64,000 nucleotides of DNA from Stachybotrys elegans (Eukaryota; Ascomycota; Sordariomycetes; Hypocreales; Stachybotryaceae), in NCBI GenBank assembly GCA_020746835.1, contig JAGPNK010000038.1:87395-151394 (forward strand), written 5' to 3'. Within the stretch, counting starts at the first letter, position 1. Every line of letters begins with the position of its first letter. A model generated the notes under the pieces. The model saw only the letters and a program-made list of their open reading frames with translations, did no database searches and was not told the DNA's origin. The position numbers were made by a program, and so were the translations under genes. Shown here in pieces: positions 1-64,000 of this stretch.

Positions 1-883
1 CGTGCCGCTGACACCATGGGGAATTCTTCAGACGCAGCCTGGTCTAAGCACTCCCAATAGACACCCTTCTCGGCGAAGATGAGAGAGCATTTCTTCCTGG
101 AGAACCCAACCACGAGAGTCCAGGGCGCTGCGCGGCTTGAACTTGTGCTGCTAGATGTTTGTATTGATACGCGGAGCAACATTCGCAAAGATCTTGAGCG
201 AGTGAGTTTGGTGATTCTCGCAGCTCTTTGGCAAGTGAAGGGTCCCGAGAGGGCATGGGAGACGAGTAGTCAGGGGCTCTACATTCGCGTCGTGGAAACA
301 ACCGCTGTTTGCACTTGTTGCGGCGGCCGCGACAATGGTAAACAGAGCGTTCCGGTATATTTGGCCCATTTTCTTGGCCTCAGCTTCCCAGTCTCCGAGT
401 TGGTCTTGCAGAATGCAGTGAATCAATCCATAAGTACCGTTGACCGAGGAAGCGGACGAGGGAGACAGCATCCCTGAAAGTCTTGGGAAGCAATTCGAGC
501 GATATCCCGATCTTCCTGTCCTGGAGCGTATCCTTGTTCGTAGTTAGGGCCTCGTCACCGCCCCATCTATGGCTGAGCCAAACGTAATCCCCAGTTTCCC
601 CTCCCTTGGTTTCGTAGAGGAAAGGTAGCCGAGAGCCATCAGGTGGGCCAACATCCAGGATCCTGGAAGGAAGAGGAGCAGGCTTCATCCTCCATCTTTC
701 ACAGTCGCTGTGGTTATCAAGGCAGCTCTGTAGCCACCACTGGGCACCCAGGGATCCTGTAGACGAGATTTCTTCGCTACATATGCCGTCGAGTACCTGA
801 CATAATTCATACCCCCTCTCCTTCTTTTTTTTTTTTTTTTTGGGTACGCGGCTGTTATTGATAGGCGTTATGGAGGCGGACAC
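1..883 (-). pseudogene. Broken HET-domain (heterokaryon incompatibility) gene, continuing off the left edge
   Basis: HET-domain proteins trigger vegetative incompatibility cell death in ascomycetes. The reading order on the minus strand shows the conserved blocks: YVWLSHRWGG and RYLWIDSL (380-883), then CILQD...YRNALFTIVAAAA (151-471), then GWVLQEEMLS (about 85-130), then IFAEKGVYWEC (about 35-80). The blocks lie in different frames: a two-base loss fits the step near 412-420, an in-frame TAG interrupts near 150, and a second shift lies near 80. Upstream of the domain the frame runs into a poly-T/poly-Lys tract (about 825-842), so the N-terminus is uncertain. The number of lesions makes a functional product unlikely. 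What remains is the HET core; any C-terminal part is outside the window. Confidence 0.85.
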
Positions 884-2935
884 TTTCTAGAGATTGGAAG
901 TTAGAGATACCCTCGGCCATCTGATTGCGATGTCCTCTAGTATTCCTATCCACGTCGCTCATTGCCGAGAAATTATTTCTTGTTTCCTCATATCAGAAGG
1001 AGAACACATGTAAACATATGTATATATTTATATTCTATGACCAGCACACTGAACACCATAGCCCATGGAACAAATCATGTCTTCCAGCTCGTTGAAGCCA
1101 TAGACCACTGTCTCCAGACGCAACGTCAGCGCCCTGGGCGCCATCCGCCGCTCCCTCTCCATCCATGGCGCTCATCAGTGCCGCAGGATCCCAATGATGC
1201 CCACACATCTGCAAACCATCCATGTTGGTGTCCATGGACATGAACGGCGTCAGCGGATCCAGCTCGCGCCCCTGACGCTGAAGATGCCATCTCCAGGCCT
1301 CGATTCCGACAGCGATGGTCACCGCGTTTGTACCAACAGGCGCTATTGAACAGTAGTCTGGCTGGCGGGACCGGCTTCAGGACCGCCCGCCAAGCCCGCA
1401 GGAATGGTAAGACGAACTGAGTCCTCCAAAGTGTCATTGAGATGACGTAGACATATGTGACGCTGGAGAAAAGCCATAGTGCAAGTTGAGGTAAGATGGA
1501 GCAAGTGTGTCAGACCTACCGATCGTGGTGGTTGTGTTGGTTTTGACATAAACCAGGCCAACCTGGAAGACTACAGATGGAAAATGGGAGAAACATTAGT
1601 GGCTGTTCATTTGGAATAGAATAAAAGAATAAGCAAGGTTGGAGCAAAATACTCCTTCACCATTGACCTTCCATGCCTCGAAGCCCGCAGCCTTAGCCTG
1701 CCGTGCTTCTAGTCGACCTGGGTCTTCACGACGATGGCATCAATGCGAGTATTCCCGAATTGTGCCAAAAGGCTCATCACTGAGGCCTCGGGTACCTCGA
1801 AGATGTGAGAACCTCGCGTTCAACATTGGTGTTGGCTATATAGGTCTCCCAGTGCTCGTGGAACCACAAGCCCTGGAGACGACGGGCAGGACCAACGTAA
1901 GCCATAGTTGAAGAAATGACCTGAGTTAATAGAGTGAATGATTGTCAAATTGCAGTGAAAGGCAGATAGTTGCCGGACAAGTAGAGCTAGCCGGGGGCCA
2001 TTTGGTCGGAATGATCGGCTTATATACATCAGCCGAACCCTCTTATGTACGTTGCTTTGGATAGGCAGAATCTTGCGTGGTGCCTTATCTTTTGATCTGA
2101 TGCACGAAGGATGTGCAGTTGTACGCTAAAAGACTACGGTCGACTTGGTCCGTGGGAAATAGCCAAGCAACAGTACTCTATTCGCATCACCTTCACACCT
2201 GGCGGGTCCTGGTCCTACATCAGCACTGATGCTCTAGTAAAACCCAACAATGAACATGGTTGGTTCAGCGACAGCACCGACGAGTCCGAGTTTGGCCTAT
2301 CGGTGTATTCATCAACGCTCCTAGCCAACTATCGAATGGAAAGCCTATCTACACGTCGTACAGGGACCAAGGCTGCACAACAAATGATATCAATAGCAAC
2401 TTTCTCTATCGCTACTTGAGCGCCAACGTCAGCGACGCGGCCATCTCCATGGCATATTCTATTCCCAATAGTTTCACGAACAATGGCTTCGCGGCTGGTT
2501 GGAACAAGCTAACTGCCATATTGCCTTTGTGACATGTATCCGAAAAGACATTAGAGCCAGCGAGAGGCGGACTGGAGATCGGGGTCTACAACACCATGTC
2601 AGATACATCCCCACATCAGGTACCAAGCTTATGCATCGCACCATTGTCCCCATTTCCAAGTAGTATGCGGCCGCTCATTCTTGGACCCAACTTTCTTGAC
2701 TGATGATTCGCGCAAACTCGGTGTGACCTCTTCGGTAGAAGCGTTGTCAAGCCCTAGTCTTGGGATGATAGCAGTCAGCACGCTCCAGCGTCTCGGTATA
2801 TCATTTGGTAGCCTTGTTTCGTGTGGGGAATACAATTTTCCTTCAATTCCCCGCATGAGCAACAAGGTTCTTATCTTGAACCAGGTAGGACCTGCAGTCA
2901 ACGGTGTGAACAAGCCTTGTTTGAACTGGCGCAGG
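884..2935. other. Stretch without a confident gene; one frame-broken coding remnant at about 2111-2532
   Basis: Between the HET remnant and the STAND pseudogene I find only short open frames. The best candidate on the plus strand reads about 2111-2340 in one frame (ending ...STLLANY) and continues at about 2300-2532 in another (INAPSQLSNGKPIYTSYRD... to NNGFAAGWNKL), which suggests a frameshifted or intron-split gene end. I do not recognise the family. A minus-strand open frame at 1035-1561 is also unrecognised and split over frames. Confidence 0.3.
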
Positions 2936-5900
2936 ATGTCAGGTTTCGAGGCTTTGGGCGTTGCATGCCTCATTTTCCAAGTCATCAGCTTCGCGCGGGA
3001 GACCACGGCCGTTTGCCTGGCAGTCTACAATGGCCAGCAGACACCCGATGCTGCATTCGAAGAAAAGGCCGCAACGATGGGAGAACTAGCGACAGAAATT
3101 GAAAGCGAATGCCAGCAGCCTGCCACTCATGAAACAAAGACGCTGAGAGAATTTGCTGCAAAAGTCCACACGACAGCAGACGCAGTGGCAAGAGAGATGC
3201 AAAATATCACCAAGCATAACAAAAAAGGCAGTGCATGGAAAGCTATCAGAGTAGCAGCGGCTTCACTGACGCATCGGCGAAGAATAGAGGACTTGGACCG
3301 AACTTTGTCTCATTATCAAAGTGTCATGTCCCAGATGATACAGAAAGACACCAAGTAAGTAGAGGTGCTTGCTACATGTTGCTCCCCACGCTGAGTTATA
3401 TTAGCTTTTGAGTCAAAGCGTAGCAAATCCAGGCGCTGGAGCAATTTAAGATGCTCGATGCCAACTTCCAAAACATGGTTCGCCAGGTTGGCGCGGGCAA
3501 CGCGGGGGTCAAAGTCGTTATTGAAATGGAACATATTGGAACACGGTAACATTTTACGAAACAAATAAGCATGGAGGATGCGCTCAAGGAACACATAGAC
3601 AACGCGATGAGACGGGCGTAGATGATCCAGGCAGCAGAATGACAATACGAATATTTCCTCAGTAGCTTAAAGCCTCTGGCAATGAGAGAAAGAGAAAATG
3701 CAATCATGGAGCCAGGCGACGCTGAATTCTCACGAGTATTCAAGTCGTTTCATATAGGGGCAATGCGGATGCTAGGTCGTGGGTAAGCTCGAGCAGGCAT
3801 CGGTGGGAAGATAAGAGCACTGATAATCGTCACAGCTCCCCTGTTCACCCAGAACTGAAAGAAATCGACGCGGTTTGGAAGAGCTTTTTGGATTGGTTAA
3901 AGTCTGAAGCTGGTGTCTACTGGATTTCTGGGATTGTAGGGTCGGGAAAGAGTATGCTTGTTAAATTCATAATTCGATATAGCTAACTATAGCAGCTACT
4001 TAACCTCTGGCGGCCTGGAACCAAGATTCTGGCACACTTTTTCTGAAAGATTGGATCGCTGTCTCAGAATAACTTGAAAGGTCTGCTTAGCTCTTTGGTG
4101 TACTAGCTGCTAGAGAATGATGATGACTGGCACCTTATGGGTTGTATATGGAGGGCTTATGCATCAATGATCCAGTTGAAAAAGCATTACCACGACTGGT
4201 TGATACCGGAGCTAGAAACGGTACTGTCTATAGCAATACACCAATATAAAACGGCACTGTGTATCTTTATAGATGGTTTGGATGAGTTTGTAGGTATGGA
4301 TGTACCTGAGGTACTCCTGCTAAGAATTGAATAGCTGGCTAGGCATGAAAACACTAAGGTGTATGCGTCTAGCTGACTGGAGCCGTGATTTGCAGAGGTG
4401 CTAGGCAGTTGTCTATCCCTGGAACTACAAGATATAACTAGACTAGAGATGGTGAGATATCTATAGAGGAGGTTTAGTGATATCAATGTTAACTAAGTTG
4501 AGCTTGGTAGATGGTTGATTATGCTGATAAACAAAGCATAAGGGTTATTCCTCTGGATATGGCTAGTATTGAAAAGCCTCCATGATGGGATCAAGAACAG
4601 GGACAGCTGGGAATTTCTAGAAAGGCATCTCAAAACTCTACTAGATGAAATCGACGCGCTGTACGCGGATATGTGGAAGAGACTGAACCACGATGTATAT
4701 CGGGAGGCCGCTGCAAAATATTTCCTGCTTGCCATCGCAACGCGGAAATTCCGCCTGGGAATCGAGATTGGCATACCAGGAGCTCTCTCAGTGGAAGCAG
4801 CTTGCCGGCTGATGGATATTGTGTGTGCACACAAACTAACAGGCAAAGGCGGGCTGCTCTTGGAAGAGTTGGAGACCATGGGTAGTGACGTGATGTTGGC
4901 GCTGTGTGCCAAACCGAACGGGAGATCCAGGTCCAGTGTGCTGGCCTCCTCGTGGTACGCGCTAGCCAGCTGACTCGAGATATGGCGGAACTAGAGCCAG
5001 AGAGGGCCCTTTGCGCCCCAGCATTCGCGACGGTGGACTTTTTGCATCGCGCGGCGTATGACTTCCTTGTTGACACCGAGGCTGGCAAGCAGGTCATAGG
5101 CCATAGCAAGATGACCCTGGCGCAGGCGGGTTTAGCAATGCTACGTGCGGCTTTGGCCATGGTTTGGTTTGTGAACAGGAACTTGGGAGGCTATGCAACA
5201 TGCGAGGAGTGGCTACAAGCCTTGGCAAGCCTTTCGAGCCAGGAGGAGTGCAACCCAAGCGAGATTGTCGCGACGATACGCGCAGCCGGAAAGGTGTATG
5301 AGAAGCATTATCTGGAAGGGTTTCTGCATACGCGCTATGGGCCAAGAGTCCCTTTCCTCAGCCTTGCCATTCAGATACACAACCTCGACAGCTTCACAGG
5401 GCCATTGATCGAGGAAGCAACCCCGGCGCAGGCCACTGAAATATTGCGAGCTGGCTGGTGGTTCTCCCGAATTTGGGACAATTACATCGTCCCTCCACAA
5501 CAACAGTGCAGAGGCTTCTTTTGGCCAGCGTTGATCCTCATGCTCCCGCCTACTGCGTTGTGGGATTCAGCAAGCATAAGCCACTAATAGCCGACCAGCG
5601 CACTGCATTCTCGAACATTTTAGCCCTTGCCTGACATCGGTACGATCCATTAGGCTGGGCATCAGTCCTTGAGTCAGCTAGGCTCATCCTCGACAGCACA
5701 AATACCTGCGCCGACTTGAATCAACGATTGCTGCTGCCGCCATTCGACTCACGTGGTACCCGGTACAATCTGGAGTTATCGTGGGGCCTCTGGCCAGATC
5801 TACTCTACGGGCCATCCCGCGGAAACTTGCTAGTCCTGGAAGTCAACATACACTTCATGTTGCAATCCTTGTTGCAGCGAGCCTCGCACCACGTTCCTGA

Positions 5901-6165
5901 TGACGCGAAGGGAACCTGCTCCCAGCTGCAGGCACGAATCGTCAGCCCGCATATCCGAATTCGACTGGTCGTGGCATCTGGAGTTGATAAACACCAGCGA
6001 ACCACGTACCAAATATCAGACAAGCATGCAATGCAGCATGCGTTTAGTCGGTTCATTGCTTCCGGCGGGCTGGACGACGGTCATGATGCAGAATTGTACG
6101 AGGAGATGGATTCTCACTTCCAGAATCTTGAACGCCAGGCCAGATTCCCGGCGACGACATGGTAG
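2936..6165 (+). pseudogene. STAND/NLR (NACHT-type) gene damaged by RIP-like mutations
   Basis: The start MSGFEALGVACLIFQVISFA at 2936 is the typical opening of one class of fungal STAND N-terminal domains and stays open to about 3355. After an intron-like gap comes AVWKSFLDWLKSEAG followed by a Walker A loop, GIVGSGKSML (about 3870-3975), a block corresponding to the usual HFFWKIGS..Q.N.KGLL but with TGA in place of Trp and TAG in place of Gln (about 4030-4110), and a Walker B, CIFIDGLDEF (about 4260-4290). The C-terminal half continues in pieces (4569-4973, 4904-5587, 5716-6165). Several stops are TGG-to-TGA or CAG-to-TAG, the change expected from RIP, and there are also frameshifts. Intact relatives would act as intracellular sensors in non-self recognition; this copy should be dead. 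Confidence 0.85.
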
Positions 6166-6169
6166 AAAG

Positions 6170-6569
6170 AACCGACGTCGAATCACTGATCGAAGAGCTT
6201 TGCGACGAGGGGCTTGGCCTTTGTTCTTTTCAAGATTCTGGGCTCGCTTGGCCATACTATGAAGGTTCTAAGGTGGAAGGGTAGACTAAGTTCTTTCCTA
6301 GGATAAAACATAAGAGTGGATTTATAGTTATAAAAAATTACCTTATCTATCTGCTTTACTTAGAAGCTTTTATACTTTCTTAATACCTGCTCCTACCTAT
6401 ATATTAGTATAATAGCAAGTATAGCTAACTTAAGCTTGCTACTCTATATAGACAGCCTAGTTATAGCTTTCTTATTATTTCTCTTTACTGTTTATAACTG
6501 TACTAATTAGCAGAGCTCTAATATAGTAACTAATATACCTATACCGTCTTTTCCTATAGGCAGCGCCGT
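6170..6569. other. AT-rich, RIP-like spacer
   Basis: After the STAND remnant the sequence becomes strongly AT-rich with many TA steps (about 6290-6560) and no sustained open frame. It resembles the larger island at 12.9-14.0 kb and is probably RIP-mutated repeat debris. Confidence 0.5.
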
Positions 6570-7091
6570 TTAGAGGGAACTAATAGCCTCTCTAATTATA
6601 TAGAAAAACAGAGGCGTAGACAGACCGGGAGGCAGGTCCGAGAAGAATTCATCTCTTGATACTAGGCGTGTGGTCTGTTGGCTAGGTTGGGCATGCTCTG
6701 GCTTATCTTCTCCCTTGCTCTCCTTAAGATTTATATCCTTTGTCTCGACCCATTGAATCTCGAACATGCTCCTCGCCACGGCGATTTCGTCAGCCGAGCG
6801 TCTTTGTTCTAGAGCCTTATTATAAGGGTTGTTTGCATCCTTCAAGGCCAGAGCTTTGAAGTCTTTCATGACAGACCCGTTGGGGCTGGATTCATCAACA
6901 TTGTAGAATCCAACAAAGCCCCAGAGCTGGCCATGATACCATTTTCTCCACGTCGTGAGCCACTCGGGTGGAGAGGGTGAAGCCGGAACGTGTGCCTGAG
7001 CTTGCTCTCCTGCGGTGGACTCTTGCACGGTGCCAAGATACCTCGGCGGTGGAGCTACGGTCGTGGGCTGGTCTGGGTTTGAATCTTCCAT
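6570..7091 (-). CDS. Hypothetical protein, 173 residues
   Basis: Open frame starting MEDSNPDQPTT with a Pro/Thr-rich first 50 residues, then EWLTTWRKWYHGQLWGFVGF and a charged middle. I do not recognise the family. A second minus-strand frame, 7055-7330 (MIRPDKPSPFTLELHQ...), overlaps its start in another phase; the two may be one gene split by an intron or a frameshift. It sits between AT-rich debris and another unknown minus-strand gene, pointing the same way. Existence as a real gene is uncertain. Confidence 0.35.
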   Translation of the reverse strand: MEDSNPDQPTTVAPPPRYLGTVQESTAGEQAQAHVPASPSPPEWLTTWRKWYHGQLWGFVGFYNVDESSPNGSVMKDFKALALKDANNPYNKALEQRRSADEIAVARSMFEIQWVETKDINLKESKGEDKPEHAQPSQQTTRLVSRDEFFSDLPPGLSTPLFFYIIREAISSL

Positions 7092-7394
7092 ACGGGTATG
7101 TAGGATTTCCCGGTCCCGCGCCCCAAGGGATAGAGATCAGTGACTTCGAGGAGGCCCCCTTTGACGATAATGACGATATCAACACGATAGATGACAACTG
7201 GCAACGGCAGAGAACAAGAGTATTTCTCAAATAAATTGTCCACACGTAGAGAAGGTATGGGTAGGAAGTTGGCAGTGACTTCTTGATGCAATTCAAGAGT
7301 AAAGGGCGATGGTTTATCTGGCCGAATCATGATTTCTTTGCTTCTTGTTCAAAAGTTCAACCTGATGACTAGAAAAGCTTATCTCTGGCCGCTG

Positions 7395-8027
7395 CTATAC
7401 ATGTCTGCACCAAGGGACCTCGAGAGCCTGCTGTTCCCATCCGGTCACACATTGAATTTTATCAGAACCCGTGAATCTAAAGTAAATGCTCCAAGTCTTG
7501 GCTTGCCCGTTCCATGTGTCCTCCTTCCAAAACTCATTCGTCATTCGAATTGCGCCTTGCTCGTCTTTGTCAGAGAAAAACCTGATTAGGTCAAGCAGAA
7601 CGGATCGTGTTTTCATCCGCTTGAGCCCCCATATTGCGGCTACAATCTCGACATCTGGGAAAGCTACTATCTTATACGGACTCTCCAATCGTTGAATAGC
7701 CGTTCTGAGGCGTCCTGTTCTTGAAATATGGATGCTGCCGAATGTCTCAGGTGCGTTCAGCACGTACAGAGACTCGTCGCCCTCGAACTGGTAGAGCACA
7801 GTGAGTGTCTTGATGCGACCGTAATGTGGATCTGGTGATAGAAAATGCACCATCCGGTCCATCTCAATGTCCATGGTCCCGTCTTGGGCACACAATTCTC
7901 GTATTTTTTCCGTAACAATGACTCCTCCGAAAGTTGCCGCATGAACCCAGAGTCCGCAAGAGGTATTTCCGAGAACAGGCAGTTCACTACCCGTTGACTC
8001 CACAAGATTCCAGTCAAGAAAGGTCAT
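7395..8027 (-). CDS. Hypothetical protein, 210 residues, divergent neighbour of the Goodbye-NACHT gene
   Basis: A clean open frame beginning MTFLDWNLVESTG. Sequence composition is that of a soluble globular protein (ATFGGVIVTEKI, YGRIKTLTVLYQFEGDESLYV, FPDVEIVAAIWGLKRM) with no signal peptide or membrane segment. I do not recognise a family. Its start codon lies about 270 bp from the start of the NLR gene on the other strand, so the two share an intergenic promoter region. In fungi, genes beside NLRs can encode the partner effector; that role here is only inference from position. Confidence 0.5.
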   Translation of the reverse strand: MTFLDWNLVESTGSELPVLGNTSCGLWVHAATFGGVIVTEKIRELCAQDGTMDIEMDRMVHFLSPDPHYGRIKTLTVLYQFEGDESLYVLNAPETFGSIHISRTGRLRTAIQRLESPYKIVAFPDVEIVAAIWGLKRMKTRSVLLDLIRFFSDKDEQGAIRMTNEFWKEDTWNGQAKTWSIYFRFTGSDKIQCVTGWEQQALEVPWCRHV

Positions 8028-8297
8028 GGCAGCGGCGTGTTGGATTCAGAGTGTGATCGCACTGTAAGCAGGTTGATGTATATGCCTCGATTGCAACTTG
8101 TCGAGGCAACGCGTTAGTGAGGCGATTTTGCCGACCTGATGAGGACGAGTCAGCAGACCAATTTTGACCCATAAAATGCCCAATGGGATACAGACCAGCG
8201 ACTTGGAGGAGTTGACCCATAAAATGGGAGGGAAATAATTACCCCGCTCGAGAACACCCAGACCGTGGCTCCCGCGGCACATTATCTCGAGAACACT
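8028..8297. promoter_or_regulatory. Shared divergent promoter region
   Basis: A 270-bp gap separates the divergent starts at 8027 (minus) and 8298 (plus). Within it a short segment is repeated: gacccataaaatg occurs at about 8166 and again at about 8214. No clear TATA box stands out. The shared spacer would allow co-regulation; nothing in the sequence proves it. Confidence 0.35.
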
Positions 8298-11200
8298 ATG
8301 GCTGAAGAGCAGGAAGCAAAGCTGTGGAGCGAGGCCATCAAGGCCTACGAGGACGAACTCAAGGAGGAAAGCCATGTACGCGGCCGACTGGATGTGCTGC
8401 GCAGCATTGTCTCTTCTCGTGACTTGGAGAAACATGTCGAAAACTGGGGTGACGGTTTTGGAGACTTCCGACAGCGGCATCACAGCTTGTGGAAGAGGAT
8501 CAAGAGGTTCAGCTACCCGCTCCAAGTTATCCTTCGAACTGTCTCGGAGCCTCTTTCGCAGAGTTTTGTCGGCATTCCAGTCAGTGTGGTTATAGCAGCC
8601 ATGCTCAACATTGTCCAGGTAGGCGAGAACTCCAGCAAAGGTTGAACGATGCTCATGTATACTAGGCGACTGAAAAAGTCAGCGACAGCTACGACCAGAT
8701 AGAGGTCATGTTTCGTCACCTCACCAGCTTTGTATCAAGACTAGAGTCGTACAGTGGGAGTAACATGGAGGAGCCACTGAGAAGGGAAATTGGTGCTGCA
8801 TTGCTTATGTCGGTAAACACGTACTCCCGCTATATGGATTTGCGTACTAACGACGATGTGTCATTCTAGCCTATTGAGGATACTTGGAAGGTAGGAGAAC
8901 CCATCGGTGGTTGCATTCATCTACTAAGTTTCTAGATCCCAACATCTTATTCGGCGTGGCAGATTCAGTGCGTGACCACACCGTCATTTATTCCATCACA
9001 TTGACCTTCTCATAGAGCATGGTATGGCCATGGTCCTGGGCAAAGATGAGCGCACGCAACAACTGCTTAAAGATTTGGAACAAGCCTTGGATCTAGAACA
9101 CAGCATGGTTTTGGCTTTGAATTACCGGAATGTTGTGCAAACGCAAAAGGCCGTAGGAGACATCAAAGAGACGCTTGAGCGTATACTCCTGCCCAAGGCT
9201 AACGATACAGGATCAGAGGCGGGCAAATTGGAAAGCCGCATCAGACAGAGGTTAGTGGGTGAGAAATCAGCGGAGAAGAACGTCAAAAATATCTTTGACA
9301 AGAACAAGAACGATTTGGTGAGCGGCACTGCGGTATGTGAAGATAGTGCCGGCCTTGTTTGCGTTGGCTAAATAAAAACAGGCTTGGTTACGGGAGGAAT
9401 CTTTATTCCAAGAATGGGAAAAGGGCGAAATTCAGGTACTTTGGCTCGTGGGAGATGCCGGCCTGGGGAAGTCATACTTGGCAACATCGTTGATCCAAGA
9501 CTTTCAGGCTCGGCGTGACCAGCGGACAGCAACAGCAAGGCTGGTTGCATACTTCTTCATCAAAGAGGACGATGACGAGCTCCGGGACGCAAACATTATT
9601 CTCAAGACTGTTGCATGGCAACTGCAATTCCAGGATGAAGCCTATCGCAAGCACGTTGGTGAGGTGTTGACCGGAGACGTCACGCTAAGCAGTACCGAAG
9701 AGACGTGGAAAAGTCTGTTTGTCGACTTTTACCTCCCGTCGTTGGCCAATTCAGCAACCATGGTGATCATAGACGGTCTTGATGAGGCAGACGAGACTCG
9801 TGTTACACTGTTGAGATTATTAGCTGGTCGTGGAAGGGAGAAAACAAGCGATTTGCTTCAATTCATCATAATTGGCCGGAAAGAGATGCTGCAGACCGAC
9901 AGCCTGCATCTAGATCCCAACTGTGTTCGGAAACAAATCGAGGTTGGCAAATCGAAAAGCAGCATGGATATTGAGAAATATGTCCGCAAGCGAATCAACG
10001 CTATGAAGCTATTCCGGCAGCTAAGAAAAACTAAGGGGGAAACGTTGGCACGACAAAGGGGCTCAATTTGGGCAAAAAAGATTCTTCATATCGCCCAGGG
10101 CGTATTCCTTCTTGTCAAGTTGTTTCTTGACGAAATCGAATTTTCAGAGCGTTCTGAAGACGTCGAAGATGCACTGGATAGACCACCGAGTGGGCTGCAC
10201 CAAATGATTCAGCGACTGTTCCGAAGGCTTGAGGAGGATGCTCGGGGAAACCACACCAAACAGATGGTTCGCCTCATCCTGCTCCATACCTCTTACTCGC
10301 GCCGCACGGCTCTGGTAGGCGAGGTCGACGTGCTACTGAATGCCATCAACGGAGGCACGGGCTTTGTGTTGTGGGAATGTCTCACGACAGAGCTTGGGTC
10401 AATATTCGACCTAACGTCTTCAGAACAAACTGGGGATGATGTAGAAGTCAAGGAGGGCACGCTGCCAGACGATTCCGAGACGCGCACGCCAGACGGAGTG
10501 CTGGATCTCGATTTTCGAACAGACGAGGAGTGGGATGGTGGCGAAGCGGAACTTGACGAACTGGATTTCGACCTGGATATTCAAGAAGAAAAGACCATGG
10601 GAAGAGTCAACACATTTACGAAATGGGAGTTTGATACCGCCTTGACTGAAGACCAGATCAAAGCCCCGTTACGCTTTTCCCATCAACTCATTCTGGAGGG
10701 TATCCGACAGGGGTCTCAAACGGGGCTGTCTTTGCTCCCCGACGCTGAGACGGCAGAGATTGACATGTCATTAAACTGCTTGAGAATTTTGCGAGCCATT
10801 CTGCCAGCAAGTCGAGACTGGCATTTCTTGGCGGACTATTCACTCCGAAGCCTCGCCTTTCACCTCAAACGGGCAATAGTACAGGAACATCGGGCCAGTG
10901 ACGCCCAAAGGAGAGGGCTACTTGAACATTTACACTGGCTGTTTGGAACGGAACGCGGTACAGGGTTTTTGATCAAGGCAATTCATGGTTCACAGCTCCG
11001 AGGGCTAGCTGGGCCAAGCCAGGGGGCCGGCAAAACCTATGACATGTGGAATCACGAGTCGTTTTGGGAGACTTGGGTGGCAACCAATGAGAACCTTCTC
11101 ATTGTCCAGGCTTGGCTCCGGACGTGGCATCGGGTTTCATGGCCGGATGGAAGCCATGCAATTAGGGCATGGTGCGAGACAGTATCTGAATCACTCGCCG

Positions 11201-12858
11201 AGCTCTTGCGCCGCCTTACACAAGCAGCAGTCACGCAGTGGCTTCAGGAGCCGGACTTTACCCCCACGCCTTGGGAGTTCTTCCTAGCTGCTGCATGGGT
11301 TTCTATGGTAAGTCAACGGCAAATTACCTCTGCATGTACTCACTAGTTATAGGTTCAATCAGGGACACGTCCCGAGTTCAAGCGACCAGACTTTGACACC
11401 ATTCTTCCACATCTAGGGCCAAATGGGATTGAGCTTGTCGCGTCTCAAGTTGAGAAGCCCCTTGACACCATCGAGACTTGCAGCCTTGGAACGTATCTGG
11501 TGCACATGTCCAGTCCTCCAAGAGGTGTCTATTATCTCCAAAAGGCGGTAGAGATGGACCCATCAAATTGGCGAGCGCAAAACATGTTGGCGTATACATA
11601 CACTCTTCAACCGGGTGGAGGTCCATACAAAAGTGTAGCTCACCAGGTCCTGGCTCACAGCATTTGTCTAGAAGACGCAAAGATGGCTGGACTAGCCGCA
11701 CCAGGAGGCCTGCTGGACAATCAGCTTCGGGACTATGTCAGTGCGATTGGCAATGACGATAAGTCTATGCATGGGTTAATGCGGGAGATCAAGACAACAC
11801 ACCCCATAGAGTATCATGCGCTCGCGGTGTCCCATCTGATCTCTCTATTTCCGGAGTTTGCTGCCATTCTTGGGGTTTTGTTGACACACGCTACTGCAAT
11901 GGATGCTCAACTGCTCGCTGACACGATGGAACTTGTCTTATCAAAGAAACAAGGGATACGCAATACGTTCAGTCAAGGTTACGACCTATTCCGTGTTGCT
12001 GCTTCAATGCAATCGAACTGGGGACAGGATGCCTTTACCCACCTGCTTGATTTGGTACCAGCTGTTCTTCCCACCTCGCCAAAGATCAGCTTGTATAAGA
12101 GTTGGTCGACAGCTTACCATACAAAGCTATATATAGACAGAATTCTTTCAGCAGAAGCGGAAGCGGAACGGGCTACTTGGATGCTTCGACTACAAAAGCT
12201 TTCTTCGTCTTCTTTCCGGAACTTACAGAGCGACTGCGGCTATTCAGAACGATTGATGTCATTATTGCCAAGAATTTACCTGAGCCACGTCTACAACAAA
12301 TTTGGCACTTCGCAGTCTGACTTGGCTGAGTTTCGACAGGCAGCTGCTCCGTGGGTGCTCGAGCAGATATCGAAGCTCGAAACACCAGAGATGGAAAGTA
12401 AAAAGTCTCAACAGTGGAGACTCTTGACTCTTACTCGCGTTCTCAGCGTGCTCGACCCAGACGCAGCAAACACATTGTATGCTGTACTACTTGGGCATAC
12501 TTCACTTTCCTGTGAAGTCCCTATCATAGTCGACATGGAGCCGGAGAAAGGGAGTATTGGTTTCGATGTGGGAGATATAGCGCCACGCTGTGATGGACCA
12601 GGAGAGCAATGCAAGCCTGACATTACAGTTTGCACAGAGATGTGGAGGTGTGAGATCTGTCCAAACCAGGATTGGTGTGGAAGCTGTCTGGACACGCTGG
12701 CAACACGGAATGACGAGCAGTGTTCTCGCAATCACATTTTCCGTCAGATCTGGCCAGTGCCGCTGGAGGCATATGCGGAAAGAGTTGTATGGCACAAAGG
12801 CCAAGTTTGGATTCGGGAAAATTGGTGGGTGCAGTTCAGGATACGATGGAGAGACTAA
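8298..12858 (+). CDS. Goodbye-NACHT NLR-like protein with TPR-like segment and C-terminal Cys-rich (ZZ-like) motif
   Basis: Fungal STAND proteins couple a ligand-sensing C-terminus to an N-terminal signalling domain. Likely exons: 8298-8618, 8666-8812, 8870-8890, a poorly resolved piece, about 9016-9332, 9382-11307, 11353-12858; splice sites include GTATGT (9333) and a TACTAAC branch point (8845). The N-terminus has the Goodbye pattern (FVGIPVSVVIAAMLNI then EKVSDSYDQIEVMFRHL and FVSRLESY). NACHT: Walker A GDAGLGKSYL (about 9451), Walker B MVIIDGLDEAD (about 9760). After an acidic linker (10430-10590) comes a helical region with a TPR-like unit, YYLQKAVEMDPSNWRAQNML (about 11530). The C-terminus has a Cys/His cluster (CDGPGEQC, WRCEICPNQDWCGSC, C..NH; 12590-12740) like a ZZ zinc finger. 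Exons 3-4 are not fully settled, but the rest is open and undamaged, so I take it as functional. Confidence 0.85.
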
Positions 12859-14060
12859 CTGCATTATAACTTTCTCTACATAAATGATTATGGGCTTAAT
12901 TTTATTATAGAGCTTACTATGATATAGTAGGTGCGTCCAGTGTGGAAAAAAGAACAATAGTATCCCTTTGAGTATGCAAAGGCTCCCTTAATGTATTAGA
13001 CCTATATACCCCTTAATTTAGATTAGTATATAAAGTAACTTTAATCCCTTTTCTACCTAAAGCCATACTAAATAAATATTAAAGATATAGTAATTAAAGA
13101 CTTAATTATAGTTAAAAGTATTAGTAAAATTAATAATAAGCTTTTTATATAGCTAAATTACTATAAGTAAAAGTAGAAAAACAATATAATAGAGAGACTA
13201 AATTTTAAGTCTATTAATAACTATAATAGTGCTTTTATACTAATAGAGATAGAATAATATTATCCACTTCTATTACTATTACTAGCAAGTTTAATTATCC
13301 TTTTCTAGCTTTTTATACCTATTTTCCTTATGGAAAGATAGGTTTACTATATAAATAAGGCTTTTAAACTTGCTTAAAGTTCTAAATATAGTTCTTATAG
13401 TAATAGTAGCTATATATAATAGCCTTTATAATAAGGAAAGGCTTAGAGTCTAACCTTAGTACTAGAAATCTATTTATAGCTTACTATATAGATTTATATA
13501 GGTCTATATAGAGAAACCTATTTAAAAGACTATTAAAAGGTCTTTAAAACTAAGGAATACCTTTTAAGTCATTCTATTATTAAATATATAACTTTTAATT
13601 AGTTCTAGCTACTATCTTACTATATATAAATTTCCCCCTTTTTATTATAGCTATAAAGGCCCTTTAAGCCCTATAATAAATAGTCTAACTATCTATAGAC
13701 TATTTCTTTATAACTCTAGGTCCTAGACATAGATTTTATTATAGATAAGTATATAGTTAGCTTTAAAAACTAAGCCTATAAAAAAATAACTATTTCTAGT
13801 AAACTAATATCTATTAGATTTAAAGTCTAGGTTATAACTTAATTGGGCTATTTTTTACAGTAGATTTAGTATATACTATAGTTTATGCCTACTATTATTA
13901 AAAAAATAAAGTAGGGCTTATAGTAATAGAGCTTATAATAGTAGGGCTTATAGCAATAGGGCTTATAGTAGTAAGGCTTATAATAAAGGAAAAAGTATAA
14001 AGCTACCCCTAATATAATAAAGGCTCTAAACCCTATATAAGCTATAGTATTATTTCAGAC
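12859..14060. repeat. AT-rich, RIP-like island with short tandem repeats
   Basis: About 1.2 kb made up almost entirely of A/T with very frequent TA dinucleotides, and no open frame. A degenerate unit around gggcttatagtaata is repeated about five times at 13911-13990. The abrupt return to normal composition near 14045 suggests one mutated repeat copy. RIP in ascomycetes produces this type of DNA from duplicated transposons; the original element is not recognisable. Confidence 0.7.
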
Positions 14061-15845
14061 GGCATTACCTCCTTCGGAAATGGCGGCACCCACTTGCCTG
14101 TTTAGGAAATTCCTCTAATGGGTAATTCTCGGCTGCAAACCCCTCGCTGCTTTTTTGTCGCCCATAAATGGAACCAAGCCCCCATGTCCCTTGCTTTGTA
14201 CCTCCAAGTTCTTTACGTACCTATGGACTAGTGCCTGGCACCATGCATATTTATCCATCAGGACACGACAAGGTCCATCGCACCTACCCTCAGCCTCAAC
14301 CATTCACACTCTTCGCCACATCGACATATGCCCTTCCAGTTCATGCAACAAAGTTACCTTGGATTATCCTGCTGGTGCGTTACATCCATTGCTACCCGTG
14401 ATCCTTACTCACATTGGCAACTTTCATGACTTCTCTTCTGGTGACCTTCAGAGGGAGAGGAATGAGCTGGTAAGGGAGCAGAGGCAGCTTCTAACAAGAC
14501 TGACTCCTCATTCTAGACCCTCGGCCCCATTTCCGACATACCCATCGACCAGGATGACGCCTTTCCAGGACTCTGATATTTGACGATTTTATTCCCTCCA
14601 GGCATGAGGCCAAGCGGCCCCAACTAGTCCATTGCTTACCTGACTTGGCAAATTTAGTAACGCTCGATCACGCCAAGGCCCACGACATCAAACACTCCCC
14701 CCCTTGGAATTCCTTATTGAGCATTACGCGACGCGTTGCTGCCACTTCTAGCATAGGTCGTGAATAACGAGAAACGAGATGGAGCTGGTATAGCAGCCGC
14801 TATGCAGCTTCTGTATTTGAAAATCGCGCATGATGGATCCTCGAGGCGAACATGGCTCTGACGCCATCAACGTAAACCCTGTGCGTTACTCGTTCTAGCT
14901 GCCATTCTCTGTTTTTCTATCATTCTATAAATGATGCTAACCCAAAGCCTAGGCACCTGCCCTTAGACTACTTCTTTTGTGGCTTTTCGATGGGCAAAGC
15001 ATTCCACACACACGATAACGAGTGATAGACTGTCAGAGTTGGCCCAATTTGATTTCGTCAGTCACGCTTGGCCTGTCTTGTCTCTATGGAGACAAACATG
15101 GGGCTTGTTAAAGGGGCAATGCAATATATCGAGGCTTACGACGCCAGATCATGATTCCGTGCATTGTGCGAGGCCAAAAAGTGCCCGGCGACCCCGAAGG
15201 TGGGCAGATACACAGAAGACCCTCTAGCATCAGACAGGCCCGGCATGATGACCGTGTAACTCAGGAGCTTCCCCGCTAAGATATCTTGAACAAGTGGCGA
15301 TGAGAATGAGTCTTCCTTCTAGCGAACTTCTCAGCTATATCTATACAAGGACGAAGGATTTTGCTGGGCAATGCATTCAGGACATTCACTCTTACAAGTT
15401 ACTTGGTGATACAAGGAGGGCAGAGCGGCCAAGCAATCACTGTGCCAGCGAAGGTGTATTCGGCCCAGCCTATGATGGAATGATCAGCCCACCATCATGA
15501 TCCCTCGATTAGAGAAGCCCACTTGGCCACTGGGAGGCCTTGTCAAATTTTCACCTGGAACGAATCCTGATGACCGGGGGTTTTCTTACTGTGGTCCCTG
15601 ATCATTTCCGCGGGCTGTGAGTCGCAACTAGCGGCAGGTCGTGTGAAAGGGGTCAAACCGGGTTGCCAAATCATCAGATGGAGATTGGTGGAATATAGGC
15701 TCCATTGTTATTGTGTTGGCAGATTACGAGGTTGCAACCATTGAGCGGGCCCCAAAACATGGTATATTTTCTCACTCACTTGAACTGGAGGATCATATCC
15801 TCTAGGTTCATAGCCACTTCCCTCACACTGCTTTAAGTTGGATTC
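14061..15845. other. Intergenic stretch, no supported gene
   Basis: Composition is ordinary, but open frames are short. The longest (14155-14583) has a hydrophilic end (QRERNELVREQRQLL) and no recognisable domain. A possible short first exon starts at 14831 (MDPRGEHGSDAINVNP) before a GTGCGT donor-like site, but I could not link it to a downstream exon. Confidence 0.4.
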
Positions 15846-15929
15846 TTGTTAAATTCGGTGATCGGAAGTGTGCTCTCTGCATCAACAAGCTGCCAGTATT
15901 CTCAGTTACTTGGGCCTTCTCCCATCAAC

Positions 15930-17766
15930 ATGGATTTAAAGTTCCAAATGCACGACGCGGTCTCTATGCGAAAGCGGTGTCAAGAAAAGGAGGCAAAGCG
16001 TGAGCATAGGAACAATGCCCGACGTGCCCAGGACAGATCCAGGGACCTTCAGCAGCAGCTTCACATTTCGCGAGATGCTTCCAAGCCATTTCAAAGCCGC
16101 GAGGTCTTCTACGCTAGACAGGCTCCCAATATGAGCGCCAACTCGATGTTCGGTCAGTTGCAATATGTTTCTATACTTACGAATATCATTCTGATGACAA
16201 GTAGAAGCCAATGACCGATATGAGATCAAGACAGCCTCAAAAAGTGGCAACACCTACGACATTGATGTGGCTTCCAACCCCATTGGAATTAACGCAAACA
16301 ACACAGACCTGGATTCACCACTTTCCCTTTCCTGGCTCGAAGCTGCCTCTGGTCAGGAGGGCTCAGTTTCATGGCCACCTTTTTCCTACGAGCAATACCC
16401 GACAGAAAATGAATCGAAAAAGATGGAGGGTGACCTAGAAACTGATTGTCTGTTGAATAAGTCACACGAAGAAACAGAACCTGGCGTACTTCAGGCCCCT
16501 GGATTCAGGATATTAGGCGAACATGCTGGGCTCGAAACATTCACAGCGTCGTTGACCAATACTACGACGGAAGGTACGTGAGAGAATCAACTTTCTATGC
16601 CAATTCAGAGACTAACAGCAGAAGTTATGGAAGTGGATATACACACCACGGATCATGAAGATGCTGGAATTGCGCTGAAGTGGCCCGTGAAGGCCACGAT
16701 GATGCACTCGCCTGACCTTCAGAGCCAAGAGGATAGCACTGCGGCTTCGGTGATCCTGTATTCAGCCGAGTCAACTTCATTCATGAAGAACACACCGGAA
16801 GCCAAAGCTTGGCTGTGTCCGTCACCGGATGAGGCACTATGTGGTGTCATTTCCGATCGCTCATCCCCTGCATCCAGTGACCACTCTATTTCGGTTGAGC
16901 ATACAACCTGGGATTTTCAGGTCGAGAGAAGAGGACCTGATGCAACTTCCATTAATCTTGGAGACCTCAGGGTTGGTCCGGCCAGCGATGAAGACAGAAG
17001 TGCCAACCCTGAGGGCCCCAAACGTCGCAAGGCTACCGATGCCATAGGACCAGTTGACAAGACTGTGGCTATGGAACGATCTATTATTCCAGCAATAGAC
17101 TCTCCGGAAACAAGAGATGTCCTTCCCGAAACGCTGCTTCCCGACAACAATATGTCATCGAACCAAGCATGCACCAGCTGTGGTATCGATCGCGTACAAT
17201 TATTACGGCTCTCACAGAACGTCTTGTCACTGGCTAATCTTTCGGACATTGACTCATTGGTAGCTTTGCTTGTGGATGGCAGATCGATCTCCGAATGCGA
17301 GAGAAGAGAAATCGCACTGTACATTGCCCTTGGATCCCTTCGCGATTACATCTTAGGGCCTCAGCAACCCACGCTGGAGACTCACTCCCAAGATCTTGGA
17401 GAACCATTCGCCGCGAAAACGAGTCACCAGGACTTATTTCTTCAGCCAAGCAATGAGATGGAAACAGACGGCCAGTCAGAACCAAGCCTGCCTACACCAT
17501 TATCCGATCTTGATGATTCTGGCGATGCTACCAGCGATACGTGCAGGAAGTCCTGCGATATCTATGGACGTGACCAGAATGATAACAGATCAATACAGGG
17601 CCCTCGAGCTCGCCCTTGGTCAAAGCTAGAGGAAAAGCGCCTTCGGGTGTACAAAATGGAGAACCTGTCGTCGAAAGAGATTGCAGAGAAGCTCAAACGA
17701 AGCGAGTCTGCTGTACTACAGCATTGGCGGATTATGCAGAGAGACAAGTACATTAGGCGGAGATAA
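15930..17766 (+). CDS. Myb/SANT-like DNA-binding protein, 579 residues
   Basis: Three exons fit without frame conflict: 15930-16152, 16205-16573, 16619-17766. The last ~55 residues form a Myb/SANT-type helix-turn-helix: RPWSKLEEKRLRVYKME, then LSSKEIAEKLKRSESAVLQHW. The start has a highly basic segment (KEAKREHRNNARRAQDRSRD) that looks a little like a bZIP basic region but lacks a clear leucine zipper. The middle is acidic and Ser/Thr-rich, as in many fungal regulators, with one CTSCGIDR motif. An in-frame ATG at 15846 would add 28 residues; I prefer 15930 because the basic block follows it at once. Likely a nuclear transcription factor; targets unknown. Confidence 0.7.
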
Positions 17767-20700
17767 GAACCATTGTCTCTTACCTCCTGGGTGAAGGATA
17801 TAAACCTGGTTAGGGCTTGAAGTAAACCACAATAGATCAAAGTGGTCTGCAGTACAACAGTTTACACTCAATGGCATCCTGCACTCTTAATCCCCATTTC
17901 CTTTGGCATCTTTCATAACAGCAACCTGTAGGTTATCTGACTAGAGCAGGTTTCGTGATAGTAGCGAGAGACAGAATGTGCAATTTGCTGAGTTTGCAGA
18001 TATACTATCCAGATGCGAATTCTAAGCGCAATCAGCAGGAAACGAATCTAGCGTTTGAAATCTGGATTGGACGAAATCCATCAACTGAGGCTGATTTAAA
18101 CAGCCCAATCAGACAACTGCCGAACGCTAAACCCGTAACATCACGGTACGCCATCTTGACTGGATCTGCTGACAGTGGACCTACATAACTCCTTCCCTGC
18201 AGAACAGCAGCCTTGGATCCCAGCTTGCGACGCGCGGCATGGAGGCGCAGCATCAAGAGCATCCATTTACAAGCGGAGAATTGGCTCAAATTCGAGAGTA
18301 GCGTGACCAAATGGTGTCTATGTGGACTGGACCGATGTACGGGATACGTAAAGGGGGTGGAGCAGATGAACCTTCTCATTGGTAACGCCATTCTTTCGGA
18401 AAGTGTTGTATTTACCCCTATAGATGTAATGAATTGATTTGGCTTATGGCATACCTAATACAGAGAATGGCCAGCATATTAAAGACAACCTGTATGCTAT
18501 TCTGGTAGCAAGCCTGGTAATAGACCTCTTGAGTTTGTTTCCAAAGTGTGATGTAACTCAAGTAAGGGAGGTAGGTTTCGTGCTAGCATGTAAGAAGCAG
18601 AGCCCTCGTACAGTTCCACCAACTTCTTGCATCAATGCCCATGGTCGGATCCATAATTACGACGCATCCTAGTCATGTTCATGCAAGCTATTAGGAGCAA
18701 GATAGGGCATTCAGCTAGGCTGCTTTATATTGGCCCACAGATAGTAAGTCTGCTAAGTTGTCAGACCGGCTTGTTCACTTTTACATTGCTCTTAGGTTGC
18801 CTCTATATAAAGAAGCTCTGATTCCCTTCTCCCTGAGAAATTCCAACCCAGGTCTACCACTTACCCTCGCACCATTCTTCTCCTCTACCAACCCCCATAC
18901 ATAATAAGCACTTCAAACTCCTTGGGTCTTTTATCCTCAATAAGCCAAGCTCCCTTGCCTTCCAACGTCCCCTACATTTCACTCGTCCCAAGAACCATGC
19001 CCTATCGCCATTCCCCCCTCCCCTCCCCCCCCTCCCCTCCCCTCCCCTCCCATCTCTTCCCTACCCCCTCCCACGGAGTCACATCTACACAACTCATCTT
19101 TCCATCCCGCACCATCTACGTTCTCTTCTACATTGATAGAAGAGCAGCCTACCTATGTGAGTCAAGATACGTACCCTGGAAGATGCAGACATTGGCTTAC
19201 ATCGAACAGAGATGAACTAACGGAAATCACTGCTTTGCCTCCCTTCTTAGGTTCAATGTTCCAGGCGCAATTATGTTATACAAAACATACGATTGGGATA
19301 TTTCAACTTGGCTTGAAGCTCTATGCAAGGGGAAGCATTGAGACTGCGTTGGGAGGAAACTCCTCTTATACATGATGGATCCGCGATATCTCCTGGCGTT
19401 GGAAAATACAACCAAGTTGAACAGAGATTCTCTGAGCAAGCTACCCTAGCCATACAGCAAGTTATCGCTGTTCGCCGAGGCTGGTTCGCACTGGTGAAGC
19501 GCCCGGACGGGGAGACAACAGGCGGGCAAGGGTATGAGCCTTATGACTGTTAAGACGGTTGAGCTTTAGCTGGACCCATCCCTACCCCGCCGTGCCCACC
19601 AACAGCTCTCGCAGCTGAGCCTTCGCCTCATAGTGTCCCAGGGTCCTGGCAAGCTGGTGCCGGTCCTGGTTGGACACGGCGAGTCCCTGACCCGGTCACC
19701 CGTCAGGGTCAATGCCAACGTCCTACATCGGATAGGACTCACGTCCACTGAGCTTAACAGTTTCAGAGGCCTCCTCCACGTCCCGCAGTGTCAAGGCCTC
19801 CAGCCGAGCTACCAACCCAGGCAGGCAGCAGGGGGGCTGGCAAATAAAGGGAACGCCTGCCGCTTAGCCAGTAATGTTTCATTTCTATTTCTCTAAGGGA
19901 TATTACAACAAACTAAATAAAATATTTTATTAAGGATTTAACTAACCCCAAAAACCAAAAACCAATAACTAGATAATATAAATGTAAGTTCAAAATATCC
20001 AAGCTATATAAGAGAAATCTCAAACTCACGTCATAAAGATGTAGCATTACTTATATTACAAGGCAAACATATTGTCTACTAAGACTCAGAAACTATACTA
20101 TTTCAGTTAAAGCCAGGATAATGGCCACAACCAGGTAAAACGCGTTTCTTGCAGAATACAAAGCACAATAGCAAGAGAATACTCTCTTATGTATTTAATC
20201 GAAGGGAAGCAGAACAACCCCTGATTCGATCAAACCCCCTACAAAGGCATGATTATTCAAACAACCCAGGCTAATAAGCAGCACAGCAATCGTGAGTTAC
20301 TAGGACAAAGTTTTCTCTGTTAGCAGCCTAGAGCGGTGGGAGCCTTTCACCGCGTTGACAACTTTCTGTGGTTACAACCAATCGGGACACTCTATCCTAG
20401 CATTGTCAAGGTCTTTCATCCAGCATTTTTAAAGCATTCTAGCTGTCATTGAGAGGCTCTCCATCTGGGCTTCGTCCGTCCTGGACTGCATATCATTTTC
20501 CATTATTATAATTCGCTAGACTGGGATAAGCTGGACTTCTATGTTTAACTTCCCGTGCATCATTTGATATTCTACACCAGTAGGCAATCTGTATTTGGAC
20601 TTACACCAATTCATATATACATGATTTAAGTTCATTGCTAATTAATCAGGGTTAATAGCATTACAAAACACAGAGTGATTCCCAGAGCCAAACAGAAGCA

Positions 20701-21667
20701 GCACTAGAGTGCTGGCAAAAAATCTATCCAGTTGCCTAGCCTCGTTCTATTAACTACTATAGTCCATAGGTATACCGTACAGGTACATAGATACACTTTG
20801 GATACTTTGCCATCGGCAAACGGTACATTGTGTCCTTTGTCTGTGTGCACCAGTATACTACTTTGCTATACCGTATTCTACTGGATCTAGGCTCCACTAT
20901 CTAGAATTGGATGCTGCAGAGCCTTAGCTATATTCATTATAAAGAGCAGGTTTAAGATTTAGCGCTTAAAATGGCTTCAGATCCTATCTGGGCTCGATTT
21001 CCCTGTGCCTTGCTAGCGCCTTTTACTAGATGGTGGAGCCATGGAAAATAGGTTTATTGGGAGCCAATTCTGAAGGTTATGTGGGATACAAGAACGGCTA
21101 TCCTAGATACGGTAGTACATATGTACCTTTATTTCACTATTTACACCCCACCCCCAACTAATACAGCCTAGATTATCCAATTCTGGCTCCTCTGAACTCT
21201 AAGGCATATTCGTAGGCCTTGTTGCCTAATCGAGACTTCAATGATAGGTAAGTACTTGCTCAGTATACAGTAGGTAGGTACCAGTACTGTACAGCCTCCA
21301 CCGAAACGAGTGTCCGCTTTTTGTGGTTGAATACAAGACTTTTAATTACGCCACATGTGGGCTCTACAGTGCTTATACTGTGACCTGTAGGTAGCGTTAT
21401 GAAGAAAGCACTAAAAATGGCTCTAATTGCGCCCTAAAGTCAACAAAGACACTTCTGGATGCGACTTCTGGGCAAGATGTAGTTGCACTGTACTAGCCAC
21501 AGCTATGTCGAAAACAGCTCTTTGTATTATTTCTTGTAAACTGCTCAGGCGGACACTTATTTCGGTGGACCCTGTAATATACCTAGCTAAATGCAGTCCA
21601 GTTGGTCTTGATTAGGAGGATCCAGATTGTGATCCTCGGCCGTATACCTATACGCTTTCCAATAACT
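17767..21667. other. Long gene-free stretch
   Basis: Nearly 4 kb with only short, unconvincing open frames. It includes a pyrimidine-only run of C and T at about 19009-19058 of the kind found in ascomycete promoters, followed by an ATG-poor region. From 19900 onward the sequence is moderately AT-rich and lacks open frames longer than about 60 codons until 21.4 kb. No mobile element was recognised. Confidence 0.5.
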
Positions 21668-21676
21668 TATATAAAG
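21668..21676 (+). promoter_or_regulatory. TATA box of the 546-residue orphan gene
   Basis: TATATAAAG lies 55 bp upstream of the ATG at 21732, which sits in a good context (CTCACCATGGCT). The spacing is plausible for a short fungal 5' leader. Confidence 0.5.
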
Positions 21677-21731
21677 TAGCCCGTGTGCCTACTTTTGATA
21701 ATAAACCCTCTACGTATTACCTACACTCACC

Positions 21732-23421
21732 ATGGCTACCGTTGCATCTACACCATTGCCTGTTACCCATAATGACCCCAACCAGGATTCTCAGATTCCC
21801 CCTTCTAATAGCCTCCCTGGTCCAGGGGCCTCCTCTAATAATGATCCAGGCCAGACCCAAGCGGATGCAGCCAGGCAGCAGGCTGAAATGGAAGAGAAAC
21901 TAACGCAAGGACTTGCAGAAACGCTGCAGCAGGCCACTGAAATTCAAGAGCAACTGAACCAAGAAATCAACAGAGTGATGCAGACTCAAGACCCAATGGA
22001 GATTCTATGTATTACTGCTGAGTTTGATGAGGTTCAAAAGAGAACGCAGTTCATAGATATCGGATGTAGACTACATCCAAAATACAAAAGGGGAACCCGA
22101 GATGCCTTTAATAGTGGGTTATAAAAGGTTCTTGCTATTTCCTACTTGGCTAATTTTAATAGAGGTAATTAAAGCTGCACAAAAGCTGGATATTGATGCA
22201 CCAACAATCATGGATGTTTCTCTGTGGGACGGCAAAAGGGATCTCAATGTGATTCTTGATGAGGACCACTCTATGGGGGAAAACAATACAGGGCGAACTC
22301 TCGAACAGGATACCGTACCTGCCCCTCCCAATTCGGTAACCAACATATACGAGTTAGCAACACCATGGCTACGCATACTCAAGCAGGGCACCCAAGATGA
22401 GGGTGCTCTTAAGGAATTGCGAAAGTTAAACAGTTTGATTAAAGGAAAGACTCAAGCGTATTACAAAAAGTACGAAAAGGAAAGCCAGGTCCCCGAGCAG
22501 CTATGGGAAATCCCTATAGACTGGTTTGCAATGCACTACAAGTCCCTCGGCCAACAGTATGATATACTTATATCTAATCCCAATGATGAGAACGCGAGAA
22601 AGAACTTCACTGGTATCATGGATATCATACATCATTGCATCGAACGGCACCATTTTCCTCAGAACTGGGGAGTTGTGTTTAATCTGGTTATATATCCTTG
22701 GAATACCGGTATAGCTGCAGATGGATCCAGGATTATAGGTGTCCGAAGGAACGGTGCTGGACACAGGGTCTGCGTCGAGACTAAGGAAGAGGGGCGCCTA
22801 ATTCGGAGAATTATATCGGCTTCCAAGGCTGGACTCAAACAGGTACAAGAGTACATGGCTACAGAGTATTTCAATCTTGCTGGACAGCAAAGTAAATGGA
22901 CTTATGAGGATCGCGAGAACTTCGAAGAGGTACTATGGGTAACCGAAGCCCAAGGGGGAGTCCGCAACGCAGCTGCCAACCGTAGGAACCCGACAGTAGA
23001 TTGCTGTGTAAGGATGAAGGATGGGATCCATATCCTGACACTCTCCAATCTTTACAAAGTGCTCGGAGATGGAAGTGCCAAATCAGAGATTAAAAGGGTG
23101 TGCGACAGAGACAATATCAGCTATCCATGGAACGCCAAATACAGAGCCATTTCTTACGATAATTCTACACTGCGCAATCCAGATGGAGCAGCACCTGGCG
23201 TACCTAAACCACCGTCCAAGAAAGCCCTGGACAATTTTGGGAATGCTGCATTTATTGGCAATGATGCAGAAAATAAGCGCTTTACTAGATTGGAAGCGGA
23301 AGTATATGGTCTAGGAATGATGATGAAAGAAATGTTAACTATCCTGGCGGAGCTTAAGAGCCAGAACTCTAAGGACCCTAAGGAGTCTGAGAACCCTGAG
23401 GGGTCTATATTTATGAGGTAG
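21732..23421 (+). CDS. Orphan protein, 546 residues, coiled-coil N-terminus
   Basis: Two exons join cleanly: 21732-22113 and 22163-23421 (49-bp intron, donor GTGGGT, acceptor AATAG, branch-like GCTAAT). Residues 1-50 are Pro/Asn/Gln-rich and disordered, about 50-85 are a Glu/Gln-rich coiled coil (ARQQAEMEEKLTQGLAETL). The remainder is globular (NWGVVFNLVIYPWNTGIAA, GVRRNGAGHRVCVETKEEGR) and ends in a second coiled coil near residue 510. I do not recognise the family. The intact frame, TATA box and strong start context argue for a real gene. AT-rich debris follows directly downstream. Confidence 0.65.
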
Positions 23422-23429
23422 AGAATGAG

Positions 23430-23893
23430 GTTCTATACACCTCTATATTGAATTATAGTGCTGGCACCAACACAGTCTAGAGGTATGGCTTTAAGTTTAC
23501 GATTCTATATCCGCTCTGTATTCTATCCTTTATAAAGTCTTTTAAGATTGCCCTTGTCCTATATAGAATAATAGTATAAGAGATAAATATTTATAATTCT
23601 ATAGCAATTATTTAAATATTTATATAATTATAAAAAGAGATATATAATCTAAAATATAGACAGAAGTATAAAGATAATATAAGAAGGGTAATATATAGTG
23701 CCCTAGTAACCAATATAATTATTAATATATATAATGGACTAGCCCTAATTGCAAGCTGCTATAGGCATATACGTAAGGATCAGAGGTATCGAACGACCTG
23801 ATCCTAGGAATGCCATTTGTTAGGATGACCAAGTTATCATTTGATTGCAACACCTCATCTCTGGACCTGCACATCCAATGACCCCCGGCTTCG
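23430..23893. other. AT-rich spacer
   Basis: The tract at about 23540-23740 is AT- and TA-rich, like the RIP-type islands further left. No open frame or recognisable element. Confidence 0.45.
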
Positions 23894-24109
23894 GTGGAGG
23901 ATAACGAAGACGAAGGGGGAGAGAGGGAGCTGGGGGCGTTCGATGTAGCGGACCTCCTAGAACCCGATGAGAAGGTGGTCATGACCTGCGATACAGTATC
24001 AGCCACAGAAATCGTCAAGCTCATTGCGGTTAACTCTCTCGGGGAGTATAAGAAAGTGCTAAAGCAAGCCCAAGACCTACTTGTCCTCTCTCTTCATAAT
24101 ACATATTAG
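23894..24109 (+). CDS. Short acidic open frame, possible terminal exon
   Basis: Seventy-one codons (EDNEDEGGERELGAFDVADLLEPDEKV...) without an ATG at the upstream end; the frame begins after a stop. Codon content looks coding-like (acidic, then AVNSLGEYKKVLKQAQDLL). It may be the last exon of a gene whose first part I cannot find, or debris. Confidence 0.25.
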   Translation: MEDNEDEGGERELGAFDVADLLEPDEKVVMTCDTVSATEIVKLIAVNSLGEYKKVLKQAQDLLVLSLHNTY

Positions 24110-24238
24110 TATTTGTAATGAAAGGCTCTTCCAAGGGCATTTTGCTATTTATTATCAATAGGCAATTTATTTAATTCCTCTAATTCTACTAAAAGTAGGT
24201 ATTTGAAGTTAATTTTAAGATGTCTTAATAGCTCAACG

Positions 24239-24891
24239 TTAGAGCTCCGTACAGTTAACTATCCAGGACATTTTCTCCATATCCATTAGCCCCAGTGCCT
24301 GCTTTTGAGTCTCGCTCAGATGCATAGCAGTGCTATAAGCCTTGACTAAGGCATTGTTTAAATCTCTCCATATCTGTTGTAATTCTAATAATTCGCCTTT
24401 AAGCCACTGATTTTGATTCTCTAGCATTTGAACTGTTTGTATGGGTTGATATAAGTTTTGTTTAGTTACTTGGTTAAGTAAATCGTTAATATCAAGTGAA
24501 TCTAAATACACACTGGAAGTAGGTCGGGGAATAGAAATCATAATTAAGTCTAGAGTATGTATAGATAGATTAGTTAAAGTATTAACACCTACCATAATAA
24601 GTTGAAATTTATATTTAGGAGCATAAACTATACCTAGAGCTACTTCTAGCTCCCTGTATATATGGCTTAGCATAATCCTCTAGCCTTGGCTAGTTTAAGT
24701 TGCTTTTTGTCTAATAACTGCAATTTAGACCATTGTAGGGACATTCGATGCAATATCAACTCCTGACTCCAAGTTATTTCACCTGATGTTAGGCATCCGT
24801 CCACTTTAGCATTAGGGTATGGAAGAGTGGTATTGGGTCCAAATCGGCATAGTGGTTCAATAAACCCTGTACACCTACGGCCTTTTCCCAT
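24239..24891 (-). CDS. Hypothetical protein in two overlapping frames
   Basis: Frame one (24667-24891) starts MGKGRRCTGFIEPLCRFGPN and ends after KLAKARGLC. Frame two (24239-24673) overlaps by ATGCTAA and reads SHIYRELEVALGIVYAPKYKF, then a helical segment with Gln/Leu-rich coiled-coil character. The sense of the text fits one protein of about 215 residues with a single-base frameshift at about 24670, though two exons cannot be excluded. I do not recognise it. Confidence 0.35.
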
Positions 24892-25451
24892 GTTGAGTGT
24901 AGCGTAGAGATATGGTAGAATGCATGAAATGATTTTAATTTACTGTTATTACATGCATATATATACTATAACCACAGTATACAAGTACCGGCTGTATACA
25001 TAGTAGTCGTGATCTGCGTTAGCATTTCATGAATACCGGTACCGGTACTAATGCGCTTTCTATACAAGCTAAAAGATCCATAATGTGTCTGCTATCGTGT
25101 GACATTATCTAAGTACTAAATCCACTTCTGGGTATAAAATCCAATTTTGGCTCCTGAACATCACTGAGTAGGAACTCAGCGCTCAGGCCCACCCACAATA
25201 GCCACTATTAGCTCTTGTAATCAAGGGCAGTGCAGGCAGTCTCCATTGCGCCCTGGGGAAGGTGGATGTTTCAATCCAGTGATCTTTACCGGTTGCATTG
25301 GGTCAGGCAACATGTAATAAGCCATTACTGGTTATTATACAATTGGACTATATGTAGCTCCTATCCATGTCTCTATACATAATGATAGAAAGGGTAATCA
25401 TATGGCTTTCAATTCTATATTGGTTCTTCATATAGCACCTTGCTTTGCAAT

Positions 25452-25808
25452 ATGTCGCTTAATCAACATGGAATGGAAAAGAAGAGGGACAGAAGCAGCG
25501 AAAATTTCAAAAAAAGATGGCACACCTTTGCAAGAAATGGATTCCGTGTTCACAAGTCCTATCATGCCGACGTATATATCCTTCTACGTCGTAAAGGGCA
25601 GATATATGAATTTAAATCTACCGAGCGAGCATGGCCGCTACAACCCGAGGATATTGTATGCTTTATTGGCCTTTGGTTCGAGTGGCTTTGCTAACTATAG
25701 GGTCAGGAAAGTTACTATCCAGTACCTATTCAGATTACGGCAGCTACTATAGCTTCTCTGGGGGAAAAAAGGCAGTGCAATTCAGACGAAAAAAATTGTA
25801 TAACTTAG
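25452..25808 (+). CDS. MADS-box-like small protein, 103 residues
   Basis: Two exons (25452-25655, 25701-25808; intron with branch point GCTAAC right before the acceptor) give a short protein. Residues 15-66 follow the MADS pattern: a basic helix (KRWHTFARNGFRVHKSYHAD), then the beta strand pair VYILLRRKGQIYEF and a short tail KSTERAWPLQPEDI. It is much shorter than classical SRF/MEF2 regulators and has no K-box-like extension, ending soon after a YYPVP...TIASL motif. Function probably DNA binding; the basic helix is weaker than usual. Confidence 0.55.
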
Positions 25809-25922
25809 ATTATAATAAGTAACATTTAATCTCAGTAGCTTGCATAAAAATAAGAAAAGAAAAAGAAAAAGATAAGGGTCTGTAATACTTGGAGTTATAG
25901 AATCCTATACTTGTTTTCTCGT

Positions 25923-26267
25923 TTAAACTCCTTTACTTATGGTGGTCTTGAGGTCTTTCTCTTTGCTAGCCTTTGCTTTTAACTTTCTTTCCTCCCAAGT
26001 TTTCAACATCTCTTGACTTAGGTTTTCCTTCGGCTCTAAAGTTGGTGCCCAGAATACTTTGAACTTCTTAACGCCATTATGCAAAACTTCATCGACTACT
26101 TCCCCCTCCCACTCGAAATAGAAGAGAGGATTTCCATTAGGGTCGAATTCGGTAAAGGTAGCATCTGGTGCGTTCATGCCTAAGGCGGCGTGGTCATGTG
26201 TATGACTCAGACTGGGCACGACTGAGTCAGATACAGGTGCCGAGCTCCCTGGGTTAACAAACGCCAT
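25923..26267 (-). CDS. Small protein with a chromodomain-like segment
   Basis: Reading from the ATG at 26267 (MAFVNPGSSAP), 114 residues. The segment FYFEWEGEVVDEVLHNGVKKF followed by KVFWAPTLEPKENLSQEML resembles a chromodomain (beta strands, then a W.PT.EP.ENL turn and a C-terminal helix, KTWEERKLKAKA). In fungi such single domains bind methylated histone tails or derive from retroelement integrases. The match is from pattern only and is weak in the first strand. Confidence 0.35.
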   Translation of the reverse strand: MAFVNPGSSAPVSDSVVPSLSHTHDHAALGMNAPDATFTEFDPNGNPLFYFEWEGEVVDEVLHNGVKKFKVFWAPTLEPKENLSQEMLKTWEERKLKAKASKEKDLKTTISKGV

Positions 26268-26769
26268 TTTAGGTAAAGACAGAGAAATGGATAAAGGTTG
26301 ATAGGGCGCCCAAAATACCAAAGCGGGTAGGCACATGCGTTTATAACTGCTCAACGAATGCTTGGTGCACGGTATGCTCCATTTTTCTTAAAGAGCCAGA
26401 AAGGGCCCGCAAGCTTACAATGTGGATATGACCTCTGAACCCCGGAGCCTACCACGACGTACTGCAATTAGTGGGTCAGTATCTATTGTAAGTATCGCTT
26501 GCAGTTCATTACCTCCTTAAGCCAAAGAGCCAGAATCAGCTCTTTGGCTTTTGCAGTCCATGCATATCAACATCCAACATTCCAAGTAGGCGTGTATTTA
26601 TATATATACAGTGTGCTGTATGTATATTTGTATGTACTGTATATTGAATATACATACAGAGGAGTCTGAAAATTCACTGCATATTATCCGTATGCAGCAC
26701 GTCGAACCCAGCAGATTTCACTCTGAACCAACTGTAACCTTCTGAAAAAGGCTCCCGCTAGAAAGAGAC

Positions 26770-27222
26770 TTACTGCAACTTTGCTAGTGAAGAATGTAAA
26801 ATAATAGCTAAGCTACTACCAGTAAGGACTGACAGCATAGTGGCAAGGATAGAAGTCTGAAAGATTGCAATACCCGCAACAGTTACCAATAGTGTGTAAG
26901 GTTGCGTACTCAAGGCCCCCTGCCAACCGAAAAATCGAAGGAAATTGTCGGTCTTGCCTCCAACTCGTACGCAAGCGGTCATAAAGATAGCGCTGCTGAG
27001 TAGTTTCCAGTGACTAAGGAGAGAGTATGTAATAGCTATCACAAAAACAGCAAAATAATGTTTCGAAAAATGAGAGAAATTGCGTGTCATACGTAGTTTC
27101 CAACTGATCAAGTTTACAGGAGTTGACATTTCTTTAATGTCCAAAAGTTCAATGACCAATTCCAGGCTTTTCCGAAGATACGATGAAACTTTCAAAATGC
27201 TAATAAAGGTGTTTTCTGACAT
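26770..27222 (-). CDS. PRA1 (prenylated Rab acceptor) family protein
   Basis: PRA1/Yip3 proteins sit in Golgi and endosome membranes and help Rab GTPases cycle. The 150-residue frame has the family layout: a soluble N-terminus ending in a basic RMTRNFSHFSKHYFAVF motif, two paired hydrophobic hairpins (about residues 52-85 and 105-145) separated by a short loop with LRFFGWQ, and a final LHSSL stretch. An upstream frame (27192-27491) overlaps the start but looks unrelated. Length is a little below typical PRA1 proteins. Confidence 0.6.
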   Translation of the reverse strand: MSENTFISILKVSSYLRKSLELVIELLDIKEMSTPVNLISWKLRMTRNFSHFSKHYFAVFVIAITYSLLSHWKLLSSAIFMTACVRVGGKTDNFLRFFGWQGALSTQPYTLLVTVAGIAIFQTSILATMLSVLTGSSLAIILHSSLAKLQ

Positions 27223-27651
27223 GTTTGCTGTACAGTAATTCTTTCTGGCTTGACCGGGTATATGTAGACCATCAAAGTAGCAATCGATGTCGTGGTATTT
27301 ATGTATTTGTCACGAGGCTGACGTGGGAATATCCCGTCGTCCAAAACTAGCCTCGCCCAAGACCCACCCCTTCTCCAGCTATACCCGTAGTACCTATTAC
27401 AGTAAGAACCTCGAACGAGGGACAGGTGCCATAATTGGCTCTTCAGGCTCAACCAGGCTGAGTATATCAAAACGGCTTTTGCGCGTTCCACTTCAGCAGT
27501 AGTGTATATGAATAAGTCCTTAACAGTAGTAAGTGCATTGTCTCTTCTGGTTCCTCAATCTGTTCATCTTCATCTTTCAATCCACGGTGCCATTGTTCAA
27601 TTCTAGGACGAATGCACACGAGCTTGTCGTGAGCAGCCTCCAAAAGTCAGA

Positions 27652-28182
27652 ATGTCGGAACTCGATGAGCGTCATGTCTACAAGTTACCTCATACCAGCA
27701 ACGAAGATGATGTCTTCCCGCGAATTTCTCTGGAAACAATGTTCAACGTCATGCAAGGCAATTACCGAGATAATTACGACCGATCTATTATCGTTGACTG
27801 CCGATTCGACTATGAATACAAGGGTGGACACATCGATGGTGCTGTCAACTTCAGCCATGAAGAGTTGCTCATCAGCCACTTATTTTCAGCCCCTACAGTT
27901 GGATGCACATTGCTGATCTTCCATTGCGAGTACTCGAAATTAAGGGCACCGACTATGGCATATCATATTCGAGCAAAGGATCGCAATGAAAACAGTGGAC
28001 AATATCCAAAGCTTAGCTTTCCGGAAATGTACATCCTGGATGGAGGGTACAATGCTTTCTTTAATCAGCACTTTGATAGCTGCATACCTAGAGGCTATGT
28101 TGGGCTGGATGCCGAAGAATATACAGCTGTGCGTGACCTCGAGCTGGCTCGCATCCGGCGTGCCATGAAAGGTCGCTCTTAA
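27652..28182 (+). CDS. Cdc25-like phosphatase, catalytic (rhodanese-fold) domain only
   Basis: Cdc25 removes inhibitory phosphates from cyclin-dependent kinases. The 176-residue protein contains the complete catalytic domain: the rhodanese entry motif IIVDCRFDYEYKGGHIDGA, the active-site loop HCEYSKLRAP with Cys92 and Arg98, and the family tail PEMYILDGGYNAFF. The long N-terminal regulatory part of ordinary Cdc25 (usually several hundred residues) is absent, and the start at 27652 follows a pyrimidine-rich leader. The catalytic residues are present, so it could be active but unregulated. No intron is needed. An extra, trimmed copy of a cell-cycle gene in an accessory region is unusual. Confidence 0.85.
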   Translation: MSELDERHVYKLPHTSNEDDVFPRISLETMFNVMQGNYRDNYDRSIIVDCRFDYEYKGGHIDGAVNFSHEELLISHLFSAPTVGCTLLIFHCEYSKLRAPTMAYHIRAKDRNENSGQYPKLSFPEMYILDGGYNAFFNQHFDSCIPRGYVGLDAEEYTAVRDLELARIRRAMKGRS

Positions 28183-28641
28183 CACCTATTAGAAGCTTCC
28201 GGTGGAGCCTTGAGTCAACGTCGTTAATGGTAGACTACGGTATTGACTACTGCTATACTAGGTATCTAACCTCAAAATACAAACTACAAACTACAACCTG
28301 CAACTGCATTATTCTTATTGTGATGTTCGATCTGGGAGCTGAAGGTTAACATTGGAGAGTGTAGTTTATCCAAAGCCCCCCAAAGACTCCTCGGAGATGG
28401 ATCTCACATTTTAAACGTGGAAATAGTAAATAAATAGAGGGGAGATGGTTCATGATTCATCTCACATTCCCGTCCAAGACTTATCAAAGAAAGGCAATCA
28501 AATTCCCAACGGTCTACCTACTCAATACATACTTTCTTTTTCTTCAACAAGCTTGTTACATACATACCTACTGTATGTATATACTAGGAAGTAAGCTTTT
28601 GGAACCATTAACGCTCACCCCTCCGACATTCTACATGGATG
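28183..28641. other. Intergenic stretch, nothing recognised
   Basis: No open frame of note and no repeat or element boundary found. Confidence 0.5.
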
Positions 28642-29057
28642 TCACTTTTCCATGAACCGTCCTTGTTCCTGCCTGAGTAGTGCTGTGAGATCCTTAATAG
28701 CATCTGTAAGATCCCGGAAGGTTGCATTTGATGTAATACAGCTGCAGCAGTTTTTGCACCGATGCTCCATCGACCCTCTTTGCAGGTCTCCGTTGTAAAG
28801 CGTAGGCCTCCGTAACATTGTGCGTCCTCGTCGATGTCGTGAAGGACTCTGATCATCTCCACTGGACAAAGGTGATCCTGCTGCCGGAGTTGGCATGTAG
28901 CTCTCGTCAGAGGCAATAAAATGCTCAAGGCTGCCGGCACTGTCGCTTTCAACTTCTGTGTCGCTAGCTGATATACAGTATGACCTTAGTTTTCTAACCT
29001 AAAAAGCAAGGGAGCTTTTGTTACTGTACCTGTTGTGTCAGATGAGCAGGATGTCAT
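28642..29057 (-). CDS. Small Ser-rich protein downstream of a transposon-derived leader, 117 residues
   Basis: Two exons fit: 29057-29030 (MTSCSSDTT) and 28967-28642, with a 62-bp intron (GTACAG...TATCAG). The product is Ser/Asp-rich at first (SDTEVESDSAGSLEHF), then has a CKNCCSC cluster and a C-terminal helix (DLTDAIKDLTALLRQEQG). Not recognised. Its upstream region (29175-29582) is a copy of the 5' leader and first codons of the accessory gene of the two-gene transposon, so its promoter seems to be of transposon origin; the first, non-coding exon could start there, since a donor-like GTGAGT follows at about 29149. Confidence 0.45.
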
Positions 29058-29174
29058 TGTGGCGGTTGTACTGGCAATGCTATCAAAACGTTTGCGCTGT
29101 TAAAGTAAGGAAGACGAACATACTGGGTCTAGAGCTACTATATAGAGCAATACTCACCGTCGAGAAAGCGCAAT

Positions 29175-29582
29175 TTTTGGCTCTTAGTCATCATATAAGT
29201 CAAAGATATGATACTATTGAAAAGCCAGTGTCCGGCATGACGTCCTGGGAGAGCAAAGGCGCGAAAAGGCGATAAATGAGAACACAAGTGGGAGAGGCAG
29301 AAAGAGGGGAGGACAGAGAGAGGGGGGACAGAGAGTGGGCGAACAGAGAGAGGGAGAGCAGGGAGAGGGAGTGTTAGAGGGTGGGGGGTGGGGGTGGGGG
29401 GGTGGGCAGAAGGTAGAGGGCGTGTGATCTGTTAGAGCCGTTTTTAGATGTCATCTTACCTAGCAATTGGAACTGCTCGTGGGGTTGCTCACGACAAAAA
29501 TGGGGACCCGGTGGGGTATTTATATTGCTAAAGCTAAAGATCGAGATGACAGGGTATGCACACTAGATGCACTGTAGTGTAG
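29175..29582 (-). mobile_element. Truncated copy (D) of the accessory-gene end of the two-gene Tc1-type element
   Basis: Reverse-complement match to 31800-32200 of element A: the shared blocks include the tagtgtagtg sequence, the GCTAAAGCTAAAGATCG/TATA region, the long purine-rich (CT-rich on the gene strand) leader, and the first codons MPDTGF of the accessory gene with small indels. The match stops at about 29582 before the terminal inverted repeat and at about 29175 inside the first coding exon. So it is a dead fragment, except that it now lies directly upstream of another small gene. Confidence 0.75.
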
Positions 29583-30248
29583 CGGTGGTACAGCGGTTTG
29601 GTGAAATCCATGGTTAGATCGTCATCCACGGCTTCTGGAAATATGAGCCAGAGTACGGGCTGCTACGTTCTCTAATTTGCCAATTCCGTGTGATTAACCT
29701 AGCAGGGATTGCAGGTGAAGAAGCCAACTGCCTGCAGCCTGTTCTCGATTTAACCCCTCTGTTACTAGTTTCCCTGAAGATCGCTTCATTGGTATTAAAG
29801 ATAGATATATGCTGTAAACGTAGGGACGCTGCGACTAAAGCGGGCGATGACTCGAAGTGCGACGTAGGCCTCGGGACCGGCGCGTAGGCGTCTTAGGGTC
29901 CAGTTGTTAACATGACATGTGTGTAGAGATGATCATAACCTACATCCTGCAGGGGGCGACGTGACCCTGAATGTGTTCTTTGGCGTCATTGGCGCCGAAT
30001 AGGTTGTGTGCGTGCTCATAGTGACTTACAATGCTTACCATGCAGGTCAAATTTGGGGAACAATGCCAGAGTATTTAAAGTTGTCCGTAAAAGCTAAATT
30101 TGGCTACCACTGATTACTGGTATTCCCAAGTCCCCACCTCCGAACCAGGCATCCAATTCGACACATACCGCACTGCATCACGGCGAGCTACGTATGGGTG
30201 CCAAATAGTTGGCCAAGGATCTTTTGAAAGAGTAACGATGTGTGTTGA
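29583..30248. other. Intergenic stretch, no supported gene
   Basis: Only one open frame of 65 codons (29690-29887) without recognisable features. It separates the D fragment from the 3' end of the GH64-like gene. Confidence 0.5.
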
Positions 30249-31574
30249 TCAGTCTACAAATGTACATCCGCTTGCAGGTGCCCCAACGAAAATAGTTAAA
30301 GTGTCTGCGGCTCCAGAAGAGAGTGTACCAGAAGCGTCCTCGTGATCCGGGTTGACGTCATCGTAGGCGTAAGTATAGCCCTTCCCATCAATTTCATACT
30401 TGTGTACCAGACGGCTGTAGTGGTTCGTTGGATTTGCCCGATAGTACTGGGAAGAATCTACGCTAGGTTGTATATTCCCATATTCTAGGAGGAGAGTAGA
30501 GCGCACAAAAGCAGAACATAGCCGTGGGATAACAGCAGTGTGTATGATGTTATCGCCATCCATCTTGCCAAACGGACCACTATCACATCCCCAGATGTCC
30601 AGGGCCGTAGGCTTTTCGTAGTCACGATTATCGCCATCACAGGTGAGGAGAGTTGCAGTAACTCGGCATGTGATATTGCCAGCCTCTGTTTGTGTATTGA
30701 TAGTTAAGGGTGTGGTGGCATAGTATTCCCAGACCCGGTCGATGTACCGACTCCAGTAGTGCTCAAAATCGGTGGGGTTGACCATACTGTACTGGCTTGG
30801 AGAAAGAACACGGATAGGTCTTCCGAGCTCATTTACAACGCAAAGGTTGCTCCAGGGAAAGCCGTCGGTATTGGTCTGGATAGCAAGCTCCCTACATATG
30901 TCTGCAACGGCAGCTGGGCGCAGGCCACATGTGATCTGTGTCTGACTGCCATCGAGAACAGTGAGCTGCATGCCTAATACCATTCCAACGAAGTCAACGA
31001 GGCTGAGGTTAGCATATAGCGTTAAATCAGCAGTGTATGTCAGTTCGACAAATCCCCAGCTCAAGTCAAAACTCGAATCGTTGGGGTCAATTGCTGAGGG
31101 ATGTATCAGGCCATCTCCGTTAGGTGTATTAATGACATAAAAGTTGAGTCTACCCTCGCAAAAATATATTCGGGCTGAGGTGATAGATCTTGTCAGGTTT
31201 ACTTCTATGGACTCTCCCTTCTGGGGCAGGGAGATAGCAACACGTTCGGATATTGAGACGGGTACATGCGAGCCTCCAGAACTGGGGTAGATGAGGGTCC
31301 CATCAGCAGCAACAAAGACAATTGCGTTGTTAGAGTCTAGTCCAGTCAAATAAGCATGAACTTGAGCACCTTCAAAGTTGTTCACAAATTGTACAGATAG
31401 TGGTTTTGATGTGGCACCCTCTCCCCGTCGAACCGCCTCTGAAGGGAATAAGTAAGAGTCCTTGATGATGTCTTCCTCTTCTAAAGTAACGTTTTGAATA
31501 CCTCTAGGGCGTGCAATTGTGATATTATTGATGCTATTGGCTTGGCTACCGTTAGCAATATTTGAGAGTGCCAT
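30249..31574 (-). CDS. GH64-type beta-1,3-glucanase-like protein, 441 residues
   Basis: GH64 enzymes cleave beta-1,3-glucan with a thaumatin-like domain next to a barrel domain. The frame shows the family blocks in order: PLSVQFVNNFEG (start of the core, about residue 58), ARIYFCEGRLNFYV, GLIHPSAIDPND, WGFVELTY and LSLVDFVGMVLGMQL (about 195-210), then DFEHYWSRYIDRVW, IWGCDSGPF and the C-terminal NPTNHYSRLVHKYEIDGKGY. There is no signal peptide: the first 40 residues are polar (MALSNIANGSQANSINN), so the product may act inside the cell or be released by lysis. Single exon. Element A starts 166 bp upstream of its ATG, so the promoter is partly shared with transposon DNA. Confidence 0.8.
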   Translation of the reverse strand: MALSNIANGSQANSINNITIARPRGIQNVTLEEEDIIKDSYLFPSEAVRRGEGATSKPLSVQFVNNFEGAQVHAYLTGLDSNNAIVFVAADGTLIYPSSGGSHVPVSISERVAISLPQKGESIEVNLTRSITSARIYFCEGRLNFYVINTPNGDGLIHPSAIDPNDSSFDLSWGFVELTYTADLTLYANLSLVDFVGMVLGMQLTVLDGSQTQITCGLRPAAVADICRELAIQTNTDGFPWSNLCVVNELGRPIRVLSPSQYSMVNPTDFEHYWSRYIDRVWEYYATTPLTINTQTEAGNITCRVTATLLTCDGDNRDYEKPTALDIWGCDSGPFGKMDGDNIIHTAVIPRLCSAFVRSTLLLEYGNIQPSVDSSQYYRANPTNHYSRLVHKYEIDGKGYTYAYDDVNPDHEDASGTLSSGAADTLTIFVGAPASGCTFVD

Positions 31575-32133
31575 TTGTATTGCGTATAAAGCCCAGGAAG
31601 GCAGACACCCTAAGGTGCATTAGACAAGACTAGGAAAGAGAGAAAGGGGAATGACTGGCTAGCTTGCTCTAGTCTTTGCCTGTATAGGAGCAAAATATGG
31701 CCTTGCGTAAAACAGATACACAATAGCCGTTTTATAAATACAGTAAAATTCATGTTTAGCTTCCCCTTTTTTGGACTAAGTGGATTCTAAGTTAAGGTCA
31801 CAATATGACTACACTACAGTGCATCTAGCACACACACTGTGTCATCCCGATCTTTAGCTTTAGCAATATAAATACTCCACTGGGTCCCCTTTTTTGTCAC
31901 AAGTAAACCCAACGAACAGTTCCGATTGCTATAGAGTAGGTAAGATGACATCTAAAAATGGCTCCAACAGGTCACACGCCCTCTCCCTTCTGCCCACCCC
32001 CCCCCACACCCCCTCCTCTTGCTCTCGCTCTCTCTGTCCCCCCCTCTGTCCTCGCTTTCCGTCCTCGCTCTCTCCTCCCTTTCCACCTCTCCTACTTGTG
32101 GCTTTTCCGCGCCTTTTGCTCCCCCAAGACGTC

Positions 32134-33327
32134 ATGCTGGACACTGGCTTTCAAGATCATCTTTTTGACGTTTATGATGACTATGAGCTTGACTACAGCA
32201 CACCTGTGGCTAGCCCTGCTGACTCCAGCGAGCCACAGTGTCACACACTCCCCTTCCATTACACCATCACATGGATGTTGCGATTGCGTAAAGGGAGATT
32301 GATGAAGCTTACAGATGACACTATAGAAAACGTCAACTTTGCGCCTGGTGCGTACTGGAAAGACAACTTAGAATCGAAAGTCGTGAGCGAAGCCCAGAAA
32401 CGAGCGCCCGAGCCCCAATACGATCATCACGACACCATCATTACTGTGTCTACTTCTAAACGCGGCGAACCTAAATTCGAAAAGCCCTTCCGCAAATTAG
32501 ACATTGATTGGCAGGTTATCGAGAACAAGCTAAGATCCTGGAGTAACTCGAAGGACAGTCTGAGAGTTACAATCCTATTAATTTACCAGGAGAGCCAGCA
32601 GGCACCTGCGACAAAGAAGGCGGGACGTGGAGCTACAAAGAAGCACGCCGCCGCCCTGGACAAACTCGTTGCCCAACAAAGCACGACCGGAGTGGGTGCT
32701 GTATGGCAAGATATCTATCGTCTTTTCCACTGCAACAGCAAGAACGTGTGTACAAACTTCGGATTCTATTGCTGGATTCACGAAGACAGACACTATAAGC
32801 TGGACGACAAAATTTTGGAGCAGCTGATTGATTGCGCCGAACAAGGTATCGAGCTGAAATCACACGCCGACGTGCCAGAAAGGATTCGGGAGATGATCAA
32901 AACACGTGACATGGAAGACATGCGGCGCAAAAAGCGTAAAGCAACGGCGTCCTTGCTGGCTCGCACGGATCGCTGCTGTGGCCACTGTCATGACGATAAG
33001 CCTCCAGATTGCCCTGACAGGCGCCATGCATGCGGGGTAAACCTTGTCAAGCTTAATTTGCCGATGAAGATCGACGAGGCTCCCGGGCCGTACAGCGATT
33101 GGCTTGCCGCACAGGTCGCTAATCGAGATTGGCAAGCATCTTATCGGGCAGCTAGTAAGGCTGCCATAGAAGGTGGGTATGAACTTCAATGGTTTTGCGA
33201 TGACAAGGCTGCTGGGATCGATATGCTCAAGGCTGCTGGAATCATGCCGGGCATTGCCGACCAGTTTGTAAAGAAAATTACGGAATGGGTGGACGAAGTC
33301 AATAAGAAGAATGTATCATCTGTCTAG
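32134..33327 (+). CDS. Accessory protein of the two-gene Tc1-type element (copy A), 397 residues
   Basis: Start chosen at 32134 (MLDTGFQDHLFD), preceded by a CT-rich leader and a TATA-like aatataaatac at 31863; the same start is kept in element C. Three parts recur in the divergent copy B: an N-terminal block (YTITWMLRLRKGR ... FRKLDIDWQVIENKLRSWSN ... LRVTILLIY), a central Cys-containing block (VWQDIYRLFHC, then C..FGFYCWIHED ... LKSHADVPERIRE) and a C-terminal block (AAGIMPGIADQFVKKITEWV) that looks like a small SAM-like helical bundle. A basic KKRKAT stretch and a CCGHCHD...C..RRHAC cluster lie between. I know this family as an expanded, uncharacterised group in fungal genomes; no enzymatic motif is visible. 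Role inferred: partner of the transposase (DNA or protein binding). Confidence 0.75.
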   Translation: MLDTGFQDHLFDVYDDYELDYSTPVASPADSSEPQCHTLPFHYTITWMLRLRKGRLMKLTDDTIENVNFAPGAYWKDNLESKVVSEAQKRAPEPQYDHHDTIITVSTSKRGEPKFEKPFRKLDIDWQVIENKLRSWSNSKDSLRVTILLIYQESQQAPATKKAGRGATKKHAAALDKLVAQQSTTGVGAVWQDIYRLFHCNSKNVCTNFGFYCWIHEDRHYKLDDKILEQLIDCAEQGIELKSHADVPERIREMIKTRDMEDMRRKKRKATASLLARTDRCCGHCHDDKPPDCPDRRHACGVNLVKLNLPMKIDEAPGPYSDWLAAQVANRDWQASYRAASKAAIEGGYELQWFCDDKAAGIDMLKAAGIMPGIADQFVKKITEWVDEVNKKNVSSV

Positions 33328-33351
33328 AAATCTAGCAATTTACAACAGTGA

Positions 33352-34335
33352 TTATGGAGGTTGTTCAATGTAGAGTCCAGCATTGCGAAAATGACCTTCA
33401 GCACTCTCGCGTCGACTGCCTACTGCCTCAACGCAGCATCTTACGTAGGCTTCAAAATCCCTCTGAATAAGCCCCGTGTAGTTTTTGCGCTGAGACTTTA
33501 CTTCCGTCTTGACTTCTCCAAAGAATTCTTCAATTGGATCAGTTCTTGGTGTGTAGGGCGCAGTGAAATTTTGCATCACCCCGGCGTCTGCACACATCTG
33601 CCTGACTCTGTCTGAGTAGTGAAACCCAACATTGTCCATGATGAGTACAGTTTCAGGCTCTGGCCATCTACCACAGTGACAGAGTAGCTGTTCAATAAAA
33701 TCTTCAAACAAAGGCCTGTCCATTGATCCGCTGAAAAAGCGGGATAGCTTGACGCCCCTCTGCGTATACGCTGCGATCAACTGCACTCTAGGCCCACGCT
33801 CAAACCGAGCCTTCTGGACTGGAGTGATCCCCTTTGGAGCCCATCCCTTCTTTCGAAACATGCCTGGTCTATCGAAGCCGCTCTCGTCGATAAATATGTA
33901 ATGATATGAACGACTTCCCATCATTTTAAGCCGGTAGTAATAAAAGTGTTGTAGATCAGGGACCTGTTGCTGGGCTACACGTCTCATTACCTTTAATGTT
34001 GTGTTGAGCTTTTTAAGGGCCCGGAATATCGTGGTAGCTGATACCTCCTCGCCGAACTCTTCTCTAATAAAACGAATCATCTCACGCTGGGTCATGTCAG
34101 GCTCTTTGGCCAGCTGATGGGAAAGTAAAGCGGCCATTGTAGGGGTGATCTTAGGCTCAGGACCAGTCCGGTTCTTAGGCATGGTTGTCGTTCCGAATCG
34201 CGCGAACGTTGATCGTATTTTACGGAGTGATCGGGCAGTGCAAGGCATAACATCAAGAATAGCTTTGTCGGAGAAGGCTCCTTTTATCATGTGCAGGATC
34301 TGGTCATGCTGGGATCGAGTAAGTCGAGGAGCCAT
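33352..34335 (-). CDS. DD34E transposase, Tc1/IS630 type (copy A), 327 residues
   Basis: Cut-and-paste transposase. N-terminal helix-turn-helix DNA-binding region (MAPRLTRSQHDQILHMIKG ... CTARSLRKIRSTFARFG, residues 1-50) and a second one around residues 70-115. Catalytic core: first Asp in IFIDESGFDRPGM, second in VLIMDNVGFHYS, Glu in DPIEEFFGEVK, with 34 residues between the second and third (DD34E). The usual YSPDLNPIE motif reads YTPRTDPIE. Full-length and undamaged; convergent with the accessory gene. Nearly identical to the transposase of element C. Confidence 0.95.
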   Translation of the reverse strand: MAPRLTRSQHDQILHMIKGAFSDKAILDVMPCTARSLRKIRSTFARFGTTTMPKNRTGPEPKITPTMAALLSHQLAKEPDMTQREMIRFIREEFGEEVSATTIFRALKKLNTTLKVMRRVAQQQVPDLQHFYYYRLKMMGSRSYHYIFIDESGFDRPGMFRKKGWAPKGITPVQKARFERGPRVQLIAAYTQRGVKLSRFFSGSMDRPLFEDFIEQLLCHCGRWPEPETVLIMDNVGFHYSDRVRQMCADAGVMQNFTAPYTPRTDPIEEFFGEVKTEVKSQRKNYTGLIQRDFEAYVRCCVEAVGSRRESAEGHFRNAGLYIEQPP

Positions 34336-34783
34336 ACTGAGGAACTGGCCTGATCATGGGGTGGTGAGAGGACGAAGGAACTGGAGGGGGGAAGGGGGAG
34401 GGGAGAGGGGGGATGGGGGGATACCTGTAAAACGGGGTCTAGTTTTGGCCCTGGTCATTGTGACAGATCGCTGCAGGGGACCAAAAGTGGCTCCTGTTAA
34501 GCCTGGTACTTTGGCCCACTATTTTGCACACTGTGACTAGACCAGAGAGTGACTTGCCCTAAAGAACTTTATAAAGCTAAAAAACGGAAGCTAAAGGTGA
34601 ATCTCACTGTATGAACAGTATATTTATATATACATACATACATACACATTACTATTAATTTTATAGGTTATCTTAGGTATACCTAGAAAAAGTACTGGAT
34701 GGGCACCTAATCCAGTATTGGAGGCTTATACTAGCTTATTAGGAACAGAAGAGAGCATTGTTCTTTTGTACGAACTAAATGTA

Positions 34784-34890
34784 AGTAGAAGTCAGGTTTA
34801 GCGTCCGTCAATTTAAACTTTCACTCTTTCTAGAAGGGTCCATTTTTGGCCCCGCCTGGCGCAGGCACAGTGTGTGGCTTGCTTCCAGAA
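34784..34890. repeat. Left terminal inverted repeat of unit H
   Basis: Pairs with 39509-39615. Contains the internal motif GGGTCCATTTTTGGCCCC (34836-34853) and CACAGTGTG. Confidence 0.75.
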
Positions 34891-35318
34891 GTCTCTTGAG
34901 TCCCTTACCTCTAACAGCCAGCTTTTAGTGCCTTAGGCATTAAACGAATTTTATGACTAAGCCCTGGGAAGAAAGAGTAAGCGGAATAAATGATCTAGCA
35001 ACATTGCCATCGTGATCACTTATACCGAGCGTAGTGGTTGCAGGGTTCAACAATGGTACTGCCTCCTGCCTTCTCGTACATATGGAACAGTATACTCATG
35101 CCGTATTGTCCAGAATATTCCTCAGTGCCGCCATTTAAGAAGGATAAACATCGTGGCTAACGGCTCAGTTTAGTGCACTAGAATATTCTAGAATATGAGA
35201 TCAATGCATATAATCAGGAGCTCCCCTATGACCCTCCCAAGCAGAGTTGTTTTACAAAATAATATTTTCTACTAACCAATGGAAGAAGCTATTAGTTTTA
35301 CATACGCTATACAGTAGT

Positions 35319-38300
35319 TTAAGTTAGCTTATCTGTGTATATACAGATAAAAGTGACTCTTCCAGATGGAGAACCAATTACCACTCTGGATTCTGAGATA
35401 GCGACACAGTTTTGGGGGGCTGGCCGGAAGTTCACAGGCAACCACAGTATCTTGTGCCCGCCCCATGTAATCCAATAGCCATCTTCATCCAGCCCGCATC
35501 GTGATCGTATTGGGTTGCTAACATCCAAAGGTAGGTTGGATGGTAGGCGCGACAAGTGAGTAATATTTATCTTAAAAATCGTGGTGTCTGTGTATAGGTG
35601 GAAACCGTCCGTAGTGAATGATAGCAGAGATGTTGCTCGAGCGTTGAAAATTTGCAGACACTTGCCGGTCGCGGCATCCCAGAGCCGAGCGGTGTGATCC
35701 CATGAGGCTGATGCAAGATGCTTCGCATCCGGCGAGAAGACTACTGACCTTACCCCGTTGCTATGGCCCTCAACTGTCTGGAGGCATTGGCCCATCATGG
35801 CATCCCAGAGCCGAATGGTATGATCCCATGAGGCCGATGCAAGATGCTTGGCATCTGGCGAGAAGACCACTGAATATACCCATCGGCTATGGCCCTTAAG
35901 TGTCTGGAGACATTGGCCGGTCACGGCATCCCAGAGCCGAACAGTCTTATCACCTGAGGCTGATGCAAGATGCTTTGCATTCGGCGAGAAGACCACTGAG
36001 TATACCCCGCCACTATGGCCCTCAAGTGTCTGCAGGCATTGGCCGGTCGTGATATCCCAGAGCCGAACAGTCTCATCATGTGAGGCTGATGCAAGATGCT
36101 TTGCATCCGGCGAGAAGACCACTGAGTATACCCCATCGCTATGGCCCTCAAGTGTCTGTAGGCATTGGCCGGTTGTGGTATTCCAGAGCCGAACAGTCTT
36201 ATCATCCGAGGCTGATGCAAGATGCTTTGCATCCGGCGAGAAGACCACTGAGTATACCCCATCGCTATGGCCCTCAAGTGTCTGCAGGCAGTGGCCGGTC
36301 GTTGTATCCCAGAGCTGAACGGTCTCATCATGTGAGGCTGATGCGAGATGCTTTGCATCCGGCGAGAAGGCCACTGACCTTACCCTATCGCTATGGCCCT
36401 CAAGTGTCTGTAGGCATTGGCCGGTTGTGGTATTCCAGAGCCGAACAGTCTTATCATCCGAGGCTGATGCAAGATGCTTTGCATCCGGCGAGAAGGCTAC
36501 TGACCTTACCCAGTGGCTATGGCCCTCAAGTGTGTGCAGGCATTGGCCGGTCACGGCATCCCAGAGCCGAATGGTGTGATCATATGAGGCCGATGCAAGA
36601 TGCTTCGCATCCGGCGAGAAGGCCACCGAGTTTACCGGACTGGTATGACCCTCAAGCGTCTGCAGGCACGAATCCCAGTTCTGTTCCATAGTCCCAGATA
36701 CAGACAACCAAGCCCATTGTGCCTTTAAGAACACCTTTCGTATAGGGCTTTTGAGTGGTAAGAAGGCGATAAGAGCGTAGATTTGAAGCGGGTAAGAGTC
36801 AATAGTTGACAGATAGGTCAGGCTAAAACGGAAAGCATCATCAAGTAGTAGCAATCCTTCTTCGTTTTTCTGCGGCTTATATAGCAATGAGTATCTTTTG
36901 CTGTTTAATTAAGATAGGCAGAACGCACCTGTAAAACGGAACGCAATGTTCGCAGAATGCCAAGGCTGTCCGATGCCCGCCCTACCAGACTCAGTGTTTC
37001 AATCCAGTATAGCAGGTGGCTAGAGAGGAACAGGTGAAGTTCATCACCCCAGATGTGTATGTCTCCTTTCTTTAGGTGATCGACCCAATAAAGACAGGCA
37101 TATTCAAGCTCCGGCGGGATATGGTAAATTATCGTTTGCTGATCTATATCGGATCGAGCAATTCCTGGTCTTCGCAAATCGCACATATCCCTTCGAAGCT
37201 TTTTCTTCATGAGGCGGAGGCAATGGACCACTATATCTTGATGTATCTGCTTCTCGTCTATCCAAAGTCGTGTTTTCTTCCGTGTCTCAGTATCAACTAA
37301 GAAATCCCGAAAAGATAGATGAAATAGGCGTACAGGATCCTTCGATGACATAGGAACATGCAGAACTGAATGAAGCATCTTCAGTTGATCGACAATCATG
37401 GCTTGTGAAACGCTCAGCAATCCCTCCAGAGCCGAGATCGAAAGGGGACTCTCAAGAGTAATAATGATGCCGACAAGCTTTCGAAGCTGTTGAATGACTT
37501 CATCTCTCTTTCGTTCCGATTGAATACCGACGATTTGTCGATTCAATATTGGCAAGTACGTCGCATCGAGGCCGGAGGTTGCACTCTTGCCCTTGTACAC
37601 CAAAATCTCCTCGAGAAGCTTGTCAGGGTGGCCATGACTGGGCTCGGAGATGAATCGACAAGCAGTTGCGGCGGAGATAAAAAGTGGCTTTGCGAGGTCC
37701 ACTAAAGCCTTGATCCTGGAATCGCCCGGCCAGTCCGGAGGTAGCCGTGTTTCCACGACCGTAAGGTTATAATCATCCCGTATCGATCGAAACTCGTGTT
37801 CTAGAAATACCGAGATATCGTGTTCGATAATGTCGGATCTGATTTCGTGAAGAATGAGATCTTGGTAGGTGCCCTGTGCCTTTGCGAACCCAAGGCGGAT
37901 CGGCAAATCCGGCCTGCTAGTCACAAACACTTTCACCCCGGGTATTTGTGGAGACTGCATGCGCGCAAAGAGATGGATGATGCTTCTAATCTTGTCATCG
38001 CCCTCGCATTCATCTAGTGCATCCACAATGATGACAAGTGGGCTCGACAGAGTGATCTTGGACAAGGGCTCAAAGATCAACTTCTGGAACTGCTCATGCA
38101 TAGCTGACCCCGAAATTGTCGAGTCTTTCTCGATTGTGCTCATCAACATCGGCGCTAAGCTCGGCTCTTTATCTGCCAGCTGGCGGGCTATCGTCGTCAT
38201 GAACTTGGTGGCATACCCTCGATCAGCCTCTCCTCTTTTGAAGAAAAAGCTGGCACCGAGGTGTTTTGTCCCAGACAACGAGCGAGCGATGGTCCGTGAT

Positions 38301-39022
38301 ATGGTTGACTTTCCCGTCCCAGCCATGCCATTCAACCAAAAGACTGACTTGGCGCTAGGATCGTGAACCCATGCTAGGATCTGGTCGAGGAGCTCCACTC
38401 GCGTATTTTCAAGGCAGGTTGGATTCGACTCTTCGTCATGGGAATTAAACGAGGCACCCTTGGCGATAGTAAGCCGGTCAAGCACCACAACCTGATCAGT
38501 GTTCAAGGCAACGGCACTATCCAATGTTTCTGTTAGCTCGAAGGGTCCTGTAAGTGTGATAAGGATAATCGTGACTCACAGATGGTCATGCTGTAGCGCC
38601 AGGGAAAGTGTCTGCGTGTAGCCTGCAATCTCCTGGACATCCTTCTCCACCTCTTGGCTGCTGAGAGGCCATCTTAAGGCAGTGAGTCCAAGACGGGCCC
38701 TAATCTTATGCCTTGTTCCTTCTGGTCGGAGCTTTTGCTCGAGCTTTTCGAGTTTCCTCTCCAAGGCTTGAAATTTGCATAAGCTGTCTCGGAGCCCGGC
38801 CTGCAGCTTCTGGGAGCTTTTAAGCCTCGCGGCAGTAGGACCGGTGAGCAGCCTGTCGATGTCTCCTGCGATCGCACCAAGATTATTAACCTCTTGCAGG
38901 AGTCTCTGTACATCGCTCTCAGCATTCTTGACGTCTTTGATGTATTGTGAGCATATCGAAGCAATCTTGGCCGACAAGTCGACGACGGCGATAATACTAG
39001 CCGCGACGCCGAGCCCTTCCAT
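35319..39022 (-). CDS. NACHT-WD40 NLR with Helo-like-type N-terminus (cargo of unit H)
   Basis: Fungal NWD proteins (the HET-E/HET-D type) sense ligands with WD40 repeats. N-terminal domain from 39022 (MEGLGVAASIIAVVDLSAKI ... ) is the common fungal STAND N-domain; NACHT with Walker A GMAGTGKST (about 38305-38335) and Walker B VIIVDALDECEGDD (about 38000-38040); linker; then eight 42-residue WD40 repeats (LQTLEGHS...V.SV.FSPDAKHLASAS.D.T.RLW....GQC, about 35640-36680) that are nearly identical except at a few positions. Exon joints: 36929/36875 fits in phase (acceptor AAG is weak); the first joint (about 38566/38550) gives a one-base frame conflict with the obvious GTGAGT donor and CAG acceptors, so either a small frameshift or a missed splice site is present. 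C-terminal 100 residues form a partial extra propeller blade or tail. Confidence 0.8.
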
Positions 39023-39508
39023 GACAGAATGGCTTGGTGGGTTTGAAGTCCCTGCTTACCCTTTGGACTGGACTGTGAGGACGAGCCAGCTCTGGCGGGG
39101 TAGTTTAGGCTACGGAGTAAGAGTAAATTCAGCTCCCTTCTCATGATTGGCGCGATAAGGATAAGTGAGGCGATCTGTGTCACGTGCATCATAGGTAACC
39201 ATGCTGCCACGTATCATCTGTTCGAGTCATCCACATGCGGGTCAGCTCTCGCAGCCAGGCGTTCGTCAAGAGTGCACGGGATCGTTTGGGCGATGTCCTT
39301 GATCGGGACATTATCCAGGAGCAGAGCATAAACCTTCTCCTTCGGAGTTAGTCACGGGGCCATTAGGGGATAAAGCACTCTTTTGAGCCAATTCTGAGGC
39401 TTCTGTTGTAGGAGACAGAAGTGGCGGCCTATCCACTCGTGGATGGCCGGCCAATGTTCGTGTCTGAGGCATCAACTTGGTTGTTAGTGCTAGAGTGCCC
39501 ACGGTACT

Positions 39509-39615
39509 TCCAGAGGCAGGCTAGGCACTGCGCCTGTGCCGCGCGGGGTCAAAAATGGACCCTAGTTGAAAGAGTCAAACTTTAGATCGGCGGACGCTAA
39601 ACTTTAACCCTACTG
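39509..39615. repeat. Right terminal inverted repeat of unit H
   Basis: Reverse-complement partner of 34784-34890; outer end CAGTAGGG, next to TA at 39616-39617. Confidence 0.75.
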
Positions 39616-40132
39616 TATATTCCAACTGGATGTGTTAATTAGAAGCTATATCTTAAGCAAGCAATATGAATTCAATGCAAAGTACAGGGTGGGCCAAATT
39701 GAATGTCCGTACTTTGTTTTCAACAAAATATTTCAAAGGGCTATTTTTGGACCCAGTGTGGCTTAAGACAGTGTGAACAAAATCTGTAGACTGTGGTATG
39801 AAGTACCCGTTTCCCTATTTAGTCCCCCTCTCCCCCTCCCCCACGCTAAGGCAGCCTGTTGCGGTCATCCAATTCTGGCTTTGTGAGCTCCAAGACGTAT
39901 TCGTGGGTCTTTCTTGCTGAATACACAGATGGCCTCTATGGACTTAGGTTAGTTGGTTTCCTCTACTCACGCTCCACCCCACTCCGTGGAAGGGAATGGA
40001 AGGCCATGGAAGAACATGGAAGTGTTCGAGCCAACAGGCTCTGACCTTTGTCGACAACCAGTGTTGCCCTCTGCCGCCTAGCCCAGCCAGGTTACACATG
40101 TCCATCTACGGTTGCCTTTCGAGCTCGCCACC

Positions 40133-41308
40133 ATGAGCCAGAACGTTCTAGATGCAAGCCAGTGGCTTTATAATGACGATGATTTTGACCTTTCAACCCC
40201 TGGCCCTGTGGACTTTGGCAGTCCAGGTGCGAGCCAGCGGCGACATGCAGCGTCGCAAGAGAGCCAATTGACAAACCGAGACCCTTCCAGATGCCATCCG
40301 TACACGATCAACTGGACATTTTGCTTGAAAAAAAGGAGACTCAATAAGCTTACGGGTAATGCAGTGCAGAACATCGACCGCTACCCAAGCGTATTCTGGG
40401 ATACCAACCTCAAGTCCGAGATTGATGCCCTGGTCAAAGAGAAAGGGTTAGAAAATACTCACGAGCCTGACGAAACACAAATCACGATAGCTATTAATGC
40501 ACGAGGCGAAGACGATATCCCGAAGCGATTCACGGGCCTTGATATCAGTTGGAGAGAGGTGGGTGAGCAAATAAAATGCTGGTCCAACCTTGTCCGTAGT
40601 GGACGGAAGCTGACCGTAAAGGTTACCTTCATCTTCAAAGAAACTGGTTCAGCGGCGGCATCCACAAGAACAGGGCACAATGGACGAAATGCTACAGAAA
40701 CCCAGCTGAACGAACGAGCTGCGATCCATAATATCCAGAATGAGGTGCCTATCTGGGAGCAAGTGTACGATCTCTTGGAGTGCCCTGGAGCAGGTTGCGA
40801 AGTAGGACCCTACTGCTGGCGCAACCCTGACACTGGTATTCGCCATGCTGTGACCACCAGTGTGCTGCTGAAAATAGTTGAGCATGTTGAGAAGGGTGGA
40901 AAGTTTAAGGAGCACAGCGATCTCCCGAAACATTTCCGGAACGAGATCCTGAACCCTCCGTCCAAAAGAAAGCAGGCCAGCAGCCCCCAAATTAGCATTA
41001 CCAATGTTATGCCGGGGGCTGAGACAGCTCCGCCACCCAAAAAGCTTAAAATTCCGGGTCGTCGAGATGAAGCCATCTATCACTGTCGAGATTGGCATTG
41101 CACCCTGGTGACTGATACAAACTGGAAGAAATACTTTCATGAAATCGCAAAGATCACATTACAGGCAGGCCTTACATTAGATCGACTTTTCGAGGCGCAG
41201 GATGAAGAGATAAAATTCTTTGTCTCCAAAAACATTCCGCGAGGCATCGCACATCAGTGGTGTAGCAAGGTGGATGAATGGGTAAACAGTACTGAGGATG
41301 GGCAGTAA
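40133..41308 (+). CDS. Accessory protein of the two-gene Tc1-type element (copy B), 391 residues
   Basis: Start at 40133 in a strong context (CGCCACCATGAG). It matches copy A in three blocks: YTINWTFCLKKRRLNKLTG ... RFTGLDISWREVGEQIKCWS ... LTVKVTFIFKE; the central VWEQVYDLLECPGAGC-like block (here PIWEQVYDLLECPGAGC, then GPYCWRNPDTG ... HSDLPKHFRNEI), with paired cysteines; and the C-terminal NIPRGIAHQWCSKVDEWV. A basic PPSKRKQ and PPPKKLKIPGR stretch could be a nuclear localisation signal. Conservation of these blocks and of the gene order across diverged elements indicates that the protein is a working part of the transposon. Molecular role unknown. Confidence 0.75.
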   Translation: MSQNVLDASQWLYNDDDFDLSTPGPVDFGSPGASQRRHAASQESQLTNRDPSRCHPYTINWTFCLKKRRLNKLTGNAVQNIDRYPSVFWDTNLKSEIDALVKEKGLENTHEPDETQITIAINARGEDDIPKRFTGLDISWREVGEQIKCWSNLVRSGRKLTVKVTFIFKETGSAAASTRTGHNGRNATETQLNERAAIHNIQNEVPIWEQVYDLLECPGAGCEVGPYCWRNPDTGIRHAVTTSVLLKIVEHVEKGGKFKEHSDLPKHFRNEILNPPSKRKQASSPQISITNVMPGAETAPPPKKLKIPGRRDEAIYHCRDWHCTLVTDTNWKKYFHEIAKITLQAGLTLDRLFEAQDEEIKFFVSKNIPRGIAHQWCSKVDEWVNSTEDGQ

Positions 41309-41352
41309 GTGTTCTGCGAATTTTACTTGGATAGAAATGGCATGTAATTGCG

Positions 41353-42330
41353 TTATTTGCTTGGATATTCTATGGTAACTCCAGAATGAAGAAAGTGACC
41401 CTCTGCGCTCTCCCTCTTTGCTCCCACCTGATTAATACACCACCTCAGAAATGTGGCAAAGGGTAGGTGTTCTGTGTCCTGCTTGCACCACTCCTTCCTC
41501 ATGAAATCCTTTACTTCTCCAAAATGCTCCTCTATAGGATTCAAATCCGGGGAGTACGGAGGGAGGAATAGAAGCTCTACCCCTGCCTCGGAGCACAACT
41601 GCTTGAGGTACTCCGGCCGATGAAATCTTGCATTGTCCATTACTAGCACAGACTTGGGCTGCGGGAACCTTCCACAGTGACGCAGCACCTGTTTAATAAA
41701 GTCCTCAAATACGGCATGGTCAGTTGAGCCTTGGAAAATGCGTGACAACATAACCCCATCTTGAGTGTATGCTGTGATAAACTGATGTCTTTTCTCACGC
41801 CTGAAGTCAGAAATATGGACTGGGGTTATCCCTCTGGGAGACCATCCTTTTCTCCGATGAGCAGTCGAGGTGTCGCAACCAGACTCGTCAATATAGATCA
41901 AGTGATACGACTTATACCTCGATAATTTGTAATGATATAAATGTCGGAGAAGGGAGTTCCGTTGCTTTGCAACACGGCGTATGGTCTTCTTAGACCAGTT
42001 CCTGGACTTCAGAGCGCGGGAGAGGCTGCTTAGCGAGATGTCTACTTCGAACTCATCACGAAGAAATGTAATCATTTCGTCGCGAAACATGCGTGAGTTC
42101 TTTGTCAGTTCACTGCATAAAGCATCCAGCATATCCGGAGAGACGCTTCGTTTGCGACCGCATCGATTTCGGGGTGGTCTCGTCGTTCCAAATCGTTGTA
42201 GGTTCCAGCGGATCCTCCGCACTCCACGCTCGCTACATTCGACTTTCTCCGCAATCTTGCGCACAGGAAGGTCAGTCAATAGCAAAGCCTCGATCTGCTT
42301 ATGCTTGGAGACAGTCAGTTGCGGCGCCAT
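41353..42330 (-). CDS. DD34E transposase, Tc1/IS630 type (copy B), 325 residues
   Basis: N-terminal helix-turn-helix (MAPQLTVSKHKQIEALLLT ... CSERGVRRIRWNLQRFG), catalytic Asp in IYIDESGCDTS, second Asp in VLVMDNARFHRP, Glu in the canonical PPYSPDLNPIEEHFGE, spacing 34. Full-length. It keeps the ordinary YSPDLNPIE motif that copies A and C have changed, so B is closer to the family consensus. Confidence 0.95.
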   Translation of the reverse strand: MAPQLTVSKHKQIEALLLTDLPVRKIAEKVECSERGVRRIRWNLQRFGTTRPPRNRCGRKRSVSPDMLDALCSELTKNSRMFRDEMITFLRDEFEVDISLSSLSRALKSRNWSKKTIRRVAKQRNSLLRHLYHYKLSRYKSYHLIYIDESGCDTSTAHRRKGWSPRGITPVHISDFRREKRHQFITAYTQDGVMLSRIFQGSTDHAVFEDFIKQVLRHCGRFPQPKSVLVMDNARFHRPEYLKQLCSEAGVELLFLPPYSPDLNPIEEHFGEVKDFMRKEWCKQDTEHLPFATFLRWCINQVGAKRESAEGHFLHSGVTIEYPSK

Positions 42331-42612
42331 CGACAGTATAGATCAACCAAATCTAGCTCCTGTGTTGTAGGGAAAGAAATGGATGGCGAGAACAGCAGAA
42401 CAAGGGGACAGGGTTAGTCGTGGGGGACCCCGGGTACCTGAACTGGCACCAGCAAAACCATGTGGGCCCAGAACATGGGCCAAGAACATGTGTACAAATG
42501 GACTACAGTGAGTGCACGGTGTTCAGCCACATGTGGCGTACCTGCCCTGTGCTCAAAACTAATTCTGTTACAAAAGGATGGACAGTCATTCTGGCCGATT
42601 CTGTACAATGAC

Positions 42613-43129
42613 ATGATTCTTGAAAATGCTAAGGAAGTCTCTTATCTACACTCCTTGGGGGCAAAGGCTTGTACATGGCTGTTGCTCGCAGGCTATCTGA
42701 CATTTCCATCGACATTTGCATCTCTACAAGATTCCCAATTCTTGCATAAAAGTGGGAAAGCTGGAAACTATATTGCTTCTGCGGTTGAGAATGTCCCACT
42801 GCTCTATGTTGCTTCTTTCTGTTGCGCCTTTGCTGCTATTGGTCTCATCTTCTGGGTTAGATGGAGGCATAACTATGTCTTCTTGATGGATCGAATATTT
42901 GAGTAAGTGTCCTGCCATGGTCAAGATCAGAATATCTAATTTCCCGACCAGGCCTGTTGTGATCTACTCCTTTATGGGCTTATTGCCAACTTTACAGAAC
43001 GTATATGCAGTTCATAAAGGAGAATGGTCTATAACGGCTACCATTACTGGTTCTATTGTCTGTGCATGGTTTGCCTTCTTTATAATTATATTCTCAGTCT
43101 ACAGATTTTGGTTACTGCAAATATTGTAA
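42613..43129 (+). CDS. Multi-pass membrane protein, 155 residues, 5' end possibly cut by element B
   Basis: Two exons (42613-42902, 42952-43129; GTAAGT...CCAG) encode four strongly hydrophobic segments: ACTWLLLAGYLTFPSTF, VPLLYVASFCCAFAAIGLIF, YSFMGLLPTL and the last FFIIIFSVY. It resembles an uncharacterised fungal membrane family whose members are longer at the N-terminus (the block SLGAKACTWLLLAGY normally follows a preceding soluble stretch). The first ATG is 9 bp from the end of element B and the reading frame is open through the target TA into the left flank, so the insertion may have separated the original N-terminus. Confidence 0.6.
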
Positions 43130-43581
43130 AATTGCACCCAGTATATAGTAATGAAAAGAGCTATGTAGTAGGAGTTACAAGAAGCAGTAGACCGACTATA
43201 TAGTAGTAGCCCTTGAGCGTTACCCAGTCTAATTAAGTGTATAAAGATATGGGTTTTCCCGATTGTATGTCCTAATAGAATGCAGACCAGCAATACCGAG
43301 GAGGCTTACTTAATAATAAAGATAACCTTGAAGTCACTGGTCTGTATGCCATTGGCGAACAAGAACAGGAAATCCCATACAATCATAAGGATATTATTAA
43401 ATCAATAAACAAAATTTGGCAAGAAAATCTGTGCTTATAGGTGATAGTGAAATTAAGTTTTCCTAGCTATCTGTCATAACTAGTTGGAAACTTCGCTGAA
43501 CATATCAAGGTTTTCGATGGAAGATGGCTTCCAGTGGCTCTGTCAACGCTGCCGCTGGATGGCTTTCGGCGGATGACTTGA
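43130..43581. other. Intergenic stretch, nothing recognised
   Basis: Moderately AT-rich; no open frame of note. Confidence 0.5.
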
Positions 43582-44238
43582 TCAAAGTTGGAGAGAGGGG
43601 GGTATAAAGATAGTAGTGCAATAGGGCGGTCTGTTTTTCGTTTGTAGCACCGTGATTTCAATCTTATCAGCCCGGGCTGATAGTTGGTCAATATCAACCT
43701 GAACCATACCCGAGTAAATCTCTGTAGATCGTAGCGCTCGAGATTCAATCCATAATTCGAGGGCAGTGATGTTGTTACTTAGGTGCTCTACCTTGTGCAT
43801 CTGGCTTGCTTCAAAGGTCTTTATCAAAGCTCGGCCAAGCGGTAGAAGAAGTAATCGTTCATTTAGAAAAATTTCCCAAGCAATATCAAACATTGCCACT
43901 GCGTCCTCTCTTGGTATAATTTCGCGACGGATCAGTACCCAGAGTTGGCGGTATACCTGCCCAAAATTTGGGTCAAGATAGCATCCATCCAAGATACTTC
44001 CTCCACTATTGGCCTGTGTATGGCATGCTCGTATGAATATTGTGGATAAAATCCTTCTGCTAGATCTGATAAATATATTTCGGAAATCTGAATAAGTCTC
44101 AATAAATGATAGTAGAGATGATATGTCAGATATATTGATCATTATTTCGAACTTTAGTTCAGGGGGAAGTGTCTGTAAAGGAGACAGGCCGATTTGTTCA
44201 TTGTCTTCGCTGCTCTGGGATATAGTAGGCTCATGCAT
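43582..44238 (-). CDS. F-box-like protein, 218 residues
   Basis: F-box proteins recruit substrates to SCF ubiquitin ligases. The segment LSPLQTLPPELKFEIMINIS followed by DISSLLSFIETYSDFRNIF (about residues 20-58) has the F-box pattern (L..LP.EL...I...I.D..SL). The remainder is a helical region (EDAVAMFDIAWEIFLNERLL) typical of the fungal F-box-like family without WD40 or LRR repeats. Start taken at the first ATG of the frame, 44238 (MHEPTISQ). It ends just before a repeat-free spacer; whether a further 3' exon exists is unclear. Confidence 0.55.
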   Translation of the reverse strand: MHEPTISQSSEDNEQIGLSPLQTLPPELKFEIMINISDISSLLSFIETYSDFRNIFIRSSRRILSTIFIRACHTQANSGGSILDGCYLDPNFGQVYRQLWVLIRREIIPREDAVAMFDIAWEIFLNERLLLLPLGRALIKTFEASQMHKVEHLSNNITALELWIESRALRSTEIYSGMVQVDIDQLSARADKIEITVLQTKNRPPYCTTIFIPPSLQL

Positions 44239-44339
44239 TTCCGTTATTATGAGCAAGGGCTGACTGAAGAACGATGTAGAGCATAGAATTTAGATCTACC
44301 AGCTCAATGTATTTAAAAGAAACTCTTGCTAATTCCTAC

Positions 44340-45040
44340 CTAGTCCTAGGACAAATATGAGCTAGCTCTAAAGTCGTTTATTGCTTTTAGCTTTCCGCAT
44401 GTCCTAGGACAAAATATGAGCTAGCTCTAAAGTTGTGGAAGCAGAAACTTAGAGCTAGCTCAAATATAGCCCCTAGGACAGCTCTAGCGAGTCCTAGAAC
44501 AAGAGCTGGTTCTGGGACGAGAGTGGGTGTTAGGACAAGAGCTGGTTCTGGGACGAGAGCTGGTTCTGGGACAAGAGCCGGTTTTGGGACGAGAGTGGGT
44601 TCTAGGACGAGAGTGGGTTCTGGGACAAGAGCTGGTTCTGGGACAAGAGCTGGTTCTGGGACAAGAGCCGGTTTTGGGACGAGAGTGGGTTCTAGGACAA
44701 GAGCTGGTTCTGGGACGAGAGTGGGTTCTGGGACAAGAGCCAGTTCTGGGACAACATATGAGCTAGCTCTAAGGGGACTACATTTGAGCTAGCTCTAAGT
44801 TTCTGCACCCACAACTTTAGAGCTAGCTCATATTTTGTCCCAAAACCGGCTCTTGTCCCAGAACCAGCTCTCGTCCCAGAACCAGCTCTTGTCCCAGAAC
44901 CCACTCTCGTCCTAGAACCCACTCTCGTCCCAAAACCGGCTCTCGTTCTAGGACTCGCTAGAGCTGTCCTAGGGGCTATATTTGAGCTAGCTCTAAGTTT
45001 CTGCTTTTATCATCCCACAACTTTAGAGCTAGCTCTAAGT
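44340..45040. repeat. Foldback element built on an 18-bp minisatellite
   Basis: Left arm: about fourteen copies of an 18-bp unit (AAGAGCTGGTTCTGGGAC and variants) at 44500-44754; right arm: about eight units in reverse complement at 44838-44950. Both arms are framed by the same flank (ACTTAGAGCTAGCTCAAATA, CCCCTAGGACAGCTC, GAGTCCTAG), so the whole is a large imperfect palindrome with its centre near 44790. Its frames code for monotonous Thr-Arg-Ala-Gly-Ser text on both strands, which is a repeat artefact and not a protein. Confidence 0.85.
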
Positions 45041-45591
45041 TCTAATCTTTAACCCCACTATCCTACTATTTTTGGTTCTAGGACTGACAAATACTTAGGA
45101 AGTTAGAGATAGCTCGGTTGCATCCTAGGACCTAGCCTGAGGATCAATAATCATGCCATGGCTCTGTGATAGACTATCTATTACACCTATTTTACACACC
45201 TACAGATGAACGACTTTCTCAAGTAGCCAATCCTGAAACTTCTGTATGTGTCCTTGTGGTGGACTCTCGATATTGCCGCCTTAGTGATAATCGTGAAATG
45301 GCGTGAGTCTAGGTGTTGCAATTAACGCGTATCCTAAACCTGGTGGCTTATGCTGCCAGCAGGCCGCCACCATATTATTTTGGGCATATGGAGGACGATA
45401 TTGTTTTATTACTTCTGTAGGCTTGTAAATTGATTTTTTTTCCCTATGATAGAAAGCTCTTCAACTGATACATCTTGTACATTGAGACCAAAAACTAGAC
45501 TGCATGCCTTAATCACTTGAGGTTTCTTGAGCCCTAGCATGCACGTAGACAGATCATCTCCAGCTTACTTCCCATTGCCCTAGGAAACCGA
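45041..45591. other. Intergenic stretch
   Basis: No open frame or element recognised between the foldback repeat and the 3' end of the DUF3723-type gene. Confidence 0.5.
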
Positions 45592-47260
45592 CTAGACGTT
45601 CGTGTTTCTTTTCAGATGGCATACAGCTTCTTCAAGACGCGAATTGACGTCCAGGTCATCATTCGGCAACAATATAATGGCATATAGCCCTGATAAGCAC
45701 GCCGAGTCGAATACTGCGCCTGGGGTCATCAGAGGTTCGCGCTCCGTTGAATATGGTATAAAGCCGTCGTCCTTATACTGCTCTGCTGTACTTTCCACGA
45801 CTGAACGGTCAACGGCTACTCTGCGGTCGATCTGCAAGCTACCTTGTCTGAAGGTATAGAACGATATTGTGGCAGGATGAGGCTCGGGAAGCTGGGCTTC
45901 GAGATATTGGCTGGTTATATGCCTAGCTTCGCCCCTTTCTTCTGTCGTCAAGATCTCAGTTGCAGCTGCATTTTGCATGTGTGTATCTCCTGCATCCTCA
46001 GAACTGCCTTTCCGCGATGCCGCTTTCATGTCCGTTAGCATAGATGGAGTGAGGTCGAACTGCTTTATGTTTCTGCCAAAGAATGCAAAGTACATTGCCC
46101 TTAGCACGAAGAAAGAAGTGAATTCCTCTGTCTGTGCATGAAGGTTATGTATGAACAGCAATTCCCTGTCTTTTTCGTATGTATTATCATAGGGGATGCC
46201 GCTGCGTCTCCTCGGGTTTGGAGTGCTGCAAAAGGAGGGGATATGGTCCTGCCGCTGGATACATATACTTTCACTATTTGACTGCTCACTACCTGGCGCC
46301 ACGAAGCCAAGACGGTTGGCGAGGCCAGAAAACTCGCTCAGGACGTCAACTTCTGCTTCTTGGAGCTCACATTTCGCCAGAAGTTGTTTACCATTACTTT
46401 GTCGAGGCCATGCCATTGACTTCCAATTCCTCATGACATACAGCCATAGCTGGCGTTGCGCCAGATCAAAGCGAGCATCTGCAGGAACGGATAATTGATA
46501 GAACACTCCGCTTGATACCTCGACTGGCATGGTGCCACCACCTTCAGTCGCTGAAAACGAGCCTTTCAAGATGGAGTCTACAGTAGGAGGCGGCACCCTG
46601 TCGTAGGGTTTGTTACCTGGCGGGCGCTTCCTCTTTGGAAATTTAATAACGTGACGAATGCTGGGCGCGATGGTGTCGATAAAATGCAAATCTTTTAGGA
46701 GTGTAAACAGACTTAGAACGGGATGGTCAATCGAGAGCAGCGAATTCCACAATTCATGCCGTTGCGCTTGGGTGAGAGCGGTGAATATCTGGCCTGCCTG
46801 TAATTTCTCGAAGATTTCTCTTTTATCATCCTGGCAGTATTTGGGGCATTTCCCCTCTATTGCAGTGACAGAAATAGAGTCTGTTTGTGTTCTTGCGTCC
46901 TCCTGCGGTATGAGTTTGGTCCAGTCTGCTGATACTTGGGAGTTATAATGAATAACCTGCTATGGAAAGTCAATACCATATTCGTCGTGGACTGTTTATC
47001 TCTACCTCGGCATATCTTGAGTATTTATGCCATTGACTGACGCTCCAGCCACCCCGTAGACCTTTTATCGTAAGCGGTTCGTCGAATGACTTGGCAAGTG
47101 CTTCGTGGTCAAGAAGCGCATTCACACATCGGAGAGCATGTTTAGACGAAAGCTGAGATATATACTGGCTTTCGGAATGTCGATCCTTCTTTAAGCGGGA
47201 TTCTCGTATCTTACAATAAATTTCTACATCCGAGGTGGACTCCAATTTCCTCTTGCTCAT
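45592..47260 (-). CDS. DUF3723-type fungal protein, 539 residues
   Basis: Two exons (47260-47006, 46956-45592; 49-bp intron GTAGAG...GCAG) join in phase. The order of conserved blocks fits DUF3723: YISQLSSKHALRCVNALLD, IEGKCPKYCQDDKREIFEK, QAGQIFTALTQAQRHELW, HPVLSLFTLLKDLHFI, then RQLWLYVMRNWKSM and LANRLGFVAPGSE. The biochemical role of the family is unknown; it is known as an accessory family in fungal giant transposons (Starships). The start MSKRKLESTSD lies only 14 bp inside the boundary of unit I, so most of the promoter is replaced by transposon DNA and a longer original N-terminus cannot be excluded. Length is below that of many family members. Confidence 0.7.
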
Positions 47261-47274
47261 CGTAAATGAAGATA

Positions 47275-47493
47275 CAATGAATTTCATGTTTAGCTTCCAT
47301 ATTTTAGCTTTATTATATTTTGAGGACAAGTCACTCTCTGGTCTAGTCACAGTGTGCAAAATAGTGGGCCAAAGTACCGAACTTAACAGGAGCCATTTTT
47401 GGTCCCCCCGTAAGTGGGTCTCATATTGACCAGTGCCCAAAACTGGACCCTAGTACCGGTATCTCCATTCCCCTCCATCTTCGGTTCCTTCAT
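47275..47493. repeat. Left terminal inverted repeat of unit I
   Basis: Matches the transposase end of element C (GTCACTCTCTGGTCTAGTCA, CACAGTGTGCAAAATAGTGG, CCATTTTTGGTCCC) and, inverted, 52891-53045. A remnant of a transposase start follows to about 47573. Confidence 0.8.
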
Positions 47494-47573
47494 CCTCACC
47501 ACCCACGATAGGCCAGAACACGCCCAATTCCCCAATATGGCTCCTCCATTGACCCGATCCCAGTATAACCAGA

Positions 47574-48044
47574 TAGGTAATCAAGCATAATAAGGCCGGC
47601 GGAGGGCGCTTAAGTGGGCGGCCACGGCCGTGGCGATCACTTAGAAGGTAGGTGTACAGTCCAAACGGTTGGCTTCACAGTTAAACAAAGCTCGACGAAG
47701 GCATACGGCCCGGATAAGTTTACAACAGCGCGCTGGTTATCAGATTCAAAGAGGATCTTTGAAGGTAGGACAAGGTCAGGACACTGTAATGGAGGCACGC
47801 AACTACATTAAAGAAAAGAGGCAGAGAGTGGCGTAGCGGAGCCTGGCAAGGAGGGCCAACTTTACAAATTTTGAAAGTGAAGTTTCTCGAATATTCCACA
47901 TCTACTAGAAGGCAAACCTCTAATAGTATATTAATGTGCTCCCTTGAAACCTCCTCTGCAAAGCTAATAAAATAATAATTGTGATAAAAATTAGAAAAGT
48001 CCTTCCATCCTACCCTTAGCTCCCCATATCAGGTGCTTAATCAC
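47574..48044. other. Spacer inside unit I
   Basis: Between the transposase-start remnant and the stop of the NLR gene no open frame of note; composition becomes AT-richer toward 47930-48000. Confidence 0.45.
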
Positions 48045-51000
48045 CTAAGAGAACGGCACATTTAGGGACATCCTCATAACCACCATGCGTCCCGTCGAAC
48101 GGCCGACGGCAATTGCTGACCCATCTTTCGAAATGTCTGATTGTCCAGGTCGGAAATCAGGTGGGAGCCATATTGCCCCCCGACCACACCATGTGACCCA
48201 AGAACCGTCGCCACTTAGATTCCACGCCAGCCTCATCCCGTTAGATGCTGATTGTTGATCCAAAGGTAATTGGTCATCGGATTGGATCTCAACGTCAAGG
48301 TCGATGCTGCCGGCATTGGTTTGAAGCTGCAGGCCGAAATCGCTCGAGCGTTCAAATCGAAGACGGTCCACGGTGAGGCCCATAGGCACAGTACGGACCT
48401 CCTTGCCCGACCTGGCATCCCATATCCTGATGGTATCATCGTATGAGCCCGATGCGATGCGGCTGCCATCAAGCGAAAACGCTACTGAGCTAACCCAACT
48501 GCTATGGCCCTCGAGCTTGCGGACCTCCTTGCCCGACTTGGCATCCCATATCCTGACGGTACGGTCGTATGAGCCCGATGCGATGCGGCTGCCATCAGGC
48601 GAAAACGCTACTGAGTTAACCGAACCGCTATGGCCCTCGAGCTTGCGGACCTCCTTGCCTGACTTGGCATCCCATATCCTGACGGTATCATCGTATGAGC
48701 CCGATGCGATGCGGCTGCCATCAGACGAAAACGCTACTGAGTGAACCGAATTGCTATGGCCCTCGAGCTTGCGGACCTCCTTGCCCGACTTGGCATCCCA
48801 TATCCTGACGGTACGGTCGTATGAGCCCGATGCGATGCGGCTGCCATCAGACGAAAACGCTACTGAGTGAACCGAATCGCTATGGCCCTCGAGCTTGCGG
48901 ACCTCCTTGCCCGACTTGGCATCCCATATCCTGACGGTAGCGTCGAGCGAGCCCGATGCAATGCGGCTGCCATCAGGCGAAAACGCTACTGAGTTAACCG
49001 AACCGCTATGGCCCTCGAGCTTGCGGACCTCCTTGCCCGACTTGGCATCCCATATCTTGACGGTACCGTCGAGCGAGCCCGATGCGATGCGGCTACCATC
49101 AGGCGAAAACGCTACTGAGCTAACCCAACGGCTATGGCCCTCGAGCTTGCGGACCTCCTTGCCCGACTTGGCATCCCATATCCTGACGGTATTGTCGTGC
49201 GAGCCCGATGCGATGCGGCTGCCATCAGGCGAAAACGCTACTGAGCTAACCGAATCGCTATGGCCCTCAAACGTTTGCAGACATGGACTCCAATCTTTTT
49301 CGACCAGTGGCTTTGTTAAAATCCAACTAAGCTCTTCCTTAGCGAATAATCGGCGAATAATACTATTAACTGGAGTAAATAGTAACGCCGATATATATAT
49401 TTGTAGTGGGGCCAATTCGATAATCCAACGGTTATATAAAATAAACCGATATGCATCTTCAATAAGGTCAACGAAAGCGTCGCCCTTTGTAGTCTAAGCC
49501 TACAGTTAGTTACATGGTTTTCGTGCTATCAAGAATTGCAAATACCTACTATAAAATTATTTCTAAGCCTACTAAGAGAGAAAACTCCGTTCGTGACAGC
49601 GCCTAGGAGACTTAACGCTTCAAGCCAGTAGAGGAAGTGATGGTGGAAGAACGTGGCGATTAAGTTGCGCATGCCGGTGCTCTCCTTTGAAGGGGCTAGA
49701 TGCTGCTTGAGCGCGCTTACTAGCCGCGAACGCCGATTTCTCGGCAAATCGGTTTTGTCTACTTCACAAAAGTGGTCGATCCAGTATGCACAGGAGTATT
49801 CCACTCCAAGTAAAGGATTCAGACCAGGCGGACCCTTTACTTCATCGATGAGTGTCCCCGGATGCGATAGGCTATACATGTCTCGCCTTAGTGCGTTCGT
49901 CATCGCGGTCACTGACCTCTCAACGATACTGCGGTGCACAGCGCGCGTCCCGGAGGGGAAAATCTTAGCGACAGCGGCTTCACTGACCAGGTAGTCCTTG
50001 GCTGACTGATGAATGGGGTAAATATAACCCTCCACCAGGGTGAGAAACGAACCGCACATGTCTATCATCCTCTCCAGATCGGCCGTGTTATATTCAAGGC
50101 CAGACAGAATTTGGAGCTCGAGAAGGCGGAGGGGGCGGTGCGCTAGAGTTGCGATTGAAAGAATGACAAGGCATGAGTCCCGGTAAGCGCTTATGGAGAT
50201 GCCAATATTCTGCATCATCCTGTCGTAAAGTGGCGGAAGGCCCGACGGTACCTCATCGATAAGCCGAACAATGTCGTCGCTCAAAGCACTGTGGACCGAT
50301 CGTAATATTAGGTCGACCCATAAAAACGTACCGTCAGCCTTGTCCTGTAGTTTCTGCTGGACATTGCGTCGCTGAGCGGGGTTGGATTTGAGCGATGGTA
50401 TTTGGGACACCTTGTGATCGATGTAAACTTCAATCGCCCGTGACACGGCTTCCGAGTTCACCTCCAGGCTTAGCTTCTCTTCCGGATTATCGAGCTCGAT
50501 GTCAACGGTATTGCGGCTCGTAACGATCCACTTGACGCGGTTTTCCTGGCGGGATGTTTCTCTGATCAGGTCACGAAGCGCCAGCAGACCGTCTTCGCAT
50601 TCATCGAGAGCATCAACGGCTAGGTAGACGGTTTCTGACCTGGGGTGCTGAACCATCTGTCTGAAGACGTTGGAGAGCGCATCGAAGGCGTTGCCATTGT
50701 TGTTAGTGACGTCGAAGACCTCCTTGCCCATTCGGTCGTAGTCTTCCTTTAGGTACGATACGAGGCTGCTGTCCTGGACCAACAGGAGATACATAAGCCC
50801 TTTGAGGATAGCGACTACATTGTTTAAGCGGTCATCGGTATTCTGGCAGAAGAAAAACGATAAGAACAAGTCGGCGGTGGGTTGGTCGAGTTTAGCGTAA
50901 GGGCGAAGTTCCTTGGTGATGGCGACCATCAGCATCGTCTTGCCTTTGCCGGCACCGCCCTTGATCCAGAGCAGCTTAGTCCTGTCATGTCGCCACTGGC

Positions 51001-51679
51001 GGTAGCTGGGGTGGGAGAGAATCCAGCGAGATGAGGCTTCGTATAAACCGCCTTTCGTTCGTTCGATACGTAGCTTGTCGATAGTGGGATCTGTCCACCT
51101 CAGCTCCTTGAGCAAGGCATTTCGCTCAGCATCTGTTCCTCGTTAGAAAGACACTACTTTCTCCCGGTTTAATAGTAAGAAGATACCTCCCACCAACGAC
51201 AGTGGAATTGCCGATATCTCTCTCACCGCCTGTGTCAGCTTTTCAATCTCAACCTCTGTAGCCAATCCCATCATATGATCGCCCACCAAAAGCTGGATAT
51301 CGTCCAGTATACCCTTCATAAGCGATTCCACGGTGTTTCCTTTGCCCAAGGTGCGGGCGGCAAGCAGGTATCGCTGCGTTCTGGAAGCATCGGCCTCTGG
51401 GATGACCTTCCGAAATATATCCTCCAAACGTGTTGCCCTGTCCTTGCAGACATCCAGGACAGGCTTCCTCGCTGTGTAATATGCCTCGTCAGGGCTAGTG
51501 TCGTTCAGTTTTCGCAGAGCAGTTTGGAGCATGTCTTGTACAAGAGGGAGTCGCTTGGCAACATCGTGAAAGGCTCTAGGGAGGCCGGAGGCATCGGTGG
51601 CGGCGCCGTAGACCTTCACAGTCGCATCGACAATGGCGATGATGCCAGAGATGAGGCCGATAACTTCTACACCAGACAT
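48045..51679 (-). CDS. SesA-NACHT-WD40 NLR (cargo of unit I), 1174 residues
   Basis: Three exons join in phase: 51679-51187, 51132-49550, 49493-48045 (introns 54 and 56 bp with CTAAC-type branch points). N-terminal domain: MSGVEVIGLISGIIAIVDAT with LPRAFHDVAKRLPLVQDML and RYLLAARTLGKGN, the SesA/NACHT_N pattern. Then KGGLYEASSRWILSHPSYRQ, Walker A IKGGAGKGKTML (about 50935-50965), Walker B VYLAVDALDECED (about 50600-50640), winged-helix region, and seven 42-residue WD40 repeats (VRKLEGHS..V.SVAFS.DGSRIASGS.D.TVRIWDAKSGKE, 48390-49280), almost identical except at fixed positions. The C-terminus (DGSWVTWCGRGAIWLPPDFR) matches the tail of the other NWD gene. No lesion seen: probably functional in non-self recognition. 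Confidence 0.92.
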
Positions 51680-51782
51680 ATCTCCGGTTGGACGCGAAAG
51701 AAAGCCTGTTCAGGTGAATTTCGAAGTGGCCTTAGGCTGGCTGCGGGCATTTCTGGCGTACTTTGACAGCCTGCACCCCGCC

Positions 51783-52135
51783 TGTTACGACACAACCGTC
51801 AGCTGCAGATCACGTGGTTCATCACGTGATCTGCTTATCAACCGACCAATGAACGGCAGAGAAAAGGACGCATGTCGACGAGAGTCGATCAGCGTCGATC
51901 GACTGCCGTCGACCATACATTAGGATAACTATAGACTGGCGAGCACTCCGAGGCTCCTTTGAAGTACTCGCCAGCTATCAATACAACTTGGTTGCCCTGA
52001 CGCCTTTGGTATCAGCACATCACCTAACGTAACAACCCCACGTTGCTCGACGTACGCCCTTACCGCCTGTGTGACGTAAACCCCGACACGGCCCCTTGGA
52101 CCTTATCACCGATCACAGCCAACCCGATCGTTACA
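51783..52135 (+). repeat. Solo LTR (left), 353 bp
   Basis: Starts TGTTACGACAC and ends CGATCGTTACA. A 12-bp-arm hairpin (GCAGATCACGTG ... CACGTGATCTGC) lies near 51803-51832. Followed by ACGAC (52136-52140), preceded by CCGCC (51778-51782). Its 3' half matches the reverse complement of 52527-52720; the 5' halves differ, so the two LTRs belong to related subfamilies. It sits about 100 bp upstream of the NLR start. Confidence 0.7.
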
Positions 52136-52526
52136 ACGACCAGGCCCACAACTGGACCCTAGGACCGGTATCTTCATCTCCCCAAATCTACAGTTCCTTG
52201 TTAACTTTATATTATATAAGCCTATTATTATAAAGATTTTGTTCTTTTTCCTTTTTCCTTTTTTTTTTTTTTTTTTTTTGGAATTTTATATTTAATATAG
52301 GGTTCCAGTCTGCAAATGCTAGGGCAATAAGGTTCGCCTTATTTGGGCGGAAATATTCGTTACCTCCAAAGAGCGTTTCTTCCTGCAAGCAAGAATAGAC
52401 GAGAAAATATCTTAAATCGAAGACGACCTCATAGTACTTCTTTTACCAATGCTTGTCCCCAAGCAACTTGCTCCACACTTCTCGTCCATGGTTCGTCGGT
52501 CCGTACGGAGCTGAGGGCATTCGCGG

Positions 52527-52890
52527 TGCAACGATCGGGTCCTATCCTGGTACAGGGTAGGCGGATTGGTCTGATCGGTGACTGAGTCCAAAGGGCCGAG
52601 TCGGGGTTTATGCCACAGAAGCGGTTAGGGCGTACGTTGAGCAACGTGGGGTTGCTATGTTAGGTGATGTGCTGATACCAAAGGTGTCAGGGCAACCAAG
52701 TTGTATTGATAGCTGGCGAGGCGTGCCAACCACAGCCTTGTCACGTAGGTTTAATATAATACAAGGCTCACGGGGAACCGTGAGCCGGACCACTGATCCT
52801 CGTGAGCCCCGAACCAGACTCACGTTCCTTCGTGATCCCTTCATAATCACGTGACATTGCACGTGACCCCCATCTGTGGATGACGTGACA
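52527..52890 (-). repeat. Solo LTR (right, inverted), 364 bp
   Basis: On the minus strand it starts TGTCACGTCATCC and ends CGATCGTTGCA. Flanks on that strand: ACGAC before (52895-52891) and CCGCG after (52526-52522). Contains several GTGA/CACG-rich short palindromes (GCTCACGG...CCGTGAGC, about 52767-52785). Confidence 0.7.
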
Positions 52891-53045
52891 GTCGTCATGA
52901 GACATACTTGCAGGGGATCAAAAGTGGCGCCTGTTAGGTTTGGTACTTTGACCCACTATATTGCACACTGTGACTAGACCATAAAGTGACTTGCCCCAAA
53001 AATATTGTAAAGCTAAAATATGGAAGCTGAACCTGAATTTTATTG
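52891..53045. repeat. Right terminal inverted repeat of unit I (outer part)
   Basis: Reverse-complement partner of 47275-47429. Its inner continuation lies, inverted, at 52136-52195 because of an LTR-mediated rearrangement. Confidence 0.8.
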
Positions 53046-53241
53046 TATAGGTACAGGTACCGATACGCAGAACCTCAGACTTCTTATCCCCATGTAATAT
53101 CCTGGCGACTTGCGCGAAAAGTGGCGGCAGCCGCTAACGGCCACAGAGTCAGTATTTAAGCCACCACCTCGAACGCTTCTCATTAGCCTACAAATATATG
53201 TATCCACATCGCCAATCTGAGCGTTTGTACATGGAGCAGTC

Positions 53242-54521
53242 ATGGATAAGACGGGTCGTCCAACCACTCAAATATTCTTTAGCGGGGTACGTCCAAGCAG
53301 GGTTCGCACTAAAAGCCCAAAACACGAAAAGTTCAGGGACTCTGGATCGACAGGCTCCAAGCGTCTGAAACCCGTGATAGACGAAGCGCTCCAGCAGGCA
53401 AAGGTAGAAAGTGGTACTGTCAAGAAGCATACCAATAACAAGCTGCGCCGAAAGGATCACATAACGGACTTGGCCAATCGTGAGGAGCTTAACCCGGATG
53501 CAACTCTGTTTATCGATGGCAGCAACAAGAAACCTGTTACTATTTTCGCGGCCAACCCCGGGGATCCATGGAAGCATTATGAGTGGATATTGACGTACCA
53601 TGATCTTGGGGGTGATGTGGACCTGGCGCTTGTGAGAGCAAAGCCAGACGTATTGGTCAACATCAGGGTATTCACAACTCAAGAGGCGGAGCAAACACTC
53701 TCCCGCATACAACAACTTCCACACGACTTGTTTGTTGAGGCATATGATGCTTACGTTACAGAGGAATCTCTCTACGTGATATTTGAGGATATGCATATCA
53801 ACCTCTCCCGCATGATAAAGAGCACGGATTACCCTACGCCGCATCAAGTCGGCGCTATTATTGGCCAGGTGAGTTATCTTAGGAGTTTAGTCTACCTACT
53901 TCTCAGCTTACTGTTTAGATAATTGAAGGTATTGCCTATCTAGAAAATGAGGGCATGGAACACATTCATTTAGACTCAAGCTCTGTGCTGCTTACAGCTA
54001 TGGGCGTAGTCAAAATAGGTACGTATTGGCGGACAATGAGCAGCTAAAATTGACTTTGCTGTTTAGGGTATCAAGAATCCTGTAAGAACGCGACTCCAGG
54101 AAGCAAGTCCCGAGCTGTGGGCAAAATCAGGGATATACTCATGGAGTTGATCAATAAAGACAAAACGGCCACCGGCACACAGCAACCAGAATGGCTCTCT
54201 TGCTCGGAGGGCATCGACTTCCTTGCTGCAACTGTTACTGCTAAATCAGCCAATGAGCTTTTGAAGGTGCCACGCAATTCATCTCTCAGACAGCTCTATG
54301 TGCTAACAATGGTCAGCATCCATTTCTGGCTTCGTATGGGCGTCAAGGAGACGCTTGGCATCATTCCTGCCTTCGGAGACTTATTTATAGAGCAGCTGCA
54401 CAGTTTCGTAGGAGCTGCCAATATTCAAAACGGGCCTCGGAAAATATCGACAAACCATAATGCGCTATTTATGGCTCCCAAGGTTATATTTAGCTCCAAT
54501 AGCTTAGATGTCCTCGCATAA
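53242..54521 (+). CDS. Kinase-like protein lacking catalytic motifs (pseudokinase), 393 residues
   Basis: Three exons in phase: 53242-53868, 53919-54018, 54067-54521. The N-terminal 90 residues are basic and disordered (TKSPKHEKFRDSGSTGSKRL). Then a kinase-like fold: DVDLALVRAKPDVLVNIRVF (N-lobe strands without the expected catalytic Lys), a hinge-like ESLYVIFEDMHINLSRMI, and MEHIHLDSSSVLL..MGVVKIG, where HLD stands for HRD and the DFG motif is missing (VKIGYQESC). Such degenerate kinase domains are common in expanded fungal families and probably bind partners rather than phosphorylate. It lies directly upstream of the ferric-reductase-like gene on the same strand and just right of unit I. 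Confidence 0.65.
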
Positions 54522-54603
54522 ATGGCCTTATATTTTGACTTCCATACCTGCTTGATTGCTTTCCACCTTGTCATGTAAGATTCTAGAAGAATCCATCAGT
54601 TAC

Positions 54604-56319
54604 ATGGCATTCATAACTGTGGATAGCAGCCGTCTGTACGCGCTCGCATTTAGTGGTCTTTTTATCATTTTGTTTGTCGTGGCCTTGTTCCATCCATTAT
54701 TCCTACGTTTCTCAAAGCCTGTTGCTGTCTTCATCAACAGGGCTCTTTTCTATACACCACTTCTTCATCGACATAGGTTCTTCGGTCCATGGACAACAGC
54801 TGAGTTCGTGGTTCAATCCGGCTACGTTATCGCAAATCTTGTATCAATTTCATTTAATGCATCCTCCGTCTCCATGGCTTCGCTTTGTGCAGGTAGACTG
54901 GCATTGTTTAACATGATACCCCTATTCCTGAGTCCTGATTTGGCCTTCCTCGCCGACAGTCTCGGGCTGCCTCTCAGGGTTTTTCGAAAGGTGCACTGCT
55001 CGTCAGGGGTCATGACGATGATGATGACTCTCGTACATGTTTGCCTAATGGCATTCCAGAAAAGAGCACAGGATCTCTACACGTTGTTGGCAGGTGCATT
55101 TTTACCCAATCGCCTAACCTATTTTACTCATTTATGTAGGGCGGACTTGCAATACTGCTTGCGGTAGTGCTATCAGCTCGACTTCTCCGCAAGATGCTCT
55201 ACGAAGGCTTTCTCCGAATTCATCAAGCACTAGCAATCTTTGCTGCTTCTTTGATATGTCGACATTTGCTGGCTGTTCCCGATTTTTCCTGGTTATATCT
55301 TTATGTCTATGCAAGTGTGGCCTGCTGTCTTAATATTTTCTATCTAGCACTCACGTTGTATCGAAACGTGGCCAGGGGGAAACCTTTTCCCCGTGCATCT
55401 CTCAAATCCCAGGGAGGAGGCACAACAATTATTGTGGACCTGCCACGACCAATCCATATCGACGCTGGGCAGTACGTGAATTTATGGATTTGGGCTCCCA
55501 AAATAAGCTTTTGGACATGTATGCAAAGCCACCCGTTTACGGTAGCTTCTTGGTCGCCTGATGGCCAGGTCAGGTTGGAGCTGTTTGCCAAGTCTCGCAG
55601 AGGCCTGACTTCAAAGATGACTGGTACTCCACAGACTGATACTTCAAACGTCCCTTGGTTGAAGTGTTTAGCCTTTTTTAGTGGCCCACACGGATCTCGA
55701 ATTGATATATCGGACTATAAGTCAGCAATTATGGTAGCAAGCGACTACGGTATTGTTGCAATGTTACCATTCCTCCAAAAGTTCGTTTATGGCTACAAAT
55801 TCTTCACCGGGCGCATTTGCCGGATCCATATAATATGGCACATAAAGACAAGTGGTCTCCCGGCCATACAACACATCCTTAATCAGTACCTAGGCGATGC
55901 TGAGCTGAGAAGTGTATGTTTATCTGGTTTCTAAAGCTATAACTGACATATTCTGTAGGTTCTACAATTATCGGTGTTCAAAGAGAGCGACACAAGGATG
56001 AACTGGGTTGGATCCCATGGGCGTTTGAGTGTCTTAAATGAGGCACCAAGAATCTCGGAAATCTTTCTGGAGGAGATAAATGGGGATTTTGTCACGCACT
56101 CTGACCAGGACGAGAGTTCCCAGCAGGTAGACAAGTTTATAGCAAATCCCGCTAAGCTTCTGGTACTCGGTAAGGCAATCCAGGCCCCGATATTTCCCTC
56201 CTCGCTGATATACCATAGTATCTGGTACCGGTGAGCTCCGAGACAGAGTGAGGAAGGAAGTCCGGAAGCATTTATACGAGGATATGGAACTGAGGGAATT
56301 GGATTACCAAATACAGTAA
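54604..56319 (+). CDS. Ferric reductase (FRE)-type transmembrane flavocytochrome
   Basis: FRE proteins pass electrons from NADPH via FAD and heme across the membrane to reduce iron. The frame starts MAFITVDSSRLYALAFSGLF with a membrane segment, then HRHRFFGPWTTAEFVVQSGYV, several further membrane helices with His-containing motifs (KVHCSSG, TLVHVCLM, RIHQALA, ICRHL), the FAD site HPFTVASWSPDG (about 55530), the NAD-site FSGPHG and ASDYGIVAMLPFLQKF, and the C-terminal VSGTGELRDRVRKEV. Exons: 54604-about 55093, 55140-55913, 55959-56169, 56219-56319. The last two joints are in phase; at the first, the natural donor (GTGCAT, 55094) and acceptor (55139) leave a one-base frame conflict, so the copy may carry a frameshift. 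Confidence 0.8.
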
Positions 56320-57096
56320 CAGCTGTGTCGTATAGTAAATACACTCAATAAACCTTGCCTACGAACTCTGCTGAGGATTGCCCCCGATCGCAATAACAGC
56401 GTATTGTGATACAGTAATTATAGCTTCTTAATGCGATGAAACACGCCGTACATTTAACGCAACCAACAAAGCATACGGCTACCAGCATAAAATACACAGT
56501 CACATAGGACTCAACCTTGCAATGTTGTCTACAAAACGCAGCCCCTCTTCTCCGTGCAGCTTGCATTTCAAACTGGGTCTCTATCCTGAGCTTCACTTCC
56601 AAGCCACATCTCTGTAATGGAATCTGGCGAGGGTGCCCTTGCCCTCGAAATGTGAATCACTTTGGGTTTACCTATTCGGCGGTACTGAATGGTAAAGGCA
56701 CTACGCGGATGTTCAATGGATTGGAAAACCCCCGGCCTTTCCTCCCCTTCCAGATTCTGATCAACACGTCGCATGTAATTCCAAAGAAAGCACATTGCAA
56801 CTGGCCATGCAGGTGTGTAAATGTATGTGTATTTCGCAGCCGGCATATATATTTGTACCCGATGGGTGGATCCTCGTACCTCCTTTTTGGCGCCGGAGCC
56901 TACCAAAGACCTGATTAAGAAGGCGGAATTGGCTGTAGTTCCCATTTGTCACAACACACACAACAGCCAAAACTGCATCCGAAAATTCCAAGGTCATGCC
57001 ACATCACGTGGCCCACACTTTATGTAAAGCGCCAACTGAGGGGATCTGTTTTCCAAAGACACAGGCTAATGTGTAGCGAGTAAATACTTCCCTGCA
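56320..57096. other. Intergenic stretch, no supported gene
   Basis: Open frames here (longest about 130 codons on either strand) overlap one another and show no recognisable domain. The 3' part holds the promoter of the GH12 gene. Confidence 0.45.
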
Positions 57097-57921
57097 ATGA
57101 GGACCTTTGCGATAATAATTCTTCTTGGCTTATCTTACGCGCAAGAACTCTGTGATCAGTTCAGCCACGAGACAAATGACGGCTATGAGTTTAATAACAA
57201 TGCTTGGGGCTTATACTCTGGTCACGGATCCCAGTGTACCTATATCGATGGCGCTGACTACAGTGGTGTAGCCTGGCGCAGCGCTTGGTCTTGGTCTAAC
57301 AGCCAGGACAGTGTTAAGGCATTCCCCTACTCTGGCCGCCAGCTTCCCATTAAGCGAATTGTGAACCAAATCTATAGCTTACCAAGCACAGCTTTATGGT
57401 CCTACACCGGGAGTAATATCCGTACTAATGTTGCCTACGATTTATTTACCTCGTCTAACATGGATCATCCTACAAGCAGTGGGGACTACGAGCTGATGAT
57501 CTGGTACGCCAACTTCCTCTACAGGAAACTGTCCCTAGGGTATCTCTCTGACTCCTAGTCCCAGGTTAGGAAGGATTGGGACCATTTGGCCAATTGGTCA
57601 ATCTGTTGGCTCTGTTATGGTTGAGGACATGCAATGGGACCTATGGGTTGGTTATAATGGCGATATGAAAGTATTCACCTTTGTTGCCCCTGAACAGCGG
57701 TACCACTATAGTGGAGATATCCTGCGGTACTTTGACTTCATCTCCAATACACAAGGCTTTCCAGCTGAAAGCCAGTATCTACTCAGTAAGTTAAACCCAT
57801 CCATTGCCTATTACTGAGTTATATCTAAGCCTCTATATTAGCCTTTCAATTTGGAAGCGAATGCTTCACCGGCGACGGAGCGCTCTTCACCTGCCACAAC
57901 TTCTGGGCCGAAGCTCACTAA
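57097..57921 (+). CDS. GH12 endoglucanase (secreted), 235 residues
   Basis: GH12 enzymes cut beta-1,4-glucan or xyloglucan. Three exons join in phase: 57097-57503, 57565-57785, 57842-57921 (introns 61 and 56 bp; CTGAC and CTAAG branch-like sites). Signal peptide MRTFAIIILLGLSYAQ, followed by LCDQFSHET with the first Cys of the conserved disulphide and SQCTYID with the second. Catalytic residues: Glu132 in YELMIW (nucleophile) and Glu216 in FGSECFTG (acid/base). Other landmarks: SWSNSQDSVK, WSYTGSNIRTNVAYDLF, WDLWVGYNGDMKVFTFVAP. The length matches single-domain GH12 enzymes. Apparently intact, no cellulose-binding module. Confidence 0.92.
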
Positions 57922-58864
57922 AGTTTTCTCTGGAATTATAACATTTATTTCAGATACTAAGATCTGTAGGAAGTCATTATAGCTAGATCATGCCGACTCG
58001 CTGTATATACCGTGCAAAGTGTATAAACTGGCTGTGAAGTCGGAGCTTTCATAGGTGAGGGCCTTAGAGACTTAGGAGTATATAAGTTAGCAGTACTCTA
58101 GATAATTCCCCCGCATAGCCGAAGCAGGTCATTTTCCAAGTTGAAATAGCCTTAAAGATGCATAGTGAGTGATGCTAGCTGGGGAGGTATATCTATGTCA
58201 TATTCATCGTGCTTAGACTAAACCATAGAATGCATTTCTTAGAATAACAGTCTTAGCAGCAAAGGGCTGCAGCATTGTTTCAGCAATATCACTATCAGTG
58301 AGCGAATAAAACTCGTGAATGGTTGGTTCACAAAGAACCGCATTTGTAAATCGAGATTGGAGAACCAGTATATTATATGGCCTTTGACGTATTGTTGGCT
58401 TGCTGGTCGCGGGCCTATAGCAAAAGGCAATATGTAATGGTATCCTTCTTTGAAGAGTGATTTCACTATTAACCGATGTTGCAGCAGCCATGAAGCCGGC
58501 GGCTGATAGAAGCGGTTGATAATGACTTAATATATATGCTAACCATTACTATAAAGCTAATAGAAGTACTAGAATTCGAGTAATGGTTCTTGCTGGCATA
58601 GATAGGTATATATATACATACGTCCGAGAGCCATAATAGAGAAAACAAGTGTAGAAGCACTATAAACCTACAATTCTAGCTACAGCGCCATAATCGGCTC
58701 TAACTAGAAGTTATGTTACCATCCCTATCCATGTTATCTATACTATACCATGAATTAAAGATCCTACCATCGTTACCGGTATATATCTAGGTAGTATAAA
58801 TATCAAGATACATAGTAGACAGTTATACTATAGGTATATTAATTCAAGCATTCTTATTCTTGAA
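57922..58864. other. Intergenic stretch with one small minus-strand frame (58213-58491)
   Basis: The 92-codon frame (MAAATSVNSEITLQRRIPLHI ... FYSLTDSDIAETML ... AFYGLV) looks protein-like but has no recognisable domain; it may be the start of a spliced or truncated gene. The rest is AT-rich and empty. Confidence 0.35.
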
Positions 58865-59182
58865 ATGGAAAGCTTTTTTATATATCGTAGCATGGATGAT
58901 ATCTATGCTGATACGTTATATAATCCAAGCTTGAATATTACTAGTAATAAGCCAACCTTGTCCAAGCAACAGTCACAGACTGTTTTCAGTAACCCAACTT
59001 TTACGCGAAGAATCCAAGAGGCACAGCTTCACGCGCTGCTTGCGCACACGCACTTTTACGGACAGAAGAAAAGCCCTTTTAAAATAGAAAGTCTGTTCCT
59101 GGAGACGACTAGGCAGTCAGAATGCCCAAGAACTGTATGCCCGAATGTCTTGAACGTAAAATCAACACCCGTCGGTTGGTAA
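58865..59182 (+). CDS. Hypothetical protein, 105 residues
   Basis: Open frame MESFFIYRSMDDIYADTLYN ... with a hydrophilic, Gln/Thr-rich body and a C-terminal CPRTVCPNVLN. No recognisable domain. It ends 30 bp before the left end of element C, so it could be the 5' part of a gene that the insertion separated from its remainder. Confidence 0.3.
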   Translation: MESFFIYRSMDDIYADTLYNPSLNITSNKPTLSKQQSQTVFSNPTFTRRIQEAQLHALLAHTHFYGQKKSPFKIESLFLETTRQSECPRTVCPNVLNVKSTPVGW

Positions 59183-59486
59183 TTGCTTAACTACATAGAC
59201 AAATTGCAGGTACAGTGAGATTCACCTTTAGCTTCCGTTTTTTAGCTTTATAAAGTTCTTTAGGGCAAGTCACTCTCTGGTCTAGTCACAGTGTGCAAAA
59301 TAGTGGGCCAAAGTACCAGGCTTAACAGGGGCCACTTTTGGTCCCCTGCGGCGATCTGTCACAATGACCAGGGCCAAAACTGGACCCCGTTTTACAGGTA
59401 TCCCCCCATCCCCCCTCTCCCCTCCCCCTTCCCCCCTCCAGTTCCTTCGTCCTCTCACCACCCCATGATCAGGCCAGTTCCTCAGT

Positions 59487-60472
59487 ATGGCTCCTCGACT
59501 TACTCGATCCCAGCATGACCAGATCCTGCACATGATAAAAGGAGCCTTCTCCAACAAAGCTATTCTTGATGTTATGCCTTGCACTGCCCGATCACTCCGT
59601 AAAATACGATCAACGTTCGCGCGATTCGGAACGACAACCGTGCCTAAGAACCGGACTGGTCCTGAGCCTAAGATCACCCCTACAATGGCCACTTTACTTT
59701 CCCATCAGCTGGCCAAGGAGCCTGACATGACCCAGCGTGAGATGATTCGTTTTATTAGAGAAGAGTTCGGCGAGGAGGTATCAGCTACCACGATATTCCG
59801 GGCCCTTAAAAAGCTCAACACAACATTAAAGGTAATGAGACGTGTAGCCCAGCAACAGGTCCCTGATCTACAACACTTTTATTACTACCGGCTTAAAATG
59901 ATGGGAAGCCGTTCATATCACTACATATTTATCGATGAGAGCGGCTTCGATAGACCAGGCATGTTTCGAAAGAAGGGATGGGCTCCAAAGGGGATCACTC
60001 CAGTGCAGAAGGCTCGGTTTGAGCGTGGGCCTAGAGTGCAGTTGATCGCAGCGTATACGCAGAGGGGCGTGAAGCTATCCCGCTTTTTCAGCGGATCAAT
60101 GGACAGGCCTTTGTTTGAAGATTTTATTGAACAGCTACTCTGTCACTGTGGTAGGTGGCCGGAGCCTGAAACTGTACTCATCATGGACAATGTTGGGTTT
60201 CACTATTCAGACAGAGTCAGGCAGATGTGTGCAGACGCCGGGGTGATGCAAAATTTCACTGCGCCCTACACACCAAGGACTGATCCAATTGAAGAATTCT
60301 TTGGAGAAGTCAAGACAGAAGTAAAGTCTCAGCGCAAAAATTACACGGGCTTATCCAGAGGGATTTTGAAGCCTACGTAAGATGCTGCGTTGAGGCAGTA
60401 GGCAGTCGACGTGAGAGTGCTGAAGGTCATTTTCGCAATGCTGGACTCTACGTTGAACAACCTCCAGAATAA
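59487..60472 (+). pseudogene. DD34E transposase (copy C), frameshifted near the C-terminus
   Basis: Almost identical to copy A over 290 residues, with both Asp (IFIDESGFD, IMDNVGFHYS) and Glu (PIEEFFGEVK) in place. A one-base loss in the G run at about 60345 (GGGG in A, GGG here) shifts the frame after NYTGL and ends the protein at 60380; the remaining ~30 C-terminal codons continue in another frame to 60472. The catalytic core is complete, so residual activity cannot be excluded. Confidence 0.9.
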
Positions 60473-60493
60473 CTGTTGTAAATTGCTAGATTT

Positions 60494-61690
60494 CTAGACA
60501 GATGAAACATTCTTCTTATTGACTTCGTCCACCCATTCAGTAATTTTCTTTCAAACTGGTCGGCAATGCCCGGCATGATTCCAGCAGCCTTGAGCATATC
60601 GATCCCAGCAGCCTTGTCATCGCAAAACCATTGAAGTTCATACCCACCTTCTATCGCAGCCTTACCAGCTGCCCGATAAGATGTTGCCATTCTAGATTAG
60701 CGACTGGTTGGCAAGCCAATCGCTATACAACCCGAGAGCCTCGTCGATCTTCATTGGCAAATTAAGCTTGGCCACGTTTACCCCGCATGCATGGCGTCTG
60801 TCAGGGCAATCTGGCGGGGCATTGTCATGACGACACTGGCCATAGCAGCGGTCCAGGGGATCCGACAACGATGCGCCAGCTTTGCGCTTTCTGCTAGCGC
60901 GCTGCATGTCTTCCTTCTCACGTGCTTTGACCATCTCGCGGATCCTATCTGGTACGTCGGCGTGTGATTTTAGCTCGACACCTTGTTCGGCGCAATCAAT
61001 CAGCTGCTCCAAAATTTTGTCATCCAGCTTATAGTGTCTATCCTCGTGAATCCAGCAGTAGAATCCGAAGTTTGTACACACGTTCTTGCTGTTGCAGTGA
61101 AAAAGACGATAGATATCCTGCCATACAGCACCCACTCCGGCTGTGTTTTGTTGGGCAACGAGTTTGTCTAGGGCGGCGGCGTGCTTCTTTGTAGCTCCAC
61201 GTCCGGCCTTCTTTGTCTCGGGTGCCTGCTGGCTCTCCTTGTAAATTAATAGGATTGTCACTCTGAGGCTGTCCTTTGGGTTACTCCAGGATCTCAGCTT
61301 GTTCTCGATGACCTGCCAATCAATGTCCAATTTGCGGAAGGGCTTTTCGAATTTAGGTTCACCGCGTTTAGAAGTAGACACAGTAATGACGGTGTCGTGA
61401 TGATCGTATTGGGGCTCGGGCACTCGTCTTGGGCTTTGCTCACGCTTTCGATTCCAATTGTCTTTCCAGTACGCACCAGGCGCAATGTTGACATGTTCTA
61501 TAGTGTCATCTGTAAGCTTCATCAATCTCCCTTTACGCAAACGCAGCATCCAGGTGATGGTGTAATGGAATGGAAACAGGTGACACTGTGGCTCGATGGA
61601 GTCGGCTGGGCTAGCGACAGGTGTGGTCAAGTCAAGCTCATAGTCATTATAAAAGTCAAAAAGGTGATCTTGAAAGCCAGTGTCGGACAT
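60494..61690 (-). pseudogene. Accessory gene (copy C), frameshifted before the C-terminal domain
   Basis: Reads from MSDTGFQDHLFDFYNDYEL (61690) and follows copy A through the N-terminal and central blocks (VWQDIYRLFHC, GFYCWIHEDRHYKL). A one-base loss at about 60700 (AGGTCG in A, AGTCG here) gives a stop at 60692; the SAM-like C-terminal block (AAGIMPGIADQF) continues in another frame with another lesion just after it. Truncated product lacks the conserved C-terminus. Confidence 0.85.
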
Positions 61691-62343
61691 GGTGTTTTGG
61701 GAGAGCAAAGGCGCGAAAAGGCCACAATTGGGAGAGGTGGAAAGGGAGGAGAGAGCGAGGACAGGAAAGCGAGGACAGAGGGGGGACAGAGAGAGCGAGA
61801 GCAAGAGGAGGGGGTGTGGGGGGTGGGCAGAAGGGAGAGGGCGTGTGACCTGTTGGAGCCATTTTTAGATGTCATCTTACCTACTCTGTAGCAATCGGAA
61901 CTTTTCGTTGGGTTTACTTGTGACAAAAAAGGGGATCCAGTGGAGTATTTATACTGCTAAAGCTAAAGATCGGGATGACACAGTGTGTATACTAGATGCA
62001 CTGTAGTGTAGTCATATTGTGACCTTAACTTAGAATCCACTTAGTCCAAAAACAGGGAAGCTAAACATGAATTTTACTGTACTGTATCTTTTTCTCTATT
62101 GTGTACGACTGCATTGGTTGCCAAGACACCTTACTGTATTGGCTCTTAATACTTCTTTCACTGGAACTGTATCCCTCTTTTTATCATTATACATACATAT
62201 ATTAGACTGTGATGATTAAGCCTTGCTTTTCATTCTATACGCTGTAAAATGACTTGATATTCCTATTGGCCGGTACTGGCATAGTAATTACCATAGTTTA
62301 CATAGCGCCTCAAGTTATACATGCAACAATACTTTATATACTA

Positions 62344-62760
62344 TTATGCATTTAACTTTCTCTTCTTTCTTGCTTCGCCCTCTATGGGCTGGGAATTCTC
62401 ATCCCGTTCTAGTTGAGCGCTTAGGTTCGATATGATCTGCTCCTTTTCCGCGTTGGCCTTAATAAGACTCTCCGTCTCTTCTCTAGCCATAAGTAGAAGA
62501 TACTCTTGCGATTCAATAACGCAATTCTTCTCCGCTATCTCTTTGACTTTCCCAGATAGAGTCTCCTTATGCTGATCGAGCTCCATTTCCAAAACTTGTT
62601 TATGGAAGAAAATCTCATCGAACTGATCGACATACTTGGAGATAATATTCAACAATTCCCGGTTCTGAGAATAGGATACCTCAAGCTGGCCTCGGATCTG
62701 ATGATAGTGCCACTTTAAATTATCTAAATTGTGAGAAGCCCCGTGATCTTCATCAAACAT
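62344..62760 (-). CDS. Coiled-coil protein, 138 residues
   Basis: From MFDEDHGASHNLDNLKWHYH the frame is almost wholly helical with heptad character (LEMELDQHKETLSGKVKEIAEK, EETESLIKANAEKEQIISNL) and ends in a basic RKKRKLNA, a possible nuclear localisation signal. No recognised family; could be one exon of a larger protein. It lies 265 bp right of element C. Confidence 0.45.
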   Translation of the reverse strand: MFDEDHGASHNLDNLKWHYHQIRGQLEVSYSQNRELLNIISKYVDQFDEIFFHKQVLEMELDQHKETLSGKVKEIAEKNCVIESQEYLLLMAREETESLIKANAEKEQIISNLSAQLERDENSQPIEGEARKKRKLNA

Positions 62761-64000
62761 CGAAGAATATTGGTTCCTAGAAGTACATGTTAATAAGAGG
62801 AATTTTTATCTTGGACATAACGTACATGATGATACGAAGGGTGTCATGCGAGGCATGTAAATAGAGTATAGAGTATGCAGGTTAACACATAGTCCAGCAT
62901 GTCTTCATTTAAGCCAGCCGCACCACCTGCTGGGAAGAGTAGAAAATGGATGAAATCGGCTTGGGACTCTGCGATCTCAGCAGCTGTAACTGGCTACTAG
63001 CAATAGTATATGCATGTATCAAGTTGCCTACGAGAAACACCGCTAATCCAAACGTGATTTTGCTTGTACATAACCAAGTCACTCGGCTACGGCCTTTTCA
63101 TATGCGTGTACCTGATGTGATGGTACAGCATATAGCTTCTGACCAATCATGGTAGCTATCAAATGTTTCTCATCCTCACGACCCAAGCGACAAATCTTTC
63201 TTCCAATTGTAGTCTTGACTGAACTGAATGATTTCCATTCCAGTGAGTCATATTGATTTCACTCGGCCGCTCGGCCAGTCGGCTATCCTGTACGGGCAGC
63301 CTGACGATGGCCTCGTTGTGTTTCTCTCCACTGTTTACGACTGCATTGGCTACCGGGGCACTGGGCACCACCCCTACTGTTCATTTGCCCTCTACCGCTT
63401 ATACCTCACTCTACCTCCCCGAAACGTCTGTCCTGCTTGGATAGGCCCTAGAGGGAGGGATAGGGATGTGGCTGGTTGATGGTTGCAGGCCAGGGTTCCC
63501 CTGGCCTCGGAGCGACGGAGAAATAGCAATGCTTTTCAGGAAAGGAGGTCGTTATCACGGAGTTAACGCTAAACTAGCTGGACTACTGAAATCCACTAAA
63601 CTAGCTAGATTGTTTAGTGGTTCAGTAGTGCATATGGCAAATGAGGTTGTCACGGGCCAACAGTTCCTCACCCCACCATGGTGCTCGATGCCGAGGGGCG
63701 GCATTTTCTCGTGGGTAGAGCGTAGGCCCATTACGGCATTCATTGCCGGGGGATACGACATCAGCTCAGGACCCAGAAGGACTAAATTAGTGAGGAAGAT
63801 ACCTTTTGGAGCCAACCAGTGGACACAGTAAAGAACCGAAAGACAACGGGGGAAGCACATAGCAAAAAGAAGTGTGGTGACTAGTGAATGCGTATTCTAT
63901 TTTCATACAACCCCTCCATCGACCTCGCCTCGCTTTCGGCTCACTTTCGGCTCGCTTTCGGCCGACGAACGGTACGTACATAACGAGAGGCCAGTCTGCT
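62761..64000. other. Right margin, no supported gene
   Basis: Several overlapping open frames up to about 120 codons (for example 63466-63831) show no domain. A short direct repeat (CTCGCTTTCGGCTCACTTTC-like 12-bp units, three times) lies at about 63925-63962. Confidence 0.4.

Follow-up and report, generated by a model that had tools for sequence, protein, structure and literature searches.

A probable non-autonomous Tc1/mariner-type transposon carrying a complete NLR gene, and its empty sites, in the genome of Stachybotrys elegans

Results

The NLR gene and its surroundings

The analyzed window is a 64-kb stretch of a Stachybotrys elegans contig (C32). Of 345 protein hits, the top 17, scored among the candidates with the most shared words, show 62–78% identity and come from Sordariomycetes. 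At 47275..53045 it holds a 5,771-bp Tc1/mariner-type unit, hereafter unit I, with TA at both outer edges. These limits, proposed in the first-pass annotation, proved exact to the base. The sole gene of the unit is an NLR on the minus strand, open over three exons and 1,174 aa. Exon 1 (51187..51679, start codon at 51679) encodes the SesA domain, exon 2 (49550..51132) the NACHT/NPHP3_N region, and exon 3 (48045..49493) WD40 repeats with 126-nt spacing and seven 119-nt copies that are 90–100% identical to the reference copy. The exons were delimited by domain matches (SesA, E=6.7e-41; NPHP3_N, E=2.3e-31; NACHT; WD40) and by two introns placed by hand from splice signals; after their removal, a single frame remains. 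The gene thus has what defines a fungal NLR of this kind, a SesA N-terminus, NACHT, and WD40 in one open frame, and the earlier claim that it is complete holds.

Fungal NLRs of the HET-D/E group also combine NACHT with near-identical WD40 repeats. These NWD proteins are described as having high internal conservation (PMC12222747). The NLR of unit I resembles them in its NACHT and near-identical repeats and differs in its SesA N-terminus and its place inside a transposon.

When exons 1–2 were used as the query, no donor gene was found in the genome; besides the gene itself there were two short matches of 58 and 87 nt. Since the genome holds nothing close to these exons at the nucleotide level, the capture may have happened in another species or may be too old for a recognizable donor. 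Upstream of the NLR lies another small repeat, a nested 158-nt inverted repeat (88%; 51967..52720), diverged and incomplete copies of which occur on C25, C7, C34, C20, and C6.

On the left, the host flank carries a DUF3723 reading frame (46970..47260, minus strand); the insertion lies some 14 bp from its likely ATG at 47260 (our choice). An ORF with no Pfam match (53242..53922, plus strand) starts about 195 bp from the insertion on the other side.

Ends of the element

Inverted repeats do enclose the NLR, although the previously given length of ~220 bp is too long. They span 136 nt at 87% (47272-47407 / 52913-53048) or 153 nt at 85% in a gapped alignment, and the arms are ~86% alike over 140 nt. 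The left arm (47275..47427, plus strand; tip CAATGAATTTCATG) is 85% identical to the right one (52905..53045, minus strand; tip CAATAAAATTCAGG) and 86% identical to the transposase end of element A, described below. As in Tc1/mariner elements, the terminal repeats begin with CA at the TA (CAATGAATT... / CAATAAAATT...); the tips read CAAT in unit I versus CAGT in the A/C-type elements.

Both arms are 83–86% identical to the transposase end of elements A and C versus 47–51% to the ORF2 end, which agrees with the origin assigned to them earlier. In the left arm, this likeness runs for ~303 bp (47272-47574, 74%). The rest of the transposase 5′ region (47428..47574, plus strand) retains 17 codons of a transposase start (MAPPLTRSQYNQIGNQA; ATG at 47537), which end at a stop. 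Unit I has no DDE transposase of its own beyond these 17 codons and is therefore a non-autonomous derivative.

Having both ends from one parent end and no transposase, unit I is MITE-like, but it is neither small nor present in several copies: it measures 5.8 kb and is known from one insertion (that on C32, with a near-identical copy on C47). In enclosing a whole gene within the inverted repeats of a single mobile unit, it also has the arrangement of Pack-type elements; a recognizable donor gene elsewhere in the genome, the other mark of such elements, did not appear in the search with exons 1–2. The genome contains actual MITEs with related arms, 343 bp long including both TA and identical at six sites. 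At the right tip of unit I, the outer 24 nt match arm 2 of this MITE exactly, and the left arm is closest to MITE arm 1 (88%). In a tree of arms, the right arm grouped with MITE arm 2 (support 0.93, modest evidence given 11 short sequences), with arm 2 on a long branch.

The same end family includes element A (31741..34609), with an open transposase (DDE_3) and ORF2. It is absent from C47 and C15, where a single TA is found, and C47 in turn holds an A-type copy missing from the window. Elements of this end family are thus recently mobile. Three copies of the A/C-type transposase are open across the full 327 aa, and element A is a possible transposase source for unit I. RIP-type dinucleotide indices of unit I and elements A, C, D, and H are all near the values of the whole window. 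A pair of ends on C15 (139878 and 146166), considered as a second composite like unit I, turned out to be a full A-type element plus a separate MITE.

Empty sites

The same assembly holds the locus three more times, on C15, C29, and C33, each time without unit I; there the flanks join directly and the length is unchanged. On C15 the junction reads GAAGATATAGGTACAGG, and the flanks match the window except for one mismatch on the left (2,151 bp compared) and one on the right (2,851 bp). Comparison of its single TA (GAAGATATAGG) with both junctions identifies the left (47273..47274) and right (53046..53047) target-site copies, that is, the TA duplication typical of Tc1/mariner elements. On C33 and C29 the empty site is equally long but carries 2 and 3 substitutions, respectively, close to the junction; the right flanks of these two contigs are 97–98% identical to C32. 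Their target dinucleotide is TG instead of TA, so the actual TA target is seen only in C15. These three contigs may represent alleles or segmental duplicates.

The first-pass annotation had put forward an empty-site comparison as a check, and the assembly itself provided a positive outcome three times. Chance placement of the repeats around the NLR is thereby dismissed. Since three near-identical sites lack the unit, the receptor gene moved together with the transposon as one piece.

The left junction, together with 1.65 kb of unit I, recurs on contig C47, a finding that argues against an error in a single contig.

Other NLR-bearing elements

Unit H (34784..39615; TA at 34782-3 and 39616-7) is a separate NLR-bearing Tc1-type element in the window. 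Its site is unoccupied in C33: the junction there is of the expected length but reads CA for TA and has an additional neighboring substitution, and the flank is 6 nt longer farther to the right.

A third type of NLR (PNP-NACHT-ankyrin) lies between Tc1 ends on C22 (73040-79223) and emerged from a one-arm search that was not directed at NLRs. Here the 5′ parts of both transposon genes are kept around the NLR in the same relative orientation as in unit I. The flanks of this element lie side by side on C33 (87% and 94%), where the interval separating them measures 36 nt versus 13 expected and differs in sequence; this is no clean empty site, only an arrangement consistent with insertion. A second candidate element on C22 with both a transposase and an NLR lies at 117-126 kb. 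Finally, C47:1-7262 is a 7.3-kb element of the H type that the window lacks, with one of its junctions seen; besides an NLR it has an open transposase and a second transposon ORF.

Units H and I differ in both their ends and their NLRs, and the separate captures suggested for them earlier are upheld. Together with the C22 and C47 cases, they indicate that NLRs entered this group of transposons on three or more occasions.

The 16 matches from the arm search reduce to 13 elements with two ends (five of the A type, six MITEs, unit I, and the C22 element) once the C47 copy of unit I and a C29 fragment are left out. Foreign genes were present in 2 of the 13, and in both cases the gene was an NLR. 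The ORF2-end search gave 13 matches, including 7 partial-match relatives, two of which, on C32 and C47, represent a single locus; the cargo tally covers the arm-search elements, with these seven set aside.

The PF24883 profile has at least 135 matches in the genome (150 of 171 candidates scored), pieces of one gene being tallied apart, and it also gives matches in nine of the 14 control genomes. Taken at ~4 kb apiece, these matches would make up roughly 1% of the 43.4-Mb genome by our arithmetic. Four matches fall within the window; as NLRs cluster locally, the argument against chance based on this share is weakened.

The earlier idea that the repeat structure favors uptake of NWD genes is no more than suggested. 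Both gene-loaded elements with A/I ends hold an NLR, but there are two of them, NLRs are locally dense, and the NLR on C22 is of the ankyrin type, not NWD. A preference of this transposon group for NLRs is suggested, not proven.

Discussion

The ends, the TA duplication, the empty sites, and the open reading frame were directly observed. Very probably, it is a non-autonomous Tc1/mariner-type transposon that lost its own two genes, carries one complete NLR, and was inserted as a unit.

Tc1 elements do excise, and precise excision is possible, so unit I might instead be ancestral and have been cleanly lost from C15, C33, and C29; the substitutions beside the junction in the latter two would fit such a history. 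However, the length is unchanged in all three copies, and since C33 and C29, with right flanks 97–98% identical to C32, are also empty, separate precise excisions would be required. The right flank is complete at three places outside the window and all three are empty, so insertion is favored, and we regard excision as very unlikely; even then, unit I would be a mobile NLR element. The same copies bear on the idea that two unrelated Tc1 elements or MITEs inserted on each side of an old host NLR and then decayed to one arm each. Tc1 insertions are common in the region and MITEs with such arms exist elsewhere, but the flanks are directly adjacent without the NLR in all three empty copies, which excludes an old host gene caught between two elements. 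In addition, the arms pair with MITE arms 2 and 1 as the two ends of one element would. We consider this history extremely improbable.

A misjoin of unit I into C32 during assembly has hardly any probability either. C47 does stop within the near-identical WD40 repeats, which are difficult to assemble, but the left junction is found in two contigs, and both tips carry TA and end where the ends of the family do. The region could also be a degraded Starship, with the NLR, the DUF3723 gene, and a FAD-binding reductase-like gene as ordinary cargo and the Tc1 ends incidental. DUF3723 and FAD_binding_8 indeed adjoin unit I, and NLRs, ferric reductases, and DUF3723 are named among Starship accessory genes in PMC12506042. 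Against this, the DUF3435 captain (PF11917; 41 matches genome-wide) was not found on C32, C15, C47, C22, C29, or C33, and the NLR and the Tc1 ends are gained precisely together. Unit I may lie in a Starship background; as an account of the NLR itself, a Starship has a very low probability.

If unit I is a gene-loaded transposon, the NLR would have taken the place of the middle of a two-gene element. The transposase 5′ end is kept on one side and the NLR has the place and orientation of ORF2, so the replacement could most simply be pictured as gap repair that followed excision, was interrupted, and switched to an ectopic NLR template. The loaded element would be mobilized in trans by an A/C-type transposase, although its CAAT tips differ from the CAGT tips of those elements, and would have entered, in one piece, a TA located between the DUF3723 gene and its divergent neighbor.

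Small inverted-repeat elements, presumably the mimps, occur in effector-gene promoters of Fusarium oxysporum. These MITEs resemble unit I in being tied to fast-evolving genes, and they differ in their promoter position, whereas the arms of unit I enclose a gene as one inserted unit (PMC3599309). Gene capture by fungal Tc1/mariner elements is already known, as are NLRs as Starship cargo. ToxTA (formerly ToxhAT) of Bipolaris sorokiniana and other wheat pathogens, with a TA duplication and 74-bp inverted repeats, is described as a proposed non-autonomous Tc1/mariner element (PMC12506042). Like unit I, it has long inverted repeats, moves a gene, and probably takes its transposase from elsewhere; unlike unit I (one NLR, 5.8 kb, no captain on the contig), it has an effector gene as cargo, is ~14 kb long, and is itself nested within a Starship (PMC12506042).

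In Pyrenophora tritici-repentis, transduplication by Tc1/mariner and hAT elements likewise placed an extra gene between inverted repeats, in the Tc1/mariner case with both genes present in full-length copies (PMC3538342). There the Tc1/mariner cargo is an osmosensory-coiled-coil ORF and the hAT cargo a histone H3-like gene, in many copies, in contrast to the one insertion of unit I; the word "NACHT" does not occur in the main text of that paper. NLR accessory genes of Starships are also moved by a transposon, but a Starship is a giant, many-gene element of the tyrosine-recombinase kind, whereas unit I is a small DDE-type derivative with the NLR only (PMC12506042, PMC9594970). Among the papers listed by our literature searches, none described a compact Tc1/mariner element with an NLR as its gene.

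A broader reading is that this Tc1/mariner lineage carries NLRs as a recurrent, selected module rather than as chance passengers, that the receptor may benefit the element, and that NLR repertoires diversify by transposition; the apparently self-sufficient three-gene element at C47:1-7262 (transposase, ORF2, and NLR) would belong here. We offer this tentatively and consider it rather doubtful. If true, the benefit could be, for example, that a nucleus without the receptor is made incompatible with one having it, or a guard against rival elements.

Fungal NLR repertoires vary greatly across lineages. A survey of NLRs in Sordariales published in 2025 uses words that begin with "transpos" just twice in its main text. 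With a receptor gene within the ends, its place and copy number would change along with the element, and its passage between nuclei or strains may become easier. At the locus studied here, a whole receptor gene was gained via a small cut-and-paste element, while the empty site is kept in the same genome. A single transposition can thus decide whether such a receptor is present or not.

Structure of unit I

The first-pass annotation described inverted repeats around a complete SesA-NACHT-WD40 gene at 47275-53045, with TA outside both ends, and both descriptions held. The repeats match over 136 nt at 87% (153 nt at 85% when gaps are allowed), and TA was read at the left and right junctions as well as at the empty site on contig C15. 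The left tip reads TA followed by CAATGAATTTCATG and the right tip, in inward reading, TA followed by CAATAAAATTCAGG. The NLR gene lies on the minus strand in three exons (51679-51187, 51132-49550 and 49493-48045), which encode 1,174 aa without a stop; its introns were placed by reading splice signals and not from RNA data.

Both arms are 83-86% identical to the transposase end of A and C, two-gene Tc1-type elements of the window, versus 47-51% to their ORF2 end. Extension of the left arm reaches the transposase start codon and 17 codons. The unit also contains a nested inverted repeat (51967-52720), diverged partial copies of which occur on C25, C7, C34, C20 and C6. Unit I itself is represented by one insertion, on C32, with a near-identical copy on C47.

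Unit I was gained as a single insertion

We compared the window (C32:87395-151394) with the 43.4-Mb assembly of 61 contigs. C15:351001-364500 proved to be a near-copy of window 30706-55896 without element A, element D and unit I. There, position 47274 is joined directly to 53046, reading ...GAAGATATAGGTACAGG..., versus GAAGA[TA]CAATG...TTATTG[TA]TAGGTACAGG at the window junctions. The left flank shows 1 mismatch in 2,151 bp and the right flank 1 in 2,851 bp. Farther left, over a tandem array, the two diverge more: of 3,277 aligned columns, 46 are mismatches and 126 are gap positions. This array has an 18-bp period and a large inverted-repeat structure at 44439-45006, where C15 and the window are unlike.

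Outside the window, the right flank as a query was matched at full length by three loci, on C15, C29 (98%) and C33 (97%). Two shorter C22 matches stop before the junction. The site is empty in all three, with its length unchanged (C33 GAATATGTAGG, C29 GAATATGTAGT, C15 GAAGATATAGG); relative to C15, C33 carries two substitutions and C29 three, the target TA being TG in both. Excision usually leaves added bases behind, and none were read at the C33 and C29 junctions. C47, which is near-identical to the window contig, spans the left junction and continues into unit I for 1.65 kb, ending inside the WD40 repeats. Since three copies are empty without a change in length and C47 has the left junction, unit I is one inserted unit, with TA at each side, gained in the C32/C47 copy.

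The copies on C15, C29 and C33 may be allelic or may stem from segmental duplication. Near-identical blocks of the window region on these contigs, C32 and C47 (97-100% where compared) differ by transposon insertions, and represent alleles or subtelomere-like duplications.

Activity of the end family

Element A (31741-34609) is absent from C47 and C15, where a single TA remains, and an A-type element on C47 is without a counterpart in the window. The arm search yielded 16 matches: two in unit I, its C47 copy, five A-type elements, six MITEs, an NLR element on C22 and a C29 fragment. The six MITEs, short elements with unit I-like arms (343 bp including both TA), are identical to one another at six different sites on C1, C15, C22, C33, C34 and C48 (e.g., C1:2235735-2236077), the mark of a recent burst. 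The A-type transposase is open over 327 aa in three copies, carries a stop in the C42 copy and is in two pieces in element C. Element D (39685-42603; transposase and ORF2) is probably a recent insertion too, because it is missing from C15.

ORF2 has 24 database relatives, the named ones including Trichoderma, Apiospora, Xylariaceae and Bifiguratus, and none of the 24 has a Pfam domain. Itself without a Pfam match, ORF2 is convergent with the transposase and conserved at 26-34% identity in three Tc1-like element types (window 31894-33327 and 40112-41308; C47:1269-2594). It is perhaps a transposition helper.

Other NLR-bearing elements

The arm search, and not an NLR search, revealed the element at C22:73040-79223. 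Its ends are A-like, and a PNP-NACHT-ankyrin NLR lies between the 5′ part of ORF2 on one side and 5′ pieces of the transposase on the other. Its flanks adjoin on C33, which is not a clean empty site, since 36 nt of different sequence stand there versus 13 expected.

Unit H (34784-39615), the other NLR-bearing element of the window, is absent from C33 (C33:26951-27100). The junction there has the expected length, with two substitutions (one in TA) and 6 extra nt farther right; the spacing of matches suggests that C29 is likewise empty. NLR DNA like that of unit H was found at seven places, three being unit H itself (C32, C47 and C15) and four partial query matches.

The H-type element at C47:1-7262 carries an open transposase frame (343 codons) and NLR NACHT and WD40 frames on the same strand, together with an ORF2 relative of 442 codons (34% to ORF2 of element A). 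It ends in ...CACTG followed by TA at window 24579/24580 (TA 24580-24581), and the joined sequence is identical to the window, which runs on at this point with no counterpart of the insert. The element is a candidate autonomous NLR transposon, with one junction seen because the contig begins within the other arm. At C7:~16845-22600, H-type arms enclose a PNP-NACHT NLR, to which DNA similarity to unit H would assign a WD40 part. At C22:120242-125273, H-like NLR DNA also lies beside another open transposase, which has 367 codons and is 54% identical to that of A.

Proposed mechanism

A transposase like that of element A, with its DDE_3 domain and, counted by hand, DD34E spacing, may have mobilised unit I in trans. 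The NLR could have been captured through interrupted gap repair, as 5′ element parts remain at the ends and the middle is replaced in both unit I and the C22 element. In these two elements the NLR has the orientation of ORF2 in element A, reading toward the end that holds the transposase. No close relative of NLR exons 1-2, a candidate donor, was found in the genome; among the matches listed, the best 17 of 345 protein relatives are 62-78% identical. A neighbouring DUF3723 frame has its likely ATG ~14 bp from the insertion, which may alter expression of this frame.

Relation to known systems

ToxA is moved by ToxTA, a Tc1/mariner element that duplicates TA and is probably non-autonomous (PMC12506042). 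In P. tritici-repentis an additional ORF has been described within a Tc1/mariner element (PMC3538342), and NLRs are cargo of Starships (PMC12506042, PMC9594970). The frames flanking unit I, a FAD-binding reductase-like one (55167-55934) and DUF3723 (45592-47260), are Starship-type accessory genes; no Starship captain was found on this contig. Among the matches listed, which covered few subscription papers and no bioRxiv preprints, no title or abstract opening described a small Tc1/mariner element whose gene is an NLR. Gene-carrying Tc1/mariner elements and NLRs in Starships are known; what is new, as far as the literature searched goes, is their combination in one small element.

A possible enrichment of NLRs in Tc1-type elements is suggested by few cases, and local clustering weakens it. 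The earlier reading of unit I as a second, independent capture is supported: H-type elements and unit I differ in both their ends and their NLRs. With the C22 element added, NLRs entered this transposon group at least three times.
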